From contig JAKVBU010000006.1 of the NCBI GenBank assembly GCA_022446885.1, positions 124,001 to 188,000 of the forward strand: a stretch of DNA of 64,000 bases, read 5' to 3'. A model generated the notes under the pieces. That model worked only from the letters and a program-made list of their open reading frames with translations. It was not told the origin of the DNA and searched no databases. This document shows, in pieces, positions 1 through 64,000 of the stretch. The DNA is from Phycisphaerales bacterium. Lineage in GTDB: Bacteria; Planctomycetota; Phycisphaerae; Phycisphaerales; SM1A02. The position numbers and the translations under genes were made by a program. How positions within the stretch are numbered: position 1 is the stretch's first letter; each line of letters starts with the position of its first letter.

Positions 1-1659
1 GCGGGCGAAATGCAGAGTTACAGCCGGGGCAACATCCTCACCGGCAAAGTCGTAGGCAAGGCCGGCGACGATGCCGTCATCGATGTGGGCCTCAAGTCTG
101 AAGGCCTCGTCAACAAGGGCGAATTCGACGACTGGGACGCACTGGCATCGGGTGACGAGGTCGAGGTGCTTCTGGAAGACCTCGACGACGGCACCGGGGT
201 GCTGAAGCTGTCCAAGCGCAAGGCCGACCGCATCCGCGGCTGGGAGCGCATTCTGGAGACGTGTGCCGAGGGTGAGATCATCGAAGGTCGCGGTATGCGG
301 AAGATCAAGGGCGGTTTGCTGGTGGACATCGGTGTGCCCGTCTTCCTGCCCGCATCGCAGGTGGACGTACGGCGGCCCAGCGATCTGTCCGAGTTCATCG
401 GTCGCACGATCCGCGCCGAGGTCATCAAGATCGACCGTGAGCGTCGCAACATCGTCATCAGTCGCCGCAAGGTCATCGAGCGAGAGCGCAACGAGGTTCG
501 CAGCAAATTGCTGGACGGCCTCTCCGAAGGCTCGGTCATCAAGGGCACGGTCACGAACATCGCTGACTTCGGTGCATTCATCGATCTGGGTGGCATCGAC
601 GGCCTGCTCCACATCACGGACATGAGTTGGGGCCGAGTCAACCACCCCAGCGAAGTCGTCAAGCCCGGCGAGGAGATCGAGGTCAAGGTGCTCCGCATCG
701 ACCGCGATCGGGAGAAGATCGCTCTGGGCCTCAAGCAGAAGGATGCCTCGCCCTGGGAGGACATCGAGTCAACCTTCCCGCTCAACAGTCGAGCCAAGGG
801 CAAGGTTGTCAGTCTGGTGTCTTACGGCGCCTTCATCGAACTCATGGAGGGCGTCGAAGGCCTCGTCCACGTCTCGGAAATGTCCTGGACTCGGCGGATC
901 AACCACCCCAGCGAAATGCTCGAGCCAGGAGAAGAGGTCGAGGTTGTTGTTCTCGATATCAACCGCGAGAAGCACGAGATCTCACTGGGAATCAAGCAGA
1001 CAGAGGTCAACCCGTGGGAGCTCGTCGCGGAGAAATTCCCTCCCGGAACCGTTATCGAAGGTCAGGTTCGGAACCTCACCAACTACGGCGCGTTCATCGA
1101 GATCGAGCCGGGCATCGACGGCCTGCTACACGTGTCCGACATGTCGTGGACCGAGAAGGTGGCGCACGCCAACGAGAAGTACAAGAAGGGCGACACGGTC
1201 GAGTGCGTCGTGCTCGACATCGACCGCGACAAGCAGCGCGTTGGCCTGGGCGTCAAGCAGCTCAACGAGGATCCGTGGGCCACGGCGATTCCAGAGGCCT
1301 ACAAGCCAGGCATGGTCGTGCACGGAGCCGTCACGAAGCTCACCAACTTCGGTGTGTTCGTAGAGCTTGAAGACGGCCTCGAAGGACTGCTGCACATCTC
1401 AGAGCTCAGCGACGAGAAGGTCAACGACCCGACCGATGTCGTCAAGCCCGGCGACGAGGTGGACGTCAAGATCCTTCGTGTGGACATCGACGATCGCAAG
1501 ATCGGCCTGAGCCTGAAGCGAGCCAAGTGGGGCGACGCGGAAGTTGACGGCGGACCCGGCGGTCGAGGTCAAGACGCAGCCGAGCCTTCATTCGACGCAC
1601 CCACCCGTGGTGGTATGGACGACCACGGCGCTCTGGGTACGGACAAGATCGAACTCTGA
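1..1659 (+). CDS. rpsA: 30S ribosomal protein S1 (5' end cut by window)
   Basis: RNA-binding protein of the small ribosomal subunit that helps recruit mRNA to the 30S particle. About 549 residues are visible and hold six S1 (OB-fold) domains starting near residues 8, 88, 173, 259, 346 and 433. Domains 3-6 carry the typical GAFI/GVFV and GLLH/GLVH signatures (for example GAFIDLGGIDGLLH). The C-terminal tail is Gly/Asp-rich and ends in DKIEL. An ATG occurs at position 10, but the reading frame is open to base 1 and S1 proteins normally have 15-40 residues before domain 1, so the true start probably lies outside the window. A strong hairpin follows the stop codon. Product call is secure; only the 5' end is uncertain. 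Confidence 0.95.
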   Translation, partial: AGEMQSYSRGNILTGKVVGKAGDDAVIDVGLKSEGLVNKGEFDDWDALASGDEVEVLLEDLDDGTGVLKLSKRKADRIRGWERILETCAEGEIIEGRGMRKIKGGLLVDIGVPVFLPASQVDVRRPSDLSEFIGRTIRAEVIKIDRERRNIVISRRKVIERERNEVRSKLLDGLSEGSVIKGTVTNIADFGAFIDLGGIDGLLHITDMSWGRVNHPSEVVKPGEEIEVKVLRIDRDREKIALGLKQKDASPWEDIESTFPLNSRAKGKVVSLVSYGAFIELMEGVEGLVHVSEMSWTRRINHPSEMLEPGEEVEVVVLDINREKHEISLGIKQTEVNPWELVAEKFPPGTVIEGQVRNLTNYGAFIEIEPGIDGLLHVSDMSWTEKVAHANEKYKKGDTVECVVLDIDRDKQRVGLGVKQLNEDPWATAIPEAYKPGMVVHGAVTKLTNFGVFVELEDGLEGLLHISELSDEKVNDPTDVVKPGDEVDVKILRVDIDDRKIGLSLKRAKWGDAEVDGGPGGRGQDAAEPSFDAPTRGGMDDHGALGTDKIEL

Positions 1660-1693
1660 TCCGGTCCGCTGTTCAGTGTCAGAACGACTCGAT

Positions 1694-1726
1694 CCCCCGA
1701 TGCGACCGTTCACGGCGCGTCGGGGG
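1694..1726 (+). terminator. Hairpin terminator after rpsA
   Basis: Arms 1694-1704 (CCCCCGATGCG) and 1716-1726 (CGCGTCGGGGG) pair over 11 bp with one G-U, enclosing an 11-nt loop. It starts 35 bases after the rpsA stop and is followed by a weakly T-rich TGTCGTTT. The remaining bases up to 1850 hold no gene that I can see. Confidence 0.6.
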
Positions 1727-1850
1727 TGTCGTTTCAACACATCGCCACGAAGGTCAGCAGTGTGAGTACGGCCACACGCCTCCGGTAGGCCGTCCAAGCC
1801 AGCATGTTGCGACAAGTTGCCACGATCCTCTTCCTCTCGATCTCTTCTCG

Positions 1851-3608
1851 ATGTCTCGCTCTACCATGACTCGAATGACCGCTCCGGCCAGCACTGAAGC
1901 CTCGAAACGGGGTTGGTCTGTGCGCTCTGGACGCTCTGCACGCCCATTGAGGTGGTTGACAGGGCTTGCCGCGTGCCTGCTCACGTCTATCTCCGTAGCC
2001 GAGGTGCCCCCGACGAGGAGCGCTGTCGAGTCTTGGATGCGTGTGCGACAGTGGGTAGACGCCGGCTCCATCCCTTCGGACAGAGAGCGCCTGCCAGAAG
2101 GCGTTCGAGGCGCAGCTGTGCAACTGACACTTGATGGTCGCCTCATGGGCTCCGATCGAGGACATGTCCGGCTGGGAGACGACGATCCACTCGCGGCAGC
2201 AACCCGCGGCGCTTTGACTGAGGCGTTGGCGAAGGGGTTCTTCGCCTCGCTCCCAGAGCTTGAGCGGGTGAACGCCTTGGCCCGGCTGAGGGTCGATGTG
2301 GAAGTGGCCTCAGACCCCGACCCACTCACCGGACCACTCGATCTACTTGCTACTGACATTCACCCGGGCCAGCATGGGCTTGCGGTTCGGCGCGGTGACC
2401 AGTGGAGCATGCGTTTCCCTTCCCAGCTGCGCAGCATTGGAAAGGCAGCCACTTTTCGACTGCTCCGAGGCATGTTGCTCATGCAGGGCGTGCATGAAGC
2501 AGAAGCTGACGAACTTCGAGCGAAGGGCGAGGTGACCATCTATCGCATGCCCACCGTCGCACTGCGGCAGTCGCTTGAAGGGCGATACCCAGAGAGTTTC
2601 GAACGAGGTCGAATGGCAGATTTTGCGCCGGTCGTGAACGCTGCGCAAGTGTTTGAAATGGCAGACACGCTCGCCACCACGCTTGGCAAGTGGCGATTGC
2701 AGATAGACCAACAAGACGGAAACTCCAGCGCCTGGTTCGCCGACACCTGGGCACCTAATCGCGATGAGTGGGCGCTGCTCGTTGCACGTGACCGCGATGT
2801 TGCACTGGCGGCGCTGGCGCTTGCTCGCTGGGCACGTCTTCGCCCCGACCACACCGGAGCCCAAACAGCTTCTGAACTCGCAGAGACGGCGTTACATGAG
2901 TTGGCCCAACAGCCCATGCTTGATCGGCCCACCTTGGCCATCATGGCCGTGGCAGCGTCGGAATTGTGGCCAGGTGAGTCAGCACCCACCTCGATCATCA
3001 AGCCGCATCGAATGCCGATGATCGCAGAGTCTGCCGGAGGCGGTGAAGAGCCCACCAGAGCGATCGCCACACTGGCGCTGGCCCGGGCAGGTGATGTAGA
3101 TGCTGTGCGACAGTCGATCAGCGACTGGTCTGGCCGCAGCCCGGGAACACTGGTCAACACCCTGCCGTGGTCTCTGCATGGGGCGCGCAGCGTTGGTGAA
3201 ACGGGCCTGGACCCTCAGCTTGAACAGTTGCTGGACGTGTTTGTTCAAGCGCAACTCGATGCCACCGGGGGCTCATGGGGGCCAGAGGCGGCAGGTGCCA
3301 TCCCATTGAGCCGAGACAGCAGCGCCATGGGCATGCCATCGCTTCGAGCAGCATGGGCTGGGGCATCGCTCATGGGCGATATTGAGCCCGTTCGCCGGGC
3401 ACTGCTCAAGCCCCGCATCCAACTGCTGGCAACGCACCTCAAGCGACGTATCATCGACTCGAACGAGGCTGCCCTGTTCGCCAGCCCCGATCAGGCACTG
3501 CACCGCATCCGCCTTGCCCCATGGGACGAACGGACGTCTATCGCGGCTCAGTCGCTGGGCGTCCTGACCGCTCTGGAACTCGCTGAGGCCCTGAAGGAGA
3601 TCGAGTGA
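1851..3608 (+). CDS. Secreted protein with an AMMECR1-like N-terminal region
   Basis: 585 residues. A hydrophobic export signal lies at about residues 32-50 (LRWLTGLAACLLTSISVA). The n-region from the ATG at 1851 is long, so ATG 1866 or GTG 1920 are credible alternative starts; GTG 1920 gives a textbook signal peptide. Residues about 85-245 match the AMMECR1 fold pattern by eye: a 'VQLTLDGRLMGSD' strand, an L-x-V-D-V-E-V strand, D-P-L-T-G-P, then I-H-P-G-Q-H-G-L. The C-terminal 300 residues are alpha-helical and end in a GGSWGPEAAGAIPL segment resembling terpenoid-cyclase-type toroids; I assign no activity. Its stop overlaps the next ATG (TGATG), so the two are probably co-translated. Family assignment is pattern-based and tentative; function unknown. 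Confidence 0.7.
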   Translation: MSRSTMTRMTAPASTEASKRGWSVRSGRSARPLRWLTGLAACLLTSISVAEVPPTRSAVESWMRVRQWVDAGSIPSDRERLPEGVRGAAVQLTLDGRLMGSDRGHVRLGDDDPLAAATRGALTEALAKGFFASLPELERVNALARLRVDVEVASDPDPLTGPLDLLATDIHPGQHGLAVRRGDQWSMRFPSQLRSIGKAATFRLLRGMLLMQGVHEAEADELRAKGEVTIYRMPTVALRQSLEGRYPESFERGRMADFAPVVNAAQVFEMADTLATTLGKWRLQIDQQDGNSSAWFADTWAPNRDEWALLVARDRDVALAALALARWARLRPDHTGAQTASELAETALHELAQQPMLDRPTLAIMAVAASELWPGESAPTSIIKPHRMPMIAESAGGGEEPTRAIATLALARAGDVDAVRQSISDWSGRSPGTLVNTLPWSLHGARSVGETGLDPQLEQLLDVFVQAQLDATGGSWGPEAAGAIPLSRDSSAMGMPSLRAAWAGASLMGDIEPVRRALLKPRIQLLATHLKRRIIDSNEAALFASPDQALHRIRLAPWDERTSIAAQSLGVLTALELAEALKEIE

Positions 3609-4483
3609 TGAGACAAGGAACCCTGTGTGCAGGCTTGATCCTGGCCGCTGGTGTTGCATCGACGCTCCTCATTCCCGGCGAGCGTGCCAATGCAGTTACA
3701 GCCATGCAGCAAGATGCTCCAGCCCAGCGGTTGGGCGCCTCTGCCCGGCTCATGCAGAAGCTCATGTACACGGACATCGAACTCGGTCATGAGCGTGTCA
3801 CGGTTCGCAAGGCGCTGAACCAGATTGAAGAGATGGTTGGCGTTCGGCTCAAGCCACTGTGGATGTCGGCCACGAATGCAGATGGGATCAACCCGGAGCA
3901 GAGTGTCGCGATTGCCGATGCCAAACGACCGGCGCTCGATGTCATCGAGGAGATCATCGAGCAGATCTCAGCCGAGGGCGAACCGTCGACATGGCAGATT
4001 AGACATGGCGCTTTCGAGATCTCAACCAAAGCACGCCTGGGCACCCGCACGCAACAGGTTCGCGAAGTGATCCCGGTGCTTGATGTCATCGAGGAGATCC
4101 CCGACTACAACGATCCGCCCAATCTCAATCTCGGCGGCGGTGCTGGGGGTGGCGGCTTTGGAGGCGGTGGAGGAGGTGCGGGTGGAGGCGGCGGCGTCCC
4201 AGACGACTTGGGGGGGCGATCACGTGAAGTGCGAATGGAAGAGCTGATCGAGCTCATCACCACCATGGTCGAGCCTGAGGCGTGGGAGCGAAATGGCGGA
4301 ACCATGGCCTCCGTTCGACCTTGGCGAGGCACACTCATCATTCGAGCGCCACGCTGGGTGCAGCGGCAGTTGAACGGAATGGAGATTCCTCCACCCCCAC
4401 CGGGGCGTGCACCACGAGGGCTGACCATTGAAGGGTCGGCGGTGCAAGTGACGGTGCCGACGAGCGAAACGCCTGGCGGGTGA
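3608..4483 (+). CDS. Secreted secretin-N-domain-like protein with Gly-rich linker
   Basis: 291 residues. The signal peptide ends near ERANA. A helix-strand region around residues 55-160 (KALNQIEEMVGVRLKPLW, then LDVIEEIIEQIS and WQIRHGAFEIST) resembles the N0/STN-like lobes of secretins. A glycine-only stretch of about 20 residues at 175-200 is a flexible linker. The second lobe (EELIELITTMVEPEAW, then a VRPWRGTLIIRAP strand and QRQLNG helix) resembles an N1-type secretin module. There is no pore domain, so it cannot itself be a secretin; it may bind an envelope complex. The ATG at 3608 is used because it overlaps the upstream TGA; a GTG at 3605 is also in frame. It converges on the permease gene with 13 bases between. 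Confidence 0.75.
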   Translation: MRQGTLCAGLILAAGVASTLLIPGERANAVTAMQQDAPAQRLGASARLMQKLMYTDIELGHERVTVRKALNQIEEMVGVRLKPLWMSATNADGINPEQSVAIADAKRPALDVIEEIIEQISAEGEPSTWQIRHGAFEISTKARLGTRTQQVREVIPVLDVIEEIPDYNDPPNLNLGGGAGGGGFGGGGGGAGGGGGVPDDLGGRSREVRMEELIELITTMVEPEAWERNGGTMASVRPWRGTLIIRAPRWVQRQLNGMEIPPPPPGRAPRGLTIEGSAVQVTVPTSETPGG

Positions 4484-4496
4484 GTCATCAAGTGGC

Positions 4497-5828
4497 CTAT
4501 TCGTGCCGGAGCGACTCGATCGGATCTTGGCGGCTGGCCATGACCGCTGGGTAGATGCCGAAGATCACGCCGGTCAGGGACGCCACAAGAAATGACAGCA
4601 CGATCGACCATGGGGTGATCGCTGCTTCGAAGCGAATGTCTGTCTCGACCAGCCGCTGCATGAGCGGAAGCGAAAACAGCCACGGCAAGGCGCGATCAAC
4701 GATCAGCGACAGGCCGACCCCCAGCAGAATGCCCAACACGCCTCCGACTGCAGATAGCGTGCCGGTCTCGACGAGAAACTGGGAGACGATGTGTTTGCGT
4801 GTGGCTCCCAACGCACGGCGAATGCCGATCTCGCGAGTGCGCTCCACCACGCTCGCCAACATGATGTTCATGATGCCGATGCCGCCAACAAGCAGACTGA
4901 TCGCGGCAATGGCAATCAACAGCACGTTCATGGCAAAGGTTGTGCGTTCGACATTTGCCAGCAGTTCCCATGGCACGATCAACGAGACGTCACCTGACTC
5001 GGCATGCCCGGCGTCGATGATTCGACGCACCCGCGCAGCCATGGGTATCACGTCTGCGCTGTCAGGGGCCTCGATGTAGATCTCGGAGAATCGTGTCTCT
5101 TCTCCTGTGAATGATCCGCTGACTCGCCGGAAAACGGCATCGCTGAACTCAACGCGACCGGTCGTGATGGGAATGTGCACATCGAGATTCAAGTCTCGCC
5201 CCACCAACGCGCTACCAGCCCCCCCACTGAGACCGACGGGCTCGAGCACGCCCACAACTCGAAACACGCTCTGGTCAATGCGGATGGTCTTGCCTAGTGG
5301 TGACTCGAGTGGGAAAAACTGCTGCGCCACTGCTGATCCGAGCACGGCCACCCGACGGCGGCCCTCGATGTCGTCGTCGGTCAGGTATCGCCCCCCCTGC
5401 TCCACCTTGACATTGAGGAGATCTCGCAGTGCAGGCTCAGTACCGAACACCTGGCTGGTGGTTCGATCTGCCCCGTAGGAAATCTCCGAACCAACTGCCT
5501 TGAGCGGCACGATCCGGTCAGCATCGGGAACAAACTCCGCAAGGCGGTCCCAATCGGTGTCGGTCAGGCCGAATCGAGCGACAAATGAACGCTGTTGGCC
5601 GTTTGATGCGGCTGATTCGGGAGGCCGTTGAGACCGCACGATGATGTTTCTGGCCCCCAGCGCTTGGATATCGCGAATGGCCGCCTGCTTGTTCCCCTCG
5701 CCGATAGATACCATCAAAATGACGGCAGCCACACCAAGGATGATGCCCAGACTGGTCAGGATCGACCGCAGCATGTGCAGCCGCAGGTTGGACAGCCCCA
5801 GTCGCAGAGTCTCAAGAAGAAAGCCCAC
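4497..5828 (-). CDS. ABC transporter permease, MacB/FtsX type
   Basis: 443-residue inner-membrane permease. A first membrane helix at about residues 22-42 precedes a large periplasmic MacB_PCD domain (about 45-280), then three helices of the FtsX domain. The family signature NIMLASVVERTREIGIRRAL follows the second helix, and the C-terminus ends in D-P-I-E-S-L-R-H-E, typical of MacB-type permeases. These proteins work with a separate or fused ABC ATPase and do mechanotransmission or lipoprotein/peptide export. No ATPase gene lies next to it here, so its partner must be encoded elsewhere. The start is GTG at 5828. Substrate unknown. Confidence 0.9.
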   Translation of the reverse strand: MGFLLETLRLGLSNLRLHMLRSILTSLGIILGVAAVILMVSIGEGNKQAAIRDIQALGARNIIVRSQRPPESAASNGQQRSFVARFGLTDTDWDRLAEFVPDADRIVPLKAVGSEISYGADRTTSQVFGTEPALRDLLNVKVEQGGRYLTDDDIEGRRRVAVLGSAVAQQFFPLESPLGKTIRIDQSVFRVVGVLEPVGLSGGAGSALVGRDLNLDVHIPITTGRVEFSDAVFRRVSGSFTGEETRFSEIYIEAPDSADVIPMAARVRRIIDAGHAESGDVSLIVPWELLANVERTTFAMNVLLIAIAAISLLVGGIGIMNIMLASVVERTREIGIRRALGATRKHIVSQFLVETGTLSAVGGVLGILLGVGLSLIVDRALPWLFSLPLMQRLVETDIRFEAAITPWSIVLSFLVASLTGVIFGIYPAVMASRQDPIESLRHE

Positions 5829-5878
5829 GGTGTGGTGGTAGCCTCCGTTTGTCCCACAGGGTGAACAGCCTACAGCAC

Positions 5879-6163
5879 ATGCACGGCATCGACGTCATTC
5901 AGGAATCAGAGCACGAGGGTGGGTGGACCTTCGCCTGCAGTATCGCCGGCGAGTGCGATGTCTCAATCACCCTGAACTGGACGGACTACAACCGCTGGTG
6001 CCCCACCGGGACCGCTGCCCCGCGTGCCGTCGCCGAGGCTGTTTTGGCCTGTTTTCTGGCACATGGCGTGACCATTCCCGAGACCCTGAATGCTGCACGC
6101 GTAAGGCGGCTGGGCGATCGGGCCGATGAGCACGTCATGAAGGCCCTGGTGGCGTACGGGTAG
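5879..6163 (+). CDS. Small protein of unknown function
   Basis: 94 residues from ATG 5879; TTG 5849 and GTG 5861 are in-frame alternatives that would run towards the divergent permease start. It is soluble, Trp/Cys-containing and acidic, with the core GGWTFACSIAGECDVSITLN, then LNWTDYNRWCP and a C-terminal helix (VRRLGDRADEHVMKALVAYG). I do not recognise a family. The composition and length are consistent with a real gene lying between the permease and the kinase, with 30 bases to the kinase ATG. Confidence 0.65.
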   Translation: MHGIDVIQESEHEGGWTFACSIAGECDVSITLNWTDYNRWCPTGTAAPRAVAEAVLACFLAHGVTIPETLNAARVRRLGDRADEHVMKALVAYG

Positions 6164-6181
6164 CCTCTGAGGGCTTCCGGG

Positions 6182-6187
6182 TAAGGT
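6182..6187 (+). promoter_or_regulatory. -10-like box just before the kinase start
   Basis: TAAGGT (T, A and final T of the -10 consensus) ends 6 bases before the ATG at 6194. No Shine-Dalgarno sequence is visible. This is compatible with leaderless transcription but is weak by itself. Confidence 0.3.
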
Positions 6188-6193
6188 CTTCCC

Positions 6194-7783
6194 ATGCAGC
6201 GTGGCATCTCTCTTGCCCACAAGTGCCTGATCCTCTTTGGATGCGCCGCCACGGCCATTCTAGTGGGGGCGTTGATCGTGCCTTGGGTGGGGTCGGTCAC
6301 ACTGGTTCGCGAGTTTCAGGTTGAGGTGGCGAGCCAACTCGCTGATGCCTGGCTTCAGGACCGCATCGCTCTGGGCACCCTCCGAACCAGCGCAGGGGGG
6401 TCGCCGCAAGACGAGTCTCACATTCCCGACGGCGTAGCGTTGAGTTGGATTCCAGCCTCCGACATCGATCCACAGGCCGATCCCGATACGTTCGTTTCCC
6501 GGGCATGGGTGGCATTTACCGCAAACGACCCGCCGCAGTTCCTTGCGGAGACCAGTGATCTGGGTGGCGAGGAGGTGGTCCGATTCGCCAAGCCGATCTC
6601 AGCCTCGCGGCTGCGTGCGCTCGGCGACCCCTCGCTCACTGACTTCTCCGCTGGCGTCACATCACATGCGGCCGACCCGGTCCGCGGTCTGTTGCTCGTT
6701 ACCCGCGGAACGCAGTTTGGCTCCGCCTTGCTTGAACGCAGCCGGACAGTGTTGGTGTTGACGGGCCTGATCGCAGCCTTTGCCGCGATTCTGGTGTTCT
6801 GGATCATCCTGGTGCGATTGATCTTCTCTCCGGTCCGGCGGCTGCGGCGTGTCGTCGATCGAATCGGCAGCGGAGACTCGGCTGCACGGGCGAATATCCA
6901 CACAGGCGATGAGTTTGAAACGCTCGCCACCGGATTCAACTCGATGCTCGATCGCATCGACGAGACGCAGGATCACCTCCGGCGGATGAACGAGAATCTC
7001 GACCTGAAAGTGAACGAGTTGGCCGAGGCCAACATCGGCCTGTGGGAGACATCCAAGTTCAAGAGCGAGTTTCTCGCGAACGTCAGCCATGAACTTCGCA
7101 CGCCGCTGAACTCAATCATCGGGTTCGCGGAATTGCTGCATGACGACGCACGGGCAAACAAAGACGAGAAGCGGCTTCGGTATCTGGACAACATTGTCAA
7201 CAGCGGCCGAGGCTTGCTTGAGATGATCAACGAACTGCTGGACATGGCCAAGATTGAAGCTGGTCGTCTGGAAGTGCACTTTGAAGCGACCAGCGTGGGC
7301 GACATCATTGAGGGCATCACCCGCATCATGGAGCCACAAGCTCGCAGCAAGTCGATCACCCTGCGAGTTGCGGTGGACGACAACATCGGCACGCTACAGA
7401 CCGATCCTGGCAAGGTGCAGCAGATCCTCTACAACCTGCTCTCAAATGCGATCAAGTTCACGCCTGAGTCAGGAACAGTCGATGTCTCTGCAACACTGAA
7501 AACTGATCGAGTGCAATTGCAGGTGTCTGACACCGGCCCGGGCATTCCCGACGATCTACGCGATGTGATCTTCGAGAAGTTCCGTCAGATTGAGTCCGGC
7601 CACACCCGTACGCACACGGGAACCGGGTTGGGGCTTGCCATCTGCAAGGAACTCGCCGGCATGCTTCATGCCGAACTCTCCGTGACCTCACCGTCTGGAG
7701 CAGGCGCAATCTTCACGCTTGATCTTCCATTGCAGCAGCAGCAAACTCGAAGGCGGGGGCTGATGGAGCCCGCCGACGCCTGA
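6194..7783 (+). CDS. Membrane sensor histidine kinase
   Basis: 529-residue two-component sensor. Helix 1 (about residues 10-33), a periplasmic sensor region (about 35-185), helix 2 (about 188-212), a HAMP domain (about 212-265, P-V-R-R-L-R-R-V-V) and a short coiled coil. The HisKA domain has the phosphoacceptor His at about 299 in FLANVSHELRTPLNS. The HATPase domain shows an N box (YNLLSNAIKFTP), G1 (DTGPGIP), F box (FEKFRQIE) and G2 (GTGLGLAICKEL). All catalytic motifs are intact. No response regulator gene is adjacent, so it is an orphan kinase; its signal is unknown. It converges on the next minus-strand gene with no gap. Confidence 0.93.
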   Translation: MQRGISLAHKCLILFGCAATAILVGALIVPWVGSVTLVREFQVEVASQLADAWLQDRIALGTLRTSAGGSPQDESHIPDGVALSWIPASDIDPQADPDTFVSRAWVAFTANDPPQFLAETSDLGGEEVVRFAKPISASRLRALGDPSLTDFSAGVTSHAADPVRGLLLVTRGTQFGSALLERSRTVLVLTGLIAAFAAILVFWIILVRLIFSPVRRLRRVVDRIGSGDSAARANIHTGDEFETLATGFNSMLDRIDETQDHLRRMNENLDLKVNELAEANIGLWETSKFKSEFLANVSHELRTPLNSIIGFAELLHDDARANKDEKRLRYLDNIVNSGRGLLEMINELLDMAKIEAGRLEVHFEATSVGDIIEGITRIMEPQARSKSITLRVAVDDNIGTLQTDPGKVQQILYNLLSNAIKFTPESGTVDVSATLKTDRVQLQVSDTGPGIPDDLRDVIFEKFRQIESGHTRTHTGTGLGLAICKELAGMLHAELSVTSPSGAGAIFTLDLPLQQQQTRRRGLMEPADA

Positions 7784-8119
7784 TCAACCATCGGGCTTGG
7801 TCCAGCTCCAGTCTTTCGACTTGTGCAACGCCCCCGCCGCCTGCCGAATGCACCGACCACAGATGCAAGCATCGGATGCTGATCCGCTCCAGATCGCATC
7901 ATCACGCTGCTCGAGACACATGGTGCACTGGCGGCTGTCCTCTGCTTTCTCCGCTCGATCGTGGGCCACCCATGCAGCTTGCAGACACTCACCGCAGATG
8001 ATGCTGCCATGGTGCCCCTCAACGCAGGGCACATCCTCAGCCCAGGCTGCCTGATGGCAGAAGTCACAGAGCACGTCCTCGGGTTGAACGTCGTCGGGAT
8101 TGGTGCCTTCACGCCGCAT
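7784..8119 (-). CDS. Cys-rich, probably zinc-binding small protein
   Basis: 111 residues, soluble. Four Cys pairs are visible in order (CDFC, CGEC, CTMC, CGRC), plus single Cys and His residues (PCVEGHHG), enough for two zinc-ribbon or treble-clef sites. I do not recognise the family. Its ATG overlaps the trmB stop by one base (TGATG), so it is probably translated together with trmB as the last gene of a tightly packed minus-strand operon. A nucleic-acid or protein-binding role would be a guess. Confidence 0.75.
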   Translation of the reverse strand: MRREGTNPDDVQPEDVLCDFCHQAAWAEDVPCVEGHHGSIICGECLQAAWVAHDRAEKAEDSRQCTMCLEQRDDAIWSGSASDACICGRCIRQAAGALHKSKDWSWTKPDG

Positions 8120-8772
8120 CAGATTCGACGCAATGTCATGGCGTGGAAGGGCCGCCCTTCCCGCCGGTACTTGCGTTCGAAGTTGGTTCCGATGACCTCC
8201 CCATCACGAGCACTCGGCGGTGGTGTAAAGGGGAGTCGTTCGAACAGGGCCGTCGCCCGCAACACATGTTCTTGGGTCCAGGTCCACAGATCCGGATGAT
8301 CCGTCACGATGTGCACCAGTCCGCTGGGCTTGAGTACACGATGAAACTGCTTCAACGTGGCATCCTGCACCACACGCCTCTTGTGGTGCCTGGACTTCGG
8401 CCATGGGTCGCTGAAGTAGAGGTGGATGACATCGCAGACGCCATCAGGTACACGATGACCGATGAACTCAACGGCGTTCTCATGGAGCATTCTGGCATTG
8501 GTGCAGCCGTTCCTACGCAAGCGGTCTGCCCCGTAGCGGTAGAACTCCCCGGTCCACTCAATGCCGAGAAAATTGGTATCTGGTTGCAGGCCGCACTGCT
8601 GCACCAGAAACGTACCCTTTCCAGAGCCGATCTCCAATTCGAACGGACGGTCGGGACAGTCGAACCAGCGCCTGGGGTCCACTGGGCCCGCCGACTCGTC
8701 GGGCAGATCGTCGCGGCCCAGACCAAACCCGCTGACATCCAGCGTGCGTCCACGTGAGAGCCCGAAGCTCAT
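8119..8772 (-). CDS. trmB: tRNA (guanine-N7)-methyltransferase
   Basis: 217 residues. SAM-dependent enzyme that makes m7G46 in the tRNA variable loop. The SAM-binding loop E-I-G-S-G-K-G-T is followed by the acidic strand (FLGIEWTGEFYRYGADR) and by the TrmB signature SDPWPKSRHHKRR. The C-terminal T-N-F-E-R-K-Y region contacts tRNA. A longer in-frame reading would add a 44-residue low-complexity Gly/Ser leader; ATG 8772 is chosen because it sits at the normal domain boundary and overlaps the TGA of the upstream gene (ATGA). Confidence 0.93.
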   Translation of the reverse strand: MSFGLSRGRTLDVSGFGLGRDDLPDESAGPVDPRRWFDCPDRPFELEIGSGKGTFLVQQCGLQPDTNFLGIEWTGEFYRYGADRLRRNGCTNARMLHENAVEFIGHRVPDGVCDVIHLYFSDPWPKSRHHKRRVVQDATLKQFHRVLKPSGLVHIVTDHPDLWTWTQEHVLRATALFERLPFTPPPSARDGEVIGTNFERKYRREGRPFHAMTLRRI

Positions 8773-9104
8773 CCGGCTGCCGCCGCCGCTGCGGCTGCTG
8801 CCGCCGCTGCTGCCGCCGCCTGAGACGACGTTCTCCCGCCGGGGTTCAGCTGCGACACCAGCGAGGCTACACCGGTCCCCATGCCCTTGAGCGGATTGTT
8901 CCAAAGCTCTTCGCCTGTCAATGGGTCAAGCCCCCACATGTATCCGCTGACACTCACGATCAACTGTTCCGGCTCTAGCATCAGCGTGGTGTAGCCCGAC
9001 CTGCTCGCCTTCCACGACCAGCACAATTCGCCCGACGTGCGATCCATGGCAATGACGTGCCTACCGAGACCCACATAGATGACATCTTCTTGGCGTGTGT
9101 TCAC
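8769..9104 (-). CDS. Small PQQ-type beta-propeller-blade protein with polyalanine tail
   Basis: 111 residues from GTG 9104, which overlaps the upstream TGA (GTGA). Two blades of PQQ/quinoprotein type are visible: IYVGLGRHVIAMDRTSGELC and a second with MWGLDPLTGEELW. A complete propeller needs about eight blades, so this is either a specialised mini-protein or a relic of a larger one. No signal peptide is seen. The protein ends in 15 consecutive Ala and a Gly, encoded by mixed GCN codons, and the stop overlaps the trmB start. The operon position and coupled start argue for expression; function unknown. Confidence 0.65.
   Translation of the reverse strand: MNTRQEDVIYVGLGRHVIAMDRTSGELCWSWKASRSGYTTLMLEPEQLIVSVSGYMWGLDPLTGEELWNNPLKGMGTGVASLVSQLNPGGRTSSQAAAAAAAAAAAAAAAG
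8775..8819 (-). repeat. GCN triplet tract encoding 15 alanines
   Basis: Forty-five bases of uninterrupted GCN codons (GCG, GCA and GCC mixed) at the 3' end of the PQQ-blade gene, three bases before its stop. The mixed codons suggest an old tract rather than a recent pure-triplet expansion. Confidence 0.85.
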
Positions 9105-10795
9105 TGCGCAACTCCCATGCGTGCCTTGATCCAAGTCGAGATGAGCTCCAGAGTCGCCGGGTCGAACGTGACTTCGATTCGGGCATACTCGTCGATTGTC
9201 CCGTTGGTTGCGGGTTGGAACAGATGGTTGAGACCTTCCAGCCGATGGGCCGTCACGTCAACGCCGTTCGACTGCAGGACCGACTCGATCGCTGGCAGAT
9301 TCTGATCGACCAACACCTGAAGATCCAGTGTTCCATTGAGGGCCAGCACCGGGCAGCGCACCTGCTCGAGGTACTCGGCCGGATCGATTTCCAGAAATGC
9401 TCGCATCCAGGGGTGACCCACCGCTGCCAATTTCTCATCCACTGTTGTGGCGTCGATTTCCATGTCGGCAGTGCCCGGCGAAAGCGACATCTGTGTCCGA
9501 ATCAGTTCACGTGCTCGAGCCTGCACGGTCTCGCGGGGCGCTTCGGCTCTGATGGCCTCCAGAAGCGCCGTCATCTGAGCCACCATCTTCTCAACTAGTT
9601 CCGGATCCTCGCCGTCACCCAGAAGAAGGGCACGCATCTGGGCTGGCAGAATCTCGATTCCCGGAACACCCGGGCCCGCCAACAACACGAGGAAGTGCAC
9701 TGCATCCTGCCGCTTGGCGGCAACGATCGGTGCGATGAGGCCGCCTTCACTGTGACCGATGAGACCAATCTTCATGCCATCGATGTCGGCGCGAGTGCGA
9801 AGATGGTCAACAAGCAGTTCGACGTCGGAGGCAAAGTCAATCGAGGTGTCGTCGGAGAGATCAGATGTGCCCGCGTGTGACCCACCTACACCCCTGTCGT
9901 CAAATCGTAAGACCGCGATGCCGTTCCGAGTCAGGTCATCGGCAATGACCAGAAATGGCTTGTGGCCCATGAGCGTCTCATCTCGATCCTGCGCCCCGGA
10001 ACCGGAAATGAGCACCGCAGCGGGGAAGGGACCTTCTCCATGTGGCACAGTCAGCGTGCCAGCAAGCGTATGCCCCTCAGGGTGCTTCACCGAGATCTCG
10101 TGGGCCTCATACGGAAAGGGTGGCTGGGGCAGCTGCGGGCGCCTCGGCCCCGCGATGTCCGAGGGCTCGAGTGTGATGGCCTGCTCGAATCCACCTTGCT
10201 TGAACGTGCCAACGAGCCTGTCATTTGTCTCGGACAAACTGAGGGTTGCCGGTACCCCCACATAGAACACCAATTCAAGCTTGCCCTGAGGCGATGGTGC
10301 GACCTCGAGCGGCGCGGCGTCCACGCCCTGTTGGGGAATGTCCAGTTCAGCAAGTTGCCTCTCATCCACTTGAGCCAGTCGCAGATGGAGATCCAGCTCC
10401 ATGCCCGGCAGGTCAAGCGTTCCGTGCCATGAACGAGCACCTTCCACGGTGCTGAGAAGCGGCGACCACTGCAACGTGCCGGTGGCTGAGCGGATTGGCC
10501 CCACAAGCAATGACTTGATCTCGAAGGGGCCGTCGGCTTCACCAACCCCGTCAATGAGAATCGACTGACCACCGATTGAGCCCCGCCACCCCGCCTCCGT
10601 CCTGCTCAGGCTCGTCTCGGGCAGATTCCAACCCACCGCCGACACGGATGCTGTGTCAGCGACCTCGTCAATCGTCAGAACGACAGTGGCCTGGGGGATA
10701 CCGCTGCCTGGGTCAATCGTGCCTGCCCAACGATGCGGCTGGGCCCAGCCGCTGACCGTGATCGCCAGTGCAGCCAGAAGCGGGATCAGTTGCAT
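9101..10795 (-). CDS. Secreted alpha/beta-hydrolase (esterase/peptidase-like)
   Basis: 564 residues with a signal peptide (MQLIPLLAALAITVSGWAQ). Residues about 20-235 are a beta-rich N-terminal domain of unknown role. The alpha/beta-hydrolase domain runs from about 250 to the end: oxyanion region ISGSGAQDRDE, nucleophile elbow G-H-S-E-G-G, acid residue in ALNGTLDLQV and the catalytic His in EGLNHLFQP. The triad is complete. The family includes secreted esterases and S9-like peptidases; the substrate cannot be read from sequence. It follows a paralogue by 15 bases and overlaps the next gene by four bases (GTGA). Confidence 0.88.
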   Translation of the reverse strand: MQLIPLLAALAITVSGWAQPHRWAGTIDPGSGIPQATVVLTIDEVADTASVSAVGWNLPETSLSRTEAGWRGSIGGQSILIDGVGEADGPFEIKSLLVGPIRSATGTLQWSPLLSTVEGARSWHGTLDLPGMELDLHLRLAQVDERQLAELDIPQQGVDAAPLEVAPSPQGKLELVFYVGVPATLSLSETNDRLVGTFKQGGFEQAITLEPSDIAGPRRPQLPQPPFPYEAHEISVKHPEGHTLAGTLTVPHGEGPFPAAVLISGSGAQDRDETLMGHKPFLVIADDLTRNGIAVLRFDDRGVGGSHAGTSDLSDDTSIDFASDVELLVDHLRTRADIDGMKIGLIGHSEGGLIAPIVAAKRQDAVHFLVLLAGPGVPGIEILPAQMRALLLGDGEDPELVEKMVAQMTALLEAIRAEAPRETVQARARELIRTQMSLSPGTADMEIDATTVDEKLAAVGHPWMRAFLEIDPAEYLEQVRCPVLALNGTLDLQVLVDQNLPAIESVLQSNGVDVTAHRLEGLNHLFQPATNGTIDEYARIEVTFDPATLELISTWIKARMGVAQ

Positions 10796-10810
10796 GACAA
10801 CTCCTCGAGG

Positions 10811-12463
10811 TCAGGGGGTCGCTTCAGGGGGTCCCACCCAGTCCTCGATGATAGTGAGCACCTCCGGCAGGAAGGTGCGACGAACGTCACTTGCCCCCTG
10901 CCGTGGAAGTGGTGTTGGCCCCAGCATACCGCTCCCCAAAGGAATCAGGTGCATCTGGGCCGTTCCGCCCAGTGACTCGATCGACTCCTGCGCAATGTCC
11001 GCATGCACTGGGCCATCGAGAATCTCATCCCGCAGGCCCCAGATGCCTAGAACCGGCGCAGTGATGCGGGGCAGGTACCGCCGGGGCTCGAGAATCATCA
11101 TCTCAACTCGCCCCGGCACGGATAGTGTCCTTACAGCCGCATCGATCGCCTGCTCACTTGGAGGCGGTCCCCCCGTCGCTTCAGCAAGTCGCAGCAGCCA
11201 TGTGCGGGCGGCTTCACGCTGCGCCCCCTCGTGCATGGCTTGTGCAACCGTCTTGATGAAGTCGAGCCGCGCCCGCATCACAGCGGCGGCTGGTTCAGGA
11301 TCGATGCCTCCAGCCTCAAGCGTGCGGCTGATGTGATCACCCTCCACCACCGCCAGCGGAAGCGCCGGCATTGACAGCAGAATGACCCCCTGCACTTCTT
11401 CACGTACGCGGGCGGCCGTGAGCGCGGCTGTCATGGCCCCATCGCCGATGCCAGCGAGCACGATCTCCCCGAATCGCTCATCCATGGCAAGTTGCTCAAC
11501 CATCCAACTCACCTGCAAGGACAGATCCTTGCTGGTGAGTGGCCCGTGATCCACCGGCCATGGGTCACTCTCTCCCACACCGGGCGTATCGAAACGGATC
11601 GATGCAACACCGACCTGCGCTAATCGGTGGGCCAACACCATGAGCGGTCGATGCCCTTCATGCAGACCATCTCGATCACGTCCGCGGCCCGGAATGAGCA
11701 GCACAAGCGGTGGCTTGCCCAGCCACCCGCCTTCAGGTGGCAAGGTCAGCGTGCCTTTCACAGAGGTTTCAATGCGCGTGGGCAATGTGACCGATTGGCT
11801 CGTCCAAGCCACCTGGCCGAGAGGCTCCTGGGGCCGCTCAGGCAGCGATGACACATCTCGCACAAAGCGGACCGGTTCGAGTTTGTCGCCTCGAACGAGG
11901 GCTCCTTCTGCGTGCGTCTCTAGCGGCGTCAGCACCACCTGCATGCCAGCGGCGGTTGGAATTGAGAACGACACGCTGCCCTCTTCCGTGCGAATTTCCT
12001 GCACGGGGTAGTCCAGAATCCCACGGCTGGGCAGATCGATACGGGCACCTGTTGACTCGCCAAGCCGCACGATCAACGGCTCAGCATCACCGTTTGCAGC
12101 CTCGACTTCCCCACCCCAACTCACTGGGTGCACAAGCGAACCGATTGGACTCAGGGGCACCTGCTCGGCAGTCTCTCCGATCTTCAGCGCACCGTCAGGT
12201 GCAACAGTGATCGCGAGTTGGGCCCCGCCGAGATCGTGCGGCAATGTCAACTGCAACCCATTGTCCTTGGCCTCGACCTGTGGCAAAGGTGCACGAACCA
12301 GATCAAAGCGGATTGAAGTGAGCCACGCTTGAGGCTGGTCCCCGGCTCTGTCGAATTCGAGCACGACGGGGCCGGGATCAACATCAATCACCACTGGCAG
12401 ATCTGCGATGTATCGGCCCTGCAGGTCGATGAAGGCAATCCCCGCCACCAGCAGGGCCAACAT
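10811..12463 (-). CDS. Alpha/beta-hydrolase-fold paralogue lacking catalytic residues
   Basis: 550 residues starting at ATG 12463, which overlaps the rsfS stop (TGATG); a GTG at 12466 is also possible. An N-terminal hydrophobic segment (MLALLVAGIAFI) acts as signal or anchor. The C-terminal half has the same fold and order as the downstream hydrolase: LIPGRGRDRDG, RFDTPGVGES and the elbow region. The elbow reads G-I-G-D-G-A, so Asp replaces the nucleophilic Ser, and the His-loop position reads PLGSGML instead of GLNHLF. It therefore looks like a pseudoenzyme derived from the same ancestor. It may be a binding partner or regulator of its neighbour. Confidence 0.82.
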   Translation of the reverse strand: MLALLVAGIAFIDLQGRYIADLPVVIDVDPGPVVLEFDRAGDQPQAWLTSIRFDLVRAPLPQVEAKDNGLQLTLPHDLGGAQLAITVAPDGALKIGETAEQVPLSPIGSLVHPVSWGGEVEAANGDAEPLIVRLGESTGARIDLPSRGILDYPVQEIRTEEGSVSFSIPTAAGMQVVLTPLETHAEGALVRGDKLEPVRFVRDVSSLPERPQEPLGQVAWTSQSVTLPTRIETSVKGTLTLPPEGGWLGKPPLVLLIPGRGRDRDGLHEGHRPLMVLAHRLAQVGVASIRFDTPGVGESDPWPVDHGPLTSKDLSLQVSWMVEQLAMDERFGEIVLAGIGDGAMTAALTAARVREEVQGVILLSMPALPLAVVEGDHISRTLEAGGIDPEPAAAVMRARLDFIKTVAQAMHEGAQREAARTWLLRLAEATGGPPPSEQAIDAAVRTLSVPGRVEMMILEPRRYLPRITAPVLGIWGLRDEILDGPVHADIAQESIESLGGTAQMHLIPLGSGMLGPTPLPRQGASDVRRTFLPEVLTIIEDWVGPPEATP

Positions 12464-12862
12464 CACTGAGCGTGGTCTCCGGCCGGAGTTCGATCGAACT
12501 CAACCTCAGGGGCGTCTGACCAGAGATCCTCAAGGTCGTAATACGCCCGCCGAGAGGGCTCAAACAGGTGCGCAACCATGGTCACGAAATCGACCACGGT
12601 CCAGGTCGAGGCATCGTCGCGGTTCGTTCGAAAACGCGGGAAGCCCCGATCTCGACCGAGGTCTTCGAGTTCTGCCGCCACAGAACGTGCCTGACGATCA
12701 CTGGTGCCTGAAGCCACCAGCACATAATCACACACCTGACTCAGCCCGCGTACGTCCAGAAGCCGAACGTCGGTGCAGTGCCGATCGAATGCAAGGCGCG
12801 CCGCCTCCAGTGCGAAGGCGCGCGTCTCGCCCCCGGCGTCTCGCTCGGTTGCACCGAGGGGA

Positions 12863-12870
<8 letters not shown>
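12463..12870 (-). CDS. rsfS: Ribosomal silencing factor RsfS (Iojap family)
   Basis: 135 residues. RsfS binds ribosomal protein uL14 and blocks 50S-30S joining when nutrients are scarce. The family core is clear: CDYVLVASGTSDRQ in the middle and the C-terminal WTVVDFVTMVAHLF then RRAYYDLEDLW. The only start giving a full-length protein is TTG at 12870, which lies eight bases inside the end of hppA. The short C-terminal extension is not conserved in type. The location between hppA and the hydrolase pair is unusual; the gene is more often near nadD or proA. Confidence 0.93.
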
Positions 12871-15496
<2,626 letters not shown>

Positions 15497-15629
15497 GGTC
15501 CTGACTCCTGAAAGAATGACAGGGACGACGTGTCAGCCGACCCGGTCGAAGTGTGTTGCTGGGGTGCTGCTTTGTTGTGGCGGCGCGGCGCGACGTGGCT
15601 GGCAGCCGACGACGTCGCCGCAGATTCGC

Positions 15630-15893
15630 TCACCGGCGTTTTCCACCACCACCTGCACCGCCACTACCGCCGCCACGTGAGGGGCTGCGTGTTGGCTGAG
15701 GCTGGGGGCTGTTGAGCCGCGCCACGCGAGCTGCCGACTTGCGAGCTGCACGTCGCCGACGCTCTGAGGGCTTCTCGAAATACTGCTTCCGCTTGACGTC
15801 CTTGGTCAGACCTTCCTTCTCACAGAGCTTCTTGAAACGACGAAGCATCTGGTTGACGGACTCGCCTTGCCGGGATTTGATACGAATAGCCAT
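15630..15893 (-). CDS. rpsU: 30S ribosomal protein S21
   Basis: 87 residues. Small basic 30S protein near the mRNA exit. The core reads MAIRIKSRQGESVNQMLRRF, then EKEGLTKDVKRKQYFEKPSE, as in S21. A 25-residue Gly/Ser/Pro tail ending in GKRR follows the conserved part. ATG 15893 is chosen because it begins the conserved core and has GGAGAA 11 bases upstream. The 133 bases between its stop and hppA hold no gene that I see. Confidence 0.93.
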   Translation of the reverse strand: MAIRIKSRQGESVNQMLRRFKKLCEKEGLTKDVKRKQYFEKPSERRRRAARKSAARVARLNSPQPQPTRSPSRGGGSGGAGGGGKRR

Positions 15894-16002
15894 TGGCGCG
15901 GTGTTCTCCGATATGCCGAGCCGGGCATTAGAGCCGATCCAAGGCCTCAACGCAAGGTTGCCCTTGGTGTTTCCAGCCCTCCGATACAGGTCAAAAACCC
16001 CC

Positions 16003-16635
16003 ATGGGACTGCTGATTGACACCGCCAATGTGCTCCACCAGACGGGGGTGCTCCCCCCGGATCTGGCCGGGGTGGGCCTCAGGGGCCTCGGGGCCCTAAT
16101 CAAGGGCTCTCGATGGGGCGCGGAGCGGGTCACACTGGTGTGCGATGGGGCGCCTCGGGGCCCTCATGCCGGGCTCCCAACGGGCATGCATGCCGTGTTT
16201 TCGGGCCATGGAGCCACCGCTGATGACCTGATCGAGGCTCGAATTGCCGCCTCGAATGCCCCTCGCACCCTGACCGTGGTTTCCTCAGACCGGCGGATCA
16301 TCAAGGCCGCCCGAAAGCGGCGGTGCCGAAGCCTCACCTCAGAGGCCTTCCTTCGCACGTTGGTCACCGATGCCCAGCGGCGTCGAAAGGCAGCCCCACC
16401 ACGGCCCAGCCGCGTTGATCTGCCCACTGACCTCATCGCTGAGGCCCAGGCCATGGCTGACGCCCATGGCGGCCCAACACCGCCGCAAGCCACGCCTCAG
16501 CCCTCACCCCCGGGGCCGCCGAAGCAATCCACCAACGCCCCCACCTCTGATCCGCCCCCGGCGGAGCCCCTCGATGAAAGTCCGCTTCCGAAGTCGATCA
16601 TTGAAGAAGCGCGGCGTCTGCTGGGTGAAGGCTGA
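16003..16635 (+). CDS. YacP-like NYN-domain protein (putative RNase)
   Basis: 210 residues. The NYN/PIN-like fold is recognised from LLIDTANVLHQ at the N-terminus, VTLVCDGAP, the acidic ATADDLIEARI and TVVSSDRRI. These supply the conserved Asp residues of the metal site, so nuclease activity is plausible; relatives include YacP/Rae1, which cleaves ribosome-bound mRNA. The C-terminal third is Pro-rich and of low complexity, ending in a short helix (KSIIEEARRLLGEG). ATG 16003 is used because the conserved fold begins there; the upstream in-frame reading is antisense to rpsU. The 69 bases to pdxH contain GGGG/CCCC-rich short repeats but no convincing terminator. Confidence 0.8.
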   Translation: MGLLIDTANVLHQTGVLPPDLAGVGLRGLGALIKGSRWGAERVTLVCDGAPRGPHAGLPTGMHAVFSGHGATADDLIEARIAASNAPRTLTVVSSDRRIIKAARKRRCRSLTSEAFLRTLVTDAQRRRKAAPPRPSRVDLPTDLIAEAQAMADAHGGPTPPQATPQPSPPGPPKQSTNAPTSDPPPAEPLDESPLPKSIIEEARRLLGEG

Positions 16636-16704
16636 CCCGCCAGGGGCATGCGCTTCAGGTGAAAAGGGCACTTAGGGGGAACGGCCCCTCAGGGGAGCAG
16701 GTCC

Positions 16705-17310
16705 CTAGGGGAACAGGCGCTGCACTGCCCAACCCTTGGGCGTGTGTTCGTAGCGGAGGCGATCGTGCAGGCGGTGCTCGCCCTCCTGCCAGAGTTCGAC
16801 GGCATCCAACGCAACGCAATACCCACCCCAGTGCGCCGGTCGCGGTGGATCATCTGGATCTTCGCACTGAGCCCGGGCCGCCTCGAGCGCAGCCATCAAC
16901 TGGGCCCGATTGGAGCAAGGGCGAGATTGTTCACTGGCCCTGGCCCCCAACCGACTCACGGGGTGACGTGAAGCGAAGTAGGCATCTGATACCGCATCGC
17001 TGGTTTGGGAAACCGATCCCTCGATACGCACTTGCCGACCGAGGTGGTCCCAGTGCAACACCAGAGCCGCTCGGGGGCAGCCAGCCAATTCGCGCCCCTT
17101 GGCAGAGGCCCGATTGGTGAAGAACACTGCGCCCTCATGTGAGAGGTCTTTGAGCAGCACGATACGCGCTGCAGGCGCGCCGTCGGGCCGCACGGTGCAC
17201 AGCGTCATGGCATTCGGATTGGGAACATCCTTGCGGGAAATGGCCTCTTCCAGCCATGCCTGCATCACTGGCACCGGATCAGCCGGTGGGCGATCGAAGT
17301 CCAGCCGCAT
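16705..17310 (-). CDS. pdxH: Pyridoxamine/pyridoxine 5'-phosphate oxidase
   Basis: 201 residues. FMN enzyme that oxidises PNP or PMP to pyridoxal 5'-phosphate. Visible family features are RIVLLKDL, FFTNRASAKGRELA (FMN and substrate contacts), ALVLHWDHLGRQVRIEG and the C-terminal ELWQEGEHRLHDRLRYE ending in VQRLFP. The length is normal and no residue is obviously missing. Its start codon touches the purE stop at 17310, so purE and pdxH are translated together. Confidence 0.95.
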   Translation of the reverse strand: MRLDFDRPPADPVPVMQAWLEEAISRKDVPNPNAMTLCTVRPDGAPAARIVLLKDLSHEGAVFFTNRASAKGRELAGCPRAALVLHWDHLGRQVRIEGSVSQTSDAVSDAYFASRHPVSRLGARASEQSRPCSNRAQLMAALEAARAQCEDPDDPPRPAHWGGYCVALDAVELWQEGEHRLHDRLRYEHTPKGWAVQRLFP

Positions 17311-17822
17311 CAGTGACCGGGCGCTCCGGGCAACTCAAAGGTGGCCGCTGACTGCTCCGCCCGGAACGCCAGATAACGATCGTTGAGCTCGGCATCGTTG
17401 AGCGAAAGAATCGACACGGCCAGCAGCGCCGCGTTGATCGCACCCGCGCTACCCACGGCCAGCGTTCCCACCGGGATGCCCTTGGGCATCTGGGCCATTG
17501 AGAGCAGTGAGTCGAGCCCTTCAGTAGACCAGGCGTTCATCGGGCAACCCAGCACAGGAATGTGCGTCATGGCTGCTGCCACACCTGCCAAGTGAGCGGC
17601 GCCACCGGCAGCGCAAATGAGCACCTGCACACCGCGTCCGGGCGCATCGGCGCAGTAAGCCTCAAGTCGCTTGGCGGCACGATGCGCGGAAATGACATTG
17701 CACTCGTGCGTCACGCCCAACTTGGCGAGCGTCTGCGAACACTTCTCCATGGTGGGCCAATCAGATGCAGACCCCATGAGCACGCCCACGCGTGCGCCAT
17801 CAACGGTTACGACTTCAGACAT
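17310..17822 (-). CDS. purE: N5-carboxyaminoimidazole ribonucleotide mutase
   Basis: 170 residues. PurE converts N5-CAIR to CAIR in purine synthesis. The substrate loop GSASDWPTMEKC, the ISAHRA motif with the catalytic His, and LICAAGGAAHLAGVAAA are all present, as in class I PurE. No purK lies next to it. The leader upstream contains AAGGGAG. It overlaps pdxH at its stop and is transcribed away from the tRNA gene. Confidence 0.96.
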   Translation of the reverse strand: MSEVVTVDGARVGVLMGSASDWPTMEKCSQTLAKLGVTHECNVISAHRAAKRLEAYCADAPGRGVQVLICAAGGAAHLAGVAAAMTHIPVLGCPMNAWSTEGLDSLLSMAQMPKGIPVGTLAVGSAGAINAALLAVSILSLNDAELNDRYLAFRAEQSAATFELPGAPGH

Positions 17823-17896
17823 CGGCTCTCGGGCTCCCTTCCCGGCTCATTCCGGGCCACGCAGGATACCGTCCACCAAGGTGCTCCTGCAGGGGC

Positions 17897-17902
17897 TATG
17901 AT
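17897..17902 (+). promoter_or_regulatory. Probable -10 box for tRNA-Gln
   Basis: TATGAT (five of six consensus bases) lies 20 bases before the tRNA. No good -35 hexamer is seen at the usual distance. Confidence 0.45.
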
Positions 17903-17922
17903 GCTCGGCCCGCGGCACCCGA

Positions 17923-17993
17923 TGGGGATTGGTGTAACGGTAGCACGGCTGACTCTGAATCAGTTAGTCAAGGTTCGAATCCTTGATCCCCAG
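17923..17993 (+). tRNA. tRNA-Gln (anticodon CUG)
   Basis: Cloverleaf read by eye: acceptor TGGGGAT pairs with ATCCCCA (17986-17992) and G is the discriminator. The D arm is GTGTAACGGTAGCAC. The anticodon stem GCTGA/TCAGT encloses CTCTGAA with anticodon CTG. The T arm is CAAGG-TTCGAAT-CCTTG. Length is 71 nt. CCA is not encoded (GTCA follows). Confidence 0.95.
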
Positions 17994-18001
17994 TCAATGA
18001 A

Positions 18002-18034
18002 ACACGCCCCCGACCACTCAGGCCGGGGGCGTGT
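18002..18034. terminator. Bidirectional hairpin between tRNA-Gln and secreted-protein gene
   Basis: Perfect 11-bp stem: 18002-18012 (ACACGCCCCCG) and 18024-18034 (CGGGGGCGTGT), with an 11-nt loop. It lies between the tRNA and the 3' end of a convergent gene, so it can serve both. There is no clear T run on either side. Confidence 0.7.
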
Positions 18035-18076
18035 CCGTTGTACAAATCACACCGGATTCCGGTGGGCAGATCGCCC

Positions 18077-19864
18077 TCAGACAGGGTTGTGTCCGGTCTT
18101 GTGATGCTCCATGGCGTGCTGAATGTCTTTCATCATGTTGATCCACTGGGCGATGTCGGTCATCACTCGAATTTGCGATGCATCGTCTGTGGACGACCCG
18201 ATCATGTCGAGCTCAACCGCGCCTCCACCTGGAATCGCCGCCGGCAGCATGACCCGCATCGGGCCGACCATGGTCTTGACATGCTCGAGCATCTCCCCGC
18301 CGACCTGGCGAATGTCCATCGTCACCGCCCATGTTGGATCAGCCCACGAATGGCCCAAAGCCTTCGAGAGTGTTGAAGGCGACCATCCCCTCGTGCTGGC
18401 AGCGAGTTTTTGCTGCATCGTCCGAGCCAGATCGGCACTATTGCCGCCAACCATGCCCAGTTGTGAACCATGGGCCTGGTAGGTCATTTTCAGCGTATCT
18501 CCACCGAGGATGGCCCGGATCGAGTTCTCCGCGTGCTTGTTCATGGCAGCGGGATCAACGCCTGGCATGTCCATGAAGTTCATGCCAAAGACTTTCATCA
18601 TCTTGTCCATGTCGAACGTGAGATCCACTGTCACACTCGATGCAGCATTGTCGAGCTCGGGCTTGGCCTTGATGCCAAGGTCTGCGTCGCTCAGGTCCGT
18701 GAATGCCGTGTCGATGTCTCTCAGAATCTTGTCAGTGTCCTGAGCACCGCCTTTGATACCTGAGAACTGGATGATCTCGAATCCGGAAGCTGGGAAACCC
18801 ATCCCACCCGCGACGCCATCCGTGATGGCATGGACCATTGTCTCCCAAGTGGGCATCATCGCCTTGATCTTGTCCATGACCTCCTTGGGGTACACGGCCT
18901 GGTCATCAGCCATGCCGAAGTTCATCATGGCCTCGACGGACTCCTTGTTCAGAACGAACTGAATGGGCATGCCATCGGGAACCTGACCGGCCAACCGATG
19001 CAGAGGAGACCTCGGATCAGAGGAACTGCCGGCGATGAACTTCACCGCTGAATCGCTCGACAGCTTGTACTGGGCGAGCAGATCCAGTTTGGTGCCCTCA
19101 AACTCGACTCCGATCTCCCACTGCCGGAATGCATCCAGCAGGATCTTCATCTGCTTGGCGTTCATCTCCTGCATCTTCTGCAGTGATGCCATCTGCTCCT
19201 TCATTTCAGGCGAGGCGTTGTGGGGCACCGGAACATTCGACATCTGACTGAGGGTGGCGTCGATCATCGGCCCGTACTCACGAACGATGGTCGATTGATC
19301 CAACGCAATGGAGATGTCCGCTTCGAACAGGTCAGCGCACAACGCATTGGGATTGGCCGAGGGCTTGAATGTGGTCGAAGTGAGCGCCACCCAATCGGTT
19401 CCCTCAAGATGCACAACCTTGCTTGGGCCGCCGCCCATCCCGGCGGAGGACAGCCGGATCTTGTCGGCGTTGTCCGCGGAAAGAATGATCGTTAAATCGG
19501 GCTCACCGGTCTCGGGATCCGTCGGTCCCACGGCGATGCCCATGGGCTTGTCCAGATGGAATGACGCAGGCTTGGCCGGGCGACCGCCTTCAGGGCCGCC
19601 CTCCGAGGCGATCATCGACATCATCATTGGCGCCATGGCAAGCTGCTGGGCTGCCTGGGGCTCGATTGCACGAGCAACTGGCGTGATCTCCTGAATGAGA
19701 TGATTGATCGAGGGCGTGTAGATCATCGCCCAGGCGCCATCGGGCACCAGTCGGCCCATCTCGGAGGGCACCTTGGCTGGCTCGAAGTCCTTGGCAGAAA
19801 GTGCCGGGGAGAGCATGAGGGTCAGGCCGACACCAGCGAGCAGTCGACGGGGCGAGGCAATCAT
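18077..19864 (-). CDS. Large secreted protein of unknown function
   Basis: 595 residues from ATG 19864, chosen because AAGGAG lies 9 bases upstream and a signal peptide (RRLLAGVGLTLMLSPALSA) follows at once. The mature protein begins KDFEPAKVPSEMGRLVPDGA and then has repeated alpha/beta elements rich in Met and Asp, with phrases such as DGAWAMIYTPSI and GMPIQFVLNKESVEAM. It resembles secreted planctomycete proteins in which 'level of property X' type lobes repeat, but I recognise no enzyme motif. No transmembrane helix is present after the signal. It is co-directional with the T2SS run but separated from it by a hairpin, and could be either cargo or independent. Confidence 0.72.
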   Translation of the reverse strand: MIASPRRLLAGVGLTLMLSPALSAKDFEPAKVPSEMGRLVPDGAWAMIYTPSINHLIQEITPVARAIEPQAAQQLAMAPMMMSMIASEGGPEGGRPAKPASFHLDKPMGIAVGPTDPETGEPDLTIILSADNADKIRLSSAGMGGGPSKVVHLEGTDWVALTSTTFKPSANPNALCADLFEADISIALDQSTIVREYGPMIDATLSQMSNVPVPHNASPEMKEQMASLQKMQEMNAKQMKILLDAFRQWEIGVEFEGTKLDLLAQYKLSSDSAVKFIAGSSSDPRSPLHRLAGQVPDGMPIQFVLNKESVEAMMNFGMADDQAVYPKEVMDKIKAMMPTWETMVHAITDGVAGGMGFPASGFEIIQFSGIKGGAQDTDKILRDIDTAFTDLSDADLGIKAKPELDNAASSVTVDLTFDMDKMMKVFGMNFMDMPGVDPAAMNKHAENSIRAILGGDTLKMTYQAHGSQLGMVGGNSADLARTMQQKLAASTRGWSPSTLSKALGHSWADPTWAVTMDIRQVGGEMLEHVKTMVGPMRVMLPAAIPGGGAVELDMIGSSTDDASQIRVMTDIAQWINMMKDIQHAMEHHKTGHNPV

Positions 19865-19942
19865 CGGGCAGTACTCCTTCTGCAATCTCAAGGGCACTGC
19901 ATGAGCGCAGCCCCCGGGCGGGCATCCCCGCAGGAAGACGAA

Positions 19943-19960
19943 CGCCGGCGACGGCCGGCG
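19943..19960 (-). terminator. Hairpin after the T2SS run
   Basis: CGCCGGC (19943-19949) and GCCGGCG (19954-19960) form a 7-bp stem with a 4-nt loop, 40 bases past the lipoprotein stop. On the minus strand it is followed by TTCGTCTTCC. The rest of 19865-19999 is leader of the next gene. Confidence 0.45.
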
Positions 19961-19999
19961 ATCGAGTCACTGAGTGTATGGCCCCCGAACCCCGGCGTG

Positions 20000-20572
20000 T
20001 CAGCCCACAGGCCCCACCCGCACCATGCGTCGGTCTTCTGTAGGCATGATTGCAGGGCCTCCACTGGCGGGCCGGAATCCCGTAAGGAGATTGGCTGCAG
20101 CAGGTTGCATCCCCCTGGCAGCCTCGCCCAGATTCAACTCGAATCGGTATCCGGGCAAGCCAAACATGGTCGGCCCTTCGGCTGCTCGAACTGCCTCATC
20201 AGCAAAAACCCAGGTTCCGATCGTCTCGGTGGCATGACGCTCGGGGTCCAGTCGAATGAGTTCGAAGGCGAACTCACCATTGGAGAACACTGGATCCGGC
20301 CCCTGATCACCAAAGAGCAGGGCTGACACATCCACATGGTCACCATAGCCATCGCCATCGGTGTCGCGGGTCGTCGACGACACGATCACAGCCACCCGTG
20401 TCGGCTTGTCGATTCTCATGAGCTGAGTCTGTCGGGGCTCGGGGCGAGGCGTCGGGCGTGCTTGAGCCGCATACCCGTCCGGTCGTCTGGTCGAGCTCTG
20501 GCATCCACCTGCCGCGAGCAGCAGACCTGCACCAGCAACAAGACCGATCAGCGGACGCGATCTTGTGCTCAC
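20000..20572 (-). CDS. Lipoprotein coupled to the giant secretin gene
   Basis: 190 residues. Signal peptide with lipobox LLLAAGGC gives an acylated Cys at about residue 24, followed by a Pro/Arg-rich linker. A D-T-D-G-D-G-Y-G-D loop (about residues 69-77) looks like a dockerin/thrombospondin-type Ca2+ site, then a beta-rich domain (FSNGEFAFELIRLDP, GLPGYRFELNLGEAA). It begins at a GTG overlapping the secretin stop (GTGA), so the two are translated together. An assembly factor (pilotin) role for the secretin would fit position and lipidation, but it lacks sequence similarity that I can recognise to known pilotins. Function is therefore inferred from context only. Confidence 0.78.
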   Translation of the reverse strand: MSTRSRPLIGLVAGAGLLLAAGGCQSSTRRPDGYAAQARPTPRPEPRQTQLMRIDKPTRVAVIVSSTTRDTDGDGYGDHVDVSALLFGDQGPDPVFSNGEFAFELIRLDPERHATETIGTWVFADEAVRAAEGPTMFGLPGYRFELNLGEAARGMQPAAANLLTGFRPASGGPAIMPTEDRRMVRVGPVG

Positions 20573-23500
20573 GGCTCAGGCTCCGTTGAAGTATCACCGG
20601 CCTCCAACGCATCGAGATCACGCACCTTGAGCACGCCGTCTTCACGAATGAACAGGCTCTCACGTTCGAGTTGGCCCGCCTCGATCTGATCCTGCATGGC
20701 CTCAGGCAATGTGAGCCGCTCCACTTCGCCCTCGGTCAGGTCTCGAACGCGATCGAAGTCCGCCGGGCTTCGAACCACATGCGGGGTGAGAACGATCACC
20801 AGTTCATTGCGGACCAGCTGGCTGCTCTCACTCCTGAAGAGAAGCCCCAACAAAGGAATATCGCCCAGGAACGGCACCTTGTCCTGGAACTCTTCATATG
20901 ACTCGTTGATCAGACCCCCGATCACGACGGTCTGGCCATCATGCACCGTGATGGTGGTGTCGGCCGTCCGCTGCAGAATGCGGGGCGACGTGACGCCCAC
21001 CGCGGGTTCATCGGTTTGCTGCAGCAGTTTGGAGAGCGTCGGCTGCACATCGAGTCGCACGAATCCGTCGGGGTTGATCGACGGTGTCACAACCAGACTC
21101 ACGCCGACGTCCTTCTCTTCCAGTGGCACGCTGATGACACCGGTGTCGTAGGTCTGAGCGCCTTGGGCAACGTAAATCAACTCACCCACGTTGATCGTGG
21201 CCTGCTCGTTGTTGGCAGCCATGATTGACGGGTTGCTGAGAATGTGGAGTCGCCCCTGCGATTCCAATGCCTCGAGCACCAGCGAAAAATCACTGGAGCC
21301 CAACGCCAGCGTAGGCATGGCCAATGCCCCCAGAAGTGGCGTGCCGGCATTGGCAACAGGCAGGCGATAGCCCGCTTCCACCGAGGCGCCGCCGATGGGA
21401 CCACCCTCAAACTGAATACCCCAGTTGACGCCGCCCTCGAGCGACACTTCTGCCAGCAACACCTGAATGAGCACCTGAGGTGGATCCACATCCAGAGCAT
21501 CGATCATGTCCTTGACTCGCTCCATGTACCGGGGACTTGCCGACACCAGGACCGAGTTCGACTTCGCATCACCTCGAATCGTCACTTCCCGCTCGAGCAT
21601 TCGTGCAGCCGAACCAAGTTGATCAACACCGAGGGTCTCCACCAATGTGCGCTGTTCCTCTTCGACGAATTCGCCCAGTACGCGGGACACTTCCTCGGCG
21701 GTGGCGTTTCGCAGCTGGTAGACGAGCGTCTCTCGTTCATTGGCTTCCACGGTGTCGAGTGACTGCACAACCTGCTCGACCAGATCGAGATAGGCCGGAG
21801 AGCCAGACACGAGCAGGCTGTTTGTGCGCGTGTCAACCGTGATTGCCAATTGCTGACGGGGATCCGGCACCGCCGTCAATTCCGTGCCACCCAGACCCGG
21901 GCCGAATGTGGCCGAATCCAAGTTCTCAGGTGTCAGTGCCCCGTCGCCGGACACGGGTACGGGTGGAATCACCTGGCCATCGCGGGGCTTAAGCACCAGC
22001 AGGTCCTGCCCTTCGTCGAGACGGAAGAGATCCCGCAGAATGGACCGCATCGCAGTGGCATCCGCATTCGTGAGCGTGAACACCCGAAGGCTCTTCGAGC
22101 CTGTCGACGTCTCATCGAGGTCTCGGATCATGTCTATGAGCATCTGCATCGAGTCGCCGGGAGCACGAATAATGACCGTGTTGGTTCGAATGTCAGGCGT
22201 GAGATTGATCGTCTCCCGCAGAGCAGTCGTGATTGCCATCTCCTCTGCGCCTTCACGCTCGGCAGCTTCACTCACGTATCGCAGAACCGTCGATCGAAGT
22301 TGTCGCGATCGACTTCGCCCGATACTTCGCCCGGCCAATACGTCTTCGATCAGGCTCACAGTCTCGATCGCATTGGCACTGCTGAGAGGAATGTGGCGAA
22401 TCTCCAGCACGTCGGCTGGAGACGTGCCCTCGAGTCGCTCGATGAGATCACGAATCTCTGCGGCATCCCGAGGTGGCGCATTCACCAGAATAGAGTTCAG
22501 CCCACGGTCGGCAGACACCCGCACCGTGCCATCACCACGCGTCCGATTGGCTTCACGAACGTAGAGGTCATCGAGCAGCCGGGCAACCTCGTCTGCCTGA
22601 CCGATCGACAACGGAATGACATCCACAATGCGGCCGTCGTCGCCGGTCTGCTCAGCATCGACAAGCATTCGCAGCAGCTCCTCGATCACGACGAGGTTCT
22701 CGTTGCTGGCCGACACGATCAGACTGTTGATGGAGGTCTCAAACTCGACGGAGACCCTGTCTGTCGGGCTCTGTGCCTCGCCGAGGCTTGCGGCACGCTC
22801 ACGCATGAGTTGCTCTATGCGCGGTGCGAGCCGCTCGGCATTGCCACTGCCACCGACGGGCAGCACGTGCAGCCCGATCGCCGGAGACACGGGCACGGCA
22901 TCGAGCTTGTCTACGAGATCGCGGATGGCGTTCAGATCATCAGGTGCGGCAGACACCAACAGGCTGTCGGTGCGTGTGTCCACCTGTACCAACGGCATCT
23001 GGCGTCGCCGCATGTCAGCGGGCAGATCAGCGTACCGACGTTCCATCACGGTGCGGATGGTCTCCGCCAGCCGCGGGGCTGAACTGGTTCCCGCGTCAAT
23101 CACCTCGACCAGAGCACTGCCGACATATGCAGCACCGTCCAGTCGCTCGATCATCTGTTCGATAACCGTGAAACCACCGGCACTGGCTGCAACGACGAGG
23201 CTGTTAGACACTTCGTCCGCAAGCACGACGGCCCGCTCCATCGCCGCGGCCTCAGGCTCGACGGCTCGCAGCCGATCAACTCGCGCATCCATCATCTGCT
23301 GTACGAGTGACGAGACCCGTGTGGCACTGGCCGACTCCAGGGCAATGGTGCGGATCTCCTGGAATTCGGGGGCCTCATCAGTGTCGAGTGTCACAAGCAG
23401 CGACTCGACGATGGTGAAGACCTTCTCGCTGGAACTCACGACAAGCGTGTTGGTTCTTGCATCGGCTTGAATAACGGCCGCATCCTCATCGTCCAACGCC

Positions 23501-26500
23501 CCGCTTCGAAGCTGACCGGCGATGAGCCTGTCAAGCATGTTCGCCAACTGCGATGCCGTAGCATGGGCCACCGGGTACATGCGTACCGATGAAGCCGGCG
23601 ATGCCCCTTCCACATCGAGCATGCGGATAAGTTCCGACACCACCTGGATGTTGGCAGCCGATCCGACCACGACCAGCGAGTCAAGGGCCGGCTCGGGCAC
23701 GAGGGCAAGACGATGCATGGGTTGGAAGATCTCCGCATCGACTGAGTCGCCGCCGGCAGCCACACGCAAGCGGCCGACCTGATGCTGCATCGGACCGGCA
23801 TTGGGCTGGTCCGTTGCCCCTTCCACGAGTACGCGGTGCAGCGTGTCGGCCATGTCGGACGGGTCGGCGTGGACAAGCGGCACGACCTGAACCTCCAACC
23901 AACCCGAAGCCATGTCACTGTCGAGCCGCTCTACAAGCACCTCAACTGTTGCGACGGCGTCTTCACGGCCGGCCACGATGACCGTATTCGTTCGCTCGTC
24001 AACCGACATGGCGATGTCATCGAGCAGTGCCGAGCCCACAGCGCCGCCGGGACGTGCCGGAATGTCGGTGCCCGGCAGCATCGAAAGACCGTCACTCTGA
24101 TCAAAGACATCCTGCACGATTCGACGGAAATCTTCGGCGGCGATGTTCTCTAGCGGCATGACGCGGATCACGGCAGCGCCCGAGACCGGCAGTGAGTCCA
24201 GCAGATCGACCAATGCGTCGATCGCCAGGACATTTGCGGTTGTCGAGGTCACGACCAGTGCATTCTGGATCTCGTGGGGCACGATTCGAATGGGCTGAGA
24301 GAGATCCAGTTCGACGAGCCCGCGGCCGACTTCCTGGTGCCGCAGATCCAGGCGCCGTACCTGCTCCTCAATGGCCCGTGCCAGCTCGGTGCCGACCTGT
24401 TGATCTGATGGATCCAGCAGATCTTCTAGGACATCGGCCATGTCCTCGGCTCGTGTGTGCTGCAGTTCGATGATCTGCATTGTCGCTGAGGCGCCGACGG
24501 GGGCCTCATCGACGGCCCGGAGAATGTCCACGACCGTGTCGGTGTCTGCCGGGTTGGACAGCACCATGACGGCATTGCGACCGTCTAGATGCGTCACCCG
24601 TACAGGCTCGTTCACCAGTCGAGACATCGAGTTATTTCGAGGTGGCCGGTGCAGGCCCAGCGACTCGATTACACGGATGGCCTCCGGAGGTGCGATGTGC
24701 TGCAGTTCGATCACGGTCACACCGTGCCCTGATGCAGGCATCATGCCATCGAGTTGAGATGCGGTGGATCGGATCTCCTGGGCCAATGTTCCACTCGTGG
24801 CAACGACCAGTGAGTTGGTCATGGCATCGTGCTCAATAGTGAGAGGCACTCGAAGCTGGTCGGCGCGTTCTGCAAACGTCCCACGCAACGTATCGGCGAC
24901 ACGAGCCACCGGTGAGTCTTCCAGCGTGATCACATGCACCGTGACATCCACACTCGTGTTGGGCTGATCGAGAGATTGAACGATGGTCTCGATGCGCTCG
25001 AGTGTCCGGCCAGTGGCTGCAACCACCACCGAGTTGGTGACGGGCTCGGCCGATGCGCTGACCCACTCCTCGCTCTGCACGAGCATGGTGGGCACCTCTG
25101 CCTCACGATCGCCATTGCCACTATTGGATTGCCGCGGGCGTGGGCGGCGGCCACGCTGGGTCACTTCACGGCTGAACGCCTCGTTGATCGCTCGAGCCAC
25201 CGATGCCGCCTCGGCATGCTGCAGAGGAAGTACTCGAACCTGCAGCGATGCGTCGTAGGCCTCATTGTCGAGTTCGGCGATGAGCGCCTCGATGCCCTCC
25301 CACTCACTTTCCTCAGCACTGACCACAAGCGAGTTGGTCGACGGATCGGCCACGATGCTCACGTTCATCTTGGATGGCGTGTCTGCCTCCAGAGCATAGG
25401 GCCCGTAGAACACCGTCAGCGCCTGCCGCACCTTGTCCGCCTCGGCGTGCTGCAGTGCGAGGAACTTCGTCTCGCGCGTGCTGACTGGTGGCTGGTCGAG
25501 CTTCGCGATGAGTTTCTGCAGCTGCTCAAACTGGGCCGGTGTCGCGGCGATGATCAGTTGATTGGCGTTGCGATCTGCATCAATCTCCGGGCGAGGCCGA
25601 GGCATGGAATAGGTGATCTGCTCCAGGCTCCAACGCACATCTGAAGCAATGGCGTGCTCGAGCGACACCAGGTGGTATTCAACTTCTGCAACTGTGGGCA
25701 CGGAGTCGAGGTCCGAGATCATCGACTCGATAATCGGAATGGACTCGGCGCTTGCCGTCACCACAAGGCTGTTGGATCGTTCATCGGCGACGATTCTTGC
25801 GCGAATCTCGACCGGGTCCGCGCCTTCCTCCAGAGTGATGACCGTGTTGGATGCCGAGCCGTCGCCTCGGAGCCCGAGCGAGTCATTGAGCACACGCACG
25901 ACATCTCGAGCGCGAGCCTCGTCCAGCGGGAAGGTTCGAACGATGCTGCGGTCACCGACCGCCCAAGTGTCGAGCACGTCCAGCAACTCGCCGATCTCTT
26001 CATGCTGCGCGGCATTGCCGGCCACGATCAATACGCGGTGCTTTTCGTCGAGACGTACGACAGGGGCTGTCTCATCCCGGGCCTCCCACCATGCGCGCGA
26101 ACCGCCGCCATAGAGATCGCGAACCATGCCCTGCACCGTCTCCATAGAGGTGCCTGCGACGTGGTACGTCTTGACGGTTCGCTCGGCGCCTTCGGGTGAT
26201 GCGGCGTCTATGACCGCCACCACCTGCTCGACGATGTCGAACGTCTCCCCATGGCCGGTCACGACCAGTGCATTTAGGCGCAGATCAGGGAAGACCGCCA
26301 ACCGGCCTGGCAATTCACCCCCGCGAGATCTCCCCATCCACCCACCGAAGACCTGGCTTCCATATGCCAGTTGCATCACCATGTTCTGCACGGTGTTGGC
26401 GACTTCAGCAGCCTTGGCGTGCTCCAGTGGGTAGGCCTGAATGCGAAACTGTTCGTGGCTGGCGGGGCTGTCGAGGCGGGAGGCGAGCTCCTTGACGGCC

Positions 26501-29500
26501 TCGAAGTCATCATCGGCCGCCGCAACGAGCAAGGTACGTGATCCCTGATCGCCGATCACCGTCACGGCACGCTTGCCACCACTGATTCTCGCACGGTCAT
26601 CATGCAGTTTCTGAATGGCCTGGGCCACTAGGCCGGCATCTGCCCTCTCCAGCGAGATGGTGCGGATGTCAAACTGTTCATCACGGGATCGATCGAGTTG
26701 TTCAATGAGCGACTGGATATGTGTACGCATTGCCTCGTCGGCCCGCACAAGCAGAAGCCCGCTGGCGTCATCGGGCACGACCGTCACCGTTGATGCCGAT
26801 GCCGGATCAGACGCCAGAAGTGCCTGCTGCACCAGTCGGGCAATCTGTGAAGGACGGGCACTCGTGAGTTCGATCGCCTCCAGTGGCGGCAGGTCCACGG
26901 CCGTGGAGACATCCAGTTGCTCGAGCAACTGCTCCACTTCAGCCAACTGAGCCTCGCCCCCTGTCACCAGCAGTGTGTTGGTGCGTGCGTCGGCGATGAC
27001 CTCTGGAAGTGTGGCGGCAATGCCAGTCGCGCGACGAGCGTTGTAGCGGGCCCGCATGAGCCGCTGCACAGTGCGCCCCAGATCCTCGACACCTGCGTGC
27101 GTCACATCGAACAGCCGCAAGGCAGGCTGCCCCGTGATGGGCGACTTGTCGACAAGCGACACCAGCTGTTCAAGCACCGGAACAGACTCTGGTGGCCCGG
27201 ACACAATGAGGGCCCCGGTTCGAGCATCGCCACTGACCGAGACGTCCTCAGGCCGGAAACTCGCGTCGACGGGCTCACCGCCCAGCGCTTCCACCACAAG
27301 TCGCTGCACCTGACCGGGTGTACCGGCCTGGGCTCGTAGCATTTCCCGCACCTGTTGGGCGGCCACATTGGCCTGCGTCTGCTGCAGCGGAATCACCTTC
27401 ACGATGCGAGTCTGAGCCGTCGGACCCGAGGGCGCTACCGCCCGCAAGACCTCTGTCACCGTCTGAAAATCGGCATCGGAACAGGTGATGAAGATGGCGT
27501 CGCCCGAGGGGTCGGGCAAAATCGACACCCGAGAGGCCACATCACCGCGTCGCCCGCCAGGCGTCGTCATGGTTCGAAGCGTCTGGCTGAGCAGCGTTGT
27601 CAGCCGACCGGCGTCATGGGTTCCCTTGAGGTCGATTCGACGAAGCGTGCCGGGAGCGGCGGGCATCTGCCGCATCAGTTGATCCAGCATCGCACGGGCT
27701 CGCCGCACCGCTCGGTCTCCACCCAGCAGCACAAGACTGTTCGTTTCGGGATCAACGGCGATGGACACCGATGGAGCCTCGTCCCCTTGATCCTGCATGC
27801 CTCCAAAGGCGACAGCTGCGAACCAACTGGGCACTGTCATAGGAAGCGAGGATGTCTGCTCGGGCGCAGCCTCTCTCTCCAACAGATCTTCGAGATCGAC
27901 GATCTCGACCATCGACCCCTCATGTTGCTGCAGTAGACGCCGCAAGGTTGCGGCAAGCTCAGCCGCATCAATTCGGGATCCATCGATGGGCACTACGTCC
28001 AGCCGGCGCCCCGCTGACAAGGCCGCCTGATCGATCTCACCAACCACGGCACGAACACGCGCCAGTTGAGCCTCGTCACCTCGAACGAGCAAGGTGTTGC
28101 TGGCCCGGTCAACCTGCACCTGCGGCGGCGAAAGAGATGACTCATCGGCGAGCAAGGGCTGCAGTGTTCGCGACAATTCTGTTGCATCTGCATGCCGCAC
28201 CGGCACCACATGCAGGGCCCGTGCAGTGCGAGCCGACTGATCTGCAACATCAAGTTGAGTCACAAGCGATTCGGCGATGGGAAGCACGCCGGGGCGAGCA
28301 ACAATGACGACCGCATTCAGACGGGGATCGGCTGCAACCTTCACCGAGTCTCGAACCTCTGGCAGCGCGACACGTCGTCGAGCGGCCTCGATTCGCTGAG
28401 CGAGCGTGTAGGTTTCCGAGCCCATCAATTGCTCAACTACGGGCGCGACCCGCTCTGCTCGTGCATGTTCCAGATAAACGGTGCGCACCTGACTGGCCTC
28501 GGCAGACACGCCCTCGTCCAGAGATTGAATGAGCGACTGCACCTGCGCGAGTTCCCCGACCGGGCCGGTCAGCACGACGGCGTTGCCAGAAGGCTCGGCC
28601 TGCACGACAACCTGACGAGCGGCCGGATTGAATCGACCCTTGGCAGCCATCGAGGCTTCAACAGTCATGGCGACAGTTGTTGCGTCGGCCCGCTCAAGTT
28701 GAACGACTCGAATCTCCACGGCGCCGGTGTCAGACGCAGGGCGATCGAGTTCTTTCAGCAGGGCCGTCGCCAAAGGTTGCAGGTCAACGGGGGTGTCGAT
28801 CATCAGTCGGCCTGCGGTTGGATCGGCCACGACATTGGGCAGCGGAACAAGCGTGCCAGCCGATCGCGCCTGCCGCAGCGACAGAGGCCAGCGAGCCTGA
28901 TCTCGCAACATCGCCGTGAGCACAGGCGCCAGCGCGGCAGGGTCACCATGCGTGACGTCATGCGCCTTCAGCGCCGTCTCGATCGGAAGTGGCGTGGCGG
29001 CATCACGCTCCTTGAGCAACTCCATGGCTGCCCTGACGTCAGCCGGTCGGCCGGAGATCAGCACGCTCTGGCTACGAGTGTCGGGCAGGATCTCAAGCCC
29101 GTGCACCTGCCCACCCAGTGCGCCTGCGTCGATCAGCCGTCGTACGGTTGTCACCAACTGACTGGGTTCCGACCGCAGTGGCTCGAACTCGGCCAACTCC
29201 ACCGGCACGTCGAGCAGGCGAACAGCCTTCTCGATGTCATCAAAGTGCTCGCCCTGCGCCTCTATGACCAGCATCTGCAGAGCGTCGAGCGGATGAAACT
29301 TGGGGGGCTCGAACCCGGGCTCGTCAGCACCATCGAGCAAGAGAGGCAGGGACGTGCCCAATTGGGACACGATCTCGCTGGGGCGAACAGATGTCAGCGC
29401 AATGCGGCGAGTCTCAGTCGTCCCCGGCTGAGCGGCATGCAGTTTCACCACCAGCTCATGCAAGCGCCGCACCGCTGTAACGGGACCGGTGAGCACAACG

Positions 29501-30915
29501 GTTCCGTCTTCGGCGACATCAACACTCGCCCCATCCGTCTCCTGGGCATCAAGGGCGCGAGCCTGGTCCAGCAATCGTGCCGCTTGGCCAGCGGGCAACT
29601 GCACCACCCGAACGTCGATTTCCTCGCGGGATCGCACGTCAAGTGCGGGGAGCACGGCCTTTATGGCCTCAACCTCTGTGGCTGGCCCCGCCACGATCAG
29701 GCTACGGCCGTCCGGGCCGGGGGCCATTCGAACCCGACTTCGCCTCACCGGCGGCAGAATCTGCTCGAGCGCTCGCAGCGTTGCCGTTGCATGGGCGTCG
29801 GAGAGAGCGATGTGCTCGATGACCGGCTCGCCAACAGGCGTAGATGAACCTTCAAGAGCCGCCAACGCGTCCACCAACTGTTGTACTCGACCTGAGGCGC
29901 CGGCCAGACCAATCGAGGTCTGTTCCGGCATCGGCACCAGAACCGGCCGCTCCGACTCGGGCATGCTGGCGATGATCGGGGCCAGCCGCTTGGCAGCGAC
30001 GTCTACAGTCAGAAGGCTCAGCCCTACCACACGCAGATCCTGATCGGCGCTGCTGGAGGGTCGGTCAAGCAGGGCGATGATCTCTCGCATCCGATCAAGC
30101 CCGGCATGCGCGCCCTTGGCGATGATCGAGTTGGTCCGAGCGTCGGCGCTGAATGAAACGCCCTGCAACGAAACTTCCTCGACCTTCTGCAACTTGCCCT
30201 TCTTGTCCGGCACGTACTTCTCAACCTTGACCGACATGAGATCGGTCAGCGGCTTGATGAGCGCGTCGGCCTGCACATGTTCCAGCGGGAAGACCTCGAC
30301 CTCGCCCTCGGGTGACTGTTTGTCGATTTCGTCGAGCAGGCCCAATAGCCGCCGGGCCTTGCCCGCCATCTCGGTGAGCACGACTGCGTTCTGGCCAGGC
30401 AGCGCGATGAGTTGCCCGTACTCGCCGACCATGGGAGACAGTCGCTCGACCATGGCCTCGGCCGTGGCGGTGCGCAGTGGGCGCATCACGGTCACGAGTT
30501 GATCGTCGGTGATCTCGAGGGGAACCTCGTTCATGAAGGTGGGCAGGTTTGCCCGCTGCATGTTCTCGAGCTTCTCGAGTCGCAGCACGTCACCATCGAC
30601 TCGAACCGTGACACCCTTCGTCTGCAAGATCGTGTTGAGAATGCGCAGCCCGTCGGACAGGTCGTATGTCTCTGGTGACTTGAAGGTGATCGTGCCTTGG
30701 GGGATCTTGGTGTCATGCACCATGGGCATGTCGGCCGCGCGGGCAACTACGTCGAGCACCGTTTCGATGTCGGCGCCACCGAATGCGAACCTCAATTCAA
30801 CAGGCGGGGCAGGCGCGCGGGTTTCCCCCGAAACAGACTCGTCTGCCATGGCCCCCACCTGCCAACTGCACAAGACAGAGGAAACGAACAGGACCGCGCG
30901 CAATCGACCAGCCAT
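20569..30915 (-). CDS. gspD: Giant T2SS secretin with about 36 N1-like modules
   Basis: About 3,448 residues. Outer-membrane secretin of a type II secretion system. ATG 30915 is preferred over GTG 30921 because GGAG sits 9 bases upstream; the signal peptide ends AMA. An N0/STN domain (about residues 40-117: ELRFAFGGADIETVLDVVAR) is followed to about residue 3145 by N1-type modules averaging 84 residues. Their repeated signature is V-x-P-L-x-H-A-x-A...A-x-x-R-T-N-S-L-V-V...(I/L)-x-x-L-D. The secretin domain (about 3146-3385) has SNPSIMAANNEQATINVGE, GVSLVVTPSINPDG and VPFLGDIPLLGLLFRSE. A 65-residue acidic tail ends it. GspD is normally about 650-750 residues with three N1 domains. Divergence between modules argues against an assembly repeat. 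The gene ends the gspF-M run. Confidence 0.93.
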   Translation of the reverse strand: MAGRLRAVLFVSSVLCSWQVGAMADESVSGETRAPAPPVELRFAFGGADIETVLDVVARAADMPMVHDTKIPQGTITFKSPETYDLSDGLRILNTILQTKGVTVRVDGDVLRLEKLENMQRANLPTFMNEVPLEITDDQLVTVMRPLRTATAEAMVERLSPMVGEYGQLIALPGQNAVVLTEMAGKARRLLGLLDEIDKQSPEGEVEVFPLEHVQADALIKPLTDLMSVKVEKYVPDKKGKLQKVEEVSLQGVSFSADARTNSIIAKGAHAGLDRMREIIALLDRPSSSADQDLRVVGLSLLTVDVAAKRLAPIIASMPESERPVLVPMPEQTSIGLAGASGRVQQLVDALAALEGSSTPVGEPVIEHIALSDAHATATLRALEQILPPVRRSRVRMAPGPDGRSLIVAGPATEVEAIKAVLPALDVRSREEIDVRVVQLPAGQAARLLDQARALDAQETDGASVDVAEDGTVVLTGPVTAVRRLHELVVKLHAAQPGTTETRRIALTSVRPSEIVSQLGTSLPLLLDGADEPGFEPPKFHPLDALQMLVIEAQGEHFDDIEKAVRLLDVPVELAEFEPLRSEPSQLVTTVRRLIDAGALGGQVHGLEILPDTRSQSVLISGRPADVRAAMELLKERDAATPLPIETALKAHDVTHGDPAALAPVLTAMLRDQARWPLSLRQARSAGTLVPLPNVVADPTAGRLMIDTPVDLQPLATALLKELDRPASDTGAVEIRVVQLERADATTVAMTVEASMAAKGRFNPAARQVVVQAEPSGNAVVLTGPVGELAQVQSLIQSLDEGVSAEASQVRTVYLEHARAERVAPVVEQLMGSETYTLAQRIEAARRRVALPEVRDSVKVAADPRLNAVVIVARPGVLPIAESLVTQLDVADQSARTARALHVVPVRHADATELSRTLQPLLADESSLSPPQVQVDRASNTLLVRGDEAQLARVRAVVGEIDQAALSAGRRLDVVPIDGSRIDAAELAATLRRLLQQHEGSMVEIVDLEDLLEREAAPEQTSSLPMTVPSWFAAVAFGGMQDQGDEAPSVSIAVDPETNSLVLLGGDRAVRRARAMLDQLMRQMPAAPGTLRRIDLKGTHDAGRLTTLLSQTLRTMTTPGGRRGDVASRVSILPDPSGDAIFITCSDADFQTVTEVLRAVAPSGPTAQTRIVKVIPLQQTQANVAAQQVREMLRAQAGTPGQVQRLVVEALGGEPVDASFRPEDVSVSGDARTGALIVSGPPESVPVLEQLVSLVDKSPITGQPALRLFDVTHAGVEDLGRTVQRLMRARYNARRATGIAATLPEVIADARTNTLLVTGGEAQLAEVEQLLEQLDVSTAVDLPPLEAIELTSARPSQIARLVQQALLASDPASASTVTVVPDDASGLLLVRADEAMRTHIQSLIEQLDRSRDEQFDIRTISLERADAGLVAQAIQKLHDDRARISGGKRAVTVIGDQGSRTLLVAAADDDFEAVKELASRLDSPASHEQFRIQAYPLEHAKAAEVANTVQNMVMQLAYGSQVFGGWMGRSRGGELPGRLAVFPDLRLNALVVTGHGETFDIVEQVVAVIDAASPEGAERTVKTYHVAGTSMETVQGMVRDLYGGGSRAWWEARDETAPVVRLDEKHRVLIVAGNAAQHEEIGELLDVLDTWAVGDRSIVRTFPLDEARARDVVRVLNDSLGLRGDGSASNTVITLEEGADPVEIRARIVADERSNSLVVTASAESIPIIESMISDLDSVPTVAEVEYHLVSLEHAIASDVRWSLEQITYSMPRPRPEIDADRNANQLIIAATPAQFEQLQKLIAKLDQPPVSTRETKFLALQHAEADKVRQALTVFYGPYALEADTPSKMNVSIVADPSTNSLVVSAEESEWEGIEALIAELDNEAYDASLQVRVLPLQHAEAASVARAINEAFSREVTQRGRRPRPRQSNSGNGDREAEVPTMLVQSEEWVSASAEPVTNSVVVAATGRTLERIETIVQSLDQPNTSVDVTVHVITLEDSPVARVADTLRGTFAERADQLRVPLTIEHDAMTNSLVVATSGTLAQEIRSTASQLDGMMPASGHGVTVIELQHIAPPEAIRVIESLGLHRPPRNNSMSRLVNEPVRVTHLDGRNAVMVLSNPADTDTVVDILRAVDEAPVGASATMQIIELQHTRAEDMADVLEDLLDPSDQQVGTELARAIEEQVRRLDLRHQEVGRGLVELDLSQPIRIVPHEIQNALVVTSTTANVLAIDALVDLLDSLPVSGAAVIRVMPLENIAAEDFRRIVQDVFDQSDGLSMLPGTDIPARPGGAVGSALLDDIAMSVDERTNTVIVAGREDAVATVEVLVERLDSDMASGWLEVQVVPLVHADPSDMADTLHRVLVEGATDQPNAGPMQHQVGRLRVAAGGDSVDAEIFQPMHRLALVPEPALDSLVVVGSAANIQVVSELIRMLDVEGASPASSVRMYPVAHATASQLANMLDRLIAGQLRSGALDDEDAAVIQADARTNTLVVSSSEKVFTIVESLLVTLDTDEAPEFQEIRTIALESASATRVSSLVQQMMDARVDRLRAVEPEAAAMERAVVLADEVSNSLVVAASAGGFTVIEQMIERLDGAAYVGSALVEVIDAGTSSAPRLAETIRTVMERRYADLPADMRRRQMPLVQVDTRTDSLLVSAAPDDLNAIRDLVDKLDAVPVSPAIGLHVLPVGGSGNAERLAPRIEQLMRERAASLGEAQSPTDRVSVEFETSINSLIVSASNENLVVIEELLRMLVDAEQTGDDGRIVDVIPLSIGQADEVARLLDDLYVREANRTRGDGTVRVSADRGLNSILVNAPPRDAAEIRDLIERLEGTSPADVLEIRHIPLSSANAIETVSLIEDVLAGRSIGRSRSRQLRSTVLRYVSEAAEREGAEEMAITTALRETINLTPDIRTNTVIIRAPGDSMQMLIDMIRDLDETSTGSKSLRVFTLTNADATAMRSILRDLFRLDEGQDLLVLKPRDGQVIPPVPVSGDGALTPENLDSATFGPGLGGTELTAVPDPRQQLAITVDTRTNSLLVSGSPAYLDLVEQVVQSLDTVEANERETLVYQLRNATAEEVSRVLGEFVEEEQRTLVETLGVDQLGSAARMLEREVTIRGDAKSNSVLVSASPRYMERVKDMIDALDVDPPQVLIQVLLAEVSLEGGVNWGIQFEGGPIGGASVEAGYRLPVANAGTPLLGALAMPTLALGSSDFSLVLEALESQGRLHILSNPSIMAANNEQATINVGELIYVAQGAQTYDTGVISVPLEEKDVGVSLVVTPSINPDGFVRLDVQPTLSKLLQQTDEPAVGVTSPRILQRTADTTITVHDGQTVVIGGLINESYEEFQDKVPFLGDIPLLGLLFRSESSQLVRNELVIVLTPHVVRSPADFDRVRDLTEGEVERLTLPEAMQDQIEAGQLERESLFIREDGVLKVRDLDALEAGDTSTEPEP
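21487..30570 (-). repeat. Array of about 36 tandem N1-type secretin modules
   Basis: Protein-level repeats within gspD, counted by eye from the recurring N-S-L-V-V strand and the closing helix ending in L-D. Mean spacing is about 84 codons. Several modules (about numbers 12, 18, 23, 26-28, 34 and 35) carry loops of 20-50 extra residues between strands. Early modules are the most divergent. The boundaries and the exact number need a profile search. Confidence 0.8.
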
Positions 30916-30979
30916 AAGCACCCTCTCCTTGGGTTCAGTCAGGCTCCATGCCTGATTGCCAGTCTACCCCCGGGTGCCC

Positions 30980-31912
30980 TCAGGGGCGCTTGAGAAGCGA
31001 TCCCGCCGGAATCGTCCACCGGGCCCCATCAGCTGCGAAAGTGGCCTCGTCGATGCCGTCGGCATCTGGCGTTACAGCTTCCAGCGTCATCCCCTGATGG
31101 GAATCTCCCGGAACAAGGCGTTTCCGCTTGCCGCGAGGTGACTGCAGCAGCACCTCAGCCTCACCACGAACGAGGCCGACATGCACCACCTGCCATGGAT
31201 CCGCGATGGGCCGAGGTGGCTTGTCCTGAGCAGGAGGTGGCTTGGGCGGCGTTGGTGGCGCTGGCGGCGCAAAGGGGTTGGGCAGGGCAAGGGCGACCCG
31301 CTGGGCGGGAGGCGGTTTGAATGTGGCCGCTTCCTGCGGCCCCGCTCCGGGAATGAACAGTGCTTGAAGTTGCAATGAAACTTCAACCTGTGCTCCGCCA
31401 TCGCGAGCCGTAAGCCGGAGCTTGGTGATGCGATGCGGCCACGACTCGGCCTGAATCGACTCCACCAGCAACCCGACTTGTGACCACGTACCCCGGGCTG
31501 CAACTGTCGCCCCCACCAACATGAAGTCGGGCTCCTTGCCGAGGCTTCGCTGGGATCCCTTGAACTCTCTTCGACCGGGCGACTCAACTTCGACAGGCGG
31601 GCTCGTGCCCACGCGAACATCCGTGACTGCTGCCGCTTCAGCAAGCGCGGCCAGCCGTGATCGCAATGCATGGTCAACAGCCTCGGTCGTGGAACCAAGC
31701 GTCCTCGCCGCGATGGACTCGATGCGATCATTGACACCCGCGGCGCGGTCGATGTCCACTCGCCGCCGCTCAAGAGATGCATTCATCGAGTCGATGCGCG
31801 ACTGAATTGCGGCAGCTGGCGACGTCACCCATGCAGAGAAGGCCCACCAGAGCAACAGGCACAACAAGAGCGAGCCAACCCCCCACGCGATGATGAGCAT
31901 GCGGGAGTTCAC
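30980..31912 (-). CDS. gspM: GspM/PilO-like protein with GspC/PilP-like C-terminal domain
   Basis: 310 residues. One N-terminal membrane helix (about 5-27), a coiled coil (about 35-65) and a PilO/GspM-like periplasmic domain (about 90-190) containing the LVESIQAESWPHRITKLRL helix-strand. After a Pro-rich linker with N-P-F-A-P-P (about 212-240) comes a small beta domain (about 240-310): VVHVGLVRGEAEVLLQSPRG and a G-D-S-H-Q-G turn, like the HR domain of GspC or PilP. In known systems GspM and GspC are separate proteins, and the GspC HR domain docks on secretin N0. The start is GTG overlapping the gspL stop. The GspM part is fairly secure; the fusion reading is an inference. Confidence 0.8.
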   Translation of the reverse strand: MNSRMLIIAWGVGSLLLCLLLWWAFSAWVTSPAAAIQSRIDSMNASLERRRVDIDRAAGVNDRIESIAARTLGSTTEAVDHALRSRLAALAEAAAVTDVRVGTSPPVEVESPGRREFKGSQRSLGKEPDFMLVGATVAARGTWSQVGLLVESIQAESWPHRITKLRLTARDGGAQVEVSLQLQALFIPGAGPQEAATFKPPPAQRVALALPNPFAPPAPPTPPKPPPAQDKPPRPIADPWQVVHVGLVRGEAEVLLQSPRGKRKRLVPGDSHQGMTLEAVTPDADGIDEATFAADGARWTIPAGSLLKRP

Positions 31913-33396
31913 GAACCGTCCTCGCCAGGTTCTGACGTGCGCTCCATTCGTAGCGTCATGTCATTGGGTAGTCGTCTCCCGTCGGTCGCGTCGGCGCCAC
32001 TCGTGGTCACAGTCCATGGCTCGGTGTCAGCGAGCCGACCTCGAAGCGCTTCGGCCTGGTCGCGCGTGGCCGCTTCGGCCTCGATGATCATGCGCTGCGA
32101 CCATGGCAACGACCACTTGTCAGGAATCGTCCCTGATGGCGCTTCCACATCGTCCATGTCCAGGCTCATGACCACGTCGTCGAGCAACACTTCTCCGGGC
32201 AGCCCCACCGCCTGCAGCACTTGCGTGAGATCACCAGCGACATCCGGACCAGTGGCCAGCCAGAGATCGAGATGGCCGATGCGAAACGTCTCGCGGTTGT
32301 ATCGCCACCAAGGCGTGTCGAGACGATCACGAGCCATCTTCACACGCTCGTACTGTTGCTGGAGCACCTCGGCACGGCGCGTGCCCCATGCCCAGATTCC
32401 ACCAAGCACGACGATCAACGCCAGAACCGCCAGCAGCAGGGTCTGTCGCAATCGTGCAGCCCGATCCGGAGACTCGCGCGGATGCAGCAAGTCGATCCAG
32501 GCCCGCCCGGTCTGTTCCGCAACAAGCAGGCCTGCCAGTGAACGCACTTCCTGCAGATCGTTCCCGGCAGCGTCGATCCCGTCGGGGACGTCTACGATCT
32601 TCGCCGTAGCCCCGGTGATTGCCCCGACCGGCTCGGCAAGTTTGCGTGTGAGGGATTCAGGGCCACTCAGATAGACGGCTGAAGGCTCCGGGCCATCGCC
32701 CTCAGCCCGCCATGCCAACCACGTTCGCCGAACCTCCAGCGTGACGGCGTCAGTGAACTGCTCTGCATCATCAACGGAGACCGTGGCAGATCGAGCTCGG
32801 CGAGGATTGCCGTTGTCAACCCACAACACCTCCACATGACTGCCGGAGATGTCCACGACGACAATCGACCCAGACCGCGGAACGAGTGCCTCGGCCCCGA
32901 ACAGCCGAAGCGTGACTGCTCTGGCAGGCCGCCCGGCGAGTTTCATTCGTCGCCTCACCCGCTCAAGGTCGGCTTCCGGCATGGCTGCTGAGAGCACCTC
33001 TGCGGTCTCATCCTCGTCATGCACCGGAAGTGAATCGATGACCGCATGCTCGGGGTCGATCGGAAGATCACGCGATGCCGCGAGCCGCGCCATGGCCGGC
33101 AGGTCTTCGCGGGCGGCGCCGGGAAGTTCCTGTCGCTTGAGCACCACATCTTCACGCGGCACTGAAACGATGCACGGACACCTGGGGATGCCGGCATCGT
33201 CGAGCACCTGCGCCATCCATTGAGCTTCTGCTTCGAGCCCGTCGAGGTTTTCCGGCCGCGGCTGTACGACGGTGGCGTCGAGTCTCAAAGCGCCGCCGTC
33301 AAGACGGGTTGCGGCAACAGCTCGCAATCGGCGCGCCGTCAGTTCGACGGCGACCCGCTGTCTGGGAGGCGTGCCACGTCCAAGGTGCTTGAGCAC
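31909..33396 (-). CDS. gspL: T2SS inner-membrane platform protein GspL (PilM-PilN type)
   Basis: 495 residues. Residues about 1-310 are the actin-like cytoplasmic domain (VAVELTARRLRAVAATR, IVSVPREDVV, IVVVDISGSHVEVLWV), the equivalent of PilM. One membrane helix follows at about 333-352 (LLLAVLALIVVLGGIWAWG), then a periplasmic ferredoxin-like PilN/GspL domain. In T2SS this protein links the GspE ATPase to GspM. Its start is GTG 33396, 19 bases after gspK. Residue similarity to any one family member looks low, but the domain order and gene position fit well. Confidence 0.85.
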   Translation of the reverse strand: MLKHLGRGTPPRQRVAVELTARRLRAVAATRLDGGALRLDATVVQPRPENLDGLEAEAQWMAQVLDDAGIPRCPCIVSVPREDVVLKRQELPGAAREDLPAMARLAASRDLPIDPEHAVIDSLPVHDEDETAEVLSAAMPEADLERVRRRMKLAGRPARAVTLRLFGAEALVPRSGSIVVVDISGSHVEVLWVDNGNPRRARSATVSVDDAEQFTDAVTLEVRRTWLAWRAEGDGPEPSAVYLSGPESLTRKLAEPVGAITGATAKIVDVPDGIDAAGNDLQEVRSLAGLLVAEQTGRAWIDLLHPRESPDRAARLRQTLLLAVLALIVVLGGIWAWGTRRAEVLQQQYERVKMARDRLDTPWWRYNRETFRIGHLDLWLATGPDVAGDLTQVLQAVGLPGEVLLDDVVMSLDMDDVEAPSGTIPDKWSLPWSQRMIIEAEAATRDQAEALRGRLADTEPWTVTTSGADATDGRRLPNDMTLRMERTSEPGEDGS

Positions 33397-33415
33397 GATC
33401 GAATCCTACACGTCT

Positions 33416-34771
33416 TCACCGCCATCTTCCGAGGCGAGGATCGTTGACGGCCCTCGTGGATGGTGGCTGTGACGGTTCGGGGGAGTTCCCAATGTCGATC
33501 GCGATAGGCATTGCCGGCTCCGGCGGGTCCACCCGAATGAGCGCAGGCACCTGGGGCTCTGTCGCGGTGTCGCTGAGGGCGTCGTCAGGGGTACGGACTG
33601 ACGAGTCGTCCTCATCGTCTTCATGTTCGTCTTCTTCATCTGCCTCGCTCAGAGTTGGAAACACCAGACCCGTCAGTGCGCCAGGCGCCGCCAGGTGCTC
33701 CCGCAGCAGGGCGATACGGGGTGTCTGTTCAGAAACATCAAAGACCACCTCGTACCAATCCGCACTCTGCAGCATGTCGTGATCGTCGTCCTCACGTACC
33801 TCACCGATCCCCAACATGCATCGCCATGTGAACGAACCCACCGTGATTCGACTCAGGACGGTGGCCTCCAACGACCTGTCCAGCCCGCCCTCCGTCCAGA
33901 GCCACGACATCAGCGACAGGCTGTCATCTGAAAGCGTGTCCCGCACCGCCACGAGGTGCATCGCCTTGTCCGGGTCTATCCCATCCAACGTCGCCAACAC
34001 CTCGGCAGAGGCCGAGGCCACATCGATCCGCCCGGCCTGAAAGCCCTCGGCAGGGGCCGCATGACGCAGGATCGCACCCCACACTTCGGGCGCAGGTGAG
34101 GCCGCCGCTACACGAGCCGCGAACGACTCCGCATCACCCTCACCAAGACCCTCAAGCACCTCGATTGATCGCTCATCAAGCAGACCTGCCAGGGCCTGCC
34201 GAGCGTCTTCGCTCCAAGGCTGTGCCACGATTTGACCGGGGGCCTGAACTGGCCCATGTGCCAGCACCGTCAGCGGGACCGTGCTTGACGCGTCCAGCCC
34301 AGCGGCATCCAGCACGGCAGAGAGATCCTGAAATCGTCCGCCTGGGGCTGCCCGTCGCTGCTCGATCAACGCCTGGGCTGTTGCCTGGTCGATCCCCTCC
34401 AGTTGTGCCAGTTCATCGACGCTTGCATGGTTGGCATCCAACAGCGCCGACTCCGACATCGGTTCTGCCACACCTTCATCAACTGCCAGCAATCGAGCGA
34501 CAATACGACGCTCACCCTCGACCCACAGCACGGTTTCCTGCGGCAGATCTGCACGCTGGCCCAATGCAAGTTCTTCTCGCTGATCCGCAAGTTGAGCCCC
34601 CAGCACTCGCAGCGCAGACTCCAATCGCAGGAGTCGCGTTGTTCGCATCAGATCCAAATCACTTGCGGACACCGTCACCGAAGCCACCTGCACAAGCGCG
34701 GCCGCCAACCAGATCGAGGCCGCGCCGATCACGGCGACTGACGCCAGCACGATGCCTCGGTGGGACCTCAT
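33416..34771 (-). CDS. gspK: Minor pseudopilin GspK
   Basis: 451 residues. A short basic leader MRSHRG is followed by the hydrophobic helix IVLASVAVIGAASIWLAAAL. Position +5 is not Glu, as is usual for GspK, which caps the pseudopilus tip. Two helix-hairpin-helix-like segments are visible (ANHASVDELAQLEGIDQATA and IDVASASAEVLATLDGIDP), typical of the GspK alpha domain. The tail (about 380-451) is acidic, Ser/Pro-rich and probably disordered. Its ATG overlaps the gspJ stop (ATGA). Confidence 0.9.
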   Translation of the reverse strand: MRSHRGIVLASVAVIGAASIWLAAALVQVASVTVSASDLDLMRTTRLLRLESALRVLGAQLADQREELALGQRADLPQETVLWVEGERRIVARLLAVDEGVAEPMSESALLDANHASVDELAQLEGIDQATAQALIEQRRAAPGGRFQDLSAVLDAAGLDASSTVPLTVLAHGPVQAPGQIVAQPWSEDARQALAGLLDERSIEVLEGLGEGDAESFAARVAAASPAPEVWGAILRHAAPAEGFQAGRIDVASASAEVLATLDGIDPDKAMHLVAVRDTLSDDSLSLMSWLWTEGGLDRSLEATVLSRITVGSFTWRCMLGIGEVREDDDHDMLQSADWYEVVFDVSEQTPRIALLREHLAAPGALTGLVFPTLSEADEEDEHEDDEDDSSVRTPDDALSDTATEPQVPALIRVDPPEPAMPIAIDIGNSPEPSQPPSTRAVNDPRLGRWR

Positions 34772-35337
34772 GTGCTTCGCTCTGGATCTTCCGGAGCAGC
34801 CTCCGGCATCATCAGCACGCGGCGGCGATCTGGTGGTGCGTCCTCAGGCGGGTCTGCCATGAGCCACGCATCGATCACGACCAGTGAAGGCAGCGCGCCA
34901 ACAGCACCAGAGTCGAACTTGTCGTGCCAAGCGCCATTGTGTCGAGCTTGAATCCGCAACGTTGCCGACCCGGGCACGGTGAGGCCTTCACCTTCGAGCC
35001 CCTTGAACACGATGCCCACGCCGTCGTCTTGCAACGAGAGCACATGGCGACCGGGCACCTGTGTCTCGATACCAGGGCGATCAATCGCTGCCATGAGTCG
35101 TATGGAGTCTTCAGATGTAACCAGACCGGGCAGGTGGCCGCCTCGAACGGCAGCTGTTGCAAACGCGCTGTCCATGCGATCGAGGGCCAGGTCAAGCGAG
35201 CGAAGGCTATCGGTTCGTTCTTCAATTCGAGTTCGATCCCTGGCCAGGCCAAGCAGCAGCGTTGCCGCCACCGCGAGTACCGCCGTGAGCAACGCCAGTG
35301 CAATGAGCACTTCGATCAGTGTCATGCCCCGTTTCAC
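34768..35337 (-). CDS. gspJ: Minor pseudopilin GspJ
   Basis: 189 residues. Type III signal KRG-MTLIEVLIALALL with Glu at +5, the site for prepilin peptidase cleavage and N-methylation. The globular part has DSLRSLDLALDRMDSAFA then beta-strands to a short Pro/Asp-rich end. GspJ forms the pseudopilus tip with GspI and GspK. The start and stop both overlap the neighbours by four bases. Confidence 0.88.
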   Translation of the reverse strand: MKRGMTLIEVLIALALLTAVLAVAATLLLGLARDRTRIEERTDSLRSLDLALDRMDSAFATAAVRGGHLPGLVTSEDSIRLMAAIDRPGIETQVPGRHVLSLQDDGVGIVFKGLEGEGLTVPGSATLRIQARHNGAWHDKFDSGAVGALPSLVVIDAWLMADPPEDAPPDRRRVLMMPEAAPEDPERST

Positions 35338-35738
35338 TGCATACGCTCCTGCAGGCGAAGGTCGGAGGGGACGAGGGCCCGAACGGTGGCGTGCAGATCG
35401 GGATCATCAATCTCCCTGACCGTCACCTCAAGCAGCACCAGACCCGGCTCCGCAGAAGGGCTGGTGGATGTTTCCAGTTCAACCAAGTCCGCGTCGCCCG
35501 CATACACGCTCATCTCAAGCAGTTCGGGAAGTGACTCGCTTCGCAGATCGCCTATACCGACCAGACCACCACCAGCCATGCGAACAATGGCGACGGCCGC
35601 ATCGTTACATCGCCTTCTTCTGTCAGCTCGATCCAACGCCTGCTCGGCATCGTCCATGGCCTGCAGGGTGAACGCCCCCGCTCCAACCAAGATCACGAGT
35701 GCGACCAGCACCTCAAGCAATAGAGCGCCACGCCTCAT
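35334..35738 (-). CDS. gspI: Minor pseudopilin GspI
   Basis: 134 residues. Short leader MRRG, then ALLLEVLVALVILVGAGAF with Glu at +5. The small globular domain includes DDAEQALDRADRRRRCNDAA and a C-terminal beta segment. The length and place between gspH and gspJ match GspI, the tip-nucleating pseudopilin. Overlaps of four bases on both sides indicate coupled translation. Confidence 0.88.
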   Translation of the reverse strand: MRRGALLLEVLVALVILVGAGAFTLQAMDDAEQALDRADRRRRCNDAAVAIVRMAGGGLVGIGDLRSESLPELLEMSVYAGDADLVELETSTSPSAEPGLVLLEVTVREIDDPDLHATVRALVPSDLRLQERMQ

Positions 35739-36322
35739 GGTGAGCCTGTCGGCGTGTTGGAGCCTGTCGGCGTTGTAGAACCTGAAGTCGCGGCCGGGAT
35801 TGGCACAGTTGGTTCCACCTCTGCGTCCATCAGAGGCAGAGGATCAACCACGAGCACCCGCCCTGTGAGGGCATCCATCTGCAACGCCCCTCGCCTCCCG
35901 CCTTCTCCCTCAAAGACGAGCGGGGCTGGCATGCGAGCTTGGCCATCGGGCAGCACAACCGCCAGCAACAGCGGCAACTGGGCTTCCCCAACATCGACAC
36001 CCGCCAGTGGAGACTGCACCAGCGCCGGCGCCTCGGTTTCGCCAAGCCAAGGACGCACAGTCAGCATGGCGTCATCTTCCAATTGAATCAACACTGGCTG
36101 ACCACGATCAACGGCGGCGACACGGGCCCGCTCCAACACGCTGCGCAATCGAGTGCTTTCGGACGCCCACGTGGACTCGTCGTTGATCGCATCGATCGAA
36201 GGCAACACGATCGCCCCGATCGACAGCAGCAGCACGACCACCAGCAGTAGTTCCAGCAGCGACAGGCCGCGGCGATCAGCTCGCGCTGGTCGTGGGCTCT
36301 CCGCTGCCGGGGAAACTGTCAT
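35735..36322 (-). CDS. gspH: Minor pseudopilin GspH
   Basis: 195 residues from ATG 36322. A 16-residue leader before RRG-LSLLELLLVVVLLL (Glu at +5). The next helix and strands (STWASESTRLRSVLERARVA) are GspH-like. The Ser/Thr/Pro-Gly tail (TPTGSNTPTGSP) is encoded by a short tandem DNA repeat. The gene overlaps the end of gspG by 47 bases; no later in-frame start codon exists before the conserved helix, so the overlap is real unless the start is non-canonical. Confidence 0.85.
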   Translation of the reverse strand: MTVSPAAESPRPARADRRGLSLLELLLVVVLLLSIGAIVLPSIDAINDESTWASESTRLRSVLERARVAAVDRGQPVLIQLEDDAMLTVRPWLGETEAPALVQSPLAGVDVGEAQLPLLLAVVLPDGQARMPAPLVFEGEGGRRGALQMDALTGRVLVVDPLPLMDAEVEPTVPIPAATSGSTTPTGSNTPTGSP

Positions 36323-36773
36323 CGGCTTCAATCTCACCGTCAGCATTCTTGCGGCGATCATGGTTCGTCACGTCGTCCTCGGTGTTCTCTTCACCATCAG
36401 GTCCCAGCGATACGAGGTCGTAGACCGATTCATCCACCAGTTCGCCCGGATATCGATAGACGATCGGGCGATTCCAGTTGTCGCTCTCGATTGCTGAGAT
36501 GTAGATGCCCTTCCAGCGTGCCTGGTCGGCCTCTTCCTCGATGAGCTCCTTGTTCCAGAGCACGGCGATGCCCTCATCCTCCGAGGGATAGCGTTTCATG
36601 TCGATCCGGAAACGCTCCATGGCTGAGTCGATCTGGTCGAACTGGGCCCGTTGGATGTCGGCTTCGGCCTGATCGCCAACAGACAGGAAGCTCACCGTCA
36701 CGATGGCCCCCAGTGCGAGCAGAATCGAGATCACGATGAGCAGTTCGAACAGGGTGAAGGCTCGTCGATGCAT
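36276..36773 (-). CDS. gspG: Major pseudopilin GspG
   Basis: 165 residues. Leader MHRRA then FTLFELLIVISILLALGA with Glu at +5. The -1 residue is Ala rather than the usual Gly. Downstream motifs of GspG are present: MKRYPSEDEGIAVL, DNWNRPIVYRYPG and the calcium-site loop SLGPDGEENTEDD. GspG polymerises into the pseudopilus that pushes substrates through the secretin. A C-terminal extension of about 25 acidic residues overlaps the start of gspH. Confidence 0.92.
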   Translation of the reverse strand: MHRRAFTLFELLIVISILLALGAIVTVSFLSVGDQAEADIQRAQFDQIDSAMERFRIDMKRYPSEDEGIAVLWNKELIEEEADQARWKGIYISAIESDNWNRPIVYRYPGELVDESVYDLVSLGPDGEENTEDDVTNHDRRKNADGEIEADDSFPGSGEPTTSAS

Positions 36774-36835
36774 GCCTGCGTCTCCTTTGACCGATCGGTC
36801 ACTGGCCCCCGGGGTTGAACACCTGTCGGTACAGA

Positions 36836-38014
36836 CTACTGCAAGCCCGAACTCATGCGCATCATCGGCAAGACGAGGGCCGCGAAGATGAAAATGACCA
36901 TTGCCGCAACCATCACCAGCAGGGCCGGCTCCAGCAGCCTCAACATGATCTCCAACTTGCGATCCACCCGCTTCCGCGTGACCTGAGCCACCTCGGTCAG
37001 AACGTCAGGAAGCCGATTTGACGTCTCCGCGACGTCGATCATCTCCACAACATCTTCGGGCACCTGCGACGTCTCGCCCAGTGACTGCCCCAATCGTTGG
37101 CCGCCCTGCACAGCTGTCCGAGCAGACTCGAGCGCGGCTGCCAGATGCGGGTGCCCCGCTGTCTCGCGGCTGATCTCCAGCGCCCGCAGCAGCCCAACCC
37201 CGTTGGACAACAGCGATCCGAGAATGCCCGCAGATCTGCTCAACGCCACATCATCGAGCAACGCCCCCACCAGTGGAATCCGCAACACCTGTATCTGCAG
37301 CCATCGCCGCGGGGCCGGCCGCCGCCAGGCAACCACCCAGCTCACGGCACAACCCACAAACAGCAGCAGCAGAACCGGCCAGAACCTCACGGCAGCATCA
37401 GACAAGCCGAGCAGGATGTCGGTAGCCAATGGCACCTCGATTCGCTCGAAGAACGGTTTGAACTTGGGCACAAATGCGATCAGGGCATAGAGCACCGCTC
37501 CGACACCGGTGAGCACCAGAATTGCTGGGTAGATCAGGCTCCCGATAACCCGCCCCCGCATGGCCGCCTGCGCTTCGAGCAATTCGCTCAAGCGCGACAG
37601 TACTTCTTCGAGGAAGCCTCCCTGCTCGCCGGCGCGGACCATCGCCGTGTGCACATCGCCGAATGCCGACGGGTGTGCCGCCATGGCATCGGCCAATGAT
37701 GAGCCATCGGCAACCGTGTCTGCGATCTCAGACCAGATGCGAGCCATGCCCGCATGGGCCTTGCCCCGCCCGAGCAGTCGCAGTGCCCGAAGCAAGGGCA
37801 CACCAGCACGAATGAGGTCGCTCAGCTGCCTCAGTGACCCTGCCAGCACACCTGTGGGCGTACGGGCAGTCTTGGAGATCGACTCTCGAATGCGAACCGG
37901 TGCCAGTTCGAGTCGATCGAGCTCCGCCAGGACGACTTCACGAGTTGGGCCCTGCAGCACGCCCTTTACCAGTGTGCCATCTCGCGATCTCGCCTCGTAG
38001 GCCCAGGTGGGCAT
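36836..38014 (-). CDS. gspF: T2SS inner-membrane protein GspF
   Basis: 392 residues. Polytopic platform protein with two repeated T2SSF cytoplasmic domains: LSDLIRAGVPLLRALRLLG in the first and ILGSLLSNGVGLLRALEIS in the second. Each is followed by membrane helices (VLTGVGAVLYALIAFVP; LLVMVAAMVIFIFAALVLP). The N-terminus MPTWAYEARSRDGTLVKG is the usual GspF/PilC start. It would contact the GspE ATPase, which is not found next to it. It starts 15 bases after acs ends. Confidence 0.94.
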   Translation of the reverse strand: MPTWAYEARSRDGTLVKGVLQGPTREVVLAELDRLELAPVRIRESISKTARTPTGVLAGSLRQLSDLIRAGVPLLRALRLLGRGKAHAGMARIWSEIADTVADGSSLADAMAAHPSAFGDVHTAMVRAGEQGGFLEEVLSRLSELLEAQAAMRGRVIGSLIYPAILVLTGVGAVLYALIAFVPKFKPFFERIEVPLATDILLGLSDAAVRFWPVLLLLFVGCAVSWVVAWRRPAPRRWLQIQVLRIPLVGALLDDVALSRSAGILGSLLSNGVGLLRALEISRETAGHPHLAAALESARTAVQGGQRLGQSLGETSQVPEDVVEMIDVAETSNRLPDVLTEVAQVTRKRVDRKLEIMLRLLEPALLVMVAAMVIFIFAALVLPMMRMSSGLQ

Positions 38015-38029
38015 GGAGCGGCTCCCTGA

Positions 38030-40015
38030 TCAGTCTTCGTCATCCTGCAGACGGGCGAGCACACTGAGATCTTCCAGTGTCGTCATGTCGCCACCAGCCT
38101 CGCGGCCTGCGGCGACATCACGCAGAAGGCGTCGCATGATCTTCCCGCTACGGGTCTTGGGGAGTGCGTCGGTGAACCGAATCATGTCCGGCTTGGCAAT
38201 GGCACCGATCTCCTCAGCGACGTGCGCTCGCAAGGTGTCTCGCAGTCGATCGTCTGCAGACCAATCCGGACTCAGTGTGCAGAATGCAGCGATGCCCGTG
38301 CCCTTGATCTCATGCGGCATGCCGACCACTGCCGCTTCAACAACCGAGTCGTGGCTCACCAGCGCAGACTCCACCTCCATCGTGCCGAGTCGATGCCCCG
38401 ACACGTTGATGACGTCGTCCATGCGACCCATGATCCAGAAGTAGCCTCGCTCATCGCGGCGAGCGCTGTCCCCCGCGAAGTACATGCCATCGACACGGCT
38501 GAAGTAGGTGTCGATGAACCGCTGTCTGTCTCCATGGATGCCTCGGAGCATCGACGGCCATGGCTTGCGCACCACAAGCAGACCACCGGAACCATGAGGC
38601 TGCTCCGCGCCGGACTCATCCACCACGGCGGCATCAATGCCAAGGAACGGCAGCGTGCAGGAACCGGGCACTGTCGGCGTCGCCGCCGGCAGCGGTGTGA
38701 TCATGTGCCCACCCGTCTCAGTCTGCCACCATGTGTCCACGATGGGACATCGCTCGTGGCCGATGACTCGGTGATACCACATCCATGCCTCCGGATTGAT
38801 CGGCTCACCAACTGTCCCCAGCACTTCGAGCTTTGAGAGGTCGTGTCTGCGTGGATGTTCTTCGCCCCACTTCATGAAGGCTCGGATCGCCGTGGGCGCC
38901 GTGTAGAAGTGCGTAACTTCGTGCCGCTGGCAGATGTCCCAGAATCGATCCGGCCCCGGGTGATTCGGCGCTCCCTCGTACATGAGCGATGGAATGCCGT
39001 TCTGCATGATCCCGTAGATGATGTACGAGTGGCCGGTGATCCAGCCCACGTCAGCAGTGCACCAGTACACGTGGTTCTTGTGGTGCCGTAGATTGAAGGT
39101 GTACCGACTGGTGAGGAAGGTGTGCACCAGATAGCCGGCGGTCGTGTGCACGATGCCCTTGGGCTTGCCGGTGCTGCCTGAGGTGTACAGCAGGAAGAGC
39201 ATGTCCTCGCTGTCCATCTCCTCGCAAGGGCAAGTGTCATCAACATCAGCCACCACGTCGTGCCACCACACATCTCGCGGGGCGTGCATGTCGATCTCGT
39301 TCTCACAGCGGCGAACGACGACAACCTGCTCGACAAGGTCCGTCATCGACAGAGCTTCATCAACATTTGCCTTGAGTTCGACGACCGATCCTCTACGCCA
39401 GGCCCCATCACAAGTGATGACGAATTTTGAGCCAGCATCGGTGACCCGATCCGCGATTGACTGGGCACTGAAACCACCGAAGATCACCGAGTGCGGCGCC
39501 CCGATGCGGGCGCAGGCCAGCACCGCGATCGCCAGTTCCGGCACCATCCCCATGTAGATGGTCACGATGTCGCCCCGCTGCACGCCGAGTTTCTTCAGGG
39601 CGTTGGCGAAGCGTGACACCTCGACTTGCATGTCGGCATAGGTCAGCCTTCGAACTTCAGGGCCAGCGTCACCGACGGGCTCACCTTCCCAAATGATCGC
39701 GGTCTGATCTCCGAATCCGTTTTCCACATGCCGATCGACACAATTCCAGCAGGCGTTGATTCGACCGCCTACGAACCAGCGGGCATCAGGACACTCCCAC
39801 TCCAGAACCTTGTCCCACTTCTTGAACCAATGCAGTTCTTCGGCAACAGCGCCCCAGAAGTGCTCCGGGTCTTCTATCGACTGCTCATGGAGCGTTTGAT
39901 ACTGCTCCTTGGACTCTACCCACGCCCCACCGCAGCGTTCGATGAAGTCAGCGGGCGGATCAAAGACCCGGTCCTCCTGCAGAACTGATTGAATTGCACC
40001 GTCGTTGTCGGTCAT
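38030..40015 (-). CDS. acs: Acetyl-CoA synthetase (AMP-forming)
   Basis: 661 residues. Makes acetyl-CoA from acetate, ATP and CoA through acetyl-AMP. The adenylate-forming motif [14 protein letters not shown] lies near residue 280, and the C-terminal [11 protein letters not shown] loop holds the catalytic Lys that is commonly acetylated. The cyclohexamer of surrounding motifs ([39 protein letters not shown]) is intact. Length is normal for Acs. It lies between rnr and gspF in the same direction with short gaps (45 and 15 bases), so it could share a transcript with them. Confidence 0.96.
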
Positions 40016-40060
40016 GGCCGCACTCCCTTGAGAGGGCAGCCTAGCAGGGCCCGCTGAGCG

Positions 40061-42385
40061 TCAGCGTCTTCCCTGTCGCCGGCGAGGTTGCTTCGATCCA
40101 CCCCGCGCCGCCCGCTTTCGATCCCGCTCCATCTTTCTCTTGCTCGGCAGGGGCAACTCATCGATGGTGCGCTGCGGTCGCTTGGTCAACATGAGTTCGA
40201 GATTGCGCTCTGCAGCGTCCACTCTGACAATACGAACTTCGACCGGATCTCCGGCTGCGAGCACGTGCCCGCTTCCTCGGGCGACGATTCGCGCCAGGCC
40301 TGGCAGTTCCTCCCAGCGATCACGCCGCCCCGTGCCCATGTCGTCCCAGCCAACATGACCGGTGACTAGAAACCGATCCAACTCCACCAAAACGCCCGCT
40401 GGCGTGAACGACCTCACGACGCCGGGGAGATCCTCGCCCAGATGGTGCTCCTCAAGATGTTGGAGCACCAGAAACTCCCTGAGTTCACGCTCGGCAGCCT
40501 CCGACTCGTTCTCGGTGTCGGTGCAGTGCCGGCCCATCTCGACGAGGGCGTCTTGATCAAGTGTTCGTTCATCATCGGCAAGTCGCTGCGTCAGTTCTCT
40601 TCGCTTCTTTCCAGTGAATCGAAGCGCTCCGTTTTCCACCTGATCAAGCCATGCGTCCAAAGCCCGGTGCACAACCAAGTCTGGATACCGACGAATCGGG
40701 CTGGTGAAGTGCGCGTAGTGCTCACTGGCCAATGCGAAGTGCCCAACGATCGCGGGGCTGTACTCGGCCCGTGTCAGTGTGCGAAGAACTGCAAAGTGCA
40801 CGGCGCGGGCCGAGTCGGAGTCGCGGGTGGCATCAAGCAACTGCTGCAGATCTCGACGGCCCGGATCCTCAGGCAATCGATGCCCGGACGCCATCGCCAT
40901 CGACCTTAGTTCCTGCAAGTCCTCCAGCGCTGGTTCCGGGTGGATCCGGCGGAGAATCGACACGTCCAGAGAGTCGAACAACCGGGAGACGGCTTCGTTC
41001 GCCTCGACCATGAACATCTCGATGAGCGTGTGGGTGAACGCGCCGTCTTCACCTTGCACATCTGCGACTCGCCCCTCGTCATCGAACACCAATACCGACT
41101 CGGGCAGGGCCAGAGAAATCATGCCCTGATGCCGCCGACGATTCTGGATCACTTCTGCAAGGCGGGCTGCTTGCCGAAGCGACTCAACCACCTCCTCTGA
41201 TGGGTGGGTGCTGCTCCCTGCGTGCTTCCATGCCGTGCGAGAGTCACCATCGATCCAGGCCTGCGCTTCCAGATAAGAAAACCGCTTGTTCGACCTGATG
41301 AGGGTTCGCCTGAAGTCAACGCTGTTGACACGCCCCCGCTCGTCAATCCGGATGATGGCCGTCTTGGCACATCGATCCACATCTTCCTGCAATGAGCAGA
41401 CACCATTGCTCAACACTTCTGGCAACATCGGAATCACGCGTCTGGGGAGATACGTGCTGTTGCCGCGGGCGCGAGCCTCTACATCGAGCGGACCGTCAAC
41501 TGGCACGAAGAACGCGACGTCCGCAATGTGAACTGCCAGTTCCCACTCTCGCAGACCTTCGTCCCAGGTGACGCTGATGGCGTCATCAAAGTCGCGGGCA
41601 TCGGGCGGGTCGATTGTGAATGTCACCACCTGACGCATGTCTTCACGGGCCGCCAGTGTCCCCTCCAGCAGAGTAGACGCCTCGCGGGCCTCAGCCAGCA
41701 CTGCTTCATCGAACTCGGTACGGATGCCATGGGCGGCGATGACCGACTCGGTCTCGGCGTGCGGCTCACCAGCCTCACCGAGCACCTCGGTGACGACGCC
41801 CTCTCCCAACATGTCACCTTCCGGCGGCGCGACGAGTTCGAACACGACCTTCTGCCCGGGCTTGATGTCTTTAGCTCCGGGGTCTCTGATGACGACATTG
41901 GAACGCAGGCGGCGACCATCAGGCTGCACCAACCAGCTGTCGCGTCGCTTGATGACTGTTCCGGCAAAGGTAGTGTTTGACACCTCCAGCACTTCTGTGA
42001 CCTTGCCGGAGGGGCGACCCTGCTTCCAACCGTGGGCCCGCGCCACTGAGCAGCGAACCCGGTCACCGCTGATCGCCTGGCCTTGCGCCCCACGTGCGAT
42101 GTACACGTCTCCTTCTCGATAGGGCTGATCCGTTTTCACGAACCCGAAGCCGCGGCGAGTCGAGCGGTAGACGCCCTCGACCTCCACGGGAATCGACTGG
42201 AGCTTCAATCGATCACCGGTGCAGCACACGACCTCATCGATGACCAGCATCTGCACGGCCTCGTTGAGAATGTCCTGCTCAGCGGCAGACAACCGGAATG
42301 CGCGTGCCAGATCGTGCACGGACGCCTCTCGCCCGGGTTCACGGGCGAGGTGGTCCAGTATGCGACGGGTGTAGCGCAGTGGCAT
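40061..42385 (-). CDS. rnr: Ribonuclease R
   Basis: 774 residues. 3'-5' exoribonuclease of the RNase II/R family. Domains in order: winged helix (about 5-65), cold-shock OB domains (about 70-225), the RNB catalytic domain with D-P-P-D-A-R-D-F-D-D-A-I (about 258-270) and RRYPDLVVHRALD, an S1 domain (about 660-735), and a basic tail. The Asp cluster of the active site is complete. It follows the fmdB-like gene by 5 bases, at the end of the chaperone part of the run. Confidence 0.96.
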   Translation of the reverse strand: MPLRYTRRILDHLAREPGREASVHDLARAFRLSAAEQDILNEAVQMLVIDEVVCCTGDRLKLQSIPVEVEGVYRSTRRGFGFVKTDQPYREGDVYIARGAQGQAISGDRVRCSVARAHGWKQGRPSGKVTEVLEVSNTTFAGTVIKRRDSWLVQPDGRRLRSNVVIRDPGAKDIKPGQKVVFELVAPPEGDMLGEGVVTEVLGEAGEPHAETESVIAAHGIRTEFDEAVLAEAREASTLLEGTLAAREDMRQVVTFTIDPPDARDFDDAISVTWDEGLREWELAVHIADVAFFVPVDGPLDVEARARGNSTYLPRRVIPMLPEVLSNGVCSLQEDVDRCAKTAIIRIDERGRVNSVDFRRTLIRSNKRFSYLEAQAWIDGDSRTAWKHAGSSTHPSEEVVESLRQAARLAEVIQNRRRHQGMISLALPESVLVFDDEGRVADVQGEDGAFTHTLIEMFMVEANEAVSRLFDSLDVSILRRIHPEPALEDLQELRSMAMASGHRLPEDPGRRDLQQLLDATRDSDSARAVHFAVLRTLTRAEYSPAIVGHFALASEHYAHFTSPIRRYPDLVVHRALDAWLDQVENGALRFTGKKRRELTQRLADDERTLDQDALVEMGRHCTDTENESEAAERELREFLVLQHLEEHHLGEDLPGVVRSFTPAGVLVELDRFLVTGHVGWDDMGTGRRDRWEELPGLARIVARGSGHVLAAGDPVEVRIVRVDAAERNLELMLTKRPQRTIDELPLPSKRKMERDRKRAARGGSKQPRRRQGRR

Positions 42386-42390
42386 CGGTG

Positions 42391-42921
42391 TCAGTCGGTT
42401 TGGCCGCCGGAACGGCGGCGGGTGCTGGGCTTCTTTGCCTTCGACCCGGACTTCTTCTTTGCCTTGGTCTTGGCCATCCGTCGAGCCTTGTCGACGAGAT
42501 TACCCACACCTCGACCCTCTCGGGCACGGTGTGTAGGCGTAGATGTCGCCCCGGAAATCTTCTTTTCGGGCGGATCTGGGGCTGGCGAGGATTTGTTCTT
42601 CGCCGCTTCCTTGCCGGAATCTGAGCTCACCGCTGAATCACTTGCGTTCTTCGCGTCGACCTTCGTGGGCGCGGCATCGGACGACTTGGAGTCCGGGGGT
42701 GAGTCGGCACTCGAGCCGCCCTCTGCCGACGCGGCTGGGGCCTTGGGCTCAGCCGGCGGGGATGTCCGCCCCTTGATGATGAAGCCCGCACCTGTGCCGA
42801 TGAGCCGTTCAAGTTTCAGACGCCCACACTGGGGACACTTTCGCTTGACCGGCGCGGTCATCGACTGCACGAGTTCGAACTCATGTTCGCACGCATTGCA
42901 TCGATAGTCGTAGGTGGGCAT
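42391..42921 (-). CDS. FmdB-type zinc-ribbon protein
   Basis: 176 residues. Residues 1-50 are the FmdB/CxxC regulatory-protein ribbon: MPTYDYRCNACEHEFELVQS and KCPQCG give the four Cys ligands. The remaining 120 residues are a low-complexity Lys/Ser/Pro/Ala tail, probably disordered. The exact function of this small family is unknown; a nucleic-acid or protein contact role is often assumed. It sits 6 bases after grpE and 5 before rnr. Confidence 0.87.
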   Translation of the reverse strand: MPTYDYRCNACEHEFELVQSMTAPVKRKCPQCGRLKLERLIGTGAGFIIKGRTSPPAEPKAPAASAEGGSSADSPPDSKSSDAAPTKVDAKNASDSAVSSDSGKEAAKNKSSPAPDPPEKKISGATSTPTHRAREGRGVGNLVDKARRMAKTKAKKKSGSKAKKPSTRRRSGGQTD

Positions 42922-42927
42922 GCGCCG

Positions 42928-43500
42928 TCAGGGCGCCGTGGCGACCTTGGCCGGCCGCAGCACAGTCTCACCCATTGCGAATCCGGATTGCATCACCATC
43001 GACACATGGCCGGACGCCACGTTCTCGGCGGGCTGCTGCAACATCGCTTCGTGCTGGAGGGGCTCGAACGCATCACCTACTTCAGGCTCGATCGGCGTGA
43101 CGCCCTGCTCGGCAAGTGCGCTGCGGAATTCGTCACGCACCAAAGTCACACCCTGGGCAAACTGCTGTGCGGTCATGCCGTCAACATCCTGACCCAGCGC
43201 CAGGTCAAGTTGATCCAGCACGGTCAGCATTCGGCGGACGGTAGCTGCGGTTACAGCACGACCCACACGCCCCTCGTTTTCGTGAGCTCGCCGCTGATTG
43301 TTGCGCAGCTCTGCCAACGCCCGAAGACGGGCCTCCCGGGCCTCTTCAGCCTGCCCCTGCAGCCACTCGATTACCGCGGCGACATCGCCGCTCTGCTCGT
43401 CGAGCACGGATGCCACGAAGGCGTCGTCGATGACGACTTCCTCCTGGGCGTCGCCCTCTGCGGGTTCCATGTCCGGCATGTCGTCGGTGGGTGTCATCAT
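42928..43500 (-). CDS. grpE: Nucleotide exchange factor GrpE
   Basis: 190 residues from ATG 43500 (a second ATG lies three bases on). GrpE releases ADP from DnaK. An acidic N-terminus is followed by a long coiled-coil helix (about 30-85, ALAELRNNQRRAHENEGRV) and the head domain (LDQLDLALGQDV, GDAFEPLQHEAMLQQP, then MQSGFAMGETVLRPAKV). The conserved C-terminal G-x-x-x-x-x-x-V-L-R-P-A-x-V is present. It starts 8 bases after dnaJ; no dnaK lies nearby. Confidence 0.94.
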   Translation of the reverse strand: MMTPTDDMPDMEPAEGDAQEEVVIDDAFVASVLDEQSGDVAAVIEWLQGQAEEAREARLRALAELRNNQRRAHENEGRVGRAVTAATVRRMLTVLDQLDLALGQDVDGMTAQQFAQGVTLVRDEFRSALAEQGVTPIEPEVGDAFEPLQHEAMLQQPAENVASGHVSMVMQSGFAMGETVLRPAKVATAP

Positions 43501-43508
43501 TGGTCCGT

Positions 43509-44639
43509 TCAGCCTCGGAAGGCGTCCTTGATTCGGCTCCACACACTGGTTGAGGGCTCGTCAACAGGTGTGTCCTCGGTTGCGGCGTACTCACCCAGCA
43601 GTTTGCGTTGATTGTCGTCGAGCTTTCTCGGCACGATGAGCTTGAGCACGACGACCAGATCTCCTCGCCGCCCGGATCGCAGGTCCGGCACGCCGCCGTC
43701 CTTGATGCGAATCAAGTCGCCGGGTTGGGTTCCCGCCTTGAGGTGCAGCGTGTGAGGCTCATCGGAGCCCAGCATGGGCACGTCAATATCACCACCCAAA
43801 GCCAACTGAGTGAAGGCGACGGGCTGCACGAGTAACAGGTCGTTGCCGTCGCGTTCAAAGACCTCATGGTCAGCGATCCGAACGACTACGTGCAGATCGC
43901 CTCGTGGGCCACCTGTGGCATCCTGCTGTGGGGGTTCACCTTCTCCGGCAACTCGCACTGCCTGCCCATCATGGATGCCTCGGGGAATTCTCACCGACAA
44001 CCGACGATCGATCGGGCTTCGTCCTCGCCCGGCACATGTTCCGCATGGCGTGGTCACGATCGTGCCTCGGCCGCTGCAGGCCGGGCAGGCCGTCACCATT
44101 CTGAACATGCCCCCGAGGCCTGCCTGGGCCACCTTGCCCTGCCCGCCACAGGTGGAACATGACTCGGGCCGTGTGCCCTCGGCTGCCCCAGTGCCATCGC
44201 ATGTGTCGCAGACGTCCATTCTCGAGAAGGAGACATCACGCTCGACACCTTCGAGCACATCTTCAAGTTCAAGATCGACCTCAGTCTCAAGATCGAATCC
44301 TCGCTCCCGAGCGCGGCGAGTTCGCCCACCACCACCGCCGCCGAAAATCTCGTTGAACATCGAGAAGATGTCGTCAGGCCGCATCGAGTTGAAGTCATGG
44401 CCAGGGCGACCACGAAGCCCCTCTCGACCGAAGCGGTCGTAGGTGCTGCGACGGTCTGGATCCGACAGCACCTCGTAGGCTTCTGCGGCTTCCTTGAATC
44501 GAGTTTCAGCCTCTGGATCGTCCGGATTGCGGTCCGGGTGGTACTTCATCGCCAGCCGGCGATACGACCGCTTGATCTCGTCACCCGAGGCTTCGCGGGC
44601 GACGCTGAGCACCTCGTAGTAGCAGCGGGTCGTCGGCAT
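43509..44639 (-). CDS. dnaJ: Chaperone DnaJ (Hsp40)
   Basis: 376 residues. J domain with the H-P-D tripeptide ([11 protein letters not shown]), a short Gly-rich linker, and four C-x-x-C-x-G-x-G zinc motifs ([32 protein letters not shown]). Two C-terminal beta domains complete a class I DnaJ. ATG 44639 is chosen because GGAG lies 8 bases upstream; ATG 44645 would leave only 2. It stimulates DnaK ATPase. A large hairpin lies between it and groEL1. Confidence 0.95.
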
Positions 44640-44655
44640 GATCATCACTCCGCTG

Positions 44656-44692
44656 CAGTGGGGGAACCGGCCACAGGCCGAGCCCCCCACTG
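44656..44692 (-). other. Hairpin between groEL1 and dnaJ
   Basis: CAGTGGGGG (44656-44664) pairs with CCCCCACTG (44684-44692) over 9 bp; a GGCC/GGCC inner stem can form in the loop. It lies in the 86-base gap before dnaJ with no T run after it, so attenuation or RNA processing are both possible. Confidence 0.4.
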
Positions 44693-44725
44693 AGCAGGGA
44701 GGGAGGGAGAAAGTCCATCAACCGG

Positions 44726-46339
44726 TCAGACGGTTGCTCCGTTGACCGGATCGTCGTCGTCCTTGAGTTCAGTCAGGGCGACATCGGTCGTCAGCATGAG
44801 GCCGGCGACCGAAGCTGCATTGAGCAAGGCGGTTCGAACGACGAACGCCGGGTCGATGATGCCGGCCTTCGCAAGATCCTGCATCTGACCGGTGCCGGCG
44901 TTGAAGCCCGTATCACCACCAGCCTCCAGAATCTTCTCGACGATGACATCGCCATCCTCGCCGGCGTTGGCCGCAATGTGCCAGGCCGGTGCTTCCAGTG
45001 CCCCAGCCACGATGTCACACCCGAACTTCTCCTCGCCCTTGAGCTTGGAGCGGGTGGTGTTGACTGCGTCGATGGCACGAAGGAGGGACACGCCGCCACC
45101 GGCGACCCAACCTTCCTTGGCCGCGGCCCGCGTGGCGTTGAGCGCGTCATCTACACGATCCTTGCGCTCCTTCATCTCAGGCTCGGTTGCGCCACCGACC
45201 TCGATGACGGCGACACCACCGGTGAGCTTGGCGAGGCGCTCGTTGAGCTTCTCCTTGTCGTACTCACTGGTGGACCGCTCAAGTTGCATGCGGATCTGAT
45301 TGGCACGTTGCTCAATGTCGGCCTTGGTACCGGCGCCCTTGAGCACAGTCGTGCCATCCTTGGTGACGGTGATCTTCTTGGCCTTACCCAACTCGGAGAG
45401 CTCGATGTCTTCGAGATTCCGGCCGAGGTCATCGGCAAAGAACGTGCCGCCCGTGCAAGTGGCGATGTCACCGAGCATGGCCTTGCGCCGCTCGCCGAAT
45501 CCAGGCGCCTTCACAGCGCAGACCTGAAGCACACCGCGGAGGCGATTCACCACCAGTGCAGCGAGCGCTTCATTCTCGACATCCTCAGCAATGATCAGCA
45601 GCGGCTTGCCGGTGCCAGCGATCTTGTTGAGCAGGGGGAGCAGGTCGGCCAGATTCCCGATCTTCTTCTCGTGGATCAGCACGAGGCAGTCTTCGAGAAC
45701 GCACTCGGCCGTCTTCGGATCGGTCATGAAGTACGGGCTGAGATAGCCCTTGTCGAAGGCCATACCCTCGACGTAATCCAAACGAGTCTCGGAGGTCTTG
45801 CCCTCTTCGACATCAACGACCCCATCAGCACCGACAGTGCTCACGGCTTCGGCAATGAGCTTGCCGATCTCGGCGTCGTGGTTGGAAGACACGGTCGCCA
45901 CCTTTGCGAGGTCGGCCTTGCCCGAACAGTCGCGAGCGGCCGCCTCGATGGCGTCAGCTGCCGCAGTGGCGGCTGCCGTGATGCCGCGCTGCAACGCAAC
46001 GGCACCGATGCCACCAGTGACATGCCGCATGCCCTTGCGATAGATGGCTTCGGCCAACACTGTCGCGGTGGTGGTGCCATCACCTGCCTTGTCCGCGGTT
46101 CGCTTGGCAACCTGGTGCACCATCTGGGCGCCCATGTTCTCGAACGGCTGCGGGAGCTCGATCTCCTTGGCGACCGACACGCCGTCCTTCGTGACAGCGG
46201 GGCCACCAAAGGACTTCTGTACGACCACGTTGCGACCACTCGGGCCCATCGTGGATGCGACCGCCTTTGCCAATTGTCCGACACCAGAGAGGAAAGCCTC
46301 CTGGGCATCGGCGTCAAATTTCATCTGCTTGACTGACAT
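44726..46339 (-). CDS. groEL1: Chaperonin GroEL, paralogue 1 (no GGM tail)
   Basis: 537 residues. Hsp60 subunit. ATP-site motifs TMGPSGRNVVVQKSFG and [15 protein letters not shown] are intact, as is the C-terminal AGGDTGFNAGTG. It ends in DDDPVNGATV and lacks the Gly-Gly-Met tail that normally sits in the folding cavity. It diverges clearly from groEL2 in the apical region. It follows groES by 24 bases. Probably a specialised chaperonin; its clients are unknown. Confidence 0.93.
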   Translation of the reverse strand: MSVKQMKFDADAQEAFLSGVGQLAKAVASTMGPSGRNVVVQKSFGGPAVTKDGVSVAKEIELPQPFENMGAQMVHQVAKRTADKAGDGTTTATVLAEAIYRKGMRHVTGGIGAVALQRGITAAATAAADAIEAAARDCSGKADLAKVATVSSNHDAEIGKLIAEAVSTVGADGVVDVEEGKTSETRLDYVEGMAFDKGYLSPYFMTDPKTAECVLEDCLVLIHEKKIGNLADLLPLLNKIAGTGKPLLIIAEDVENEALAALVVNRLRGVLQVCAVKAPGFGERRKAMLGDIATCTGGTFFADDLGRNLEDIELSELGKAKKITVTKDGTTVLKGAGTKADIEQRANQIRMQLERSTSEYDKEKLNERLAKLTGGVAVIEVGGATEPEMKERKDRVDDALNATRAAAKEGWVAGGGVSLLRAIDAVNTTRSKLKGEEKFGCDIVAGALEAPAWHIAANAGEDGDVIVEKILEAGGDTGFNAGTGQMQDLAKAGIIDPAFVVRTALLNAASVAGLMLTTDVALTELKDDDDPVNGATV

Positions 46340-46363
46340 GTCATCTGCTCCCAGATGCGCTGC

Positions 46364-46651
46364 TCACTCGACGATGCCGAGGAGCTCGCTCTCACGCACG
46401 ATCAGGTGCGTCACGTTCTTCACTTCTACTTCTGTGCCGGAGTACTTTCCGTACACAACCGTGTCGCCCTTCTTGACGATCGGCTTGATCCGCTCACCGT
46501 TGTCGAGCCGCTTGCCCGGACCGCATGCAACGACCTTGCCCTGCATGGGCTTCTCCTTGGCCGACTCAGGCAGGTAGATGCCCGACTCCGTGCGGGTCTC
46601 CGCCTCGAGTGGCTTGATCAGGATGCGATCTTCAAGTGGTTTGACTGCCAT
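46364..46651 (-). CDS. groES: Co-chaperonin GroES
   Basis: 95 residues. Heptameric lid of GroEL. Starts MAVKPLEDRILIKPLEAE; the mobile loop is about residues 16-33 (AETRTESGIYLPESAKEK), and G-D-T-V-V-Y-G-K-Y-S-G-T-E-V marks the core beta region. It is placed between two groEL genes, so a single GroES probably serves both rings. 42 bases separate it from groEL2. Confidence 0.96.
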   Translation of the reverse strand: MAVKPLEDRILIKPLEAETRTESGIYLPESAKEKPMQGKVVACGPGKRLDNGERIKPIVKKGDTVVYGKYSGTEVEVKNVTHLIVRESELLGIVE

Positions 46652-46693
46652 TTGTGCTCTCCAGTTCGCCCCGGTGGGCGTTCAGTTCTTCGT

Positions 46694-48391
<1,698 letters not shown>

Positions 48392-48609
48392 GGCTGTACT
48401 CCTCCTGGGCCCGGATCCACCGGGGCACTTCTTGGACGACCCCCTACGCACTTGGCAGGCGGCCGAGATAGAGACATGCAGCAATGGGCGTGCCAAAACC
48501 CCCTCCGATGGCCGATCCTTGTCAGCAATCAGGCCCCAGATGGCCTGTGAAAGCCCGTCTGATGGCCTGCATGGCCTGCCGAAGTGGCAGAACCGGGCCT
48601 GGGGCGGAC
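48392..48609 (-). promoter_or_regulatory. groEL2 upstream region with inverted repeat
   Basis: 218 bases without a gene. TTGGCA (48452-48457) and TGCCAA (48491-48496) form an inverted repeat 33 bases apart, and AGGCCAT/ATGGCCT recurs several times further upstream (48506-48580). I find no CIRCE (TTAGCACTC-N9-GAGTGCTAA) element. Any heat-shock control must use another signal. Confidence 0.35.
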
Positions 48610-49419
48610 TCAATCGAGGAGCTCGGTAAGCCTCGGGGGGGGCTGCCGCAGGGCCCGTCGGATCCAAATCGCGTTGTTCACGAGGTAGATCAGTCCTACC
48701 GCCAGCATGCTTGCCGCGATCAGCCCGATGGCCCCCAGCGTGAGCACGATTGTCTGCTGCCCGGCCATGTCAGCCACCCTGCTCGCTGGCAGGGCGAGTG
48801 AGGCTAGAGCAGTTGCCAAGAGGAGCGGGGTGATCCGCTGCCGCTGAAATGTGGCCGTTCGAAACGCCCGGCATCGACGTCCAGCCTCCAGCAGCACTGC
48901 CCGGAGCCCCGCCAGAGATGTCATCAATCCGCCCCCCGCTGCCAGCAATCCGCCGATCATGAACCACGATCCCTCGATCAGCACGGAGACCAGCCCACCC
49001 ACCATCAATAGACACCCTGTTGCACACAGCACCACGGCACGCCGGGCAACCTGCTGCAATGGGCCTGCCCCTCGAGGCTTGAGAGACCAACAGCCAGCCA
49101 ATCCAGTCGTTGCCACCAGGACGGCTGCCAGCGTCGTCAGACTCTCCATCACCGGCGTCGAGACGCCCATCTGACCACTCACCGTGGCCGCACCGGCCCA
49201 GAGCACACCAACCACGGGCAACACCACGCCCGAGGCCAACGCCAGCGACGTGAGCACGATGCCGTCGCCCACGGCACGCGGGCTCGCCAAGGGCGGCAAC
49301 CGATGCACTGTGGGGTCTACCGCTGAGGCGAGCACCTGCGTGATGTCCAGGCCGCACTCCGGGCAGTGGCTTGTGGCCGGGACACCCCGCAGGTCGTAGC
49401 GGCACCCGGGACAGGGCAT
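48610..49419 (-). CDS. Zinc-ribbon membrane protein of planctomycete type
   Basis: 269 residues from ATG 49419. The N-terminus has two Cys pairs in [12 protein letters not shown] and HCPECGLDI, a motif frequent in planctomycete membrane proteins. About six hydrophobic helices follow ([57 protein letters not shown] and others). Longer upstream starts would overlap the divergent moxR gene and lack similarity. Function unknown; a GTG at 49425 is also possible. Confidence 0.78.
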
Positions 49420-49515
49420 CGACACACCAATCGTTCGACCGGAGAGGTCCACAGGGCCTCCTACCGCATCGATCCTGATCTGACGTGTGTGTTTCGGGTC
49501 GAGCACCATGGGCTC

Positions 49516-49521
49516 TATACT
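49516..49521 (+). promoter_or_regulatory. -10 box near moxR start
   Basis: TATACT (five of six) ends 9 bases before the moxR ATG at 49531. No Shine-Dalgarno is seen and the -35 region is poor. A nearly leaderless transcript is possible. Confidence 0.4.
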
Positions 49522-49530
49522 CGGGTCTTC

Positions 49531-50508
49531 ATGGATCAAGGCCAAGTCCAAGACGCACAAATGTCTGCCGAAAGCCCCGAGTTGGCGCTGCTGGGGCGTT
49601 TGCGGGATCAATTGCAGAGTGTCTACTTCGGCAACACTCGTGCCGTGGAACGGCTCATGACCTGCCTGCTGGCCCGCGGGCATCTGCTCATTGAGGATGT
49701 CCCCGGGGTCGGCAAGACGGTGCTGGCCACGGCGCTGGCAAAGTCGATCGGCGGCTCATTCGCCAGGGTGCAGTGCACGCCCGATCTACTTCCAAGTGAC
49801 ATCACAGGCGTCACCGTGTTTGATCGGGAGCGAAACGATTTTCGATTCCAGCCCGGCCCGATCTTCAACAACGTGATCGTTGCCGACGAGGTCAATCGAA
49901 CCACGCCCAGAACACAGTCTGCCCTGCTGGAGGCCATGGCAGAGGACACCGTCACAGTGGACGGCGTGACTCGCGATCTGCCCGCGCCGTTCATGGTGAT
50001 CGCCACACAGAACCCTTATGAGTTCGAAGGCACCTACTTCCTGCCTGAAAACCAACTCGATCGATTTCTCCTGCGGATCAGTCTGGGCTATCCCGCTCCC
50101 TCTGATGAGGCCAGGGTCATTCTCAAGCAGCCCGCTCGGACCCAGCTCAAGCAGTTGGAGCCGGTCGCCTCGGCACAGGAGATCGCCTCGCTACAGGCAG
50201 CGGCGGATGAGATTCACCTCGACCAGAGCCTTGTCGACTACATCATCGCGTTGGCAACCGCATCACGGGATCATGATGACGTGCAGGTGGGCGTCAGCCC
50301 GCGAGGTGCGTTGGCACTGGCCCAGGCCGCCCGCGCCACGGCGATGCTCGATGCCCGCGACTTTTGTTCTCCTGACGATGTCGTCACCAATGTGCTGCCG
50401 GTGTGTGCGCACCGAATCATCAGCAGAACAGCGATGCACGAAGGCGACACGGGCACGGCCCGCAAGATCATGCAGCAGATTCTGGAGACCGTGCCGGTTC
50501 CGGCATGA
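49531..50508 (+). CDS. MoxR-family AAA+ ATPase
   Basis: 325 residues from ATG 49531; ATG 49561 is an alternative. Walker A is EDVPGVGKTVLATALA, Walker B is IVADEVNRTTPRTQSALLEA, and sensor motifs ATQNPYEFEGTYFLPENQLD and RFLLRISLGYP follow. The C-terminal lid (SPRGALALAQAARA) is intact. MoxR proteins are chaperone-like ATPases, usually next to DUF58 and von Willebrand A genes that mature enzymes or act in envelope processes. No such partner lies here: hpt converges 12 bases after its stop. Confidence 0.9.
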   Translation: MDQGQVQDAQMSAESPELALLGRLRDQLQSVYFGNTRAVERLMTCLLARGHLLIEDVPGVGKTVLATALAKSIGGSFARVQCTPDLLPSDITGVTVFDRERNDFRFQPGPIFNNVIVADEVNRTTPRTQSALLEAMAEDTVTVDGVTRDLPAPFMVIATQNPYEFEGTYFLPENQLDRFLLRISLGYPAPSDEARVILKQPARTQLKQLEPVASAQEIASLQAAADEIHLDQSLVDYIIALATASRDHDDVQVGVSPRGALALAQAARATAMLDARDFCSPDDVVTNVLPVCAHRIISRTAMHEGDTGTARKIMQQILETVPVPA

Positions 50509-50520
50509 TCACCGCCTCGC

Positions 50521-51063
50521 TCAGGACTCGACGTCGAGAATGGCGATGTCGGGCAGGTTGCGGAACAGACCGTCGTAATCGAGGCCGTACCCGACCACAA
50601 AGACATCCGGCACATCGAAGCCCACGTACTCACAGGCCGGGTCTGCCACTCGCTCAACTTCCTTTCGCAGCAGCACACAAGTGCGAACGGCCTCGGCCCC
50701 AGCCTTGTTGAACTCCTCCTGCAGCAGGGCGAGCGTACGGCCAGAGTCCAGAATGTCGTCAACCAGCAGGATCGACTTGCCGGCAATGCCGTCAGGAATC
50801 GGGCTGGTCAATGAGGCAGACTCGCTGCGGGTGGTTGCGCCTGGGTAGGCGCTGACCCCAACCGGGCGAATCGGAAATGGCACAGGCAGTTGGCGAACCA
50901 GATCTGCCACAAAGAGCAGGCTGCCCGTCAGGACGGGAACCACAATGAGGCGCCCGGCATCGGCCTCCGGTGCCAATTCCCGCATGATGCGTTCGGCCAA
51001 TTGCTCGACTCGGTCGGCGATTTGGTCCCGATCGATCAAGATGTCGCGAATTCGAGCGTCCAT
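50521..51063 (-). CDS. hpt: Hypoxanthine phosphoribosyltransferase
   Basis: 180 residues. Purine salvage: hypoxanthine or guanine plus PRPP gives IMP or GMP. The PRPP loop LLVDDILDSGRTL and the preceding S-x-x-S-x-S-A-S segment, plus the C-terminal PACEYVGFDVPDVFVVGYGL, are standard. Length is normal. A TAGCAT box 9 bases before the ATG on the minus strand (51073-51078) may be its promoter. Confidence 0.94.
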   Translation of the reverse strand: MDARIRDILIDRDQIADRVEQLAERIMRELAPEADAGRLIVVPVLTGSLLFVADLVRQLPVPFPIRPVGVSAYPGATTRSESASLTSPIPDGIAGKSILLVDDILDSGRTLALLQEEFNKAGAEAVRTCVLLRKEVERVADPACEYVGFDVPDVFVVGYGLDYDGLFRNLPDIAILDVES

Positions 51064-51169
51064 TGGGCCGCGATGCTACTGGCCGGGCTCAAACCTCGCC
51101 CACAATGGCGGAAGTGTTCACTGTTGTACGGTGTAAGTCTAGCCTTTGCACAAAGTTACGACTCTGTGT

Positions 51170-51198
51170 TTGATCGTAAAACGGCCCGCTGATACAAT
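51170..51198 (+). promoter_or_regulatory. Sigma-70-type promoter giving a leaderless folC transcript
   Basis: TTGATC (51170-51175) and TACAAT (51193-51198) are 17 bases apart, with four of six and five of six consensus matches. The expected start of transcription, about 7 bases after the -10 box, falls on the A of the folC ATG at 51205. No Shine-Dalgarno is present. Confidence 0.75.
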
Positions 51199-51204
51199 GG
51201 GGCC

Positions 51205-52647
51205 ATGACCACCACCAAGACGAAGAAGCGTTCCGCCTCCAGCGGCGGAAGCCGGGGTCGCACTGCCTCCAAGGGGGGAACCAAGCGATCAAAGCCCGCC
51301 ACGATCCGCACGTTCAAGAGCGCCGTAAAGGCCCTTCTTGACCGTGCAAACGTCGAACGGACCCGCCCAAATCGCATTCCCAAGGACACGTTTTTCCTCG
51401 ATCGAATGACATCCCTCTTGGAAGCGCTGGACAACCCCCATCAGAGCGTGGACGCCATTCACATCGCTGGCAGCGTCGGTAAGGGGTCAACAGCCGCAAT
51501 GCTCGATTCCACCCTTCGAGGGTGTGGCTGGGCCGTGGGCACATTCACATCGCCTCACCTCCTCAACGTGCGTGAGCGGATCATGCTCAACGGCACGATG
51601 ATTTCCGAAGAGGCCTTCACCGACCTCACCGCCCGAGTCAACAAAGCTGCACTTGAAGCGGCACCTGACGCGACCTTCTTCGAGCTCATCACGGCGATGG
51701 CATTCCTCCACTTTGCCGAAGAGGCCGTGGACATGGCCGTGCTCGAAACCGGTCTGGGTGGCCGCCTCGACACCACAAACCTCTGTCGTCCAACGGTCAC
51801 GTTGCTCTCACGAATTGAACTTGACCACATGGATCTACTCGGGCGCGATCTAGCCTCCATTGCTCGCGAGAAGGCGGGCATCATGAAGGCCGATGTGCCG
51901 GCATTCTCCGTGGCACAAGATCCCGAGGTTGAAGCTGTCCTCAGGGAAGTGGCAGAGGAAGTCGGAACGACGCTGCGAATTCTCGGTAAGGAAGTCGATT
52001 TCAGCAGCCGCTTCTGCGTCGATGATGATCGGGGCGCCCATGCCCGCATCTGCTTCGTGGGTGACCACAAGCAGTACATGCACCTGCCCGTGCCACTGAG
52101 TGGAGAACATCAGGCGGGGAACTGCGGGCTTGCCATGGCGGCCATCGACCACATCGGCGGTACGGACCCGGCCTTTGAAGAGTCAATCGTCTATCAGGGG
52201 CTGGCGCAAACCACCCTGCCGGGTCGAATGCAACTTGCCTGGGATCGACCGCGAATTCTTGTAGACGGCGCCCACAACCCGGCCTCTGTTTCGTCGCTCA
52301 TGCGATCGATCGGATCACACGTGTCCTTTGATTCGATGATCTGCGTCTTCGGCTGCTGTGAAGACAAGGACATCGACGGGATGCTTGAGATGGCCTCTCT
52401 CGGCGGGGACAAGATTGTCTTCACCAAGGCCTCCGATCAGCCACGAGCCGCCGAACCGGAAACGCTGGCAAGGCGATTCACCGAAAACCACGGCCGCAAT
52501 TGCCAAACCGCCGCCTCCATCTCGGAGGCTCTGGAAATCGCCGCCCGAGCAGCCAGCCGAGACGACCTGATCTGCGTCACCGGCAGCTTCTACCTGGTCG
52601 GTGAAACGCTGGAATACCTGAAGCAATTGGAAGCCAGTCGCAGCTGA
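51205..52647 (+). CDS. folC: Folylpolyglutamate synthase / dihydrofolate synthase
   Basis: 480 residues. Mur-ligase-type ATPase that adds Glu to dihydropteroate and/or folates. The ATP loop A-G-S-V-G-K-G-S-T, SPHLLNVRERIMLNG, VLETGLGGRLDTTN, HMDLLGRDLASIAREKAGIM and VDGAHNPASV are the family signatures. The first 38 residues are a Lys/Arg/Ser-rich extension not needed for the fold. The ATG coincides with the predicted transcription start. Confidence 0.93.
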   Translation: MTTTKTKKRSASSGGSRGRTASKGGTKRSKPATIRTFKSAVKALLDRANVERTRPNRIPKDTFFLDRMTSLLEALDNPHQSVDAIHIAGSVGKGSTAAMLDSTLRGCGWAVGTFTSPHLLNVRERIMLNGTMISEEAFTDLTARVNKAALEAAPDATFFELITAMAFLHFAEEAVDMAVLETGLGGRLDTTNLCRPTVTLLSRIELDHMDLLGRDLASIAREKAGIMKADVPAFSVAQDPEVEAVLREVAEEVGTTLRILGKEVDFSSRFCVDDDRGAHARICFVGDHKQYMHLPVPLSGEHQAGNCGLAMAAIDHIGGTDPAFEESIVYQGLAQTTLPGRMQLAWDRPRILVDGAHNPASVSSLMRSIGSHVSFDSMICVFGCCEDKDIDGMLEMASLGGDKIVFTKASDQPRAAEPETLARRFTENHGRNCQTAASISEALEIAARAASRDDLICVTGSFYLVGETLEYLKQLEASRS

Positions 52648-52717
52648 CGCACGCCGCGCACCTGAGCGAGTAGGCTCCACGATCGGCCGAGCCGGCCGTG
52701 CATGAGAGATCTGCGCC

Positions 52718-55534
52718 ATGTCCACTGCGACTACTCCCGCCCACCGCTACGACGCGGCACTCGCCAACACGATCGAAGACAAGTGGCAGGCCGCTTGGGC
52801 CAAGGCCAAGTGCTGGCGGGCGATCAATCCAGGTGAAGCCCAGTTCGACCCGAGCGCTCTTCGGTTCTTCTGCATGGACATGTTTCCATACCCCTCGGGT
52901 GCCGGGCTGCATGTCGGACATCCGGTGGGATATGTCGGTTCGGACATCATCTCTCGGTTCCGCCGCATGCATGGCGACAACGTGCTGCACCCGATGGGCT
53001 GGGACGCCTTTGGGTTGCCAGCCGAACAATATGCCATCCAGACGGGTGTGCATCCACGCACAACCACCGAGTCTGCGATCAACACCTACCGCCGACAGTT
53101 GCAGCGATTCGGCTTCTCTTATGACTGGGATCGTGAGATCGCGACGATTGATGAGTCGTACTACCACTGGACCCAGTGGATCTGGTTGCAGGCATGGTCA
53201 TCGTGGTATGACACGACCTGCGACAAGGCCCGCCCAATTGATGAGCTTGTGCGATCGCTTGAGTCGGGCAAGTACTGCATCGATGACTCCGGATCGCTCG
53301 CCTTGCGCACCCCTGGTGAGAGCGACCAATCGTGGAACGATCTTGACGCCCAGACCCAGCGAGATCTTCTGGACGAACATCGTCTTGCTTATCTCGGGGA
53401 ACAGACAGTCAACTGGTGCCCGAAGTTGGGCACGGTGCTCGCAAATGAAGAGGTGATTGACGGCAAGTCCGAACGGGGCGGGCACCCGGTCGTGCGGCGT
53501 GGGCTCAAACAGTGGATGTTCCGCATCACTGCGTACGCCCAGCGTTTGCTTGACGATCTCAACGGGCTTGACTGGCCCCAATCAACCAGAACTCAGCAGG
53601 CGGAGTGGATCGGCCGAAGCGAAGGCGCCGAGCTCTACTTCCCTTTGGCCGAGTCGGGCGACTCCATTCATGTCTTCACGACAAGGCCCGACACGATCTT
53701 TGGCGCAACATTCATGGTGCTCGCCCCTGAGCACCCGCTGATCGACGCCGTGCTGGCACAGCCGCCCAGCGGATGCGATGTCGAGTCGGTCAGGGACTAT
53801 GTGGAACAGGCTCGCAACCGAAGCGACGTCGATCGCATGGCTGAGCAGAAGGATAAGACCGGCGTCTTCTCCGGCCTCTGGGCAATCAACCCGGCTACTG
53901 GCGGGAGCATCCCTGTCTGGATCGCCGATTACGTGCTCATGGGGTACGGCCACGGCGCGATCATGGCTGTTCCAGGGCATGACGATCGCGATGCGGCATT
54001 CGCACAGCGGTTCGAGCTTCCCATTGTCGAAGTCGTCCAGCCACCAGCGGGTGCCGAACATGACGGGTGCTTTACAGGCACCGGTACCGCGATCAATTCC
54101 GCATCAGGCGACTTGTCGATCAATGGCATGCAAACAGACGAGGCAAAGGCCGCCGTCATTGCCTGGGCGAGCAAGGGCGGGCACGGGCGAGGGCTCACCA
54201 CTTGGAGGCTGCGTGATTGGCTCTTCTCACGTCAGCGCTATTGGGGCGAGCCCTTCCCAATCGTGTTCACACGCGATGGTGCTGCTTGGCCGATCTCCGC
54301 CGCAGCGCTTCCCGTAGTGCTTCCGGATCTGAGCGACTACACACCGGTTGAGACCGACGACCCACAGCCCTTGCTAGGCAAGGCCACCGACTGGGTCGAG
54401 ACGACAGCGGGCGAGGCGGGAGTCGATCCAGAACTGTTGCCACCGGACACACCCGTCCGCCGCGAGACCAACACGATGCCCGGCTGGGCTGGTTCGTGCT
54501 GGTACTACCTTCGATACTGCGACCCGAAAAACGACAAGGCGCTGATTGATCCCGAAGTCGAGCGCTATTGGCTTGGCTCAACTGAGACGTCCGATGGTGG
54601 CGTCGATCTCTACATCGGCGGCGCTGAACACGCGGTGCTTCACCTGCTTTACGCACGGTTCTGGCACAAAATGCTGTTCGACCTCGGGCATGTGACGTCG
54701 AATGAGCCATTCCGAACCTTGTTCCATCAGGGCATGCTCACCAGTTACGCATGGAAGCGATCCGATGGCTCTCTGGTGCCGGTGGATGAGGTGGATGCGG
54801 ATGCCCAAGTAGAGCGGGCTACCGGCGAGCAAGTCGAGCGCATCATCGCCAAGATGTCGAAGTCGCTTCGAAATGTGGTGAACCCCGATGAGGTCATCGC
54901 TGAGTACGGAGCCGACACCTTTCGTCTGTATGAGATGTACATGGGCCCGCTCGAAGCCAGCAAGCCTTGGAACACCCGTGACATTGTTGGCGTGTACCGA
55001 TTCCTGCAGCGAGTCTGGCGGCTGGCAATGAACGAGGAGTCTGGCGAAGCCGTGACCATCGATGCTCCCGTCGATGAGACCGAGCGGGCACTGCATCGCA
55101 TGATCGCGAAAGTCAGCGAGGACATTCCCAAACTCGCCTTCAATACTGCGATCGCGGCGATGATCGAGTTCGTCAATACAGCGACACAGCAAGGCGGCCT
55201 GACGTCGGATCAACTCGATCGATTCAGTCGAGTGTTGAGCCCGTTCGCACCACACATCGCTGAAGAACTCCGATCGAGGCTCGGCCTTGACGGGTTCTGC
55301 TCCACCGCGAGTTGGCCCACTTGGGACGACGCGATGCTTCAGGACGACACACTTGAACTGCCTGTGCAGATCAAGGGCAAGGTGCGTGGCCGGATTGAAG
55401 TTCCAGCCAACGCCGACCCCGCGACAGTCGAGACGATCACACTTGCAGACGAGCGAATTGCCGAGTTGCTGAATGGCGCTACACCCCGGAAGGTGATCGT
55501 CGTGCCCGGCCGCATCGTGAACATCATTCCGTGA
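52718..55534 (+). CDS. leuS: Leucyl-tRNA synthetase
   Basis: 938 residues. Class I enzyme charging tRNA-Leu. The HIGH-equivalent is H-V-G-H (YPSGAGLHVGHPVGY), the editing domain (CP1) lies at about 230-430 with TTRPDTIFGATF, and KMSKS is intact (IIAKMSKSLRNVVNP). A zinc or C-terminal tRNA-binding domain follows and ends RKVIVVPGRIVNIIP. Length is at the upper end of normal. Its TGA shares a base with the ATG of the next gene. Confidence 0.97.
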   Translation: MSTATTPAHRYDAALANTIEDKWQAAWAKAKCWRAINPGEAQFDPSALRFFCMDMFPYPSGAGLHVGHPVGYVGSDIISRFRRMHGDNVLHPMGWDAFGLPAEQYAIQTGVHPRTTTESAINTYRRQLQRFGFSYDWDREIATIDESYYHWTQWIWLQAWSSWYDTTCDKARPIDELVRSLESGKYCIDDSGSLALRTPGESDQSWNDLDAQTQRDLLDEHRLAYLGEQTVNWCPKLGTVLANEEVIDGKSERGGHPVVRRGLKQWMFRITAYAQRLLDDLNGLDWPQSTRTQQAEWIGRSEGAELYFPLAESGDSIHVFTTRPDTIFGATFMVLAPEHPLIDAVLAQPPSGCDVESVRDYVEQARNRSDVDRMAEQKDKTGVFSGLWAINPATGGSIPVWIADYVLMGYGHGAIMAVPGHDDRDAAFAQRFELPIVEVVQPPAGAEHDGCFTGTGTAINSASGDLSINGMQTDEAKAAVIAWASKGGHGRGLTTWRLRDWLFSRQRYWGEPFPIVFTRDGAAWPISAAALPVVLPDLSDYTPVETDDPQPLLGKATDWVETTAGEAGVDPELLPPDTPVRRETNTMPGWAGSCWYYLRYCDPKNDKALIDPEVERYWLGSTETSDGGVDLYIGGAEHAVLHLLYARFWHKMLFDLGHVTSNEPFRTLFHQGMLTSYAWKRSDGSLVPVDEVDADAQVERATGEQVERIIAKMSKSLRNVVNPDEVIAEYGADTFRLYEMYMGPLEASKPWNTRDIVGVYRFLQRVWRLAMNEESGEAVTIDAPVDETERALHRMIAKVSEDIPKLAFNTAIAAMIEFVNTATQQGGLTSDQLDRFSRVLSPFAPHIAEELRSRLGLDGFCSTASWPTWDDAMLQDDTLELPVQIKGKVRGRIEVPANADPATVETITLADERIAELLNGATPRKVIVVPGRIVNIIP

Positions 55535-56694
55535 TGTCGATCGAGTTGGACATTCTCGAGGGTGCCCCCAAAGGGCCTTGGATGCTGGAGACTCCGGCGC
55601 CCACGACGCTGGTGCTGGTTGGGGCCGATGAAGAACTCACCGGCATCGCCCAAGGCCTCGCTGCGGAGATTGCCGATGTGGTAGGTGAGGCCATCGACGT
55701 CGATCGACCCGAAGCCACGCCTCAGGATGTCGCCTGGATTGCCGCCCTGCATGTACCAGGGCTCCCCGCACCTCTGCTGTGCTGGCCCGAGTCTGAGGCC
55801 ATTGAAGGAACCGGGCTGCCTGAAGAATTGGAACACCGACAGGGGTTGGTCGTTCAGACGCTGCTCTATCCGGGTGACCCACTGACCTGCTTCATCAATC
55901 TCGCTCGGCTGCTAGCCATGATCGACCCGAAGGCACCGGGCCTGCTCGATGCCGACACCGGCCGATGGCTCGACCGGGCCACATTGGAACAGTTCTTTCT
56001 GGGTGACGCCGTCGAACCACAGGAGGATGTGTTGTGGGTGGTCGAAGCAGCACTTGCCGACTCGGGCCGAGTGCTCCGTAGCCGAGGGCTTGAGCGTTGC
56101 GGTCGATGTGAGTTGCAGATCGGGCCTGTTCAAGACCAGCGTGTTGATGCGGCCGCCGACCTGATCGCGACGCTTGCGGCGCTGTCATTGGAAACCCCGC
56201 TTCCCGAACCGGGCGTGACCGCCGAAGTCGGGCCGGGCATGCACCTGCAACTTGCTCAGGTGGACACCTGCGCTTCAGTCGTGAATGCCCAGGGTGCGCC
56301 CCCCGAAGACATCCTGCAGCGACTCAGCGAAGGCGTTGGAGCCATGTACCGCACCGACAGAAGTGCCCGCAGAAGCCGAGCACTTGCACAGCAAACGTGG
56401 GTCGACTTTATCGACATCGCAAGTTTGGATGCACATGAGTGCCTGGTCGAGGTTCCGTTCGAGGATCCAACCGGACGGGCCACCCAGCGTGAACATGTGT
56501 GGATGCGTGTGCGTGAAGTTCAAGAAGCAGCTGTGCTGGCTGAACCCGTTCACGAGCCGATCTTTGCAGTCGGCATCGACACTGAGCCGCAACGGATCGA
56601 GTCCACCGAAATCGCCAGTTGGCGAGTGGTGATCGACGATCAAGTGTGGGGGCCGGACCATCTGGCCGCACTACAGGAGCGTCTTCGATCATGA
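55534..56694 (+). CDS. DUF2314-like protein downstream of leuS
   Basis: 386 residues, soluble. Residues about 1-250 form an alpha/beta region (TTLVLVGADEELTGIAQGLA, LLCWPESEAIEGTG). Residues about 290-385 look like DUF2314: CLVEVPFEDPTG, EHVWMRVREVQEA and a C-terminal W-R-V-V-I-D-D segment, the pattern of that family. Function unknown. ATG 55534 overlaps the leuS stop (TGATG) and its stop overlaps the next ATG, so it belongs to the leuS operon. Confidence 0.7.
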   Translation: MSIELDILEGAPKGPWMLETPAPTTLVLVGADEELTGIAQGLAAEIADVVGEAIDVDRPEATPQDVAWIAALHVPGLPAPLLCWPESEAIEGTGLPEELEHRQGLVVQTLLYPGDPLTCFINLARLLAMIDPKAPGLLDADTGRWLDRATLEQFFLGDAVEPQEDVLWVVEAALADSGRVLRSRGLERCGRCELQIGPVQDQRVDAAADLIATLAALSLETPLPEPGVTAEVGPGMHLQLAQVDTCASVVNAQGAPPEDILQRLSEGVGAMYRTDRSARRSRALAQQTWVDFIDIASLDAHECLVEVPFEDPTGRATQREHVWMRVREVQEAAVLAEPVHEPIFAVGIDTEPQRIESTEIASWRVVIDDQVWGPDHLAALQERLRS

Positions 56695-57095
56695 GTGATG
56701 ACCCGGATCGCCTGGTGACCGTGACGAGTGCAGCGACTGAATTCGCCGCCAATGTCGCCGTCGCCGTACTGGCAGATCACGGCATCGAGGCCAAGGCATT
56801 TGCCGGGCTCGCCTCATGGTGGGGCGTGGGTGGACCGGGCAAGGGATCCACCTTCTGGAACATTCCGGTGCAGGTTCGTGCTCGCGATCTGGAGCGCGCT
56901 CGAGCGGCGCTCACCGAGAACAAGCGTGACTCAGTAGACATTGACTGGGACGCGGTCGAACTGGGTGATCGTGAGGATGACGCGCCGTTGACCCCCATTG
57001 GGCACACACCGATGATCGTGCGCGTCGCAATCTGGCTGGGGCTGGCCCTCATGCTCGCTGCACTCATCGCAGGCATCGTGTTGAGCCTGCGCTGA
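56691..57095 (+). CDS. DUF2007-like protein with C-terminal membrane helix
   Basis: 134 residues from ATG 56691 (ATGA overlap). N-terminal ACT-like small domain (VTVTSAATEFAANVAVAVLA, DHGIEAKAFAG, FWNIPVQVRARDLERARAAL) resembles DUF2007. An acidic linker leads to one membrane helix near the end (WLGLALMLAALIAGIVLSL). Probably a tail-anchored protein. Role unknown; last gene of the leuS operon. Confidence 0.7.
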   Translation: MSDDPDRLVTVTSAATEFAANVAVAVLADHGIEAKAFAGLASWWGVGGPGKGSTFWNIPVQVRARDLERARAALTENKRDSVDIDWDAVELGDREDDAPLTPIGHTPMIVRVAIWLGLALMLAALIAGIVLSLR

Positions 57096-57119
57096 AGGCG
57101 CCCCCCTCTGTCCTGCAGA

Positions 57120-57428
57120 TCAGCCTTCGGATGACGTGCCTGCAATCTCCTTGTCAATGGCAGCCCGCCAGCGATCAGTCACTCCCAGCTTCACGGCGAG
57201 TGATCGCAACTCCATCAGCGATTGGTCACGTTGTCTGACAAACGCCTGCATGAGTCCTTCAACATCTTCCTCTGTCGGGGCGTAGGCCTCACCGAGAAGA
57301 TCATGGCGAACGCCCCAGAGCAGGCCGCGGGCCCGAAGGTAGTGATTCAGCCGCTCTGACATCGACATGTTGGCACGATGAACCTGCGCCAGAATCGACT
57401 CAAGTGATTCATCATCTTGAATCGCCAA
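57120..57428 (-). CDS. Small alpha-helical protein of unknown function
   Basis: 102 residues from TTG 57428, or 82 from ATG 57368. It is helical and acidic, with the segment SMSERLNHYLRARGLLWG and a C-terminal part DRWRAAIDKEIAGTSSEG. A good Shine-Dalgarno (AAGGAGG) upstream instead fits a different short frame starting at 57445 or so, which leaves the start open. Convergent with the DUF2007-like gene; no family recognised. Confidence 0.5.
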   Translation of the reverse strand: MAIQDDESLESILAQVHRANMSMSERLNHYLRARGLLWGVRHDLLGEAYAPTEEDVEGLMQAFVRQRDQSLMELRSLAVKLGVTDRWRAAIDKEIAGTSSEG

Positions 57429-57574
57429 GACACAGTGCGACGCATCTCCAGCCTCCTTCGCTGCTCCACCTGATGACAGGTGCAGTTGAAGATACGGCCG
57501 TTACCCCGACTAGTTGCAGTGGCTGTCTTGCACAGGTTCACTTCAATGAATTGTCAATCGCGCGTGCGCAGCGA

Positions 57575-58453
57575 TCAGTTCTTGCCCGCAGTGATCGCAG
57601 CCTCCAGCGCATCGCGGGCAGCCTGAAGTTGCTCCCGGCGCGCCCCGCCAATGAACTTGTCGCTGAGCCTGCTGTCGATCGCCATCAGCCAGGTGCGCCA
57701 ACGGGCCACCGCCAGTGCCCGCCTTTGGTCATCTGGGCGAGCAGCCAAGGCGGCCTGTTCCTTCTGCACTTCCAGCACGATCCACCGCGGTGACCCCCGG
57801 CCAGGGTCAAGGGGTTGAGGCAGGCTGCGTGCAACTGGACCATGGGCTCGCCGAAGCCGGGCCAACATGCGACGCTCATCCAATGGCGCATTGCGGCGCA
57901 TCAGCGTGCCTTGCCCTTGCAGCAGCGCCATGCTGCCAAGCGCTACCCGGCGATCGACTTGCTCCCAGCCATCGTCTGTCGGTCGCATGGCTCGAACCCG
58001 AACTTCGTCACCAGGCCAGTGCTGGCTGACAAAGGTCAGAAGATCAATCTGCTGGATCATGGGCGTGTCGTCCATGTGTGTGATGACGTCTCCGGACTGC
58101 AGCAGACCGTGGGCCGGAAGACCCTTGACGATGCGGCCAACCAACAGCCCCGCATCTGGCCCCCCAATCTCATTGCGCGGCACGAATCGCTGCATCTCCA
58201 CGCCCAGCGCGCCCCGAGGTAGCAGCTCATATCGCCATGAGACGGCAGTCATCAGCCGCGTTCGCTGTTCCTGACTCAAGTCGTCCATCGAGAGGCGCTC
58301 TTCGATGGCCTCCAAGGGGAACTCATTGTGCGCCCTCGCGATGGCCAACGTCGCCGCTTCCCGGTCTCTCCATGCAACGGCATCAAGCCCGTCGATGAGG
58401 CGGTCCAGATCGCCCCCTCCAATCAGGCACAGAGACAGGGCCAACAGGTGCAT
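57575..58453 (-). CDS. PDZ-domain protein, probably secreted
   Basis: 292 residues from ATG 58453. A signal-like N-terminus (MHLLALSLCLIGGG) precedes an alpha-helical region (about 20-90) and a PDZ domain (about 100-175: VGRIVKGLPAHGLLQSGDVI, THMDDTPMIQQI). The C-terminal half is helical and Arg/Ala-rich. No protease domain accompanies the PDZ domain. It follows the phosphotransferase gene by 56 bases. Confidence 0.72.
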   Translation of the reverse strand: MHLLALSLCLIGGGDLDRLIDGLDAVAWRDREAATLAIARAHNEFPLEAIEERLSMDDLSQEQRTRLMTAVSWRYELLPRGALGVEMQRFVPRNEIGGPDAGLLVGRIVKGLPAHGLLQSGDVITHMDDTPMIQQIDLLTFVSQHWPGDEVRVRAMRPTDDGWEQVDRRVALGSMALLQGQGTLMRRNAPLDERRMLARLRRAHGPVARSLPQPLDPGRGSPRWIVLEVQKEQAALAARPDDQRRALAVARWRTWLMAIDSRLSDKFIGGARREQLQAARDALEAAITAGKN

Positions 58454-58509
58454 GACTGCATCATCGGTTGAATCAGGGTGTTGCGGCGGATGTTTGGGCC
58501 AAAACGCCC

Positions 58510-59547
58510 TCAGCCGCCTGACAGAACGTCTCGGACACCACCCGCATTGTCGAGAATCCAACCACCTCTGCGACAGACGAAGTCGAGGAATCCGGGCCCC
58601 GACCATGCCCCAAATCGCCCCTTCTTGTGCAAGGTGATGGCGGCCTCGACTGAGATCGCTTCGATCATCAGGAGTGGCAGCACTTCGACTTCGATGTCAG
58701 TCATCGGATTGCGTGCCACAAGTGCGTACCCGCTCACCATGGCCCGCAACAACTCCATGTTAGGAGCGTCTTCGGCAGTCGCATCGTTCTCTACATCGGC
58801 GCGCAAGGGAAGTGAGAACTGAAGCAGCGCGTTAGCCAACTCAGCGACCCGTGGCTCAACTCGGACCGTCTCAAGATCGAGCACGGCATTCACCCCCCAT
58901 GCCCCGAACAGCATGTTGCCCGGATGCCAATCACCATGCACGACCGTGGCAGGGAGTTGACTCCAGTAGGGCTCAATCGCAGCAGCGGAGCCCTTGAGCA
59001 GCGAACAAAGAGAATGGCACTGGACCTGATCGAGGCTCGGCCGTGACTTCACGAGGTCTTCAGCAGCTCGATGTACATCAGACCGCCCGTGGTAGCCCCT
59101 TCCGGGCGGTGCGCTTGTCATGTGATGCACACCAAGATCATGAAATCCCGCCAACCGGCTGCCACTTGATTTGGCGTCATTTTCAGAGCCATCAAAGCGC
59201 CGGCCTTCGACATAGCGACAGAGTTCGTACTTGTGACCATCGAGCTCGAGCAGCGTGCCCGATCCCTGCTGTAACTGCACCAGTTCGGGAACCGGGTACC
59301 CGGAGGACTGAAGCGCCCGATGCAGACGATGCTGAAACACGATCCGGTCGGGGTCAGTTCGGCCCGGAGCCAACCTCTTGAGCAGAAATGACCCGTCGCT
59401 TGACTCGATGATCACCTTGGGTGCCCGGGATGAGCCCAGATGCAACTCCTGGATCGACGACACGTCACCCAGATCCCAATGCGCAATGACCTGCCGGAGT
59501 TCCTCAACCTCCATGCGTTGTCGATGGGCGTGAATCTGATCGGACAT
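58510..59547 (-). CDS. Phosphotransferase of the aminoglycoside/choline-kinase fold
   Basis: 345 residues from ATG 59547. The catalytic loop is H-G-D-W-H-P-G-N and the metal-binding segment is VLDLETVRVEP, where Asp takes the usual position. N-lobe Lys lies in FLLKRLAPG. The fold includes aminoglycoside phosphotransferases, homoserine kinase type II and choline kinases; the substrate is unknown. It starts 7 bases after yicC ends, in the tpiA-secG-yicC run. Confidence 0.83.
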   Translation of the reverse strand: MSDQIHAHRQRMEVEELRQVIAHWDLGDVSSIQELHLGSSRAPKVIIESSDGSFLLKRLAPGRTDPDRIVFQHRLHRALQSSGYPVPELVQLQQGSGTLLELDGHKYELCRYVEGRRFDGSENDAKSSGSRLAGFHDLGVHHMTSAPPGRGYHGRSDVHRAAEDLVKSRPSLDQVQCHSLCSLLKGSAAAIEPYWSQLPATVVHGDWHPGNMLFGAWGVNAVLDLETVRVEPRVAELANALLQFSLPLRADVENDATAEDAPNMELLRAMVSGYALVARNPMTDIEVEVLPLLMIEAISVEAAITLHKKGRFGAWSGPGFLDFVCRRGGWILDNAGGVRDVLSGG

Positions 59548-59554
59548 GCGACGC

Positions 59555-60433
59555 TTATTCGATGTTCTGGACCTGCTCCTTGATCCGGTCGATCGCACCC
59601 TTTATCTGCACGATGTGACCGGCCATTTCAGCGTCCTGACACTTGCTCCCCATCGTATTGGCTTCTCGCAGCATCTCCTGCGAGAGGAAGTCGAGTGTCC
59701 GGCCCACCGGCCCCTCGGCCTGGTCCAGCAGGCCGCGAAACTGCTCCAGATGAGTGGCCAGTCGGGTGATCTCCTCAGCGATGTCGGTTCGCTCGGCGAA
59801 GATGGCCACCTCACGCAAAATGTCCTCGTCGCGCGCCTGCGCCCCCACCTGCGCCAAGAGCGTATCCATGCGTTGACGGAGCCGTGCTTGATACGCCGCG
59901 GAAATGTCTGGCGCCCCCTCACGAATGGTCTCGAGGTGGCTCGCGATGGTGTCGATGTGCCCACGCACATCAGTGACGAGTGCCGCTCCCTCAGCTTCTC
60001 GCATCCGGGTGACTGCGACGCAGGCAGCTGCAATGAGTGCTTCAAGAACGCTCATGGCCTCGTTGCGGGCCGTCTCATCCTCGACTTCTTCGACCACGCC
60101 GGGCAGACCCAGCAGGTCTCCAGCACCCAGTTCGAGCCCGGCACTATCCATCACCGGGCGCAATTCACGGATGTAGGCCTGCAAGGCGGCGAGATTCAGA
60201 TGAGCGGCAGCCCTCTCAGACTCGTCGTGCAGGCGAACAGTCACCGTCACAGCGCCTCTTGCCAGATGGCGAGCCACCTGCTGCTCCAACTGCGTCTCGA
60301 TGCCGTGCAACTGCTCAGGAATGCGACAACTGCACTTGAGCGCTCGTCCGTTGACTGTGCGAATCTCGACACCCCAACGGCGGCCATGAGCCGTCGCCTC
60401 GGCCGCACCGAAGCCGGTCATGCTGCGAGGCAT
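59555..60433 (-). CDS. yicC: YicC-family endoribonuclease
   Basis: 292 residues. Starts MPRSMTGFGAAEATAHGR, the diagnostic YicC N-terminus. The N domain has VEIRTVNGRALKCSCRIP and the C domain has EEITRLATHLEQFRG and LDFLSQEMLREANTMGSK. Members are endoribonucleases acting on specific RNAs. It begins one base after the secG stop, so it is co-translated. Confidence 0.94.
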   Translation of the reverse strand: MPRSMTGFGAAEATAHGRRWGVEIRTVNGRALKCSCRIPEQLHGIETQLEQQVARHLARGAVTVTVRLHDESERAAAHLNLAALQAYIRELRPVMDSAGLELGAGDLLGLPGVVEEVEDETARNEAMSVLEALIAAACVAVTRMREAEGAALVTDVRGHIDTIASHLETIREGAPDISAAYQARLRQRMDTLLAQVGAQARDEDILREVAIFAERTDIAEEITRLATHLEQFRGLLDQAEGPVGRTLDFLSQEMLREANTMGSKCQDAEMAGHIVQIKGAIDRIKEQVQNIE

Positions 60434-60434
60434 G

Positions 60435-60911
60435 TCAGTTGTCGTCCGACTCCGGATCGGAAGTCGTCGAGGGCTCAGTTGACACCTCGGTGGACAACTC
60501 TGGAGCGGTCGTCACAGGCGTGGCGTCTGTTGACTCAGTCGGCGCTGGCGTTGATTCCGACGATTCAGTGGAAGCGGGCGCATCTTCCTCACCGAAGCCC
60601 GGCTCGCCCACGGCAGTTGGGAAGAGCACTTCCTCGGTCGTGGGTTCCTCGGCAGGCGGAGTGGCCCCGGGCGTCCAGATGTCGGCATTGAGCACGATGG
60701 CGAGCACGAGGTACACCAAGAATCCGCAGACAGTCATGACGGTCAGCGCGTCGCCCACGCGGCCACCGAAGACACCCTCGGTTCCGCCGCCACCTGCGCC
60801 ACCGAAGGCACCGGCAAGGCCGCCACCCGAAGGTCGCTGGACGAGGATGATCAGAATCATGGCGATGGACGCCAAGATGAAGATGATGGTGAGGATCAGG
60901 AAGAGGTCCAT
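60435..60911 (-). CDS. secG: Preprotein translocase subunit SecG with acidic tail
   Basis: 158 residues. Two membrane helices (about 4-22 and 53-75) around ILVQRPSGGGLAGAFGG and GTEGVFGGRVGDALTV are typical SecG. The remaining 75 residues are a Ser/Thr/Glu/Pro-rich tail (TESTDATPVTTAPELS), far longer than in most SecG proteins. Located after tpiA, which it overlaps by 16 bases, as in many bacteria. Confidence 0.93.
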   Translation of the reverse strand: MDLFLILTIIFILASIAMILIILVQRPSGGGLAGAFGGAGGGGTEGVFGGRVGDALTVMTVCGFLVYLVLAIVLNADIWTPGATPPAEEPTTEEVLFPTAVGEPGFGEEDAPASTESSESTPAPTESTDATPVTTAPELSTEVSTEPSTTSDPESDDN

Positions 60912-61666
60912 GACTCGGCAGCGCTCGCGATGGCCAGAAATGAGTCGGCACTCAGCGAGGCACCTCCAACGAGCGCCCCATCAATATCGGGGCAAGTCAG
61001 CAGTGCGGCCGCGTTGGCCGGTTTGACGGAACCGCCGTACAGGATGCGGCACCCTGTGGCGGACGAGGCATCATATCGACCTGAGAGGGTTTTTCGAAGG
61101 GCTTGATGCATGTCCTGAGCGTCTTCAGGCGTGGCCGTCAGCCCTGTTCCGATCGCCCAGACGGGCTCATAGGCCAGCGCCAGCCGCCCCGGATCGAGGC
61201 TGGAACACCCCTTGAGGGACTCCAGAAGCTGATCCTGCACCACTTGATGGGCGTTTCCGGCCTCTCGCTCCTCCAGCGTCTCCCCCACACAGAGCATCAC
61301 ATTCAGCCCCTCCTGAAGGGCCCGAGTCACCTTGGCCGCGCAGAGGGAGTCGTTCTCACCCAGTTCGTGCCGTCGCTCGGAGTGCCCCACCAGCGTCCAG
61401 GTGCAGCCACAATCCAGCAGCATGCGGGCAGAAGTCTGACCCGTGTGAGCCCCTGACTCGTGAGGTGAGACATCCTGAGCGCCGACCATGACCTCGCTGT
61501 CAGCAAGCACGTCGGTCACTACCCCCAGATGAACAAAGGGTGGAAACACCACCAACTCCGCCACAGACCGAGCATCGGCGAGCGAGTTGGCCAGTGAGAT
61601 GGCTTCGTCACCATCGCCGTGCATCTTCCAATTACCCCCGATGAGGGGCCTTCGTTGTGTGTCCAT
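60896..61666 (-). CDS. tpiA: Triosephosphate isomerase
   Basis: 256 residues. Interconverts DHAP and glyceraldehyde-3-phosphate. N-terminal GGNWKMHG, catalytic His in VGHSERRHELG, catalytic Glu in LAYEPVWAIGTG and the phosphate loop YGGSVKPANA are all present. Only one ATG precedes GGNWK, at 61666; no Shine-Dalgarno precedes it. First gene of the secG-yicC run and divergent from alaS. Confidence 0.96.
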   Translation of the reverse strand: MDTQRRPLIGGNWKMHGDGDEAISLANSLADARSVAELVVFPPFVHLGVVTDVLADSEVMVGAQDVSPHESGAHTGQTSARMLLDCGCTWTLVGHSERRHELGENDSLCAAKVTRALQEGLNVMLCVGETLEEREAGNAHQVVQDQLLESLKGCSSLDPGRLALAYEPVWAIGTGLTATPEDAQDMHQALRKTLSGRYDASSATGCRILYGGSVKPANAAALLTCPDIDGALVGGASLSADSFLAIASAAESWTSS

Positions 61667-61673
61667 GGCTCAG

Positions 61674-61679
61674 AGGATA
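61674..61679 (-). promoter_or_regulatory. -10-like box 7 bases before tpiA
   Basis: TATCCT on the minus strand (four of six) ends 7 bases before the ATG. No -35 or Shine-Dalgarno is visible. Possibly leaderless. Confidence 0.4.
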
Positions 61680-61742
61680 CCCACAGCCCCAAGTACACTG
61701 CCCTGCCGCGTCCTGAACACCAGGCGCAGATGAGACAGGCAG

Positions 61743-64000
61743 ATGGCCAGCCCACCCACACGCACAGCTCGGCAGATTCGAACCGACTTTCTGGAGTTCT
61801 TCCGTGATCGCGCGGGCCATGAGATCGTGCCTTCATCACCGGTTGTCCCCCACGACGATCCGACCCTGCTCTTCACCAATGCGGGCATGAACCAGTTCAA
61901 GGACGTATTCCTGGGCACTGGATCCCGGCCCTGGGTTCGAGCCGTGGACACCCAAAAGTGCATTCGGGCCGGCGGCAAGCACAACGACCTCGACGATGTG
62001 GGCCGAGACACTTGGCATCACACGTTCTTCGAGATGCTCGGCAATTGGTCATTCGGCGACTATTTCAAGGCTGAAGCCATCACCTGGGCGTGGCAATTGC
62101 TCACCGAGGTGTGGGGTTTGCCCAAGGAACGGCTGCACGTGACCGTGTTCGCCGGGGACGAAGCCGACGGCCTCGGTCCCGACGAAGAGGCCGAGCAACT
62201 CTGGGCCCAGTGCACCGACATCGACCCGACCCACATCACCCGCTGGGGTCGCAAGGACAACTTTTGGGAGATGGGGGCATCGGGTCCATGTGGCCCCTGC
62301 AGTGAAATCCACTTCGATTCCACACCCGACTGCAGTGGTGCTCCACTGGTGAACGCCGATCACCCCGACGTGATCGAGATCTGGAATCTCGTTTTCATGC
62401 AATTCGATCGCCGCAGCGACGGCACGCTGGTCGAATTGCCGGCGCGGCACGTGGACACGGGCATGGGGCTTGAGCGAATCGTTCGAGTCTGCCAAGGCGT
62501 TCGCAGCAACTACGCCACCGATCTCTGGGCACCACTGTTCAACTCCATCCAGAGTTGCACCGGTGCCCCGGCGTATACGGATGATGACTCCAATCCCGTC
62601 GATGTCGCCTACCGGGTAGTGGCTGATCACGTGCGCTGCCTGACCGTGTCGCTGGCAGACGGTGCACGACCCGGGCCCGACGGACGTGGCTATGTGCTGC
62701 GACGGATTCTGCGACGCGGTGTGCGCATGGCACGGCAGTCGCTTGGCGCCACCGATCCACTGCTCTGCCGTCTGGTACCGACCGTGGTCGAAGAACTGGG
62801 CGACGTATTCGAGGCGTTGCGATCCGACCCCGATCTGATCGCGTCCATCATCGAGGACGAAGAACGTGCATTCCTGCGGACGCTCGATCGAGGGCTGCTG
62901 CTATTCGACGAGGCGGCTCAGCGCGGCGGCAACTCGATTTCAGGCGAAGACGCGTTCACGCTGCACGACACGTGGGGATTCCCCATCGATCTCACCGAGC
63001 AGATGGCGCTTGAGCGTGGCATTCAAGTAGACAAAGCCGACTACGAGGCACGAATGGATGCAGCTCGTGCCCTGAGCCGCGCAGGCGGCGGGGCTGACGC
63101 AGCCGCGACGCTGCCGCCCGACGCTATCGCGGGCCTGGAAGCACTTGGTGCCAAGCCGACGGATGACGCAGCCAAGTTCCATGACAAGCCGGTGGCACTC
63201 GCTCGCATCGTGGGCCTGTGGGACGGCACTCAGTTGGTCGATCAACTGCATGGCGCATGCGAGGGCATCGTGATCCTCGACCGGACCACCTTCTACGGAG
63301 AACAAGGTGGCCAGATTGGTGACACAGGCCGCCTCATCACCGAAGCCGAAGGGGCCACGCATGGTGGCGCGACATTTCAGGTAACGGATACGCAGCGTGC
63401 GGGCGACTGGGTGCTGCACATCGGCCGCGTCAGTGAAGGCGACCTTCGCCGCGGGGATCACGTCACCACCCGAGTGAATGTGGCCCGCCGCAGCCAGATC
63501 GAGGCCAACCACACCGCAACGCACGTGCTCAATCATGCCCTGCGAGCCCACCTGGGCACCGAAGCTGACCAGCGGGGATCGCTCGTGGCTGATGATCGAC
63601 TGCGGTTTGACGTATCGACTCGAACCGCCCCGGACACGGAGACCATCGCTGCCATCGAGCAGCACGTCTCGGACATGATCGCGGGCAATTTGTCAGTACA
63701 GGCACGCGAGTGTCCACTGGAAGTCGCCCAACGGATGACCGGCGTGCGGGCCGTGTTTGGTGAGCGCTACCCCGACCCGGTTCGAGTGGTGAGCATCGGA
63801 CCGTCGATCGATGAGCTGATGAACCAGCCCGAAGGTGACTGGGGCGATGCCTCGATCGAGTTCTGCGGCGGAACCCACCTGCAGACAACTGGCGGCATTG
63901 AAGACTTTGTACTGACACAAGAACAGGGGTTGGCCGCTGGTATTCGGCGAGTCGTTGCCGTGACCGGCGAACGGGCCAGATCCCTCCGAGCGAGCGGAGA
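61743..64000 (+). CDS. alaS: Alanyl-tRNA synthetase (3' end outside window)
   Basis: Frame open from ATG 61743 to the window end; about 752 residues visible. N-terminal class II catalytic core (MNQFKDVFLG, KCIRAGGKHNDLDDVG, HTFFEMLGNWSFGDYF) with ATP and Ala contacts. The editing domain has H-T-A-T-H (about 590) and C-G-G-T-H (about 706), the zinc ligands. The C-terminal oligomerisation domain is cut off. A TACACT box lies at 61694-61699. Confidence 0.96.
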   Translation, partial: MASPPTRTARQIRTDFLEFFRDRAGHEIVPSSPVVPHDDPTLLFTNAGMNQFKDVFLGTGSRPWVRAVDTQKCIRAGGKHNDLDDVGRDTWHHTFFEMLGNWSFGDYFKAEAITWAWQLLTEVWGLPKERLHVTVFAGDEADGLGPDEEAEQLWAQCTDIDPTHITRWGRKDNFWEMGASGPCGPCSEIHFDSTPDCSGAPLVNADHPDVIEIWNLVFMQFDRRSDGTLVELPARHVDTGMGLERIVRVCQGVRSNYATDLWAPLFNSIQSCTGAPAYTDDDSNPVDVAYRVVADHVRCLTVSLADGARPGPDGRGYVLRRILRRGVRMARQSLGATDPLLCRLVPTVVEELGDVFEALRSDPDLIASIIEDEERAFLRTLDRGLLLFDEAAQRGGNSISGEDAFTLHDTWGFPIDLTEQMALERGIQVDKADYEARMDAARALSRAGGGADAAATLPPDAIAGLEALGAKPTDDAAKFHDKPVALARIVGLWDGTQLVDQLHGACEGIVILDRTTFYGEQGGQIGDTGRLITEAEGATHGGATFQVTDTQRAGDWVLHIGRVSEGDLRRGDHVTTRVNVARRSQIEANHTATHVLNHALRAHLGTEADQRGSLVADDRLRFDVSTRTAPDTETIAAIEQHVSDMIAGNLSVQARECPLEVAQRMTGVRAVFGERYPDPVRVVSIGPSIDELMNQPEGDWGDASIEFCGGTHLQTTGGIEDFVLTQEQGLAAGIRRVVAVTGERARSLRASG

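Follow-up and report, generated by a model that had tools for sequence, protein, structure and literature searches.

We find that the window, the whole 64,000-nucleotide stretch of Phycisphaerales (Planctomycetota) DNA analyzed here, encodes a secretin of 3,448 residues with an N0 domain, 36 N1-type modules and a single pore, and its neighboring genes, gspF to gspM, identify it as GspD, the outer-membrane component of a type II secretion system (T2SS). The gene is one intact frame on the minus strand, running from 30915 to its stop at 20569. The longest version of the frame opens at GTG 30921 and would give 3,450 residues; residues are counted from this codon throughout. Judged by its sequence context, ATG 30915 (3,448 residues) is the better start, since a good Shine-Dalgarno sequence, AAGGAG, precedes it at the proper distance (AAGGAGAG). 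A preliminary description, which named no strand, had proposed a frame of about 3,448 codons with a signal peptide, N0, about 36 N1-type modules and one pore, and the N0, modules and pore were confirmed by Pfam, by a profile of the protein's own modules and by AlphaFold2. The present analysis goes beyond it in four respects: the protein is the GspD of a T2SS operon, such giants are common in Phycisphaerales, their pores form one clade beside ordinary GspDs, and their modules are spaced as fixedly as those of ordinary secretins.

Pfam matched Secretin_N in 32 stretches (E 2.7e-281), well beyond a mere handful of N1 domains, together with one Secretin domain (PF00263, residues 3218-3384, E 1.6e-49) and, below the family cut-off, the GspD N0 domain (PF21305, residues 47-114, E 2.4e-5). 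The N0 profile also matches every giant with an intact start and six of six ordinary GspDs, and the N0 of the window's protein superposes on that of ETEC GspD (4jtm) with a Z of 11.2 and an rmsd of 2.7 over 80 residues. The pore end matches GspD structures at Z 12-14. TIGR02517 scored 956 bits against a cut-off of 351, a value inflated by the repeats, with the best stretch covering positions 126-599 of 600. A profile bootstrapped from the giant's own modules found 32 of them and left four module-sized gaps (137-205, 296-365, 438-505 and 506-581). In the AlphaFold2 model of residues 38-904, N0 is followed by ten modules of E-H-E-E-H (β-α-β-β-α) order, and as the gaps show this order too, they are predicted to be N1 folds as well, which brings the total to 36 modules plus N0. 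The N1 fold was present in all 17 modules that were modeled.

Table 1. The giant gspD gene, its parts and its operon in the window (residues counted from GTG 30921).
Feature	Residues	Position	Strand	Basis or remark
Giant GspD-type secretin gene		20569..30915	-	3,448 aa from ATG 30915 (3,450 from GTG 30921), 371 kDa
Putative signal peptide (MAGRLRAVLFVSSVLCSWQVGAMA / DES)		30844..30915	-	reading of sequence
N0 domain	41-115	30577..30801	-	PF21305 E 2.4e-5; 4jtm structural match
First N1 module, N1 equivalent of ordinary GspD	137-205	30307..30513	-	N1 of 6/6 ordinary GspDs best here
Modules 2 to 35, expanded N2-like array	206-3062	21736..30306	-	profiles, models, comparisons
Module 36, likely N3 equivalent of ordinary GspD	3063-3150	21472..21735	-	N3 best or near-best in most of six
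Secretin pore domain	3151-3400	20722..21471	-	PF00263 E 1.6e-49; GspD structures Z 12-14
Modules 1-9	137-205, 206-290, 296-365, 366-437, 438-505, 506-581, 582-648, 649-734, 735-810			
Modules 10-18	811-900, 901-971, 972-1090, 1091-1171, 1172-1265, 1266-1344, 1345-1416, 1417-1491, 1492-1580			
Modules 19-27	1581-1658, 1659-1746, 1747-1815, 1816-1892, 1893-1992, 1993-2065, 2066-2145, 2146-2249, 2250-2341			
Modules 28-36	2342-2443, 2444-2520, 2521-2602, 2603-2681, 2682-2763, 2764-2838, 2839-2942, 2943-3062, 3063-3150			
Lipoprotein gene, sharing GTGA with the end of the giant gene		20000..20572	-	invariant lipobox Cys
gspM-like with Pro-rich linker; HR-like domain at the C-terminus is a candidate to bind N0		30980..31912	-	HR assignment weak
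gspL (PilM-like)		31909..33396	-	one weak profile match; GspL profile of giant operons
gspK		33416..34771	-	T2SSK and helix-hairpin-helix
gspJ, minor pseudopilin		34768..35337	-	profile matches
gspI-like minor pseudopilin		35334..35738	-	prepilin-type N-terminus in sequence
gspH-like minor pseudopilin		35735..36361	-	profile match and sequence reading
gspG-like major pseudopilin		36276..36773	-	sequence reading; conserved in giant operons
gspF		36836..38014	-	TIGR02120 E 1.6e-82 (278 bits, cut-off 424); PF00482 above cut-off

Within the flanking sequence retrieved, about 30 giants share the order gspF-G-H-I-J-K-L-M, giant gspD, lipoprotein gene. Scored on our profiles, the GspL and GspM of E. 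coli are weak matches. The giant's operon holds no gspE; at least seven full-length genes for T2SSE-family ATPases lie elsewhere in the window's genome, and in the ordinary sister operons such a gene adjoins gspF. The lipoprotein beside the giant, for which a Pfam search returned no convincing family, is a candidate pilotin or outer-membrane partner. In known systems, N0 is bound by the HR domains of GspC and GspB (PMC9239104). By analogy, the HR-like C-terminus of GspM is a candidate N0-binding partner; its best Pfam match was a weak one to T2SSB (E 0.0033, in 4 of 25), and neither E. coli GspC and GspB nor any PDB sequence matched it. A 606-residue protein of no known family is encoded downstream of the lipoprotein (18077-19897, minus strand); its gene accompanies the giant in the nearest relatives only.

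We searched 61 genomes, of which one is the window's own and 60 are relatives: 39 carry giants with 25-82 Secretin_N matches and 22 have 1-11 matches, with none in between. The longest giant frame reaches 5,086 codons. It is scarcely credible that the gene is an assembly error, a decayed gene or a non-coding artefact. The relatives are mostly metagenome bins and a few have a broken giant gene in adjacent frames (L019, L020), but unbroken giants of 4,634-5,073 codons occur in one- or two-contig genomes (G011, G034, G042 and G046), and the protein of a congener (G001) is 74% identical over its full length with 36 of 36 modules in register. Silent sites are saturated (pS 0.74) and amino-acid changes far rarer (pN 0.17), a pattern found in every module; purifying selection is strong and acts on each of them. 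As for the broken genes, that of L019 (G051) lies in three overlapping frames and that of L020 (G030) is interrupted by one stop, through sequencing error or decay in either case. One further genome (G060) apparently has two giants, L017 and L018, one with at least 35 modules and cut by a contig end, the other complete at 4,234 residues with N0.

Module number ranges from 23 to about 56 in the relatives. G002 is without module 6 and modules 14-16, and G036 without modules 21-23; gain and loss concern whole modules. A strong GspL ortholog (E <1e-50) is present in exactly the 39 giant-bearing genomes and in none of the 22 others, a split sharpened in part by the profile itself, which derives from giant-bearing operons; but among giant-less genomes of that family, most lack any GspL match. 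Giant GspDs are common within Phycisphaerales. Carriers found in a GTDB scan are mostly labeled as Phycisphaerales or Phycisphaerae bins, some only as Planctomycetota and a few otherwise, and giants lying wholly within the retrieved sequence mostly have 2,400-4,600 residues. Among the matches listed from 244 sampled genomes of the phylum, frames of more than 3,000 codons with these modules were confined to the window's order; at most 23 candidates were scored per genome, so giants outside the order can escape. In family f1, protein length rises with genome size (Spearman 0.60, n=18, p 0.009, uncorrected for kinship), a trend absent over all families.

Our search of the open-licence literature found no description of giant or long secretins, or of a planctomycete GspD of this kind. 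With GspD, PulD and OutD the giant has in common the signal peptide, N0, N1-type domains, secretin pore, gspF-M operon and fold. Those proteins, however, have three N1-type domains in about 650 residues, compared with 36 in 3,448, and the giant falls outside the three N1-type domains and 600-900 residues that are typical of GspD, though not strictly defining. In E. coli, gspD stands before gspE, whereas the giant gene follows gspM. A closer likeness is found in the syntenic operons of families f5 and f6 (L137-L142), which have weaker GspL matches and ordinary Phycisphaerales GspDs of 741-873 residues, with N0, three N1-type modules and a pore. These share the giant's operon order, gspF-G-H-I-J-K-L-M and then D, but have GspM and the HR-like part as separate genes, which are fused in giant operons. 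Their pores are the nearest in a pore-domain tree, where 35 of 35 giants form one clade (99/93) adjoining them.

From six ordinary GspDs we took the three N1-type domains and scored them with profiles of positions 1-10 and 30-36 of the giants. N1 fell at position 1 six times out of six, by a wide margin; of the positions tested, N2 did best at inner ones (34, 10 and 9) and N3 mostly at position 36 (best or near-best in most of the six). E. coli GspD (BLASTP E 2e-41; 29% identity over the last 394 aligned columns) aligns by its N0-N1-N2 to residues 47-286 and by its N2/N3-pore to residues 3027-3403. Both ends of the giant, which would contact the inner-membrane platform and the pore, are thus old and kept, which implies that the middle multiplied: the protein looks like an ordinary GspD with an expanded N2-like stretch between its two conserved ends, and the expansion probably began from N2. 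In a module matrix, mean pair identity within the window's protein is 21%, an old divergence, and some relatives have younger repeats of 4-5-module and 2-module blocks; self-BLAST for internal block duplications gave no usable match.

In another planctomycete family (f30), a GspD of 1,326 residues with about nine modules and a pore (L155) looks intermediate; GspL and a fused GspM/HR-like gene adjoin it as in giant operons, but it has far fewer modules. Other long proteins were met in the search. L151 (8771-16843, minus strand, in the one-contig genome G189 of another planctomycete family) encodes a pore-less giant of 2,690 residues, in which a signal-like N-terminus and an N0-like domain accompany about 28 matches to N1-type modules; no secretin pore is present. 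L152 (G200) has a similar protein, 1,515 residues long and with about nine such matches. L154 (G034) and L156 (G058) represent a further secretin class that recurs in the order; its members have about 1,530-1,700 residues and no detectable N1 modules of the giant type.

Two other secretin classes were considered and rejected for the giant. For the type III secretins SctC and YscC, the neighbors are gspF-M with no type III genes, and the TIGR02516 score comes from shared domains. For the type IV pilus secretin PilQ, the neighbors are gsp-type and not pil, and Pfam gave no AMIN match up to E 10; to our knowledge, AMIN domains are not present in every PilQ. The PilQ of Thermus thermophilus nonetheless resembles the giant in having a channel lengthened by added rings, which stack to span a wide periplasm. 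It differs in its 757 residues, in having about six times fewer ring domains and in serving the type IV pilus and DNA uptake, in contrast to the giant's gsp operon. Its six stacked rings, N0-N5, have been termed exceptionally long and span most of that periplasm (PMC5745081).

Do the modules form rings or a string? Between the last helix of one module and the first strand of the next, the spacer has a median of 13 residues with both quartiles at 13 (n=2,888 junctions; 5-95% range 12-16, 1% over 20). The intramodular loop, by contrast, takes anything from 10 to 49 residues (5-95%; maximum 137). Ring-to-ring spacers of ordinary GspDs are 10-16 residues. So constant a spacer speaks for modules set on one another in a fixed way, like stacked rings. 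Taken as a single body, the modeled N0-N1-N2 superposes on PulD from the assembled complex of Klebsiella (6hcg; Z 13.9, 220 residues, rmsd 4.6), a match to an assembled secretin that concerns this end only. Single-chain AlphaFold models have pTM values of 0.34 and 0.27, with the inter-module arrangement poorly fixed. Direct-coupling analysis of 3,304 modules recovered the intramodular fold (strand pairs 1-3 and 2-3 and the packing of the helices) and yielded no pair assignable to ring contacts without coordinates. The sequence data favor stacked rings over a loose string, and the long tunnel suggested in the preliminary description is the reading that best suits the giant's anatomy.

We therefore hold it reasonably probable that the protein is a T2SS GspD whose stacked rings form one continuous tunnel of about 90-110 nm, with the array as a modular spacer. 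Twelve to fifteen copies would assemble, as in ordinary GspD (a 15-mer of the window's protein would have a mass of about 5.6 MDa), and their pores would fuse into a single gate in the outer membrane. Each module and its copies in neighboring subunits would make one ring, and the rings would stack; a secretin ring rises about 2.5-3 nm, and 36 such rings give the estimated length. At the far end, the N0 ring would dock on an inner-membrane platform of GspC/GspM type, and a pseudopilus of GspG and minor pseudopilins would push folded proteins through the tunnel. Evolution could set the length by adding or removing whole modules, their number presumably matched to the inter-membrane distance at the machine's site. 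The fullest form of this proposal is somewhat less than an even prospect: N0 and 36 coaxial rings (up to about 56 in relatives) over about 100-150 nm, with length set by the modules and a pseudopilus acting across the whole, would be the longest known closed protein tunnel.

The array could instead be an elastic tether, in which the pore, N0 and perhaps a few terminal modules form rings and the inner modules are flexible beads with no closed tunnel, linking the pore to the inner-membrane platform so that the machine works over a variable distance. Such a string would suit the fast divergence of several inner modules, some of which fall below profile detection, the possible loss of whole module blocks, the loose inter-module geometry of the models and the flexible joints between the rings of Thermus PilQ (PMC5745081). 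A loose tether should, however, permit its spacers to vary, and they hardly depart from 13 residues over the 2,888 junctions, as do the ring-to-ring spacers of ordinary GspD from their own narrow range; with purifying selection on every module besides, we regard it as unlikely. Less likely still, and in our judgment improbable, is an array that forms rings without running straight, folded back or layered into a collar, sheath or helix that makes the channel wide and massive, not long. A straight 100 nm tube would misfit a periplasm of normal depth, which the ordinary secretins and flagellar genes of the lineage suggest, unless that periplasm is locally widened. Yet so uniform a spacer implies that the same step recurs from each module to the next, the geometry of N0-N1-N2 is normal and axial, and we know of no secretin that folds back.

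A stacked tunnel raises the matter of periplasm depth, which the preliminary description had met with deep planctomycete periplasmic spaces. Periplasm can indeed be greatly enlarged in planctomycetes, for example Planctopirus (PMC5394234), and our literature search found no published value of its width for Phycisphaerae. Ordinary secretins of 665 and 999 residues are encoded in the window's genome, and full-length genes for the flagellar P-ring protein FlgI in most giant-bearing relatives, the window's own genome having only a partial FlgI-like match. Their presence alongside giants makes a uniformly ~100 nm-deep periplasm unlikely and weakens a space deep throughout the cell as the explanation; local widening, or a tube running along the envelope, is more likely. 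Crateriform structures were rejected as an explanation, none having been observed in cultured Phycisphaerae (PMC7783415; PMC5394234). Besides true FlgI, nearly all relatives searched have a protein of about 600-700 residues with a partial FlgI-like domain (G000:C98:53221-53973 in one genome).

Known secretins belong to well-studied machines with two to six rings. Within one protein family and otherwise similar operons, the giants and their relatives provide a natural series of 3, 9, 23, 36 and about 56 modules. This series makes it testable what sets the length of a two-membrane machine, how N domains stack, whether a pseudopilus can act over 100 nm and how enzymes are secreted across the unusual periplasm of planctomycetes. 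Giant GspDs may also serve as a genetic ruler with which to make protein tubes of a desired length, and in the cell they may form a protein tunnel of many times the length of any on record.
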